From the NCBI GenBank assembly GCA_026398135.1, contig JAPLTN010000092.1:1-34297 (forward strand): a DNA stretch of 34,297 bases. The letters run 5' to 3'. Source of the stretch: Verrucomicrobiota bacterium. GTDB lineage: Bacteria > Verrucomicrobiota > Verrucomicrobiia > Opitutales > Opitutaceae. The position numbers and the translations under genes are program-made. The first letter of the stretch is position 1, and the number at the start of each line of letters is the position of its first letter. The notes under the pieces were generated by a model that made no database searches, had not been told where the DNA came from, and was given only the letters and a program-made list of their open reading frames with translations. Below are positions 1 through 34,297 of the stretch, in pieces.

Positions 1-2469
1 GCCTTCCGAGATGGAGTTGGTTGTGATCAGCGCGATGTAACCATTTGGACTAACTAAAGAGAAGGCGCGCCGTAAGAAGTAAGTCACTAGGTCACATAGT
101 CCGCCAGTTCCTGGGAATTGATCCATCAGATACCCAAGGACTGCATCACCGTAGGTTCCGCTGATTTTCTTTCCGCCCAAATAAGGCGGGTTGCCGAGAA
201 TGCAGTCGAAGCCGCCGCGCGCGATGATCTCGGGGAATTGAAGAAACCAGTGGAAGAAGCGCTTTCGCTCGGCGAGGGCGCGGGCGGCACCGAGGGCATC
301 GGCGCGCGGAGTGGCTTTGCCGGCGAGGTAGTCGCGGAAGGGTTCGTCGGGGAGGAGGTGGGCCTTGATCGCCTCGGTCTTGGGGGTGTAGAACTGGGCG
401 ATGGGAATGGCGGCGAGCTGGGCGAGGTGCCAGGCGTCGGTGCCGGAGGCGAACTGCTCGTAGCGGCGTTTCTTGGCCTCGATCTCGGTGGGGGTGCGTT
501 CGGGCAGGCCGCAGATTTCGTTGGATCGGGTGACGATGGCATCGAGCTGGGCCTTTAGCTCGGGGGCGAGGTTGAGGGTGGTCTGGGATTTGCCGGCGCG
601 CTCGTCTTTGTTTTTGCGGCGGAAGTGGGCGGCGATGTCTTTGTCGTCGCCGGGGAGGGTGGCGAAGGCTTCGTCGGGCACGCCGCGCTCCAGCTCTTCG
701 CGGCGGACGAAGCCGACGATGGCGTTGCCGCACTTGATGTGGTGGTCGAGGAAGTTGAGGGGTTCGCCGGGGCTGTGGGCTTCCAGCCAGAGAGCGACTT
801 TGCAGAGCTCGACGGCGAGGGGATTGAGGTCCACACCGTAGATGCACTCGCGGATGACGTCGCGCACGGCGGTGCGGAAGGCGGCGGGGCTGGGCTGCTC
901 CTCGCCGGTGCGGACGATGGCGAGTTCGGTGCCGATGCGGCGGGCGGCGGCGAGGAGGATGTGGCCGGAACCGCATGAGATGTCGGCGACGCGAAGGCTG
1001 AGGAGGGCGGCGGCGGGATCGGGCTCCTTGAGCTTTTGGGCAATGAGGGGATCGAGGGCGTGTTTGAGGAGGGGCTGGACGAGGTCGTCGGGTGTGTAGT
1101 GGGAGCCGGTGGCGGCGCGTTCGTCGCCTTGTTTGAAGGCGAAGGCGGGGCGCGGGCCGTCGGCGTGGAAGACGGGCTCGAATTCGAGGAGGCCTTGATA
1201 GACGGAGCCGAACTCCTCGACGTTGAGGGCGGCGTAGTTGACGCGGATGGTGGTGTGGGCGTCCTCGTTTTCGTAGAGGGAGAGGGCGCGGAGGCAAAAG
1301 AAGGTGGTGGCGTTGTCGAGGTAGCAGTCGCGGATAAGGCCGATGGCGTCGGGGCGGAAGAGGTCGCCAGCGAGCGGGGCGATGCCGAGGCGGGGGCCGG
1401 GGCCGCCGGCCTCGAAGAGTTGGAAGCAGGCGAGGACGGCGAGCCAGGCGTCGTCTTTGCGCGGGTCGTCGAGGTGGCGGGTGTCGGCGAGGCGGCGGAC
1501 GCGTTGGAGGCTGTAGAAGCGGTAGTAGAGGTCGCGCTTGGTGGCGGACGGCGAGAGGGGGTAAACGAGGTTGCGCTCTTCGATGACGAGCAGGAAGAGG
1601 AGGCGGTAGATGAGGCGGAGGAGGTGCGAGTAGTAGGCGGCGGGGGTGAGTTGCCCGGACTGGACGGCGGCACGGAGAGTTTCGTTTTTCGGATGGGCGA
1701 GGAGGCCGTTGGCGAAGGATTTGATGGCGGTCTCGACGGCTTTGCTGAGGCCGTCGCGGATGCGGGCACCTGCCTCGACGGAATCGAGATGGTAGCGCTC
1801 GATGAGACTTTCAGCGGTGGCCTCGGAGGAGGCGGGAAGGCGCGAGGCGTGGAGGAAGCGGTAGAGGAGCGCGAAGTCGGCGTAGAGGCCGTCGGTGAAG
1901 ATGCGGTCGAGGTCGAACTCGAGGTAGGTGAGTTTGACGAGGCGGGAGCTGTCGCGGAGGAGGCGGAGGAGGCGGCCGTTGGTGACGAGGCCGTAGGTCT
2001 GGTCGGCGAGGTTGAGGTATTCCTGCACGAGGCCGTGGGCCGACATGCGGGGGCCGGAGGTGCGCTCGGGACGGCGGTCGAGGCCGGCGGGTTCGCGAAC
2101 GCTGACGATATGGACGGGGACGCCGGCGCGGTTGGCCGCGTGGTGGGAGATGGGGTAGAGTTTACCGTGGAGATCGAGGCCCCGGTCGTGGCGTTCGAGC
2201 TGGTAGCCGAGAAGGCCGAGGAGGGGGACGATCCAGAGGTTGCGCGTCTCGGTGGTGGCGGAGGCGTTGGGGTGGAGGGCGTCGAGCTTGCGCTGGAAGA
2301 TGCGCCAGTAGTCCTGTGCGTCGGCCCAGGCGCGGGCGATCTCATCCTTCACGACGGAGCCGGTGGGCAGGCCGAAGTCTGCCGGGCGCTGGCCGGGCAG
2401 GTCGTCGGCCCGGGCGAAAAGTTCGGGGGAGAGGATAGCGCCTTCGAGGCGGAGGGAGGGGAAGGTCAT
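1..2469 (-). CDS. Eco57I/PglX-like N6-adenine DNA methyltransferase, 3' end outside window
   Basis: This reading frame is open from an ATG at 2469 to the window edge, giving 823 residues with no stop, so the C-terminus is missing. It carries a class I methyltransferase motif I (DISCGSG, residues 496-502) and the amino-methyltransferase motif IV NPPY (residues 760-763, context ILGNPPYLGGKKISG). That architecture, with a helical N-terminal half of about 450 residues and a long motif I to IV gap, is that of Eco57I-type type IIG and PglX/DrmMI-like methylases, which methylate adenine N6 to mark self DNA. The start overlaps the stop of the upstream nuclease-helicase gene by ATGA, so it is the last visible gene of the defence-like operon. 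Its role as self-marking methylase is inference. I see no nuclease motif in the visible N-terminal part, but a C-terminal target-recognition or other domain cannot be assessed. Confidence 0.88.
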   Translation of the reverse strand, partial: MTFPSLRLEGAILSPELFARADDLPGQRPADFGLPTGSVVKDEIARAWADAQDYWRIFQRKLDALHPNASATTETRNLWIVPLLGLLGYQLERHDRGLDLHGKLYPISHHAANRAGVPVHIVSVREPAGLDRRPERTSGPRMSAHGLVQEYLNLADQTYGLVTNGRLLRLLRDSSRLVKLTYLEFDLDRIFTDGLYADFALLYRFLHASRLPASSEATAESLIERYHLDSVEAGARIRDGLSKAVETAIKSFANGLLAHPKNETLRAAVQSGQLTPAAYYSHLLRLIYRLLFLLVIEERNLVYPLSPSATKRDLYYRFYSLQRVRRLADTRHLDDPRKDDAWLAVLACFQLFEAGGPGPRLGIAPLAGDLFRPDAIGLIRDCYLDNATTFFCLRALSLYENEDAHTTIRVNYAALNVEEFGSVYQGLLEFEPVFHADGPRPAFAFKQGDERAATGSHYTPDDLVQPLLKHALDPLIAQKLKEPDPAAALLSLRVADISCGSGHILLAAARRIGTELAIVRTGEEQPSPAAFRTAVRDVIRECIYGVDLNPLAVELCKVALWLEAHSPGEPLNFLDHHIKCGNAIVGFVRREELERGVPDEAFATLPGDDKDIAAHFRRKNKDERAGKSQTTLNLAPELKAQLDAIVTRSNEICGLPERTPTEIEAKKRRYEQFASGTDAWHLAQLAAIPIAQFYTPKTEAIKAHLLPDEPFRDYLAGKATPRADALGAARALAERKRFFHWFLQFPEIIARGGFDCILGNPPYLGGKKISGTYGDAVLGYLMDQFPGTGGLCDLVTYFLRRAFSLVSPNGYIALITTNSISEG

Positions 2470-5162
2470 CGGGGGGAGGTCGCCTTGAATTCGCTCACGA
2501 GCTGCCGCAGGGCGCGTAAATCCTGAAGTTCGGGGAGTTGGGCGGATTGAGTCTGATAAACATCGGCCACGATTTCCGCGCTTAGGTCCTTATCCAGCTC
2601 GGGCATTGTGGTCATTTTCCGACTCCGCATGGCATCCATGGCTGTTTTTAGGACTTTGAACGGTTTTAGGCCAAGGTGCTCGCTGATCATGCGCGGGGTC
2701 ATGACAGGAGGTTTGGCGACGGAGGAGATCGTTGGGGGTGGGGTTACCTGGACCGGCGCAAGAGCATGATTGATAGGGCGCGTTAGAATAGCTCCATGGG
2801 TTGCAGCCGTAGGGGAGATGGGAGCAGGGCGTTGTATCGGTGGATTCTTGAGGACGGGCCGGTGGGCCGGAAGTATGCCGGTCTGGAGATATTGGGCATA
2901 AGTTCTCCGCCAGCCTTTTTCCTGACCGTAGCGGCGCTGGAAGTCTTTTTCGCTTATCAGCTCGGGGCTGGCCACGGCGGATTTGGGAGGAGCCGCTGGC
3001 GGAATGGTGGTCGAAACTTGGGGCGGTGGAGGCAAAACCGGCGAGAGGACGACCGGAGGGGGGGCCACCTTCTGTAGAATAGGCGGGACCGGCGGAGTAG
3101 GCAGGATGGCCGGAGGGGGCGCGAGAGGCTGGGACGTGGAACCTGGGGCCAGAGGTTCGGGCGGGGAGGAAACCTGGGACTCCAACTCGGTGAAAATGTC
3201 CGGACGCAAAAGCTGGTCGGGGAAACCAAAGTCCATGCGCCAAAACTTGCTAGAGGCCTCCTGGCGATTGATCGGCTCGGAACAGGATGCGAGGAGCGCA
3301 CGCAGCTCGGTATCCCAAGAGGAGGATGCAGCGGAGCCATCGGGGCCTGGATAGACAAAGAACAGGAAGCAGGTGGCGCGGCTCGCGCACAGGTAGAGAC
3401 GTCGCCGCCAAAGCAGCATGGCAGGGATGTCGTCTTGATTCACGCCCTCGGGAGGCAGGCCCTCGATGACCACGACGGGGAATTCGCGGCCTTTTATGTG
3501 AGTGTCGATGACTCGGTCGGGATCGTGAACCTGAAGGTCGCGAAGCTGAACCCGCGAGAGGCGTTCCTGATCGAGATAGGGATCGGTGTGGGAAAAACGC
3601 ACCCACAAGACCTGCTCGGATTGAAGGCCCCAATCGTCGATCCAGCGATACGCAATGTGCCAGTCGCCGTAGCGGGCTACGGTGAACGACCAATAATTGG
3701 CGGGGTGGCAATCGTTCCTGATGTGCAGCTGGACGGGCCGCCCCGGCTCCGCAGGGAAGGGAGCGGCCGGATCGATGCCGAAGCCAAAGCTGCCCACCAA
3801 ATCGGTTTGGGTGGGCATGACCTTGACGCCGCCGGCACCAAACCAGCGAAACATGAGGGCCAGAGCGGCTCCATAAACAGGGGACGGGCAGCGGTAGTTG
3901 CGGGTGAGACGGGTGGAACAGCCGGAAAAAGACAGCCCCTGTAGAATGGAGGTCTGGTCGCCTACTAAACGGAGTTTTTGGTGCCGATCACACGCCAGGA
4001 TGAGGTAGCGCTTTCCCTCCCCCTTTGCCCACCAATCGCGGATGGCGGCCTGAGCCTGGGGCGTTAAGTCATGAGCCTCATCGATTAACAGGACATCGGC
4101 GCGAATCTCTACGCCATCGCGCCAAGATTCCACGCGAGGAGGCAGGGGGAAGTGGGCCAACGATGAATCATCGGCGGCATCCGCCAGATGCTGGAACTCT
4201 GCGCGGAAGCGCGCGCATTCCTTAGTCAGGACGTCGCATTGCTTGGGGTTCAGCCCGAAAAGGACGATCTTACGACGGCCAAGCGGGGGCAGACTGGCCT
4301 CGATAGCGGAATTATCCCACGGAACGAGCGTGCGTCTAGATATCTGACGATCTGCCACGATTTCTTGGATCACCTTTCCGGAGGCGAAGACCGTCGCCGC
4401 GTAGGCCAGGAGCACGGTTTTTCCCATGCCGGCGGCACCATTGATGGCCCAGCGGCCCTCGCGGGTGGGCTGAAATAATTTGGTGAGTTCGCAATCGAGG
4501 GTTTCGCGACAGCGCCCGACGTAGCGGATGCCATTAGGCACTTCGGGATGACCGAGTTCGGGGACTATAAGGCTATGGCGAACCTTGCGGAGAATGTCCG
4601 ACTGCTGAACCCGGAGCGGTCGCAGCCGGTCGGACTTCGCGCCCAAAAGCACGGCGAGGTCGGGTGGGCTTTTGAGGAGTTTCTCCAAGATCGCAAAGCT
4701 ACGCAGGTGATAGGTGAGGCGATTTTGGCTTGGGGACTTCTGGGTAAGCGACTCGGTGCCGACATCATCGCTGACCACGATAGCGTGGAGGTGAAGGTTC
4801 TCCGTCTGCTCGCGCGGGAAAATGTTTTGGAGGAGCGCCTGAGCTTGGTCGAAAAGCTGGGTCTTGAGGAACTTTACTTTGGGTTCCTGCCCTGGCCGTG
4901 CGTATTCGACGACCCACTCCTGGACGGCCTTATTGGGCGCGGCACCGCGAAACTTGACCACCTGCGCCTTGCATTCAATGAGCAGCAGGTGATCGGCGCC
5001 ATCGACATGAAAGTGAAGCAGGTGATCTATCTCAAAGCCTAGATCACGTTCTTTATTGAACTGATCGGGCCGAAAGAGACAGACACCCGAAAGCGCGCAG
5101 GCGGGATGAGACGCATCGAGAACGTCGCGGACTTCCAATTCCAAGCGTCTGCCGGATTTCAT
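2466..5162 (-). CDS. PD-(D/E)xK-like nuclease fused to SF1 (DUF2075/UvrD-like) helicase
   Basis: The protein has 898 residues from the ATG at 5162, chosen because it overlaps the preceding stop as ATGA; an open upstream extension of 40 residues is Arg/Pro-rich and unlikely to be translated. The N-terminus looks like a NERD or Mrr-type nuclease, with E8/E10, D46 (FEIDH) and E63-x-K65 (LLLIECKAQ). An SF1 helicase core follows: Walker A GAAGMGKT (242-249), Walker B LLIDEAHD, motif III-like ACDRHQKL, motif IV RNYRCP, then IKGREFPVVVIEG and a terminal LCASRA motif. After the core comes a proline-rich linker of about 100 residues and a C-terminal segment (MISEHLGLKPFKVLK) that resembles the IF-2 N-terminal or winged-helix type fold. 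A role in cutting and unwinding foreign DNA is inferred from the domains and the operon; the C-terminal assignment is weak. Confidence 0.85.
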   Translation of the reverse strand: MKSGRRLELEVRDVLDASHPACALSGVCLFRPDQFNKERDLGFEIDHLLHFHVDGADHLLLIECKAQVVKFRGAAPNKAVQEWVVEYARPGQEPKVKFLKTQLFDQAQALLQNIFPREQTENLHLHAIVVSDDVGTESLTQKSPSQNRLTYHLRSFAILEKLLKSPPDLAVLLGAKSDRLRPLRVQQSDILRKVRHSLIVPELGHPEVPNGIRYVGRCRETLDCELTKLFQPTREGRWAINGAAGMGKTVLLAYAATVFASGKVIQEIVADRQISRRTLVPWDNSAIEASLPPLGRRKIVLFGLNPKQCDVLTKECARFRAEFQHLADAADDSSLAHFPLPPRVESWRDGVEIRADVLLIDEAHDLTPQAQAAIRDWWAKGEGKRYLILACDRHQKLRLVGDQTSILQGLSFSGCSTRLTRNYRCPSPVYGAALALMFRWFGAGGVKVMPTQTDLVGSFGFGIDPAAPFPAEPGRPVQLHIRNDCHPANYWSFTVARYGDWHIAYRWIDDWGLQSEQVLWVRFSHTDPYLDQERLSRVQLRDLQVHDPDRVIDTHIKGREFPVVVIEGLPPEGVNQDDIPAMLLWRRRLYLCASRATCFLFFVYPGPDGSAASSSWDTELRALLASCSEPINRQEASSKFWRMDFGFPDQLLRPDIFTELESQVSSPPEPLAPGSTSQPLAPPPAILPTPPVPPILQKVAPPPVVLSPVLPPPPQVSTTIPPAAPPKSAVASPELISEKDFQRRYGQEKGWRRTYAQYLQTGILPAHRPVLKNPPIQRPAPISPTAATHGAILTRPINHALAPVQVTPPPTISSVAKPPVMTPRMISEHLGLKPFKVLKTAMDAMRSRKMTTMPELDKDLSAEIVADVYQTQSAQLPELQDLRALRQLVSEFKATSPR

Positions 5163-5635
5163 CGGGCGAGGAGTTGGGCTTCGGCGGCACGGGCGTCGGT
5201 TTCGAGGGGTCCTGGGCCGTAGCGGAAGTGGAGAAGCTCTTTCAGGTAGAAAAACATGAAGGCCTTGATGGACCCGAAGCACTCATACTGGGCAACGTGG
5301 CGGAACTCGTGGGGCCAGATGCTGGCACGGGCGACTTGATCTTCGCGCAGGTAGATGCCGTGGCCGAGCGTCATGCCGCCGGTGCGTTCGGGAAGCATAC
5401 CGGCTTGACCGGCGAAGGCACGGAGCACCGGGTCATCGGGAAAGGGAATCTCGGGTACCACGAGAATGCGGATGCGCTCTGGGGCGGTGACACCGACCTG
5501 GCTGGCCAAGGTGAGTTCTGCGGGGGTGAGGGAACGGCCTTGGGCGGCTATATGTGCCGAATGTTGCTCCGCCCAAGCGGTCGCCGCGCTCCAGAGGTCG
5601 TCGAAGGTGGGCGTGCTCATGGAGTGCGGGTTCAT
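5159..5635 (-). CDS. small HEFRH zinc-metalloprotease-like protein
   Basis: This 158-residue protein contains WPHEFRHVAQYE, an exact HExxH zinc-binding motif at about residues 115-119, followed about 35 residues later by an acidic stretch (LETDARAAEAQ) that could supply the third metal ligand. A hydrophobic helix (IKAFMFFYLKELL) lies between them. The N-terminal half carries ILVVPEIPFPDDP and has no signal peptide. The gene starts at 5635 (ATG, MNPHSM); an internal ATG at 5620 is also possible, and neither has a good Shine-Dalgarno sequence. The stop overlaps the start of the nuclease-helicase gene by 4 bases, so the two are probably translationally coupled. I do not recognise the family precisely; M48, IrrE/ImmA or DUF-type minimal gluzincins are candidates. 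Protease activity, perhaps activating or removing a partner protein, is inference. Confidence 0.75.
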   Translation of the reverse strand: MNPHSMSTPTFDDLWSAATAWAEQHSAHIAAQGRSLTPAELTLASQVGVTAPERIRILVVPEIPFPDDPVLRAFAGQAGMLPERTGGMTLGHGIYLREDQVARASIWPHEFRHVAQYECFGSIKAFMFFYLKELLHFRYGPGPLETDARAAEAQLLAR

Positions 5636-5698
5636 GTAAAGCGATGGGAGCTGGAGGAGATTGAGCGGGAGAGGGCTAAAGCCTAGAATTCAAAGTAG

Positions 5699-5773
5699 TG
5701 GGCCAAAGGCGTGGGCCATATAAGTTGCCGTTTTGTGGCGTGTTACGGCTATAGGGCATTTGGCTTTGGCCCA
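5699..5773. repeat. 10-bp perfect inverted repeat at a gene junction
   Basis: TGGGCCAAAG at 5699-5708 is matched by CTTTGGCCCA at 5764-5773, separated by 55 bases. The right arm lies inside the 3' end of the AlbA_2/HATPase gene and the left arm in the 113-bp gap before the metalloprotease gene. In the minus-strand mRNA this could form a long hairpin around the stop codon and adjust expression of the downstream genes. There is no T-tract, so it is not a classic terminator. Confidence 0.4.
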
Positions 5774-7431
5774 GTTGATTTAACCTCTTGGGCCATAGAA
5801 AGCCGACGGCTCGCTAGGAACCAGCGTGCCCAACGGCGGGTGCCTTGAACTGTCACTTGGCCTTCATCGCGCAATTGCGCCAGGAGCCGCTGCACCCCGC
5901 TTTCCGATAAGGCTGGCAAAACCTGGCAAAGCTCAGCCAAGGGTGCTCCCTTGGATTTGGTGTCGGTGAGATGCTTTAGTAGAAGCGCCTTGTTGGTCTC
6001 ATGATCGAGGCCCTTGCGGCGCGTATAAGCTCCGGACTGGCCGATGGCCGCGTAAAGCTCGCGAGAGAGCAGGTAGCGCGTGCCGACCCCGCGCCCTTGA
6101 CGTTCCACGATACCCAAGTCGAAAAGCACGGGAAGGCGGGCGGCAATTTCTGGTGCGAAAGGTTGGGGCAGGTCACGCTGAAGCGCGTCGAGGGCGAGGT
6201 AATCGTGCGTGATAAAGGAGCTGAGGCGTTCTTCACCAAGGCGGGAAAGGAAACGGATAAACGCCGGGTTTTGCACGGTGCCGGGGAGTGTGAGCCTCAC
6301 CTCGTGGCCGTCGGTTCCGGAAAAGTCGGGAAGCGGTTTGGTCTGCTTGATCGCGTTTTCGATCATCAAGTTCATGCCTTGTCCGGCGCGTTCGACCAAG
6401 CCGGCCTTGGAAAGGGTTTCGGCGAGGCGGCGATTACGGGGATTTTGTTGCTCAGAAATGTTGGCGGCGGTTATGCCAGGCGGGAAGCCGCCGGGGCTGA
6501 CGATTTCAAGTCGGCGGGCGTATTGGCGGATGAATATGGAGCCACCATGGCGATAGTCGCGGTGGGCGACGGCATTCAAGATGGCCTCGCGAATGGCGAC
6601 CTCGTCGAAGGTGGGGATATCGTAGCGGAAGAAATCCTCCTGATAGCTCTGGCGGTCGTTACGGAGGTTGATTTTTTGCCAGAGGGCTTCGTGAAGACTG
6701 AGGAAGCCGGATCGATATTCCTCACGATCCTGGGCGGGGCCGGAGGCTTCGGAGGAGCGATACTCAAATACGATCTCGGCCTGGCCTAGATGGCGGGTCA
6801 GTGCGGCGCGGGTGCCGAGGAGAATGAGCGCGGCGTAATTGGGACGGCCGTCGGTGAGCAAGTCGGCGTCGGTGAGGGCGACGAGGTCGGAGAGTTGTTC
6901 AAGGCGGGGGTTGCGAGCTTTGCGCGCCCAGCGGCGGCGGAAGTCGGCAATGAGCGCGGGATCTAGTGTCTCGATGCCGGCCGGACAGGGTTCGGCGGTA
7001 AAATCGGGACCGATCTCGGCGAAAATCTGTTGTAGATCGACGTCGCCCATGCCCACGAGGCTTTCCCCGGCGCGTTTGAGGTATTTGCCGTCCACGCTCC
7101 ACGCCTTGCCGGGCAAACGGGAGGGAACATGGACGATAAGAACGCGTCGACCGTCGTGGAAATATTCTTCAACGGGGATGCGATGTCGCAATCGTTCGTA
7201 GAGGTGAGACTCGACTTTGCCAGGTTCGGGAAATGCGAGGCTACCCACTACCTGCCTTGGCCTCAGATCGGAAACGCCAAGGATGAAGTGGCCGCCGCCC
7301 TCATTGGCCAAGGCGACGCAGTATTCGACCAAACGTGAAAGCGAGTAGTCGTTGCCTGCGGTCTTGAATTCGATGCGCGCACCTTCGGGAGCGGAAATCA
7401 GATGCTGGAATGCTTCGGGAGTGGTGGGCAT
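5749..7431 (-). CDS. AlbA_2 (Schlafen-like) and HATPase_c_4 domain protein
   Basis: This 560-residue protein belongs to the COG2865-type family. Residues 1-130 form an AlbA_2/Schlafen domain (GARIEFKTAG, LANEGGGHFILGVSD, YLKRAGESLVGM). The middle part has the HATPase_c_4 signature (IREAILNAVAHRDYRHGGSI, then VSPGGFPPGI and GQGMNLMIENAI), and the C-terminus carries winged-helix-like segments (residues 470-540, ALLLKHLTDTK, LCQVLPALSESGVQRLLAQLRDEG). Proteins of this type are often annotated as transcriptional regulators or ATP-binding proteins and recur in defence islands; Schlafen-type AlbA domains can bind or cut nucleic acid. The start at 7431 lies 12 bases after the stop of the SNF2 helicase gene, so it is co-transcribed. 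Whether it is a regulator, a sensor or an effector of the system cannot be decided from sequence. Confidence 0.85.
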   Translation of the reverse strand: MPTTPEAFQHLISAPEGARIEFKTAGNDYSLSRLVEYCVALANEGGGHFILGVSDLRPRQVVGSLAFPEPGKVESHLYERLRHRIPVEEYFHDGRRVLIVHVPSRLPGKAWSVDGKYLKRAGESLVGMGDVDLQQIFAEIGPDFTAEPCPAGIETLDPALIADFRRRWARKARNPRLEQLSDLVALTDADLLTDGRPNYAALILLGTRAALTRHLGQAEIVFEYRSSEASGPAQDREEYRSGFLSLHEALWQKINLRNDRQSYQEDFFRYDIPTFDEVAIREAILNAVAHRDYRHGGSIFIRQYARRLEIVSPGGFPPGITAANISEQQNPRNRRLAETLSKAGLVERAGQGMNLMIENAIKQTKPLPDFSGTDGHEVRLTLPGTVQNPAFIRFLSRLGEERLSSFITHDYLALDALQRDLPQPFAPEIAARLPVLFDLGIVERQGRGVGTRYLLSRELYAAIGQSGAYTRRKGLDHETNKALLLKHLTDTKSKGAPLAELCQVLPALSESGVQRLLAQLRDEGQVTVQGTRRWARWFLASRRLSMAQEVKSTGPKPNAL

Positions 7432-7443
7432 GGCGGGAATGTT

Positions 7444-10362
7444 TTACTCCGGCAGAAGGATGTAAACGCCGAGCAGGTCCATCGGAAGGACCGGATAGAC
7501 GACCTGAAATTTCTTCGCGTCCATCAGGGCGCTGAAACGTTCGTGGGCGGCGACCAGCTTGAGTGATTGAGCCTCGGCGACCCGGTCGAATTCAGTGCGG
7601 AGTCGGCCGAGAAGCTTTAGCTCATTGTCGAGGAAGCTGGCTCGGGCCGGGGTAGAGAGGTCGGAAGAGGCGCGGGCGGCGAGGAGGAGCGACTTGGCGG
7701 CAGCGTGATCGATGAACTCCTTTAGTTCGGGAGTGCCACGCCATCCCCAGAGCACCATTTCCTCGGCTACGATCTGATGGCGGCCGGCTTTTTCGGCGAT
7801 AACGTTGCGGCAGCGGAAGAGGAGCAAGGTGGTCTTGGCCGGAACCTGTGAAGTGCGGATGACGGCGGCGCGCGCCGCACGATGGCCTTCGCGCGCGAGG
7901 GTGTTGGCCATGACGACTTGGCAGAGCTGTTCGACAAAGCGGTGGTTGCGTCCGAGGTAATAAACGCCTTCCGGCGTGGGTGAGGTGAAGCCAATGGAGA
8001 GAGTGGATTCTCCCTTCGCGGGCTTGGGCAGCAAAGCGACCAGCGGGGGCGGTAGATTGCCAAGCACGAGACGGTAGCAGCCGAGTAGCTTGGGGAGAGG
8101 CGAGACCTGGACGCCGAGAATTTCATTAAGAGTGGTGACGACGAAGGTCTCGACGGCCTTGGGATCGCCAATGGCCTCGTCCACTTCCTTGAGGTCTTGC
8201 TCGATCTCGTCGGCCTTTATGGAGTTTTGGGCAAAAATGCTGCGGGAGGTCTTCTCGCGCTCGGCGGCCTCGTCGAGCTTACGGGTGATGGTGGCCTTTG
8301 ACTTGGCGGCTTCATCGAATTCATCGAAGCTAAACTGAATCTGGGCGCGGTCTCCGCTGCGGCTGATTTTCCGGTCGGGATTGAGAAGCAGGGCCTGGGT
8401 GATGGTGTCGATTATGCTCTGCGAATCCTCGGGGAAGGGAACGTTGATACCGGTGCTCTTCTTGATTTCACGGACTTTGCGGAGGAGGACGTCGAGGACG
8501 ATGCCGTCGATGGGATTATCCCCGCCGTAAAGCAGGCAGGTTTTGACCTGAGTGGCGGTTTGACCAAAGCGGTCCACTCTACCTTCGCGTTGCTCGAGGC
8601 GATTGGGATTCCAGGGGAGATCGTAGTGGAGAACGGCGGTGAAGAGTGACTGAAGGTTTACGCCCTCGCTGAGGCAGTCGGTGGCGATAAGCACGCGTGG
8701 GCGAGAACGGTCGTGACCCATTTCCTCAATCTTGGCTTTGCGGACGTCATCCGGAAGCTCGCTGGTGATGACTTGAAGGTCGGCCTTGGGGAAACGCTTC
8801 TTCAGCAGGGGGACAAGCTGATCGCCGAGGTAATTCGCGGTAGCAATGTAGCGGCAGAAGATGACGGCGTGAAACCCCTTCTCCAGCCACTCGTCGATGA
8901 TAGCCTCAGCGGCGGCGAGCTTCTGATCGGATTTGGGATTGGCGAGGAGTTCGAGCCCAGCGGCGAGTTCGCGGAGCTGCTGGCGTTGGTAACCCGACCA
9001 GTCGAGGCGCTCGACGACGGCGGTGGGGGAATTGTCGCCCTCATGGCCAAACTCGGTATCGGCGACGGGGTTTTCGGCGAGGTCCTCGGTGTCGGGAGCA
9101 AGTGCAAGGCCGGGGGCGTCCTCGCTGTCCTGCGGAGCGCTGGCGGGGATACCCGCGAGGCGGGCCTTGAGCATCTCGATGCCAGCGCGGGGGCTGGACA
9201 TCACGCCACGCAGGAGACCGAGGGCCGTCCAGTAGTGGACCTTGCGCGTGCGCCCACCCTTGGGCTCGGTGGCGATGAGTTGCTTTGCGAAAGTGAGTAT
9301 TTTTTGAAAAAAAGCGTCGTAGGCTGGAGATAAGTCATAGGCCCACTCGACGGGATCGCGTTCAGGGAAGGGAGTTGATTCTCCCATCCACTTCTCCACG
9401 TCGGCGCGCTTACGCTGCACAAAGTGTTGAGCGAGTTCGCGGCGTTTAGCCGGGCTGGCGCTTGGAAGGTCGAGCGTTTCAAACTCCGGCTTTAGCAGAC
9501 CGAGCAAGGAGTGAAACTCCTCGGGCTTGCCGCTGTGTGGAGTGGCGGTGAGAAGGACGAGGTGTTGCTCAGGATTGGCGGCAAGACGGTTGAGGAGGTG
9601 AAAGCGTTGCTGCTGGGTAGCGGATGCACCGGTGGGGCGGGCACAGGCGTGGGCCTCGTCCACGATCACCAACTCCGGGCACTCATTGATGAAAACGTTG
9701 GCGCGGGAATCGGACTTAATGAAATCAACACTGATAACCTGATAAGGGTAGAAGTCGTAAACGCTGGCATCGCCGTGGATCTGGCGGTCGAGGCTCGCGC
9801 GGGTGTTGGATCGGATGATGACGGCCTCGATGTCGAGTTTGTCGCGGATCTCTGCCTGCCACTGCTCGCAGAGGTGGGGCAGGCAAATGACGGCAAAACG
9901 TTTGATGCGGCGGCGCTCGATGAACTCGCGGGCGATAAGCAAAGCCTCGATGGTTTTGCCCACGCCGACGTCGTCGGCGATGAGGAGGCGTACGGGATCC
10001 TGCGTCTGACGGAGGGCCATGACGAGCGGGACCATCTGGTAAGACCGGGGACGGAATGAGAGCTTGGCGAGGGAGCGAAAAGGGCCGGCCCCGTTGCGAA
10101 AGGCGAGGCGGGCGGAGTCATAAAGCAGGCGCGCGGTGGAAACGTCGCCGAGGTCGGAGGCGGTGGGTTCTTCAAAGCGAGCATCGGACGGGCGGTCGAA
10201 GGAAAGATCGAGCGGGAGGTAGATGCCGGTCGTTTCGTCGTCGGAGCCGCCGAGGGGCTTCACCATGAGAAGGTCTAGATCGTCTGAGGGCAGCACGATC
10301 CAATCACGGCCGCGCAGGGTGACGAGTTTTCCAGGCTGGTAGGTGATGGCGGCGGGACTCAT
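7444..10362 (-). CDS. SNF2-type (HepA/DrmD-like) DNA helicase or translocase
   Basis: This 972-residue protein has a complete Snf2-family motor: motif I ADDVGVGKT (about 127-136), Ia ICLPHLCEQW, motif II VDEAH (about 235), motif III LLTATPHSG, and a C-terminal RecA lobe with VLIATDCLSEGVNLQ and LEQREGRVDRFGQ (about 590). About 110 residues precede the motor and about 350 follow it. The length and layout match RapA/HepA-like ATPases and the DrmD component of class 1 DISARM. The gene starts at an ATG overlapping the stop of the upstream helicase gene by ATGA. In such systems these motors translocate on double-stranded DNA to find or process foreign DNA; this function is inferred from context. 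DpdE-like proteins are an alternative, but no other dpd gene is visible. Confidence 0.9.
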   Translation of the reverse strand: MSPAAITYQPGKLVTLRGRDWIVLPSDDLDLLMVKPLGGSDDETTGIYLPLDLSFDRPSDARFEEPTASDLGDVSTARLLYDSARLAFRNGAGPFRSLAKLSFRPRSYQMVPLVMALRQTQDPVRLLIADDVGVGKTIEALLIAREFIERRRIKRFAVICLPHLCEQWQAEIRDKLDIEAVIIRSNTRASLDRQIHGDASVYDFYPYQVISVDFIKSDSRANVFINECPELVIVDEAHACARPTGASATQQQRFHLLNRLAANPEQHLVLLTATPHSGKPEEFHSLLGLLKPEFETLDLPSASPAKRRELAQHFVQRKRADVEKWMGESTPFPERDPVEWAYDLSPAYDAFFQKILTFAKQLIATEPKGGRTRKVHYWTALGLLRGVMSSPRAGIEMLKARLAGIPASAPQDSEDAPGLALAPDTEDLAENPVADTEFGHEGDNSPTAVVERLDWSGYQRQQLRELAAGLELLANPKSDQKLAAAEAIIDEWLEKGFHAVIFCRYIATANYLGDQLVPLLKKRFPKADLQVITSELPDDVRKAKIEEMGHDRSRPRVLIATDCLSEGVNLQSLFTAVLHYDLPWNPNRLEQREGRVDRFGQTATQVKTCLLYGGDNPIDGIVLDVLLRKVREIKKSTGINVPFPEDSQSIIDTITQALLLNPDRKISRSGDRAQIQFSFDEFDEAAKSKATITRKLDEAAEREKTSRSIFAQNSIKADEIEQDLKEVDEAIGDPKAVETFVVTTLNEILGVQVSPLPKLLGCYRLVLGNLPPPLVALLPKPAKGESTLSIGFTSPTPEGVYYLGRNHRFVEQLCQVVMANTLAREGHRAARAAVIRTSQVPAKTTLLLFRCRNVIAEKAGRHQIVAEEMVLWGWRGTPELKEFIDHAAAKSLLLAARASSDLSTPARASFLDNELKLLGRLRTEFDRVAEAQSLKLVAAHERFSALMDAKKFQVVYPVLPMDLLGVYILLPE

Positions 10363-13300
10363 TTAACCTTTCGGAAGATGTCGGGACGAGCGGACGTTAT
10401 TGCAGCAAGGTCGTCGCGGTAGTGATAAACCCAGACCTCGTCTCCCCGAGCGATGATGGCTTGGCGCTTGGCCTCGTCTTCGGCCTGCACAGCGGGATCA
10501 TCGTGCGGTGTGCCATCGCAAAAGACCCAGATCCGGGACTCATAGTAAAAGTCTGGTTGGACGAAAATGCCTTCAACCCGACGCTGTGCAGAGTCAGGCA
10601 AGCGAAGGCCATGTTGGTAGAGGTGATCGAGGAACTTGCGCTCGGTAGAGGAGGTGGGATCAATGGAGCGAAGCAGCGACTGGTAGTGCTCGTCGTAACT
10701 GGCGAACTTCTCGTTGGTGGAGAGCGTAACGCTGGAGACGCGGAGCTTTTCGAGGGCATCGCGAATGGCGAAGCGGTTGATGCGCTTGTGGTCTCTCTGG
10801 TTGTAGTAGCTCAGCAAGTCGCGATAGGACGCGGGGGCTTTGTAGTCGGCTTCGTGATAAAGGCATAGTTCGATGGCTTTCTCCACGACGGCACGGAATT
10901 TTGAAACGTCCTCCACGAACTGAGAGAGAATACCGAGACTACCCTCGGAGGCCTCGTAGAGGAGAATGTTCGGGCTTTCGGGATCGCCGACCGAGTGAAC
11001 GCCGATCTCGGCAGGTTCTACTTGGAAGACGGATTCAATGGCGCGCTTCAGTGCGTGTTGGAGAGTAACGACACCGTCGGCATTGAGACCAAGGGGCTGA
11101 ACCGGCTGGATGTAGAGGGCGTCTGCAAGGTTCGTGGTAAAGAGTTTTACCAGGCGAAAGACCTCGGGTCGCTTCTCATCGGGCGGCGGAATGGATTGCC
11201 GCCAATCGCCGGATACGAGGCCGAGGGGGAAACCATCCTGATTGGGCTGGGCGCGCCAGTTCTTGTTCACGTGAACGAGACGAGCGGCAGGAATGAATCG
11301 CAGGTTGAGCAGAGTATTTTCCGAGGTGCTAACCAGCGCGCGCCGCACGCGATCGAAGTGTCCTCCGTCCACCGAGAAAAACACCTGCACGTCAAAACCC
11401 CGCGAGACGCGCTCCTCCTCGGCGCAGGAGATGCGCTCGACCTCCTCGGTGCGTGATTCCGACATCTCGATAAGATCTTGGAGAACAGTTCGGTTGGCGT
11501 TGTCGGAAAGATTTAGCCCCGTCATCGGGCATATCTCTTTGTCCTTTTGATCTTCGGGAAAGAAGTAGCCTGCCTTGGTGCTAATCTTCGCAGATTTCAA
11601 TGCGCCTTCGGCGTCCTGAGTGACGAGTTGGTTGATGCGGTATTTCCGACCCCGATGGTAGATTATGTTAAGCGGACCGAACTCGCGTAGTGCGATAGCG
11701 CGCGGACGAGAGATGAATTCGCCTGCGGTGCCGTCAGGCGTGGGAATAAACACGCGGAGCGGAAGACGTGTGAAATTATAGCCGGGCAAGAAACCCTCGG
11801 ACGCGAGATAGCGATAAGGATAAAACTCCGACAATTCGGCGAAACCTCCGCCTTCGTTGCGCAGAAGGCCAAGCTGGTGGGATGACTGCTTCTGTTGGCG
11901 GTCAAACTTGCGATACTCCTCCGAACCGGGCGTGAGGACGCCAGCTTCGATACGTTGAGTGGCACGCGTAAGAATAGCGCGAGCAGAGCGGTAGATATGC
12001 CGCCACCGCTCTAAGGAGCGGTCCAGGTTGTCAGTGATCTTGGAGAGGTTCTGATCAGCCCATTGATCGTTAAACCACGATGCAGCATTAGTGCGGAGTT
12101 CGTCTGCGAAATCATGCACGACACGCTGGAAGGTGTCTTTAACCTGCGAGCGCGTGGTCGGACTGAGTTCGAGGCCAGCTCGAACAGACGGTGCCAGATC
12201 GAGTTTATGTCCGTCATCGACCACGAAACGCATGAGCGAAGGACGGCCACCGTTTTCAGTTTCTAAACCAGGCAGCCCGATTTGCGATATGAGAAGGGCA
12301 TTTAAGTGAGATGCCAGTAGCTCGCGATTGCACAGATCGAGGCGCGGAGCCTGCACGGCACCGGCAACGAGGTCTTTCTTGTTTTCGAAATAATGCCGGT
12401 CATGTGGCGAGTAACTGGAACAGTAAGTAAACACCAGGGCGGCTTGGCCGCTGCGCCCGGCCCGACCTGAGCGCTGCGCGTAATTGGCGGGATTGGGCGG
12501 CGCGTTGCGCATGTGGACAACGCTCAGGTTACTGATGTCGATGCCCAGCTCCATAGTTGGAGAACAGAAGAGGGCGCTAATGTCGCCTTTGCGGAACTTC
12601 TCCTCGCGGTCGATACGGGTGTCAGTGTTGAGCTGGCCGGTATGATCCTCACCCTGCAGACGTTTGGTTTGTGAGAAATCTCGGAGGTAAAGCCGTTGAA
12701 AAAAGGCGTTGGGACGGACCTTGGCGCGATCCTTGTATGAACGCTGTTTTACGGCGTCGATGCGCACGGTCTCCCGGTCACCAGCGCGCCAGACGAGCAT
12801 GTGCAAAACGAGACGATAAACGGGCACCTCCAGGTTGTCAGAGCTACGAGCTTTAGATGAAGCGAGGTAGCCGGCGGATTCGAGTTTGGAGAAGAGACGG
12901 GTGATAAAGGCGTCGTAGTTGGCCTTGCGGAGATCCACTTGGATGCCTTGGCGCTCGACGAAGAGCTTGATGAACTTGCCGAGGGAGCTGGCGGGGCCAG
13001 CGCTGACTGCGCTCAGTCCAGTATTGGCGCGAAGGGTGTGGAGGCGGATGTGCTGCGGTTCGCGCAGTTTCTCGTCGCGGTCCAAGGTCCAAGGCGCGCG
13101 GAGCATGGCGCGGAACTCTTTTTCGACCTGACGAAGACGTGATTCGTTCAAAAGGTCGCTTTCGATGGCGAACTCCAGACGGCAGAAATCGAGGACGGTG
13201 CGAACGAAGTCGGCGCGAAGCTCCGGCGTAAGATCGCTAAGAACCGGAACATCGGACCAAAAGGTATTGGAATCGGGTCCGGTGTTCTCCTCTAGGTCGC

Positions 13301-15512
13301 GATAGTCGATGCGAAGCAGGGCACACTGTTCGAGGTTGGGTAGGATTATTCGCCAACTGCGACGCAGGTCGGCGATGGCCTGGTAAAGCAGGAAGTCTTG
13401 GAATTTCTCACGGAAACCTCTGAGCGTGGCTGGCGGGAGGTTTTCCTCCGAGGTGTTGGCATACTCCGTAACCTTTGCTAAGTTTAGCGCCTTGAAGATC
13501 GCTTCGCCGAGGCCGGAAAAGGCGAGCGACTTCCCAGGTGCGTCATCGAGGGCTTTACGGATGGCGGCGCGCAGCCGGATGATTTGAACGAAATCGTTAA
13601 AGTGTCCGGCTTGGAGAGCGGCATCCTGGCGATTATCCGTGAAACTCAGTAGCTTTTGGTCGGGTCGAGGAAAGCCCGCGTCGGCCAGTTGGTTGAGGAT
13701 GGAGAAGGTCGTGATGGTGGTGGATGTGCTTCGACCCTCGCTGCCAAGTTTGGTGAGCTTGGTGCCTTCCTTGGTCTTGGTGTCGTAGAAGGTGCCGCTG
13801 GTTGGGTCGAAGAGAAGCGGCGCACGCATGAACCACCCCCACCAACGCTTGGGAATGGTTTCGGAGCAGTTTCCGAACTCGTCAAAGTGGAGTTTTACCG
13901 GGAAGAGGTGTTTGTAGTCTTTGCGCGCGGAGTAGGCATTCTCCTTGTTAGCCTTAACCCAGGCGTCAGGCATTAGCTCCATGTCTGACTCATCCCAGAT
14001 GCCTTCGCCGACTATAAGATAGCCGTCCTGCGTATCAGCGTCGTCGTCAGATTCGCGCTCCTGAAATTCGCGAGGTTCCAGCTTGTTCCCAACCCGAGTA
14101 ACACAAATGAAGGCATGGCCGCTCGCACGGCTAAATACATTCGGGAAAATCGGCTTTTGCTGCTCGTCGTCAGCACGGAAAAGTCCGGGCTCAAGGGTGA
14201 TGAAGCGACCATCACCGTCCTGATCGAGTGTGGTGTAAACAGAACCCGTCTGTGATATAAATTGGTGAAGCTTGAAGGGTAGCAGAGTATATCGCTCGCC
14301 TGAATCCTGGAGTGCTTTATTGGCGGCACTAATCCACTGGAGGAGTTGTTCTAGATGGGCACGGGCGGCCTCTGGGGAAACGCCGGCATCGGCAGCCAAC
14401 TGATGAACGATCTCCACTAACTCAAGCGGGCGGCAGCGGACGAGACGACCTTCGCGCGTCTCGATGGCAGCGGTGTTCTCCAACCAAGTCGCAACCGGGT
14501 GGGAACGGAGTTTGGATACGGAAGCCGTGAGTTCGACAGGGGCTGAAATTGCCGCTGCGAGTGCAGGGCCATCAGGTGTCGAACCGGAGTAATCGAGCGA
14601 ACGAGTTAATACCTCGTTGACCACTTGGGAAGGGGCGAAGGCTCGACCGAAGAGTTTGGTGGCAACTGATGCGACTTGCACTTGCTGCTCTGCTAAGGTG
14701 CCACCGGAGACCATCGTCGCGGATGTTCCAATACAGACTAAATCATGCGAACATTGAGCCTGGATGCGACGGACGAGCATCGCTACGTCCGCTCCCTGGC
14801 GACCGCGGTAGGTGTGGAGTTCGTCGAATACGAGGAAGCGGAGATTAGCGTAGATACCGTCGCGCATGCCGCGCTCGCGCACGCGAGTAAGCAGAAGCTC
14901 CAACATCATGTAGTTCGTCAGGAGAATTTGCGGTGGGTTGTCCCGCATCGCCTGGCGCTGCTCCTCTTTTTCTTGGCCGGTGTATTGGCCGAAGGTGATG
15001 GGGAACTCTTTCCCGGTGCTTGCGGTGTAATTGGCCTTGTAGCGCTGGAACTCGGCGTGCTGCGAATTAATGAGCGCGTTCATCGGGTACACGACCACCG
15101 CAGTCACGCCCTTGGATGAAGGGTTTTTGAGCAGATGATCGAAGATCGTCCCCATGTAGGTGAGCGATTTACCCGAACCGGTGCCGGAAGTGACGACGAA
15201 GCCCTTGCCGGATGCGCCGAGTTTAATGGCCTCAACTTGATGGCGATAGAGCTTGAAGAGCTGCTTGGTTTTGGCGTCCCGAAAAATATCGGCGAATGCA
15301 GGGTGAACAACCTGCTGTTGAGTTAGCACGGCAACATCCCCTGCTACCTCGAAGGACGGGTTGAACTGAAGAAGAGGAGAGGGCCACAGCTTGCCGCTTT
15401 TGAGTGATTCTTCGACCTTCGCCAGGATCTTTTCGTCCGCGATATTCAGGAAGCTTTTAATGTAAGCTTCATAATCCTGAACGATTGCGGAGTGAGTGCG
15501 TAGGATGTCCAT
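10359..15512 (-). CDS. large DEAD/DEAH helicase of DrmA/DruE (DUF1998) type with possible C-terminal nuclease domain
   Basis: This 1717-residue protein is the first gene of the operon. It has an SF2 helicase core: Walker A TSGTGSGKS (108-116), Ia VYPMNALINSQ, motif II FDELH (230-233), motif III GTSAT, and a second lobe with SPTMELGIDISNL and QRSGRAGR (about 1012-1019). The far C-terminal part contains a DUF1998-like stretch (ILLYEASEGSLGILSQF), but the four zinc-binding cysteines usual in DUF1998 are not seen; only one Cys (ELCLYHE) remains. The last 70 residues (PDFYY, VFCDGTPHDDPA, QAIIARGDEVWVY) resemble Vsr/DUF559-type endonuclease folds. Very large helicases of this type are the hallmark of Druantia (DruE), and a shorter version is DISARM DrmA, which works with a separate DUF1998 protein DrmB. 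Here both functions would be on one chain. The nuclease call is inference. Confidence 0.9.
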   Translation of the reverse strand: MDILRTHSAIVQDYEAYIKSFLNIADEKILAKVEESLKSGKLWPSPLLQFNPSFEVAGDVAVLTQQQVVHPAFADIFRDAKTKQLFKLYRHQVEAIKLGASGKGFVVTSGTGSGKSLTYMGTIFDHLLKNPSSKGVTAVVVYPMNALINSQHAEFQRYKANYTASTGKEFPITFGQYTGQEKEEQRQAMRDNPPQILLTNYMMLELLLTRVRERGMRDGIYANLRFLVFDELHTYRGRQGADVAMLVRRIQAQCSHDLVCIGTSATMVSGGTLAEQQVQVASVATKLFGRAFAPSQVVNEVLTRSLDYSGSTPDGPALAAAISAPVELTASVSKLRSHPVATWLENTAAIETREGRLVRCRPLELVEIVHQLAADAGVSPEAARAHLEQLLQWISAANKALQDSGERYTLLPFKLHQFISQTGSVYTTLDQDGDGRFITLEPGLFRADDEQQKPIFPNVFSRASGHAFICVTRVGNKLEPREFQERESDDDADTQDGYLIVGEGIWDESDMELMPDAWVKANKENAYSARKDYKHLFPVKLHFDEFGNCSETIPKRWWGWFMRAPLLFDPTSGTFYDTKTKEGTKLTKLGSEGRSTSTTITTFSILNQLADAGFPRPDQKLLSFTDNRQDAALQAGHFNDFVQIIRLRAAIRKALDDAPGKSLAFSGLGEAIFKALNLAKVTEYANTSEENLPPATLRGFREKFQDFLLYQAIADLRRSWRIILPNLEQCALLRIDYRDLEENTGPDSNTFWSDVPVLSDLTPELRADFVRTVLDFCRLEFAIESDLLNESRLRQVEKEFRAMLRAPWTLDRDEKLREPQHIRLHTLRANTGLSAVSAGPASSLGKFIKLFVERQGIQVDLRKANYDAFITRLFSKLESAGYLASSKARSSDNLEVPVYRLVLHMLVWRAGDRETVRIDAVKQRSYKDRAKVRPNAFFQRLYLRDFSQTKRLQGEDHTGQLNTDTRIDREEKFRKGDISALFCSPTMELGIDISNLSVVHMRNAPPNPANYAQRSGRAGRSGQAALVFTYCSSYSPHDRHYFENKKDLVAGAVQAPRLDLCNRELLASHLNALLISQIGLPGLETENGGRPSLMRFVVDDGHKLDLAPSVRAGLELSPTTRSQVKDTFQRVVHDFADELRTNAASWFNDQWADQNLSKITDNLDRSLERWRHIYRSARAILTRATQRIEAGVLTPGSEEYRKFDRQQKQSSHQLGLLRNEGGGFAELSEFYPYRYLASEGFLPGYNFTRLPLRVFIPTPDGTAGEFISRPRAIALREFGPLNIIYHRGRKYRINQLVTQDAEGALKSAKISTKAGYFFPEDQKDKEICPMTGLNLSDNANRTVLQDLIEMSESRTEEVERISCAEEERVSRGFDVQVFFSVDGGHFDRVRRALVSTSENTLLNLRFIPAARLVHVNKNWRAQPNQDGFPLGLVSGDWRQSIPPPDEKRPEVFRLVKLFTTNLADALYIQPVQPLGLNADGVVTLQHALKRAIESVFQVEPAEIGVHSVGDPESPNILLYEASEGSLGILSQFVEDVSKFRAVVEKAIELCLYHEADYKAPASYRDLLSYYNQRDHKRINRFAIRDALEKLRVSSVTLSTNEKFASYDEHYQSLLRSIDPTSSTERKFLDHLYQHGLRLPDSAQRRVEGIFVQPDFYYESRIWVFCDGTPHDDPAVQAEDEAKRQAIIARGDEVWVYHYRDDLAAITSARPDIFRKVK

Positions 15513-15843
15513 CTCGGTGAGCGTAGAAGTGCCACCAATAAATCAATTATTCCCGAAGTGCAGCAAGTGGTTAATCCCAGCGCCCATAATCAAAAGCGTC
15601 AGGGATTTTAGTCTAAATCAGCCCCGCAGCCGTATGGGCTGACGTCATTCCTAGGTCATCCAAGCACCATGATGGTTTTTGAGGAAGAGACCCTACGCGT
15701 TGGTTCACGGCGCGAGTCTAGGCGGTGCGTGCAGAAGACGAACATGGAAAATTAACGGATTGTTAAACGACAGGCGGCGGGAGCCGACTGTCGTAATCGC
15801 GCTGGAGTGCGCCGCAGGCTACTTGGATATAAAATTTACACTG
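15513..15843. other. intergenic region upstream of the defence-like operon
   Basis: These 331 bases separate the start of the operon (15512, minus) from the stop of the orphan gene (15844, minus) and must hold the operon promoter if it has its own. I see no gene and no convincing promoter. A short hairpin (CAGCC at 15627-15631 with GGCTG at 15637-15641) is too weak to call a terminator. Confidence 0.4.
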
Positions 15844-16962
15844 CTATATAACTCGATGCAGCCCCTTGAATGCTTTTTTAAGACGATTCTTTATGAGAGT
15901 TTGCATTGTTCCATTGGAATGCAAACCGCAGTCCACTTCGTTAATTATTCTATTAACATTCGCGATCCTTTCGGCTGAAGTTTTAGAAATTCTATCAGCC
16001 TCTCTCTTCGCGAATTCCTCCTTAACTATTTCTCTTAAATTGTATTGTTCTCGAAAAGATTCATTCGGGGCGTGCTTTTCAGGAGTTCCCAAATACTCCC
16101 CCATAATTTTCAGCCAAATAATCCTAAATTGCTCATTTAAAGATGCATTAAACCAATCGATTTTCTTTAATTCGCTCTGCCATTGAATCCACCAGTCCGG
16201 ATACTTTCCTCCCTTAATCAAAAATGAGACCGAAGGTTGATACACTCTAAAATATGAAATGCACCCTTCATCAATAGCTTGGTTACGAATACTGTTCTGA
16301 ACATATTCCGCTAGTTGGAAACTGCAAGGTACTGCAGAATCATGCTGAGCAAAAGCAGTAATCTCGCGATGGTGTTTTATTATTACCGCATTGCATTCTT
16401 GCCCTATCCCATCTTGGTCGAAATCTAAATCACCAAGAGTTCCAGTCTCAATTTTCGCACACTTTCCGCGTTTTTTTCCTTTGCGTGTTTGCTTCAGATT
16501 AAGGGGTGTCTTAGATGCAATTTTTAGTTTCTCTATAACCCCATCAATATTCTCCATCGCATTCGCTCCTGATTCATAAAGAATTGGCCAAGAGTAGCTC
16601 ACACTTGCTACCGAAGAAACGGAATCAGGGTATTGGGCGCTATTACCGCAAAAGCTTTCTGTAATGGATTGTAGCACCCTTATGAGATCATGCCCATCAC
16701 CTTTGTATACGACGCCATTAAAAAACGCAAAACGATCTATTTTCTGCGCTTTATCTAGTTCCCCCAGCCGTTCAAATGCATCTCGTATAACCTTTTGTAA
16801 GGCATAAAACTCTTCTCTTGGAGTAATCTGAAAATCACTATCCTTTCTGCCCAGCAGCTTACTGATCACAGACACGTAATCCTTGAGACTTACTATATTA
16901 TCAATTTCAACAGTGGATAGGGAGTCAAAGCCATTTTTTGTGACAAAAATTTCGTTATTCAT
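15844..16962 (-). CDS. AT-rich orphan protein of unknown function
   Basis: This 372-residue product begins MNNEIFVTKNGFDSLSTVEI at the ATG at 16962. I do not recognise it. It looks soluble, with no signal peptide or membrane segment. A basic stretch (LKQTRKGKKRGKCAK) lies near residues 158-172, followed by a mixed region with several histidines and cysteines (IIKHHREITAFAQHD), and the C-terminal 100 residues are helical and charged, ending in a lysine-rich tail. Its base composition is clearly lower in GC than the genes on either side, and the upstream 80 bases are very AT-rich, which suggests recent horizontal acquisition. It sits directly upstream of the defence-like operon in the same direction with a 331-bp gap, so it is probably a separate transcription unit but could be a cargo or accessory defence gene. 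Confidence 0.75.
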   Translation of the reverse strand: MNNEIFVTKNGFDSLSTVEIDNIVSLKDYVSVISKLLGRKDSDFQITPREEFYALQKVIRDAFERLGELDKAQKIDRFAFFNGVVYKGDGHDLIRVLQSITESFCGNSAQYPDSVSSVASVSYSWPILYESGANAMENIDGVIEKLKIASKTPLNLKQTRKGKKRGKCAKIETGTLGDLDFDQDGIGQECNAVIIKHHREITAFAQHDSAVPCSFQLAEYVQNSIRNQAIDEGCISYFRVYQPSVSFLIKGGKYPDWWIQWQSELKKIDWFNASLNEQFRIIWLKIMGEYLGTPEKHAPNESFREQYNLREIVKEEFAKREADRISKTSAERIANVNRIINEVDCGLHSNGTMQTLIKNRLKKAFKGLHRVI

Positions 16963-17090
16963 ATAGGATGCATAAATGACATTATTTATTTTAATTATAA
17001 ATCAATGTGCTCAAATTTAGGTGAGTAGTAATCTGAAGGGGCGTAATGTCGTAGTGCCAATCGGAGGTGGAGAAGAGCGTAGGCATATGG

Positions 17091-17825
17091 TTAATAGGTT
17101 AACTTGAGATTCATCGTCTCGATCTTCCCTATTTTTGGTGCGCGCCAAACTACGGTATTCGCATCGGTATCGATTACGATGTGGGCAGGTGCCATGCCCG
17201 AGAGATCGCAGCCAGTATTTAGGCACAGGCTATTTCCCACATAAGCGGACCAAGACCGGGGGTTATGAACATGGCCCGACAACACGAAGCGCGGTGCATG
17301 TTTCGTGATGGCGGAAAGAAGCACGCTATCACCCAAGTCGCGATCGCCCTGCATGGCCACGCCTCGGTTTGAAGGCGGAGCATGGACCACAAGCACGTCT
17401 GCGCCTTGACCTGTGTCAGGCTTTACTTGCGCCCAGCCGCACACCTCCCAGCGCAATCCGCCGAGACTAAAGCGTGCTCCGTCCGCCCAGACGCCCTCTC
17501 GCGCGACGACCTCCGCAAAAGGCTGCTCAGCTGCTTCCGGCTGATTCGGTTTGCCCATTAAGGTTCGTAGCCAACGACCCGAGCCGTAGGCACGGGTATT
17601 AGGTCCAGAGGGAAAGAAATCGTGATTTCCTGAGCACACCACCAAGGGGCCGGGAAACGTGCGTAACCACGCCCGCACGGCGGGAATCTGCGCCCCCATA
17701 TTGGGAGCAAATTGGTTTAGCAGATCTCCGGCGATCACCGTGACATCGTAATGACACGATTGAGCCGACACCCAGTCCATCGAGGGCTGGTGAAAATGCA
17801 GATCGGCGACGTGGAGGATTTTCAT
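17091..17825 (-). CDS. calcineurin-like metallophosphoesterase
   Basis: This 244-residue protein is read from the ATG at 17825, which has an AGGAAGGA ribosome binding site about 10 bases upstream; a longer open frame to 17894 lacks one. All metallophosphoesterase motifs are visible: HVADLHFH (DxH), IAGDLLN (GD), SGNHDFF (GNHD), VVHAPP (H) and SGHVHNP (GHxH). Substrates in this fold range from nucleotides and phosphoproteins to nucleic acids. It resembles small stand-alone phosphoesterases rather than the SbcD/Mre11 nuclease, since no capping domain is visible. It lies 96 bp downstream of a second phosphoesterase gene in the same direction. The substrate is unknown. Confidence 0.88.
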   Translation of the reverse strand: MKILHVADLHFHQPSMDWVSAQSCHYDVTVIAGDLLNQFAPNMGAQIPAVRAWLRTFPGPLVVCSGNHDFFPSGPNTRAYGSGRWLRTLMGKPNQPEAAEQPFAEVVAREGVWADGARFSLGGLRWEVCGWAQVKPDTGQGADVLVVHAPPSNRGVAMQGDRDLGDSVLLSAITKHAPRFVLSGHVHNPRSWSAYVGNSLCLNTGCDLSGMAPAHIVIDTDANTVVWRAPKIGKIETMNLKLTY

Positions 17826-17921
17826 GATTCGGTTTCCTTCCTGAATTCTCGGTTTCTGACAGTAGGGCCGTAGGGCAATGAAATACGTTTTCATTGCGGA
17901 GCGGGTTAAGTGGGTGATGCG

Positions 17922-19106
17922 TTAAAACGTAATCAGCCCCTTGCGGCGTAACGCACGCAGGGCCTGAGCAACCGCATAAGGAGCCGCCCCCTCGGCGTGC
18001 TTTCGGTGCGCCGGAACGCGTTCCAAGAAGGCTCTTACCAGCGGAGGAGTCTCAGCTGCTAAACGTTTTTCCAGCCCATCAAGAGAGACGCCGTCCGCCA
18101 CACTCCGCGCCGTGATTTTAGCAATTTCATCTTTGTAGTCTTCGACCCCAAGCAGAGGTGAGACAGCGGCAGGGGGGATGTAGAGCGGAGGCTCGGCACC
18201 GGCTTCGGCTTTCAGTCCGCAGGCAACGAGTTCGGGGAACTCTCGGAGCACGGCGTCATTGCTTGGCGCTTCACAAACCGTGACGCCGTGATCGGAGTGA
18301 ATCTCCAAGCGATCCTCGTGGATGACGGCCCAAAACTTTAGCTCCGCATCCAGGCACCAGTTCATCGAGCGTAAGCCTCGGGCGGTGAGCTTACCGGTGG
18401 GGGATTTGGGCAAGAGTTCTCCGCCAATTGGGAGACCCTTCGCGTTCATGTTCCGATAACGCGCGCCGCTCGATTTGGTGTGGCCCACGATCTGATGAAT
18501 ACCGACCAACGGCTTAAATTCGTAGCTCCAATCCAGCCAAGTGAGACCTCCGATGTCTTCATCACCTCCGCGAACTCTTCCGCAACCGTTGAGCGGATGC
18601 ACGGGGGCATGTCCGCCAGTACGCGGTAGCGCCGCGTGGGCATGGGCCGCCCATTGCAAGAGTTGAGCTGGTGTTGCATCCCGGCAGAGATCGGAAAATC
18701 CGGCGTGACTGAGCATCCACGGCCCCGCCTGAACGGCCAAGAGCAACCGCGCGCGCAACTCGTTCAGCCCTTCGCCGACGGTTTCTAGGAATACGTTTTG
18801 GCGTTCTTCGCTCCACCCGCTGCAATAAGTCGAATTGGCGCAAAACAGGTAGGCCCGGTCGTGATTCCCCATTAGGTGAATCCGTCGTGGATCACGCACC
18901 GAACGCAGGAGCCAACGCAAGGTCAGGTGCAGGTTCACCGAATCGCCGGACTTATGTGTATCCAAGTAGTCACCCAGAAATACCACGGACGTGCATTCGG
19001 AGTGTTTACTCACGATTTGCTCTGCGCGCTCAATGCCTTCGTGGACATCGGGGATGACCAAGGCGGGAAGTGAAACTGACTTAAAATTCTCCAACTGCTT
19101 TTTCAT
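17922..19106 (-). CDS. calcineurin-like phosphoesterase, Ser/Thr phosphatase type
   Basis: This 394-residue protein has the phosphoesterase signature LVIPDVHEG (DxH), VFLGDYLD (GDxxD), LMGNHDRAY (GNHD), WMLSHAG (H) and IVGHTKSS (GH) in its first 240 residues, the pattern of PP1/PP2A-like bacterial phosphatases and Ap4A hydrolases. The C-terminal 110 residues are an extra region of unknown role. Its start overlaps the stop of the upstream unknown gene (ATGA at 19103-19106), so the two are coupled. Two different phosphoesterases in one operon is unusual and suggests a shared pathway, perhaps opposing a kinase or a nucleotide signal; none is visible in the window. Confidence 0.87.
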   Translation of the reverse strand: MKKQLENFKSVSLPALVIPDVHEGIERAEQIVSKHSECTSVVFLGDYLDTHKSGDSVNLHLTLRWLLRSVRDPRRIHLMGNHDRAYLFCANSTYCSGWSEERQNVFLETVGEGLNELRARLLLAVQAGPWMLSHAGFSDLCRDATPAQLLQWAAHAHAALPRTGGHAPVHPLNGCGRVRGGDEDIGGLTWLDWSYEFKPLVGIHQIVGHTKSSGARYRNMNAKGLPIGGELLPKSPTGKLTARGLRSMNWCLDAELKFWAVIHEDRLEIHSDHGVTVCEAPSNDAVLREFPELVACGLKAEAGAEPPLYIPPAAVSPLLGVEDYKDEIAKITARSVADGVSLDGLEKRLAAETPPLVRAFLERVPAHRKHAEGAAPYAVAQALRALRRKGLITF

Positions 19107-20041
19107 GGCGATTCATAGCCCAGTCGCTGGGCGATTTTTTCTGCGGCACTTACCGCCGCTCTCACGTGGGGGATGATTTCCTCCGGCAGCTTTTCGATTT
19201 CCAAAGCTGTCGTGCGCCACTGCGCCCATTGCGCCCTGGTGGGAAAATAGAAGCGGATGCGTTTATCTTCACTCGAATGGAGGAGCAGGCCGCTCTTGCG
19301 CTCGACTGGATTTGGTCGGCTAGAGCTTACGTAACTGTTTAAACGCGGGGCCGGACGATCGTTTCCGTAAGCCAGAATATGCAGCATGGCCGGGCTGCCC
19401 AAAGGCCGCCGGTCGGCGCTCAAAATGTAGCGCTGACCATCCTGCTGATTGTGGATCAAGGGCAGCCGCATAGTGGTGTGGCCCTGGGGCAGTATCCTCG
19501 TTTGCGCCAAACCGAGCGCGAATGCCCCCTTGAGCAACGCGGCCGCTTCCTCGCCAAAGCTCTCGGGCGCGCCTCCGAAACCATTGTCGATAGCTACTCG
19601 CTCGTAATCTGCCATCGTCATCGGTACCGGCGTGCGCAAGCGGTGCAGATCCATCCCCCAATGCGCGGAGCGGGTAGGCGAGGAGGTGAGAAGCACTTCG
19701 CGGGCGCTGGTTTTTTCGATAACGCACTGGTTGCCCGTCCTACGACTGGGTTTGGTGGAGCGGGTTCGCGCGGGGGGCTGATACGCGCTTCCCTCGCCGA
19801 TCTTTTGCTGATCAGCCACCGGCTGCTTACGCTCCGCTTGCACTTCGCCCAAGTGCTCCGCGCAAGCCTCGGGCATAAGCACGATCGCATCTTCCATGGA
19901 AGAGTAGCGGCTAAAGAGCAGCACCTGAACGGGAGTCCGAGGGTTAATGTCCTTACCCACCTTCTCCTTGAGCCAATCCACGGCGGTGGAACCTGTGAGC
20001 AATAGAGGGTAAACGGCCAGAGCGGGGGTGTATTTGTCCAT
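19103..20041 (-). CDS. unknown protein, first gene of the phosphoesterase operon
   Basis: This 312-residue product starts MDKYTPALAVYPLLLTGSTA at the ATG at 20041. I do not recognise the family. The N-terminal 70 residues are hydrophobic/mixed and look like a small folded domain (VQVLLFSRYSSMEDAIVLMPEACAEHL), then a basic low-complexity linker (about residues 70-110), then a larger domain (MTMADYERVAIDNGFGGAPESFGEEAAALLKGAFALGLAQ, QRYILSADRRPLGSPAMLHILAYG) ending in a helical tail. There is no signal peptide. It is translationally coupled to the phosphoesterase gene and divergent from the AAA ATPase gene across a palindromic promoter, so the four genes may act together. Confidence 0.75.
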   Translation of the reverse strand: MDKYTPALAVYPLLLTGSTAVDWLKEKVGKDINPRTPVQVLLFSRYSSMEDAIVLMPEACAEHLGEVQAERKQPVADQQKIGEGSAYQPPARTRSTKPSRRTGNQCVIEKTSAREVLLTSSPTRSAHWGMDLHRLRTPVPMTMADYERVAIDNGFGGAPESFGEEAAALLKGAFALGLAQTRILPQGHTTMRLPLIHNQQDGQRYILSADRRPLGSPAMLHILAYGNDRPAPRLNSYVSSSRPNPVERKSGLLLHSSEDKRIRFYFPTRAQWAQWRTTALEIEKLPEEIIPHVRAAVSAAEKIAQRLGYESP

Positions 20042-20084
20042 GTGCAGCAGTCTTTGACTTGACGGCTTGTCTGCAAGCTAAAAC

Positions 20085-20108
20085 ATTTCTGATTTGCTAA
20101 TCAGAAAT
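20085..20108. promoter_or_regulatory. perfect 24-bp palindrome, probable operator in divergent promoter
   Basis: ATTTCTGATT at 20085-20094 and its exact complement AATCAGAAAT at 20099-20108 flank the spacer TGCT. It lies midway between the divergent starts at 20041 (minus) and 20165 (plus), the only intergenic space for both promoters. A 10-bp perfect arm with a 4-bp spacer is typical of a dimeric repressor site. The regulator is unknown; the sequence differs from the XRE-linked motif near 21.5 kb. Confidence 0.65.
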
Positions 20109-20164
20109 AAATAAGATTTAACTCTGCGCATTCCTCAAAGCCTGCCCGAACGGAGCCCAAAGCC

Positions 20165-21193
20165 ATGAAAACACCCAAAACCAATCCCCCGCCCGAGTCC
20201 GGGGAAGCTCCCGACTGCCATCCCGATGACCCGGTTTTGAGCGTAAAAAAACTTAAGGACTTAGAACGAGAATCACGGAAGCCAGACTCCCTCCTTTCAC
20301 GTAAAATCGACCTAGAGGAGAATTTTAAGCGGGCGCATCCTCGACTAAGCGGAATGACGCGTTCGCAGCGCTCTGCGGTCTATGATTTGCTTGGCCGGGC
20401 CTTGGCTCACTACGGCGATTTCCCGCCGCAAAGCCAAGGTATCCCTCAGCAGTGGAACTCCCTCATGATCGGTCCCACCGGTTGTGGAAAAACATCCATC
20501 GTCGAAACCCTGACGGAGTTGCTCGGCGGTTTGTGCGTGAAATGCACGCACGGCAGCTGGATTCCTGCCGGTGCCTACGAAGGCCACACCCAAACCTTAA
20601 AAATGATCATCAACGCCGTCGGTCGCGCCGAGCGCGTGGTGGTGTTTGTGGACGAACTGGATAAGTTTTTCGGCAGCCAAGAGATCAGTAGCTGGCACAG
20701 CTCGGTGCTGAATGAGCTTTGGTTACTGCTCGATAAATCACCGGTCTTGAAACGTGAGCATCTGGCCGAGGTGAAGACTGCCGATTCCATCGAAGACTTA
20801 GGTCGGTTGTTCAAACAACGTACTTTCATCGTCGCAGCTGGAACCTGGCAGGATGTTTTTAAAAGAAAGCCTTCCGCAGGCTTCGTTCCATCCAGTACGC
20901 AAAACACCGCGTTTCAGGAAATTATGCGGCGTGGCACCCTGCCGGATGAGGTTAGGCGACGCTTTCATTCCAAGGTCATAGAGATCAAATATCCCGATGA
21001 AGCCGACATCCGCCGAATCATCGCGGCAGATGACTGGCTAGTCGAACGCCTGCGCATCCAGCAGATTACCCCCGATTACGCCGCACTCTGCCGCGAGGTC
21101 CGCGAAATCGGTATGACGGCGCTTACCAGCTACAAGGCCGAGCATATCCTTGCCGACAGTTACCGCAAACTGGCCGCGCGCTTCACGCTTTAA
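20165..21193 (+). CDS. AAA ATPase
   Basis: This 342-residue protein has a Walker A GPTGCGKTS near residues 103-110, Walker B VVVFVDELDKFF near 155-166, a sensor-1-like region IVAAGTWQDVF, and an arginine-rich stretch LPDEVRRRFHSKVIEI that fits an arginine finger. The first 60 residues are charged and Pro-rich. The core resembles ClpX-type and AAA_2 ATPases, but the zinc-binding and protease-docking elements of ClpX are not seen. It has a CGGAG ribosome binding site about 10 bases upstream of the ATG. It is divergent from the phosphoesterase operon and ends overlapping the end of the convergent XRE gene. Its target is unknown. Confidence 0.85.
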   Translation: MKTPKTNPPPESGEAPDCHPDDPVLSVKKLKDLERESRKPDSLLSRKIDLEENFKRAHPRLSGMTRSQRSAVYDLLGRALAHYGDFPPQSQGIPQQWNSLMIGPTGCGKTSIVETLTELLGGLCVKCTHGSWIPAGAYEGHTQTLKMIINAVGRAERVVVFVDELDKFFGSQEISSWHSSVLNELWLLLDKSPVLKREHLAEVKTADSIEDLGRLFKQRTFIVAAGTWQDVFKRKPSAGFVPSSTQNTAFQEIMRRGTLPDEVRRRFHSKVIEIKYPDEADIRRIIAADDWLVERLRIQQITPDYAALCREVREIGMTALTSYKAEHILADSYRKLAARFTL

Positions 21194-21459
21194 GGTCTAT
21201 TGTTACGACCAAACCCCGAAGGAAAAAACTCATGAAGCTCCATCTGCAAAGCTTGGGCAAACGCGGCCAACTCGTAATCCATCACCGGTCGCCGGCCCGA
21301 CTCCACTTTAGCGATTTGGGTCCTAGTCAACACCACGCCATATCTGGCCACTCGCCCACACAGGTCCTCTTGAGAGATGCGCGGCCTGGCGCTGCGTCGC
21401 AGCTCCTTCAATCGGCTGCCAATCAGATTACGGGGGTAGGTTGGAGTGTCGCGGATCAA
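21190..21459 (-). CDS. XRE-family helix-turn-helix regulator
   Basis: The protein is a single Cro/CI-type HTH domain: IGSRLKELRRSARPRISQED, LTRTQIAKVESGRRPV, ELAAFAQALQMELHEFFPSG. From a TTG at 21459 it is 89 residues; a GTG at 21477 would add six residues. I prefer the TTG because an AAAGG ribosome binding site lies about 6 bases upstream. A copy of the 19-bp palindromic motif covers this region, so the gene is probably autoregulated. Its stop overlaps the stop of the convergent AAA gene (21190-21193). It is probably the repressor of the neighbouring PEP-CTERM gene and of the 121-aa membrane protein gene at 23.5 kb; that is inference from shared motifs. Confidence 0.82.
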   Translation of the reverse strand: MIRDTPTYPRNLIGSRLKELRRSARPRISQEDLCGRVARYGVVLTRTQIAKVESGRRPVMDYELAAFAQALQMELHEFFPSGFGRNNRP

Positions 21460-21460
21460 G

Positions 21461-21479
21461 GTGTGCCTTTGGGGCACGT
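21461..21479. promoter_or_regulatory. XRE operator-like motif, copy 1
   Basis: GTGTGC-CTTTGGG-GCACGT. It overlaps the start and ribosome binding site region of the XRE gene and abuts a perfect TTGACA (21479-21484), a -35-like hexamer for the plus-strand PEP-CTERM gene. Compare the copies at 21507 and 23519. The right arm differs from the perfect copy at one or two positions. Confidence 0.6.
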
Positions 21480-21505
21480 TGACAGGACCACAAATTTAAT
21501 AAGAA
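21479..21505 (+). promoter_or_regulatory. candidate promoter of the PEP-CTERM gene
   Basis: A TTGACA at 21479-21484 is followed 15 bases later by TAAGAA at 21500-21505. The spacing is short and the -10 is poor, so this is tentative, but it is bracketed by the two operator-like motifs, which is what a repressed promoter would look like. Confidence 0.4.
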
Positions 21506-21506
21506 A

Positions 21507-21525
21507 AGGTGCTTCTAGGGCACAC
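21507..21525. promoter_or_regulatory. XRE operator-like motif, copy 2
   Basis: AGGTGC-TTCTAGG-GCACAC, matching the consensus at 11 of 12 arm positions if the first base of the left arm and G/T substitution are allowed, and sharing the GG before the right arm. It lies 42 bp upstream of the PEP-CTERM start codon and about 46 bp centre to centre from copy 1. Confidence 0.55.
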
Positions 21526-21566
21526 TTTCAGCAATCTTCACCCTAAACCCATCCACACCACATCTC

Positions 21567-22265
21567 ATGAAGAAGACTTCCTTCTCTGCTCTCGCCTTGA
21601 GTCTCGCGCTCGGGGCCGCCGCTTCCGCCAAAGCTGCCGTCCTCATCACCATTGATGTCGCCAATATCGCCAGCGAAAGCGTCCGGTTCAGCGCCACCAG
21701 CGGCGCTTCCTCCGCCACCGATTCCAGCTTCACCACCGGCAATGGCATCTCACTGGTCGATTTCATCAACTTCGGCAGCGGCACGGTTTACCGCCCCGCT
21801 TACTTCACCAATCAAGCTGGTAGCAGCGTTAGCACATATAGCTTAGGCACTTTCGATTTGAAATCCGCCTCAGTAACGGCATCCGATTTCTTTAATGGTT
21901 ACGGGGTCGGGCTTACTACAATCGGTAATAGCTCCTTGTACGAGTTGGAAATCTACAATGGCTTTGCCTCCGGCCTCACAACCGCCATGAGCTTCGTAAC
22001 CGGTGAGACTGCATTTACTGGCTCGGCGCTCGTTACCGGCACCTTCAAGTCTGGCAGCACACCTCCCCCACTGTTTGATTACATCCCCGCCGTGGGCACC
22101 ATCGGCGACATTGTCACCGGGTTCCGTACCACCATCGGCCCCGTAATCGGTCAGTGGCAGGTGATCGACAGTTCCGCCATCCCCGAGCCCAGCACCTACT
22201 CCGCCTTAGTCGGCCTCGCCACCCTCGGCTTTGCCGCTCTGCGCCGCCACCGTCGCGCTGTTTAA
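21567..22265 (+). CDS. PEP-CTERM sorting-domain exported protein
   Basis: This 232-residue protein has an N-terminal signal peptide (MKKTSFSALALSLALGAAA, cleavage near AKA at residue 23) and a C-terminal PEP-CTERM tail: IPEPSTYSALVGLATLGFAA followed by LRRHRR. In other bacteria this tail directs export by the exosortase system and removal at the outer face; no exosortase is in the window. The mature middle part (about 180 residues) is Ser/Thr/Gly-rich with alternating beta pattern, typical of extracellular proteins, without a recognised domain. The gene is preceded by operator-like motifs of the XRE regulator and followed by a hairpin terminator. Role outside the cell, perhaps in the cell surface or matrix, is inference. 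Confidence 0.9.
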   Translation: MKKTSFSALALSLALGAAASAKAAVLITIDVANIASESVRFSATSGASSATDSSFTTGNGISLVDFINFGSGTVYRPAYFTNQAGSSVSTYSLGTFDLKSASVTASDFFNGYGVGLTTIGNSSLYELEIYNGFASGLTTAMSFVTGETAFTGSALVTGTFKSGSTPPPLFDYIPAVGTIGDIVTGFRTTIGPVIGQWQVIDSSAIPEPSTYSALVGLATLGFAALRRHRRAV

Positions 22266-22297
22266 CCATCACCCGCAGGCCCGCCTGCCTTCACTAA

Positions 22298-22328
22298 AAG
22301 AGAGACCTGACGTACTCGGGTCTCTCTT
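22298..22328 (+). terminator. hairpin terminator after the PEP-CTERM gene
   Basis: AAGAGAGACC at 22298-22307 pairs with GGTCTCTCTT at 22319-22328 around an 11-base loop, a perfect 10-bp stem. It lies 33 bp after the stop. There is no long T-tract on the plus strand; on the minus strand the stem is followed by TTTT, so it may work in both directions. Confidence 0.75.
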
Positions 22329-22402
22329 ATGAAAATGCACCCACTTTCAGGCATGCAGTGACTTAGGTCGTCCCAAAAGCGGCCTAGTGAGGAAACCCGA
22401 AT

Positions 22403-23083
22403 ATGAAACGCGTTGAAGAGACCTTTTTCGTAATGGCTGACGAAAATAAAATAGGGCCATTTTCACGCCGCAAACTCGCCGCTTACTATGTGGTTGGCGC
22501 GATTAAGCACGATGACCTCGCCTGTGCAAGCTCGATGGGAATTTGGAGCTGGGTGCCGCTTCGAGAGTTACTCGATCTCAAACAACTACGGGAATATGGG
22601 CGTAGCCTCGAACGACAGGAGCGCCGCTTGGCCCCACGAAAACGCCGTATCTCGGCTGCTGTTTACGATCTGTTATACCTTTATGGTTACATGCTTATTG
22701 GCATCCCTGTATCATGGTTGGTTCATATTCTGCCATGGATGGTCATCAGTGGTTATATGGGATCGCGCAGGGTTGTTGCCTTGACCCTGATTATTTCCTG
22801 CTCCCTATACGTTCTATTATTCTGCGCCTTGCAGTATTACATGTTATGTAAAACGGGCCAGACCCTGGGCCGACGTCTAGCTAAGGTTAAAGTGATCGGT
22901 ATTGATGGACGTCAGCCAGACCTTAAACACATTACGCTTAGAACATTTCTTCCTTTTGCGATTTCTCCATTACCCATGATTGGCGCTATTGCCATGATGG
23001 TGAGCATCATAATGTTTTGCTGTCCCAAACGGAGAACGCTTTATGATCGGTTCGCGAAAACCTGTGTAATCTACTACCCCTGA
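22403..23083 (+). CDS. GYF_2-RDD family membrane protein
   Basis: The N-terminal part is a GYF_2 domain (KIGPFSRRKLAAYYVVGAIK, then DDLACASSMGIWSWVPLREL), a small domain found in many planctomycete and verrucomicrobial membrane proteins. From about residue 85 on it has an RDD-like domain with three hydrophobic segments (YDLLYLYGYMLIGIPVSWLV, LIISCSLYVLLFCALQYYML, and FAISPLPMIGAIAMMVSIIM) and the conserved GQTLGRRLAKVKVIGIDG loop. RDD proteins are transport-like or regulatory membrane proteins of unclear role. There is a GAGGA ribosome binding site at 22389 about 10 bases before the ATG. It is followed convergently by a 121-aa gene. Confidence 0.85.
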   Translation: MKRVEETFFVMADENKIGPFSRRKLAAYYVVGAIKHDDLACASSMGIWSWVPLRELLDLKQLREYGRSLERQERRLAPRKRRISAAVYDLLYLYGYMLIGIPVSWLVHILPWMVISGYMGSRRVVALTLIISCSLYVLLFCALQYYMLCKTGQTLGRRLAKVKVIGIDGRQPDLKHITLRTFLPFAISPLPMIGAIAMMVSIIMFCCPKRRTLYDRFAKTCVIYYP

Positions 23084-23137
23084 ATATCAAGCATCAGGAA
23101 TGCATGGCCAACTCTAAATGCGACCGAAGCCCAGGTT

Positions 23138-23503
23138 TTAAATCGGCAACTTCAGCGCATATTGAATCTGAATCCATAGGTATGCGAACAACAGAAACCC
23201 CATGTAGAGCGCACCGATTAGCACCAACAGGCCAAATAATACTTTAAGCAGGAAAAAGGTCCGTTTGCGTTTGCCGCGCCAGTTAGCGTAATTTCGTGCT
23301 TCAGCTAAGTCCGCATCTTCTTGAAGAGAATCAAGGAAATCGTGATTTTCTTGGTTATAATGAGGTGGAGGAAAACTGCCCGGACCAGAATCCGTAGAGT
23401 GGCCAACGATTTTAAATGATGCGCCACGGCCCATCCGACCATGAGTATCCCCTGAAATATATAAAACATTCTGGGTAAAAAATTTAATAATCAGGGATTC
23501 CAT
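23138..23503 (-). CDS. small membrane protein with one transmembrane helix
   Basis: This 121-residue protein has a hydrophobic segment near residues 85-108 (FLLKVLFGLLVLIGALYMGF) preceded by a basic cluster (RGKRKRT), which fits a single membrane-spanning helix with the N-terminal part in the cytoplasm. The N-terminal half is Gly/Pro-rich with no recognised fold. I do not recognise the protein. An operator-like motif lies 15 bases upstream of the ATG, and the gene is a likely target of the XRE regulator. It is convergent with the GYF_2-RDD gene. Confidence 0.6.
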   Translation of the reverse strand: MESLIIKFFTQNVLYISGDTHGRMGRGASFKIVGHSTDSGPGSFPPPHYNQENHDFLDSLQEDADLAEARNYANWRGKRKRTFFLLKVLFGLLVLIGALYMGFLLFAYLWIQIQYALKLPI

Positions 23504-23518
23504 GTTTCTGGGAATTTA

Positions 23519-23537
23519 GTGTGCTTGTTGGGCACAC
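23519..23537. promoter_or_regulatory. XRE operator-like motif, copy 3 (perfect palindrome)
   Basis: GTGTGC-TTGTTGG-GCACAC, with perfectly complementary 6-bp arms. It lies 15 to 34 bases upstream of the start of the 121-aa membrane protein gene on the minus strand, a position where a bound repressor would block the promoter or the start of transcription. It is the best conserved of the three copies. Confidence 0.65.
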
Positions 23538-23642
23538 AACCGGCAAGCCAAATCGACCCTTTATAAAGCAATATATTTAGTTCAAAAACGAAGTTTCGGG
23601 CCACAAATTAAGAACCTTCAATATCATAACGCACCGATTGTA

Positions 23643-24190
23643 TTAACCCACGGTCGGCAGTTTAGCTAGCGTGGCTCGCTTGGTATCGGAGCTGACGTGA
23701 GTATAATGGCGGCTGATGGCCTTTGAGTTGTGCCCGATGATGCCCATCGCGATCGCTTCGCCTACACCTGCGGTTTTGAGGAGTGAGGTCGCCGTATGGC
23801 GCAAGGAGTGGAATGTAATTTCTGAAACCTGACGCTTTCGGCTGCGGCCCTTTTGAGCATTAGGGGCGCGGTAATCTTCCGGGTGGGCGTAGGCCTTCCG
23901 GCAGCCACCAAGATATCGCGAAACGCTTGGGAAAAGCGGCTATCGTCAGTCGTTTTGATCGCGATTGGGTAAGAAGCAGGGAACACCGGAGCGTTGGGGC
24001 TTTTAGGCGTTTCGGCCTTAGGCAATCAGTTCTGAGTCGGTGCGGCGAGTAGGCACTCCATAAAGCTTTTGGTTTTCGCGCCCGTGAAGCGAAGCAGGCC
24101 GGCTTTGAGGTCGATGTTGTTCCAGCATAGCTTGGCGATGTCTTTGAGCCGCTGGCCGAACTGGGTGTCGGATGTGAAAAGGTCGTCATG
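23643..24190 (-). pseudogene. tyrosine recombinase (integrase) C-terminal remnant with frameshifts
   Basis: Three minus-strand reading frames together spell the C-terminal half of a phage-type integrase. The 5' part reads FGQRLKDIAKLCWNNIDLKA (about 24050-24160), ends in a stop, then PKSPNAPVFPASYP with SRFSQAFRDILVAAG in another frame, then YRAPNAQKG and FHSLRHTATSLLKTAGVGEA, ISRHYTHVSSDTKRA in a third frame to a TAA at 23643. The catalytic pattern R (GQRL), HxxRH (HSLRH) and the terminal Y (HYTH) are still visible. At least two frameshifts break it, and the N-terminal domain is gone. It is a marker that the accessory region was built by integration next to the tRNA gene. Confidence 0.85.
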
Positions 24191-24713
24191 TTTCAATGAT
24201 TGGGGCGCGAGGAGTCTGCGGCGGCGCAGCGCCCGGAGTGCTTTGTCTATCTTGTGCGGAGGCGGCCAGAACTTCGTCGCCGAGCACCTCGCCGCCTACC
24301 GCGTCCACACCGGCCGACGGCAAAACATTCCGCCTAGGACACTACCCGCCCTCACCGAATGGGGAGGCGATTTCGCCACTCTTCGCGGCCTGCGCGCGCG
24401 GGATTGAACGGACGCCGATAACGCCCGGTATGTTTCACATATTTGACGAAAGAAAGCCGGAGCGGGTTTATCGATAACCCAAAGAGAGAACCGAAAATGG
24501 CGACGTATACCGAGATCGCGACAGCCGCAGTCGCCCCCTTTTCCAGGCGACTTAAAGTAGCTTGGTCTTGCCATCAAGTGAGATGGGAACTTGATAACTT
24601 ACGCTGTTTGGACGTCCGAAAGCTTCCTTGGATTTCCACAAGCGAAGTAGAACTTTTGGTAGAACTTGCAGTGTTTTTAAGAGGCTTATTTCGGTAAGTA
24701 TCTGGTTTACAGC
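24191..24713. other. gene-free stretch between the integrase remnant and the tRNA
   Basis: I see no convincing gene in these 523 bases. Short open frames on both strands have no recognisable features or ribosome binding sites. It is probably decayed mobile-element DNA belonging to the integrase remnant. Confidence 0.5.
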
Positions 24714-24789
24714 GTCTCCGTAGCTCAAGTGGATAGAGCGGTCGTTTCCTAAACGACTGATCCGTGTTCGACTCACGGCGGGGACACCA
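24714..24789 (+). tRNA. tRNA-Arg (CCT anticodon)
   Basis: A complete 76-base cloverleaf is visible: acceptor GTCTCCG pairs with CGGGGAC, with encoded discriminator A and CCA (24786-24789). The anticodon stem GTCGT/ACGAC encloses the loop TTCCTAA, anticodon CCT at 24748-24750, which reads AGG. The T arm is CCGTG, TTCGACT, CACGG. The 3' part is duplicated at 25635, so this gene is an integration target. Confidence 0.93.
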
Positions 24790-24793
24790 GGCT
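24733..24793 (+). repeat. direct repeat copy 1 (3' end of tRNA-Arg), att-like
   Basis: These 61 bases cover the last 57 bases of the tRNA gene plus four more (GGCT follows CCA). They match 25635-25695 with one difference, at 24752 (A) versus 25654 (G), inside the anticodon loop. Such duplications of the tRNA 3' end are the product of site-specific integration by tyrosine recombinases. Confidence 0.85.
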
Positions 24794-24814
24794 AACGACT
24801 TCCAAAGGATATAT

Positions 24815-24864
24815 GGTCGAACAGCGCGGAATTTCGGCAGGATTGTTCTACCATTTGTTCGACC
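24815..24864. repeat. 9-bp inverted repeat inside the tRNA-flanked segment
   Basis: GGTCGAACA at 24815-24823 pairs with TGTTCGACC at 24856-24864 across 32 bases. It lies 25 bp downstream of the tRNA and could be a recombinase or excisionase arm site, or a remnant of one. Nothing else in 24794-25042 looks like a gene. Confidence 0.4.
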
Positions 24865-25042
24865 AAAAAACGGAGGAGTCGGTGAGCCTGTATCATGTAA
24901 ATGATGCCAGTTCCCCATAGGGTGTAGACTGGCGTCTTGCTCAGGGTATGAAGCGCACAAGTGTCGCCACTTCTCGCAACGCAGGCCCAGCCGTACTCCA
25001 CGCGGGCCTTGTTGGCGGGAGGACTTTGAACCCAGACACGAT

Positions 25043-25258
25043 CTAGCCAGCAACCGCATCGGCCAGCAAGGTCTTGATGTAGGACTGGTAGGGCACGCCG
25101 CGCTTGTGCGCTTCACGTTTCAGGCGCTCCAACACCGAGACGGGCAGGCGCAGGGAGATGGGCTCGCTGGTGGGCTTGAGCGCGGCGAAGACCACGGGGC
25201 GCGCCTGGCTAAAGTCGGCGATCTCGGTGCTGGTATCAGGTTTCACGTATTTTTTCAT
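25043..25258 (-). CDS. brnA: BrnA-type antitoxin
   Basis: This 71-residue protein starts MKKYVKPDTSTEIADFSQAR and carries a C-terminal ribbon-helix-helix-like domain (EPISLRLPVSVLERLKREAH, then GVPYQSYIKTLLADAV), the pattern of BrnA antitoxins. BrnA binds DNA and blocks the BrnT RNase. The gene starts 22 bases inside the toxin gene's 3' end, so the reading frames overlap by 23 bases as in typical brnTA operons, with the toxin first. The ATG at 25258 was chosen because the homologous N-terminus starts here; the open frame further upstream is toxin sequence in another frame. Confidence 0.85.
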   Translation of the reverse strand: MKKYVKPDTSTEIADFSQARPVVFAALKPTSEPISLRLPVSVLERLKREAHKRGVPYQSYIKTLLADAVAG

Positions 25259-25538
25259 AATCGGTTCTTTCTTTTCGACTGGCAGGGCGGGCGGAGATGA
25301 CGCGGATTTTTGAGCCGCGCACAGTGAAGACGATACGGAGGACTCGCCCCGCCTCGCTAAGGCCAAAAACAAACCAGCGGGGCTCGCCGTCCTCGGCGCG
25401 GGTGGCGGGCAGCACCACGGGAAGGCGGAAAAACACTTCCTCCACCTCGGCATTGCCGATCTGGTGTTTGCCGGGGTTTTTGTCGGTGTTGCCCGCATCC
25501 CACTCGAAGCCGGCAAGGGCGGAAAAGTCGGGGGTCAT
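25236..25538 (-). CDS. brnT: BrnT-type ribonuclease toxin
   Basis: This 100-residue protein matches the BrnT layout: FEWDAGNTDKNPGKHQIGNA, EVEEVFFRLP, WFVFGLSEAGRVLRIVFTVR, IRVISARPASRKERTDYE. The Arg and Glu of the ISARxAsrkE segment and the KH of the N-terminal motif are those expected for this RelE-like RNase. The start is the ATG at 25538; a longer open frame reaches 25958 but runs through the tRNA repeat and aroC, so it is not coding. Upstream is an A+T-rich stretch (TATATTTTTTT on the minus strand) suited to a promoter. The pair is the only cargo between the two tRNA 3'-end repeats. Confidence 0.87.
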   Translation of the reverse strand: MTPDFSALAGFEWDAGNTDKNPGKHQIGNAEVEEVFFRLPVVLPATRAEDGEPRWFVFGLSEAGRVLRIVFTVRGSKIRVISARPASRKERTDYEKIRET

Positions 25539-25634
25539 GTAGCGAAAAAAATATACATAGCGGTCGGAAGTCAAGCGCTGTTCGGGGTATCCGCCAGCTT
25601 GGCGGCTGTCCTGGAGCAAGCATCTGACGATTGA

Positions 25635-25695
25635 ATAGAGCGGTCGTTTCCTAGACGACTGATCCGTGTTCGACTCACGGCGGGGACACCAGGCT
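25635..25695 (+). repeat. direct repeat copy 2 (partial tRNA-Arg), att-like
   Basis: This matches 24733-24793 over 61 bases with one mismatch but lacks the 5' part of the tRNA (acceptor 5' strand and most of the D arm), so it is not a functional tRNA. It marks the far end of the inserted segment, next to aroC. Confidence 0.85.
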
Positions 25696-25782
25696 TGGGT
25701 GTGGACCGGAGTTAATCGGGGAGCGCGCGGGGTGTTTTTGTCCCTTGCGGAGTGCGGGCGGGCGGGCAACTTAGCCCGCGCG

Positions 25783-26877
25783 ATGCCCAACAGCTTTGGA
25801 CACCTTTTTCGTATCACCACCTGGGGCGAGAGCCACGGTCCTGCCATTGGCGTGACCATCGACGGTTGCCCGCCCCGGCTGCCCATCAGCGCGGCCGAGA
25901 TCCAGGCTGAACTCGACCGCCGTCGGCCCGGCCAGAGCGACATCACGACCCCGCGCAAGGAAGCGGACAGCGTGGAAATCCTTTCCGGCGTTTACGAGGG
26001 CATGACCACGGGCACGCCCATCGCGCTGATGGTGCGCAACACCGACCAGCGTTCCTCGGCATACAACGAAATGAAGGCCGCTTTCCGGCCCTCGCACGCG
26101 GATTTCACTTATCAAACCAAGTTTGGCATCCGCGACCCGAACGGCGGCGGGCGCAGCTCGGCGCGCGAGACCATCGGGCGCGTCGCGGCCGGGGCCATTG
26201 CGAAAAAAATTCTCGGGCTGGGCGGGCTGGAAATCCGCGCTTACATCACGCGGGTGCACGACATCGAGGCGCCGGCCGAGGCCTTGGTGGAGTTTCCCAG
26301 CTTGGCCGAGGTCGAGGCCACGGCGGTGCGGTGTCCGCATGCCGCGACGGCGGCGGCGATGATCGAGCGCATCAAGGCGGTGCGCAGCGAGGGCGACTCG
26401 GTGGGCGGCGTGATCCAGTGTCGCGTGCGCGGCGTGCCGGTGGGTTTGGGCGAGCCGGTGTTTGACCGGCTGGAAGCGGATCTGGCCAAGGCGATGCTCT
26501 CTCTGCCCGCGACCAAGGGTTTCGAGATTGGTAGTGGTTTCGCGGGCACGCGCCTGCGCGGCTCCGAGCACAACGATCTTTTCGAGAACCGCGACGGGCA
26601 CATTCGCACCGTGACCAACCGCTCCGGCGGGGTGCAGGGCGGGATCAGCAACGGCGAGGAGCTGGTGTTCAACGTCGCCTTTAAGCCCACCGCCACGATT
26701 CTCCAGGCTCAGGCCACGGTTGATCTGGCCGGGCAACCGGCCGAGTTGATGGGCAAGGGGCGCCATGATCCTTGCGTGGTGCCGCGCGCGGTGCCGATCG
26801 TCGAGGCGATGGCGGCGCTGGTGTTGCTCGATCACTGGATGCGCGATTCGGCCCAGAACCGAACCTTTGAATTTTAA
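25783..26877 (+). CDS. aroC: chorismate synthase
   Basis: AroC catalyses the last step of the shikimate pathway, 5-enolpyruvylshikimate 3-phosphate to chorismate, using reduced FMN. The 364-residue product shows all three family signatures: [20 protein letters not shown] at the N-terminus, the central [20 protein letters not shown], and the C-terminal region [20 protein letters not shown]. The length matches bacterial AroC. The ATG at 25783 gives the usual N-terminus MPNSFG; an open frame further upstream runs into the partial tRNA repeat and is not coding. The gene lies 87 bp downstream of the repeat and 7 bp upstream of the P-loop gene, so the two are probably co-transcribed. Confidence 0.97.
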
Positions 26878-26884
26878 CCGATCC

Positions 26885-27697
26885 ATGTCCGACCTTTCCC
26901 CTGAAGTTGCCACCGGTCCCTTGGTTTATCTGCTGCTCGGCGCGCCCGGCTCGGGACGGCGCGAGGTCTTGGTGGACCTGCTCGCCACCGGCATCGACCC
27001 GGCGCTGGAGCGGCCGCACGTGATCCTGCCGGCGGGTGAGCCGGTGCAGCCTGGCGACGAGTCTTTGGGCGTCAGCCCGCCCACCCGCATGAGTTGGGAC
27101 GCGGAGAAACGTCCACTGCTCGCCGGTGCCCCGCCGGAAGATGCCACCCACGTGTTTATCGTTTTTGACGGAGCGCTAAGCCCGGTGGACCAACTGGAGG
27201 CGATCAAGCTCTGGTTGCTGGCGCGCGGCTGGAGCGTGGCGCGGGTGCTCACGGTGGTGAATTGCCAACTGGCGGAGAAACACCCGGCGCTGCTGGCCTG
27301 GTTTGACGCATGTATTCATTTCTCCGATGTCGTCTTGCTCAACCGCCGCGAAGGCGTGGCGAACAAGTGGCTGAGCGAGTTTCGCCGCCGTTATGAGGAC
27401 CAGTGCCTGCCCTGTCTTTTCGAGTTCGTGAAGGCCGGGAAGGTCAAAAATCCCGCCATGTTGCTCGATCCTACGGCGCGGCGCTTAAGCCAGTATTTCG
27501 ACGCTTCGGAGTGGGATGGGCTGGATCTGACGGATGTGGAGATCGGTGAATCCGAGGACGACGACGGCAAGGATTCGCGTCCCTTGGATAAAAACGCCAT
27601 CGACCCCGACGATCAGCCGCCGGTCGATCCCTGGTTCGAGCTCGATGCTGCCGGACGGCGTCGCCAGCCGGTGCCGGATATTCGGAAGTATTTGTAA
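26885..27697 (+). CDS. P-loop protein, possibly CobW/G3E-like
   Basis: This 270-residue protein starts MSDLSPEVATGPLVYLLLGA and has a P-loop GAPGSGRRE (about residues 19-27). A beta-strand/acidic segment VFIVFDGALSPVDQLEAIKL and DVVLLNRREG (cf. the guanine-specificity NKxD motif) suggest a degenerate G3E GTPase, but the CxCC metal motif of CobW proteins is not seen. The C-terminal 60 residues are acidic (IGESEDDDGKD) and end VPDIRKYL. Its role is unknown; the start is 7 bases after aroC, so it is probably in the same transcript. A terminator for eda follows. Confidence 0.6.
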   Translation: MSDLSPEVATGPLVYLLLGAPGSGRREVLVDLLATGIDPALERPHVILPAGEPVQPGDESLGVSPPTRMSWDAEKRPLLAGAPPEDATHVFIVFDGALSPVDQLEAIKLWLLARGWSVARVLTVVNCQLAEKHPALLAWFDACIHFSDVVLLNRREGVANKWLSEFRRRYEDQCLPCLFEFVKAGKVKNPAMLLDPTARRLSQYFDASEWDGLDLTDVEIGESEDDDGKDSRPLDKNAIDPDDQPPVDPWFELDAAGRRRQPVPDIRKYL

Positions 27698-27711
27698 GGT
27701 AAGCGCCCAAC

Positions 27712-27739
27712 AAAAAGGGCTGATCGGTGAGATCGGCCC
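27712..27739 (-). terminator. terminator downstream of eda
   Basis: On the minus strand GGGCCGATC, loop TCACC, GATCAGCCC (27739-27717) form a hairpin with one C-A mismatch, followed by TTTTT (27716-27712). It lies 20 bases after the eda stop. Confidence 0.65.
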
Positions 27740-27758
27740 CGGGGTGGCGGGTGTTGGT

Positions 27759-28397
27759 TTACTTTACGGCTTTGACCGCAGCGACGAAGGCTTGGGCCTT
27801 GGCGGTGACGGCGGCCCAGTTGCGCTCTTTGAAGGCCTTGGCTTCGACCAGCGAGCTGCCGGCGGCGGTGGCGAAGGCTCCGGCTTTGATGAAGTCGCCG
27901 ACGTTTTCGGCGTTCACGCCGCCGGTGGGAACGAGTTCGATCTGGGGCAGGGGAGCCTTGAGGGATTTGATGTAGGCGGGGCCGAAGAACTCGGCGGGGA
28001 AAATCTTGGCGGCGTCGGCGCCCTGTTCCCAGGCGTTGACCACTTCGGTCGGGGTGAGCGCGCCGCTGAAGATGGGCACGCTGTAACGCTGGCAGAGGCG
28101 AATGACGTCGGGGCGGAGAGCGGGGGTGACGATGAAGCGGGCACCGGCGAGAATGCCGGCGCGGGCGGTTTCGGCGTCGAGCACGGTGCCGAGACCGAAG
28201 AGGAAGTCGGGCAGCTCTGCGGTGGCTTTTTCGAGCATGCGGATGGCCCCCGGGGTGGTCATGGTGAGCTCGATGGAGGTGAGACCGCCGGCGGCGAGGG
28301 CGCGGGCGCAATCGAGCAGACCGTCAGGATTATCGGCGCGGATGAGCGCAATGACCTTTTCGGAGTTAAGCTTCTGGAGGATGGCGGCTTTGTTCAT
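27759..28397 (-). CDS. eda: 2-dehydro-3-deoxy-6-phosphogluconate (KDPG)/4-hydroxy-2-oxoglutarate aldolase
   Basis: This 212-residue class I aldolase cleaves KDPG to pyruvate and glyceraldehyde 3-phosphate, in the Entner-Doudoroff or hexuronate pathway. The family motifs are visible: VIALIRADNPDGL at the start, IELTMTTPGA (catalytic Glu), FGLGTVLDAE, the Schiff-base lysine in AAKIFPAEFFGPAYIKSLKA, and the phosphate-binding VPTGGVNAENV and AAGSSLV. Length and motif order match trimeric Eda. It is convergent with the P-loop gene and followed by a terminator. The other Entner-Doudoroff genes are not in the window. Confidence 0.95.
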   Translation of the reverse strand: MNKAAILQKLNSEKVIALIRADNPDGLLDCARALAAGGLTSIELTMTTPGAIRMLEKATAELPDFLFGLGTVLDAETARAGILAGARFIVTPALRPDVIRLCQRYSVPIFSGALTPTEVVNAWEQGADAAKIFPAEFFGPAYIKSLKAPLPQIELVPTGGVNAENVGDFIKAGAFATAAGSSLVEAKAFKERNWAAVTAKAQAFVAAVKAVK

Positions 28398-28535
28398 GGG
28401 AAAGCGGGTAGCAACGTGGATTCGGGCCGGTTCTTCAATCCTGCAGTCTGTTCAGATGACGCGGTATAAGCACGAAACCGACTCGACGAAGATTTTAAAC
28501 GAAGGCCCAGGCCGACGAGACTTGATGGGCGCAAC

Positions 28536-30020
28536 TTAAGCCGGGGGCGGCGTGGGGTGGTGGAGGAAGGCGTGGAGTTCGGCGGCGAGTTTTCCGCCGA
28601 AGCCTTCGACTTCGGCGAGTTGCTCCAGACGGGCGCGGCGGAGTTTGTCGATGTCGCCAAAGCGCTCCAGCAAGGCGGCGCGGCGCACCGGGCCCAGGCC
28701 GGGGAAATCGTCCAGCACACTTTCGCGGATTTTTTGGGAACGCAGGTCGGCGTTGTAGGTGTTGGCGAAGCGGTGGGCTTCGTCGCGCAGGCGTTGCAGG
28801 AGGTGGAGGGCGGGCGAGTTTAGCGGCAGGTTCAGCGGGGCGCGGGCGTCGGGGAAGATGATGGTTTCGTGTTTCTTGGCCAGGCCGATGAGGGCGGGCG
28901 GGGTGAGGTCGAGGGCGATGAAGGCTTTGAGCGCGGCGCCGATCTGGCCCCGGCCGCCGTCGATCACGACGAGGTCGGGCATCGGTTTGCCTTCCTCGGA
29001 GAGGCGGCGGTAGCGGCGGCCGACCACTTCTTCCATGGCACGGAAGTCGTCGTTGCCGATGAAGCCCTGGATCTGGAAGCGGCGGTAGTGGGCTTTGTCC
29101 GGGCGGCCTTCGGCGAAATGTACCATCGAGGCGACGCAGTAGGTGCCGCTGATGTGGGAGATGTCGAAGCACTCCATGGTGCGGGGCGCGGGGTGGAGGC
29201 CGAGAGCCTGGCCAAGGGCGGTGAGGGCGGCTTCGTCGGTGGTGACGAAGGGCTGGTCGCGTTCGAATTTGCGGGTTTTCTCCAGGGTTTTTTCGAGGGC
29301 GAAGACGATGTCGCGCAGCTCGGCGGCGTGCTCGAAGTTTTGTTTTTCGGCAGAGGCCTGCATCTCGGTGCGGAGGGTGGCGAGCCATTCGCGGGATTTG
29401 CCTTCGAGGAAGGCGCAGGCGGCGTCCACGCGGGGCCGGTAGGTCTCGGGGGTGACGAGGTTTTCCGAGCCGTAGAGCTCTTCGCGGACGTCGTCGTAGA
29501 GCTGCCAGCGGCCGTCGGGCAGTTTTTGCGGGGTGGCGTCGCCGAGGAGCACGCCGAACTGGCGGCGCATCTGGGCGAGGGTTTTGCGCAGGAGGCCGGA
29601 GTGGGCGAAGGGGCCGAAGTAGCGGGAGTGGTCTTCCTTGCGCAGACGGGTGAGGCGGAAGCGGGGCAGGGTTTCGGTGAGGTCAACGCGGACGAGGAGG
29701 AAGCGTTTGTCGTCGATGAAGTCGGTGTTGTAGCGGGGTTTCCACTGTTTGATGAGTTTGCCTTCGAGGAGGAGGGCTTCGGGCTCGGATTTTACCTCAA
29801 TGGTGTCGAAGTCGTGGATGAGGCCGATGAGGGCGCGGATTTTGGGGTGGAGGGTCTGGGCGCGCGAGGGCGTGAAGTAGGAGGAGACGCGTTTTTTCAG
29901 GGCCTTGGCCTTGCCGACGTAGAGGATGCGGCCGAGGCGGTCCTTCATGAGGTAAACGCCGGGCTTGTCGGGTAGGCGGCGGACTTTCTCTTTCAGGTTT
30001 ATTGGGTCGGTCGCTGGCAT
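28536..30020 (-). CDS. uvrC: UvrC, excinuclease ABC subunit C, lacking the usual cysteine cluster
   Basis: UvrC makes both incisions flanking a DNA lesion after UvrA/UvrB recognition. The 494-residue product has the GIY-YIG domain (KPGVYLMKDRLGRILYVGKA, residues 16-35), a UVR segment (QNFEHAAELRDIVFALEKTL), the RNase H-like nuclease with MECFDISHISGTYCVASMVH and VVIDGGRGQIGAA, and a C-terminal helix-hairpin-helix pair (DDFPGLGPVRRAALLERFGD). It is shorter than most UvrC (about 600 residues). The region after SRYFGPFAHSG, which usually holds a cysteine cluster, lacks those cysteines (FGVLLGDATPQKLPDGRWQL). The ATG at 30020 was chosen; a GTG two codons upstream is possible. It is divergent from cinA with 38 bp between starts. 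Confidence 0.95.
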   Translation of the reverse strand: MPATDPINLKEKVRRLPDKPGVYLMKDRLGRILYVGKAKALKKRVSSYFTPSRAQTLHPKIRALIGLIHDFDTIEVKSEPEALLLEGKLIKQWKPRYNTDFIDDKRFLLVRVDLTETLPRFRLTRLRKEDHSRYFGPFAHSGLLRKTLAQMRRQFGVLLGDATPQKLPDGRWQLYDDVREELYGSENLVTPETYRPRVDAACAFLEGKSREWLATLRTEMQASAEKQNFEHAAELRDIVFALEKTLEKTRKFERDQPFVTTDEAALTALGQALGLHPAPRTMECFDISHISGTYCVASMVHFAEGRPDKAHYRRFQIQGFIGNDDFRAMEEVVGRRYRRLSEEGKPMPDLVVIDGGRGQIGAALKAFIALDLTPPALIGLAKKHETIIFPDARAPLNLPLNSPALHLLQRLRDEAHRFANTYNADLRSQKIRESVLDDFPGLGPVRRAALLERFGDIDKLRRARLEQLAEVEGFGGKLAAELHAFLHHPTPPPA

Positions 30021-30058
30021 TTTCACAAAGAGTGGCCAAGGTGCGTGGTTCGCAACGT

Positions 30059-31417
30059 ATGGTTTCCTGTCACGACATTTCCTGCGGGTCCCAGAGGGCC
30101 CGGTCCGTTTCCACGGCTCGCTACGAGCTGATCACGCTGGGTGATGAACTGCTGCTGGGGCTGACGACGAATTCGCATCTGACGTTTATCGGCGCGAGTT
30201 TGGGGAGCCGGGGCGCGGCGCTGACGCGGAATGTGACGATCACGGACGAGGCGGCGGCGATCGCGGCGCAGTTTCGCGAGAGCTGGGCGCGGAGCGACGT
30301 GGTGATCACCACGGGCGGGTTGGGGCCGACCTGCGATGATCGGACTCGCGAGGTGGTGGCGGCGGTGCTGGGGCAGGAGTTGGTATTTGAGGAGTCGATC
30401 CGGGTGGCGATCGAGGCGCGGTTTTCCCGGCTGGGCCGGAAGATGACGGATAACAATTTGAAGCAGGCGTATCGGTTTTCGCGGGGCGAGGTGCTGGACA
30501 ACGCGAACGGCACGGCGCCGGGGCTTTGGGTGGAGCAGGACGGGAAGGTGTTGGTGATGTTGCCGGGGCCGCCGAATGAGTTGCAGCCGATGTGGACGGA
30601 ACAGGTGATGCCGAAGCTGGCTGCGTTGGGTTTGCTGGCGGTCAAGGAAGCCTATGTGCAGTTGCGCACGGCGGGGATCGGCGAGAGCGCGCTGGAGGTG
30701 CGTTTGCAGCCGCTGCTGGCGGCGGCGGGTCCGGCGCTGGGCATCGCGTTTTGCGCGCATCAAGGGCAGGTGGATATGCGCTTGAGCGCGCCTTCGGGCG
30801 GCTTGAGCGAGACGGAATTAAGTGAGCTGGCGGGGAAGTGCGCGGCGCTGTTGGGCGATGATTTTGTGGGTTACGGGCATGACTCGCTGGCCAAGGTGAC
30901 GGCGGATCTGCTGCGGGCGGGCGAGCATACGCTGGCGGTGGCGGAGACGGCGACGGGGGGGCTGCTGGCCAACAGTTTCACGGACATCGCGGGGGCCTCG
31001 AAGTTTTTTGCCGGCGGGTGCGTGTGTTATTCGAACGAGTCGAAGATGCAGTTTTTGGACGTGCCGGAGGATTTATTGATGCAGCACGGGGCGGTGTCGG
31101 CGGAGGCTGCGGTGGCGATGGCGGCGGGGGTGGCCGAGCGGCTGGGGGCGGATTACGGGTTGGCGATCACGGGTTTTGCGGGGCCGTGCGGCGGCACGCG
31201 GGAAAATCCGGTCGGGACGATTTTTTTGGCGCTGTACACGCCGGAGGGAGTGTGGTCGCGACGTTTGAACCAGTCGGGCCCGCGGGCGGCGGTGAAGCAG
31301 CGGGCGGTCAATGGGGCGCTTGATTGGTTGCGGCGCGAGTTGGTGCGGGCGCGGCGTGGTTCGCGAACCTGCGGTGGGTCGGCGTGCACGGATGCGGCTT
31401 CGGGCGCGGGAGGGTGA
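30059..31417 (+). CDS. cinA: CinA-like protein with nicotinamide-nucleotide amidase domain
   Basis: The N-terminal half is a MoaB/CinA domain: ELITLGDELLLGLTTNSH, DVVITTGGLGPTCDDRT and VLVMLPGPPNELQPMW. The C-terminal half is a PncC-type nicotinamide-nucleotide amidase domain with LAVAETATGGLLANSF, SKFFAGGCVCYSNESKMQF, HGAVSAEAAVAMAAG and ITGFAGPCGGT. The family recycles nicotinamide nucleotides. The canonical AESCTGG motif reads AETATGG here, replacing the Ser that I recall as catalytic. The 452-residue length is close to the family norm of about 410-430, with a Gly/Ser/Arg-rich tail after residue 430. The start ATG at 30059 avoids overlap with uvrC. Confidence 0.93.
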   Translation: MVSCHDISCGSQRARSVSTARYELITLGDELLLGLTTNSHLTFIGASLGSRGAALTRNVTITDEAAAIAAQFRESWARSDVVITTGGLGPTCDDRTREVVAAVLGQELVFEESIRVAIEARFSRLGRKMTDNNLKQAYRFSRGEVLDNANGTAPGLWVEQDGKVLVMLPGPPNELQPMWTEQVMPKLAALGLLAVKEAYVQLRTAGIGESALEVRLQPLLAAAGPALGIAFCAHQGQVDMRLSAPSGGLSETELSELAGKCAALLGDDFVGYGHDSLAKVTADLLRAGEHTLAVAETATGGLLANSFTDIAGASKFFAGGCVCYSNESKMQFLDVPEDLLMQHGAVSAEAAVAMAAGVAERLGADYGLAITGFAGPCGGTRENPVGTIFLALYTPEGVWSRRLNQSGPRAAVKQRAVNGALDWLRRELVRARRGSRTCGGSACTDAASGAGG

Positions 31418-31492
31418 GCGGTAACGAGACGGCCGGAAGTCTTCGCCAACCTCGGCTTGCGCACGGGGCTGGATCGCATCAAGTGAGTAAGC

Positions 31493-32068
31493 ATGAGCAA
31501 GATCGCCCAAGCCCTGGCCAAAGCGACGGAGAGTACGGGGCATACCATGGCGCCTTTCCTCAGGGGTTTGCCGCCGACGGAGCCGCCGGGGCGCGAATCC
31601 AAGGAGGCGGAGTTGCGCAGGGCGCGGAGGCGCTGGCGTTTTTGGCGCTGGCTGGCGTTTACCGCGTTTCCGCTGACGGCGTTTATTTTGTGGGCGCAGT
31701 TTGGCGTCGGGCGGCATCCGGCGGCGAGCGGGGCAAATCCGCAAACTGAGCAAAAAGCCGCCGCGGCGGTGACGGCGAAACCGGCCGGGCAGGTTGAGGG
31801 CGGGGCTTCCGGTGACGCTGCGCAAGGCGCTACGGAGACTGGCGGAGAGCCGAGTGCGGGGCCAAAATCACGGGCGGAGATGCAGGCGCAAGTGCAGGCC
31901 TTGGTGTTCACGGCCTTGATGCCGGGGTCGAAGCCGCGGATCATGCACCAGGGGCGGGTCATCGGGATCGGCGACCATGTGGGCGATGAACTGGTTTTTG
32001 CCGGGATCGAGGACGGGTTGCTGGTCTTTAAAGACAGCGCGGGGGCAGTTTATAGCCGCAGATACTGA
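31493..32068 (+). CDS. membrane-anchored protein resembling type II secretion/pilus accessory proteins
   Basis: This 191-residue protein has a basic N-terminal region (ELRRARRRWRFWRWLAF), one membrane helix around residues 50-68 (LAFTAFPLTAFILWAQFGV), an Ala/Gly/Pro-rich linker of about 60 residues, and a small C-terminal beta domain (PRIMHQGRVIGIGDHVGD, LVFAGIEDGLLVFKDSAGAV). This layout, with a short GxGDxVG-type beta domain on a linker in the periplasm, resembles GspB/PulB or MshK-like proteins of type II secretion and type IV pilus systems. No other secretion gene is in the window, so the assignment is tentative. It lies 75 bp downstream of cinA and is convergent with the next gene. Confidence 0.6.
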   Translation: MSKIAQALAKATESTGHTMAPFLRGLPPTEPPGRESKEAELRRARRRWRFWRWLAFTAFPLTAFILWAQFGVGRHPAASGANPQTEQKAAAAVTAKPAGQVEGGASGDAAQGATETGGEPSAGPKSRAEMQAQVQALVFTALMPGSKPRIMHQGRVIGIGDHVGDELVFAGIEDGLLVFKDSAGAVYSRRY

Positions 32069-32074
32069 GAAGCA

Positions 32075-33022
32075 CTACCTCCCGGCGGTGGCGACCATGT
32101 GTTCGGTTTCGCTGACGATGGCTTCAACGTGGGCGGGGTCGATTTCGGCGCGCATGAGCTGGCGGAGATATTCCCAGAGCAGAAAAACAAAGCTGCGTTC
32201 GGGGTGGGTTCCCTCGGTGTTGGCCAGTGCGGCTTCGGTCACGTAGATGGCGCGGGCATCCATGATGGCGAGTTCCAGGCGGGCGCGAAGCTCCATGATG
32301 TGGCGACGCACCGCATCGGAATCCAGGCGGGCCCAATGGCCGATCTGACTGGCGAATTTGTGCTCGGGCGTGCGCTTGAGGGTGGCGGCGTTGAGTTCGA
32401 GGGCGCGGCGTTGAAGGTCGGCCAAACGGTTAAAAAAGAGAAATTCGTAGTCGAGGAGCGCGCCCCACTGGCGGGCGGGCATGAGGCTCTCGAACGCACC
32501 TGCGTGAGAGGCGAGCACGACGCCGCGCGGGACATTGGCGAGTGATGCCTGGACTACGCCGAGGGCGTTGCGAAAGCTGACCGTGCGCTGGTCGAAGCGG
32601 ATGACGGCGCGTTGCCAATCGTCCGGGTAACCATGGCAAGCCAGTCCTTGCATGTAGGCGGGCTGGGAGTCGCGGATAAAGGTTTCGAGGTCATCCTCCA
32701 CCCAGGCGCGCATCTTGGGTTGGGCGTCACTGATCTCGCCCAGGCCTTGGGCCAGGGAAGCCAAGGTGTCGGCGGTGGTGTTCTTGCGGGTATTGAAGTC
32801 GGAGCGGGTGGCCTTGGTCTGCAGAAAGAGAAAGGGCGGGCGGGTTTGCTGGAGTTCATCGGCCTCGCGTTCCACTTGTTGAATGGCGGCTTCGATGTGG
32901 GCGCGGCTGATTTCCAGGCATACCTCGCGTTTCAACAAGTCACGGAGCCGGACAGGCAACTGCGCAACGGTGGGCAGGGCAGGGACAGGCGGGACGGGGT
33001 GATTCGGTTCGGGGTGAGACAT
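32075..33022 (-). CDS. unknown helical protein
   Basis: This 315-residue product, read from the ATG at 33022 (MSHPEPNHPVPPVPALPTVA), has a Pro-rich first 20 residues and is then almost entirely helical, with no signal peptide or membrane segment and no motif I recognise. A TTG at 33058 would extend it by 12 residues. It ends 6 bases from the convergent membrane-protein gene and is divergent from the RodZ-like gene. It is a normal high-GC chromosomal gene, probably lineage-specific. Confidence 0.75.
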   Translation of the reverse strand: MSHPEPNHPVPPVPALPTVAQLPVRLRDLLKREVCLEISRAHIEAAIQQVEREADELQQTRPPFLFLQTKATRSDFNTRKNTTADTLASLAQGLGEISDAQPKMRAWVEDDLETFIRDSQPAYMQGLACHGYPDDWQRAVIRFDQRTVSFRNALGVVQASLANVPRGVVLASHAGAFESLMPARQWGALLDYEFLFFNRLADLQRRALELNAATLKRTPEHKFASQIGHWARLDSDAVRRHIMELRARLELAIMDARAIYVTEAALANTEGTHPERSFVFLLWEYLRQLMRAEIDPAHVEAIVSETEHMVATAGR

Positions 33023-33285
33023 GCGATAGCTCGCAGGGGGCGAATAAGCGGAGGACAACGGTGCCAGGCCGACGTCGTTTGGTTGATTTGCGCAGGATGT
33101 GCGTTTGTCCGTGCGCGACCAATAGTAAAATAAGGTTTAATTTTTCGGGGCGATGCCCTTCGGGCGTTCAGGACCTCCCTTTAGAGTCTTTCTGTGGTTC
33201 CGGCGGGTGAAAAATGCGGGCTAAACGCGAGGAGGGGTAACTTCGTCCTTTATTCTGTGCGCTTGGCCACCTTACCTCCTCTTTC
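33023..33285. other. divergent intergenic region upstream of the RodZ-like gene
   Basis: These 263 bases hold the promoters of the unknown helical protein (minus) and the RodZ-like gene (plus). I can see GAGGAGGGG (33230-33238) and a TTACCTCCTC before the start, and a short GCCC/GGGC hairpin at 33155-33165, but no firm promoter. Confidence 0.35.
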
Positions 33286-34134
33286 ATGCAGACGATCGGT
33301 GAACGCCTAGAAGAAGCACGTAAACGCAAGGGCATCTCCATCCGCGAAGCGGCGGAGGCGACGAAGATTCGCGGCGACTACCTTCACAAATACGAGAGCA
33401 ACCAGTTCGACCTGAAGTTGCCCGAGATTTATGTGCGCGGGTTTCTGCGTCTTTACGGGAATTTCCTGAAGCTGCCGGGCGACAAGCTGGTGGCGGATTA
33501 TCTGGCGCTCGGTCTGGGCGAGGGCGGACGCCCGGCGGGGCGGGGCTTGAACCGCGAAATCTACGGCAAGATCGAGATCACGCATTCGGGCAGTTCGGCG
33601 GCGCGCTCGGGCTCGGCGGAGCCCGCGCCCTCGGGGGCGGCGGCGGCAATGACGCCCGGTGCCGAGCCGGTGTCAAAAACGCCGCAACGCGCACCGTTTC
33701 AGCCGCGCATGCCGCTTGGCGGACTGGATCGCGCCTTGCTGGCCAAAAACGGCGTCTGGATCGGCGTCGGCGCGGTGGCGGTGTTGGCCTTGGTGATCTG
33801 GGGCGTGGCGTCGCTTTTTAGCGGCGGTTCAAAGCCGGCCGCAGTGAACGCAGCGTCGCCTGTGCCGGCGATGCCGGTGGAGGAGTCGGTTTATATCGTG
33901 GCGCAGCGGCCGGTGCAGATCACGGCGATCAGGGCCAAGGCGGACAATCGCGAGCTGGCCGCTCCAGTTTCGCTGGTGGCCGGCCAGAGCTATCCGTTGC
34001 CCAACGTCGCCATGCTGGTGAGCGTGAGTGATCGCGCGGCGGTGCAGTTTGAATTTAAGAAAGTGCGGTATAACGGGGGCGTGAATGTGACCGGTCCCGG
34101 CACTTTGAGCCTGGATTTCAGCGCGCAGCGCTGA
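33286..34134 (+). CDS. RodZ-like helix-turn-helix membrane protein
   Basis: Residues 1-65 form an HTH_25 domain (MQTIGERLEEARKRKGISIR, AAEATKIRGDYLHKYESNQF, LPEIYVRGFLRLYGNFLKL), as in RodZ, which links MreB filaments to the membrane in rod-shaped cells. A Gly/Ala/Pro-rich linker follows, then a single membrane helix around residues 161-182 (GVWIGVGAVAVLALVIWGVA) and a C-terminal periplasmic beta domain (DUF4115-like; VQITAIRAKADNRELAAPVS, LSLDFSAQR). The order HTH, helix, beta domain is that of RodZ. I do not assign rodZ because no mre gene is near. Confidence 0.8.
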   Translation: MQTIGERLEEARKRKGISIREAAEATKIRGDYLHKYESNQFDLKLPEIYVRGFLRLYGNFLKLPGDKLVADYLALGLGEGGRPAGRGLNREIYGKIEITHSGSSAARSGSAEPAPSGAAAAMTPGAEPVSKTPQRAPFQPRMPLGGLDRALLAKNGVWIGVGAVAVLALVIWGVASLFSGGSKPAAVNAASPVPAMPVEESVYIVAQRPVQITAIRAKADNRELAAPVSLVAGQSYPLPNVAMLVSVSDRAAVQFEFKKVRYNGGVNVTGPGTLSLDFSAQR

Positions 34135-34157
34135 GCGGGAAAACGCGGGTTAAGCTC

Positions 34158-34174
34158 AATGCCGTTAAGGCATT
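34158..34174 (+). terminator. possible terminator after the RodZ-like gene
   Basis: AATGCC (34158-34163) and GGCATT (34169-34174) enclose GTTAA, followed by CTTTTA. The stem is 6 bp and the T-tract short, so it is a modest candidate 24 bases after the stop. Nothing else is seen in 34175-34297. Confidence 0.5.
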
Positions 34175-34297
34175 CTTTTACTGTACTTTATATGCGATAG
34201 CAGACATAGGCTTGGGATGGAAACTTCCCAAGCAGCCCAAAAGGCCCCGATCACGTCGCCCATGTCAGGCGAAGCGCAGAGTACGCCTACGTTCCAA

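Follow-up and report, generated by a model that had tools for sequence, protein, structure and literature searches.

Paired palindromes at the promoter of a small XRE regulator suggest an autoregulatory switch resembling restriction-modification controller proteins

The locus considered here raises the question of which protein acts on three similar palindromes in a 34,297-nucleotide stretch of bacterial DNA, and which of the adjacent genes it thereby controls. This stretch, hereafter the window, makes up the entire contig C7 of a genome assembly with 117 contigs and 3.39 Mb. The first of the palindromes, which carry no strand assignment, is a candidate proximal operator (S1, 21461-21479, GTGTGCCTTTGGGGCACGT) that adjoins the start codon of a small XRE regulator gene; the second, a candidate distal operator (S2, 21507-21525, AGGTGCTTCTAGGGCACAC), lies between this gene and a divergent PEP-CTERM gene; and the third (S3, 23519-23537, GTGTGCTTGTTGGGCACAC) is a lone perfect copy with no partner site seen, possibly an operator in trans, located 15 bp upstream of the ATG (23503) of a 121-aa ORF. 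Measured against GTGTGCn7GCACAC, S1 and S2 have two mismatches each and S3 has none, and GG precedes the right arm in all three. A first-pass annotation had reported these sites, the shared GG and the 15-bp distance, all of which we confirm, and had interpreted them as a compact regulon in which the XRE protein represses its own gene and both of the others.

We find that the three palindromes are more than a product of chance. The perfect 19-bp form has a single occurrence in the genome, namely S3. The annotation had also proposed a genome scan for the motif, and the 15-bp core GTGCYTNTDGGGCAC, composed with all three sites in view, proves not to be scattered, its three exact matches genome-wide being S1, S2 and S3; at up to one mismatch it has six matches (the three exact ones and three more) versus 10 for the reversed control. 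A test independent of S3 is afforded by the bases common to S1 and S2 within the 15-bp core (GTGCNTNTNGGGCAC), which S3 fits exactly; by simple arithmetic with equal base frequencies a site of this type is expected about 0.4 times per genome and about 0.0005 times within 2 kb. No further GTGCNTNTNGGGCAC site is present in the list from the core scan, in which a double mismatch at the degenerate positions would go undetected. The centres of S1 and S2 are 46 bp apart, and their pair score of 8.5 was equalled by none of 300 shuffles. The loose 19-bp pattern GTGTGCn7GCACAC with up to three mismatches shows no enrichment in the window (18 matches versus 13.8 expected; 17 of 100 shuffles had 18 or more).

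The XRE gene (21190..21459, minus strand) encodes a protein of 89 aa from TTG 21459, or of 95 aa from GTG 21477, whose match to Pfam HTH_31 barely exceeds the cut-off (27.9 bits against 27). It is a single-copy gene, as at E 0.01 the protein matches itself alone in its own genome, and one tblastn search against plasmids returned no match. Homologs were recovered from 25 of 189 related genomes at E 1e-8 and, with a 29-member profile, from 31 of 387 genomes of the phylum at E 1e-10, the genome of the window being included in both counts; the sole relative from the genome-contig scan, 67% identical, belongs to a MAG labelled Opitutus sp. GAS368 (L009). We collected 56 upstream regions of such genes, window and L009 included, and used 55 of them, L020 being too short; L059-L064, as repeats of loci already taken, and profile matches without a locus are outside this set. 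Scoring looked in each region for a pair of palindromes that resemble one another. With a score of 9.5 or more as the threshold, a matched pair was found 44-48 bp apart in 22 of the 55 regions and 53-56 bp apart in seven; three regions had pairs at other spacings (32, 34 and 66 bp), two of them being also positive at 44-48 bp. The threshold was not reached at either of the two main spacings in 26 regions, among them that of the window with its 8.5 at 46 bp. In 1,100 shuffled sequences (20 per region) there were five hits over 80 spacings, none at 44-48 bp and one at 53-56 bp. A second control drew on the other ORFs of these neighborhoods, with 204 upstream regions: five hits at 45-47 bp coincide by coordinates with the XRE pairs themselves, and hits were also obtained in three more regions, in L041 at a spacing of 48 bp.

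The palindromes of these pairs vary in sequence by lineage, being TGGGTGAnnnTCACCCA-like in L017 and L036, AGTTTCn7GAAACT-like in L031 and L033, GCTCC-type in L074, L075, L081 and L086, and TGTTCCn5GGAACA-like in the class with 54-bp spacing. L009 has its pair at 45 bp. Other layouts were also seen: upstream of the XRE gene L076 has three TGCTCC palindromes of nearly the same sequence, with scored spacings of 66 and 45 bp, and L010, L011, L012 and L014 have ATTATTC-type repeats arranged, by eye, unlike the 46-bp pair. At four further places (L108-L111), three lie inside ORFs called by a simple caller and the fourth has no promoter that is clear by eye. No title describing a paired layout in this bacterial group was found in the literature searched, the coverage of which was partial.

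Which protein would bind these sites is suggested by a comparison of 34 aligned loci chosen by eye, 26 of a 46-bp and eight of a 54-55-bp class, including five that score below 9.5 (the window, L022, L023, L026 and L071). Operator similarity correlates more with identity over a 15-residue recognition-helix stretch (Spearman 0.52) than with that over the remaining residues (0.23); the partial rank correlations are 0.48 and 0.10, respectively, the former being reached in none of 2,000 permutations, and these statistics amount to support rather than proof, as the loci share ancestry and are not independent. When only the 245 distant pairs within the 46-bp class are considered, the plain correlation is 0.48 for the helix and 0.14 for the rest. 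Because the palindrome sequence thus tracks the recognition helix across lineages, it is very likely the XRE protein that binds the palindromes. As expected of an autoregulated XRE protein, it combines an HTH domain with palindromic sites of its own at its promoter. Autoregulation through such binding, as the annotation had supposed, is strongly supported by the comparative evidence, namely the conserved pair, its covariation with the helix and the promoter geometry.

This geometry bears first on the start of the XRE gene. At 23 of the 26 46-bp-class loci the reading frame has a start codon 9-17 bp past the proximal centre, for which reason TTG 21459, one base past S1, is more likely to be the start than the GTG within S1; the annotation's view that S1 overlaps the XRE start is thus probably to be amended. 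Within the 14 nt searched, a TAnnnT box occurs at 18 of the 26 46-bp-class loci and at all eight of the 54-55-bp class, and in these 26 of the 34 loci its distance from the distal centre is nearly fixed (29 bp in 18 loci, 29.5 in seven and 28.5 in one), while the spacing of the two sites ranges over 44-55 bp. Of the eight remaining loci, four have the TA but not the last T and four, including the window, lack the TA; in the window the expected place, 29 bp from the S2 centre, is occupied by TCCTGT (21482..21487, minus strand), a deviating and weak candidate for a -10-like element. On the assumption that TAnnnT serves as the -10 box, the centre of the distal site would fall near -41 relative to the predicted transcription start, where class II activators are known to bind and where a bound protein is also known to cover the -35 box. 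Since the distal site sits where class II activators bind, repression may be only half the story. In the 54-55-bp class the TA is followed after 12-13 nt by a start codon in frame, and the proximal palindrome falls in the first codons; in the 46-bp class the start codon comes after the proximal site, from which a short leader is predicted.

The TTGACA noted in the first-pass annotation is present next to S1, and its assignment as the -35 element of a divergent promoter may not hold. GTCAA, the complement of the TTGAC within it, recurs next to the proximal site in 18 of the 26 46-bp-class loci. Two of these are L017 and L033, whose nearest listed upstream ORFs have the orientation of the XRE gene; on this ground the TTGACA may belong to the XRE promoter.

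Taking these features together, we propose, with a probability of roughly 0.7, that the locus encodes an autoregulatory switch like that of the controller (C) proteins of restriction-modification systems. The small XRE protein encoded at this locus would bind the palindromes, with S2 and S1 as the autoregulatory pair flanking the promoter of its gene. A dimer on the distal site, near -41, would aid RNA polymerase or cover the -35 region, and a dimer on the proximal site, located where the transcript begins and next to the start codon, would block RNA polymerase, such that the gene sets its own level as C genes do. The PEP-CTERM gene, which shares the intergenic region, would probably be affected, and S3 would probably allow the XRE protein to repress the 121-aa ORF.

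The strongest competing account, somewhat less probable than not in our estimation, confines the regulation to S1 and S2, with the PEP-CTERM gene a bystander and S3 a chance match or relic. The PEP-CTERM gene (21567..22265, plus strand), a possible second target, codes for a protein matching PF07589 (24.9 bits, cut-off 20.7) and TIGR02595; nine PEP-CTERM matches exceed the cut-off in the genome, and this protein was matched in two of 150 family genomes, its own included, at E 1e-10. In keeping with a bystander role, the gene opposite the XRE gene differs from genome to genome, being an outer-membrane beta-barrel gene in L009 and a prepilin-like gene in L029, and the position of the PEP-CTERM gene is what suggests its control by the XRE protein. 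A third operator was likewise sought in 14 neighborhood sequences of relatives, and no clear one was found, the scans giving two-mismatch hits and one coding match to a GTGC arm (L009); in these scans the L047 pattern missed even L047's own pair. The pair is moreover the only exact match in the whole genomes G048 and G059, with GGTGTC-type (32 matches versus 14 for the control in G048) and AGTTTC-type operators, respectively. At up to one mismatch the AGTTTC-type operator has 17 matches versus 26 for the control in G059, 17 versus 10 in G019 and seven versus 11 in G111. The TGGGTGA-type operator at up to two mismatches is in excess over its control (76 versus 20 in G066 and 39 versus 8 in G111), and relatives may accordingly have weak further sites. 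Against a chance or relic origin of S3 stand the expectation of about 0.0005 for such a site within 2 kb and the fact that neither of the other two sites is as perfect as S3.

Downstream of S3 lies the 121-aa ORF (23138..23503, minus strand), possibly a membrane protein given a hydrophobic stretch seen by eye, with no Pfam family and an NCBIfam hit below cut-off; among the 150 family genomes searched at E 1e-4 it was matched in its own alone, with no homolog in the 149 others. Between the PEP-CTERM gene and S3 is a 226-aa gene for an RDD protein. At the two family distances from S3 there is no TAnnnT (AATCCC and TGCCGG are found instead), and TAAATT lies 10 bp past the S3 centre. If it works, S3 most likely represses, and from its position we infer that the 121-aa ORF may be under XRE control through it. 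Nearby, at about 23640-23850 on the minus strand, a frame that is broken upstream resembles, by eye, the C-terminal end of a tyrosine integrase. Farther on, at 24714-25691, the 3' end of a tRNA-Arg is repeated over at least 29 bp (25663-25691), and the repeat copies flank a BrnT-type toxin and a CopG-type antitoxin, the whole being perhaps a small integrated element.

A plain three-gene repressor regulon, essentially the first-pass interpretation, would have the XRE protein act solely as a repressor, both of its own gene and of the PEP-CTERM and 121-aa genes, and we regard it as unlikely. It accounts well for the well-matched sites at three gene starts and nowhere else in the genome, for the fit of S3 to the bases common to S1 and S2, and for the place of S3 10 bp before TAAATT, which is suited to repression. 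It is less easily reconciled with the lack of conservation of the divergent genes among homologs, with a TTGACA that may be part of the XRE promoter, with the fixed place of the distal site near -41, which hints at activation, and with a 121-aa ORF that has no relative in the genomes searched. Of the compact regulon as annotated, the three well-matched sites stand; an XRE regulon reaching beyond them is unsupported, as the genome has no fourth exact core match. That the repeats are instead RNA hairpins, recombination sites or ends of a mobile element, as might be suspected from their being inverted repeats and from the integrase-like remnant near S3, is very improbable in view of operator sequences that track the recognition helix, a distal site that precedes the predicted transcription start, and copies in L030 (CGCGACATGTCGCG) that are nearly loopless.

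Returning to the C-like switch, the gene order of the 54-55-bp class is that of a controller gene before its effector. In four of its eight loci (L024, L035, L058, L069) the ORF directly downstream encodes an SRA-HNH protein, called by Pfam in L024 (SRA just below cut-off), L035 and L069 and by tblastn only, in two pieces, in L058; in the other four (L019, L034, L070, L071) it encodes an SLFN-g3 helicase, and the two of these scanned with PADLOC both match PDC-S41, a candidate defence family. It is possible that the XRE protein of this class controls a modification-dependent restriction gene or a candidate defence gene. No recurring downstream gene was seen in the ORF lists of the 46-bp-class neighborhoods. 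Upstream of the XRE gene, L019, L024, L035 and L058 have divergent ORFs of 98-107 aa that are similar by eye, the L035 copy having no Pfam or PADLOC match, and in L081 a second small XRE-like ORF (1775-2002) lies directly downstream of the XRE gene. Defence-type helicase genes occur near the XRE gene in both the window and L009. In the window, two large helicase genes (7444-15512, minus strand), one DpdE-like (PADLOC E 9.8e-185) and the other partially DruE-like (best E 1.1e-87), adjoin a Schlafen/AlbA-type gene and metallophosphoesterases, perhaps as a defence island; L009, which has the closest XRE homolog, carries BrxD-like and BrxHI-like genes at 17-3000 (PADLOC E 7.3e-129 and 3.4e-282).

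The sequence relationship also points to C proteins. The solved structures nearest to the 29-member profile are C.AhdI (E 3.4e-6) and C.BclI (E 3.8e-6), and the window protein has a weak match to the PADLOC Control_protein model, which has no cut-off (E 1.6e-4). Like C proteins, it is a small single-domain HTH protein (89 aa, HTH_31) related to them in sequence, with two palindromic operators upstream of its own gene, a feature shared by S1/S2 and the relatives. No endonuclease or methyltransferase Pfam family was detected in the 14 window proteins scanned between 2466 and 23503, beyond which the scan covered two ORFs (25043-25958); because no linked restriction gene was found among the scanned proteins, we call the protein C-like rather than a C protein.

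Among known systems C.Csp231I and C.EcoO109I come closest in layout: in the part of PMC3115060 available, CTAAGn5CTTAG occurs twice, about 18 bp apart, with 7 bp more in C.EcoO109I, so that they too are small HTH autoregulators with two palindromic operators and an unusually long gap before their own gene. By arithmetic on these figures their operator centres are 33 bp and about 40 bp apart, versus 44-55 bp in the XRE family; C.Csp231I further has two extra C-terminal helices (PMC3115060, in part), unlike the 89-aa window protein, which, in contrast to both, has no adjoining restriction gene. The C.Csp231I-class transcript is described in the available portion of PMC4824078 as leaderless and as activated, then repressed, and C genes are said there often to yield leaderless transcripts. 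C.AhdI and C.BclI, closest to the XRE family by sequence profile among solved structures, are classical C proteins, in whose C-boxes, per the same portion of PMC3115060, both operators fit within about 35 bp around a central GT, unlike in the XRE family. For C.Kpn2I, an operator situated within the beginning of the C.Kpn2I gene itself forms a roadblock to elongation, and the proximal palindrome of the 54-55-bp class likewise falls in the first codons; among the C.Kpn2I features described in the accessible part of PMC6237814, however, a distal upstream operator is not included, and the gene setting is different. Palindromes upstream of XRE genes have been predicted in bulk, with nine of 10 tested interactions bound (PMC12565409, in part); its main text contains neither "tandem" nor "two motifs", "Verrucomicrobi" or "Opitut", and the paired layout was not seen in the parts available, though single palindromes of this XRE group may be among its clusters.

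In a broader perspective, we tentatively suggest, as a possibility that we hold to be rather less than even, that these proteins are widespread C-protein-like autoregulators of the phylum of the window, presumably the Verrucomicrobiota, to which Opitutus, the genus on the label of the L009 MAG, is assigned. Their operator pair would be split and re-codable: its distal member would keep a set distance from the -10 box, and the proximal one could shift in position. Defence-type nuclease and helicase genes would be under the control of one branch; in others, such as that of the window, the switch would have lost its tie to restriction genes and come to act in trans on exported or membrane proteins. 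With numerous natural combinations of recognition helix and palindrome, set in a promoter layout that hardly varies, the family would offer a readable protein-to-operator code. The specificity of binding, and the way in which a restriction controller turns into an orphan regulator, would be directly testable with small proteins and short DNA.
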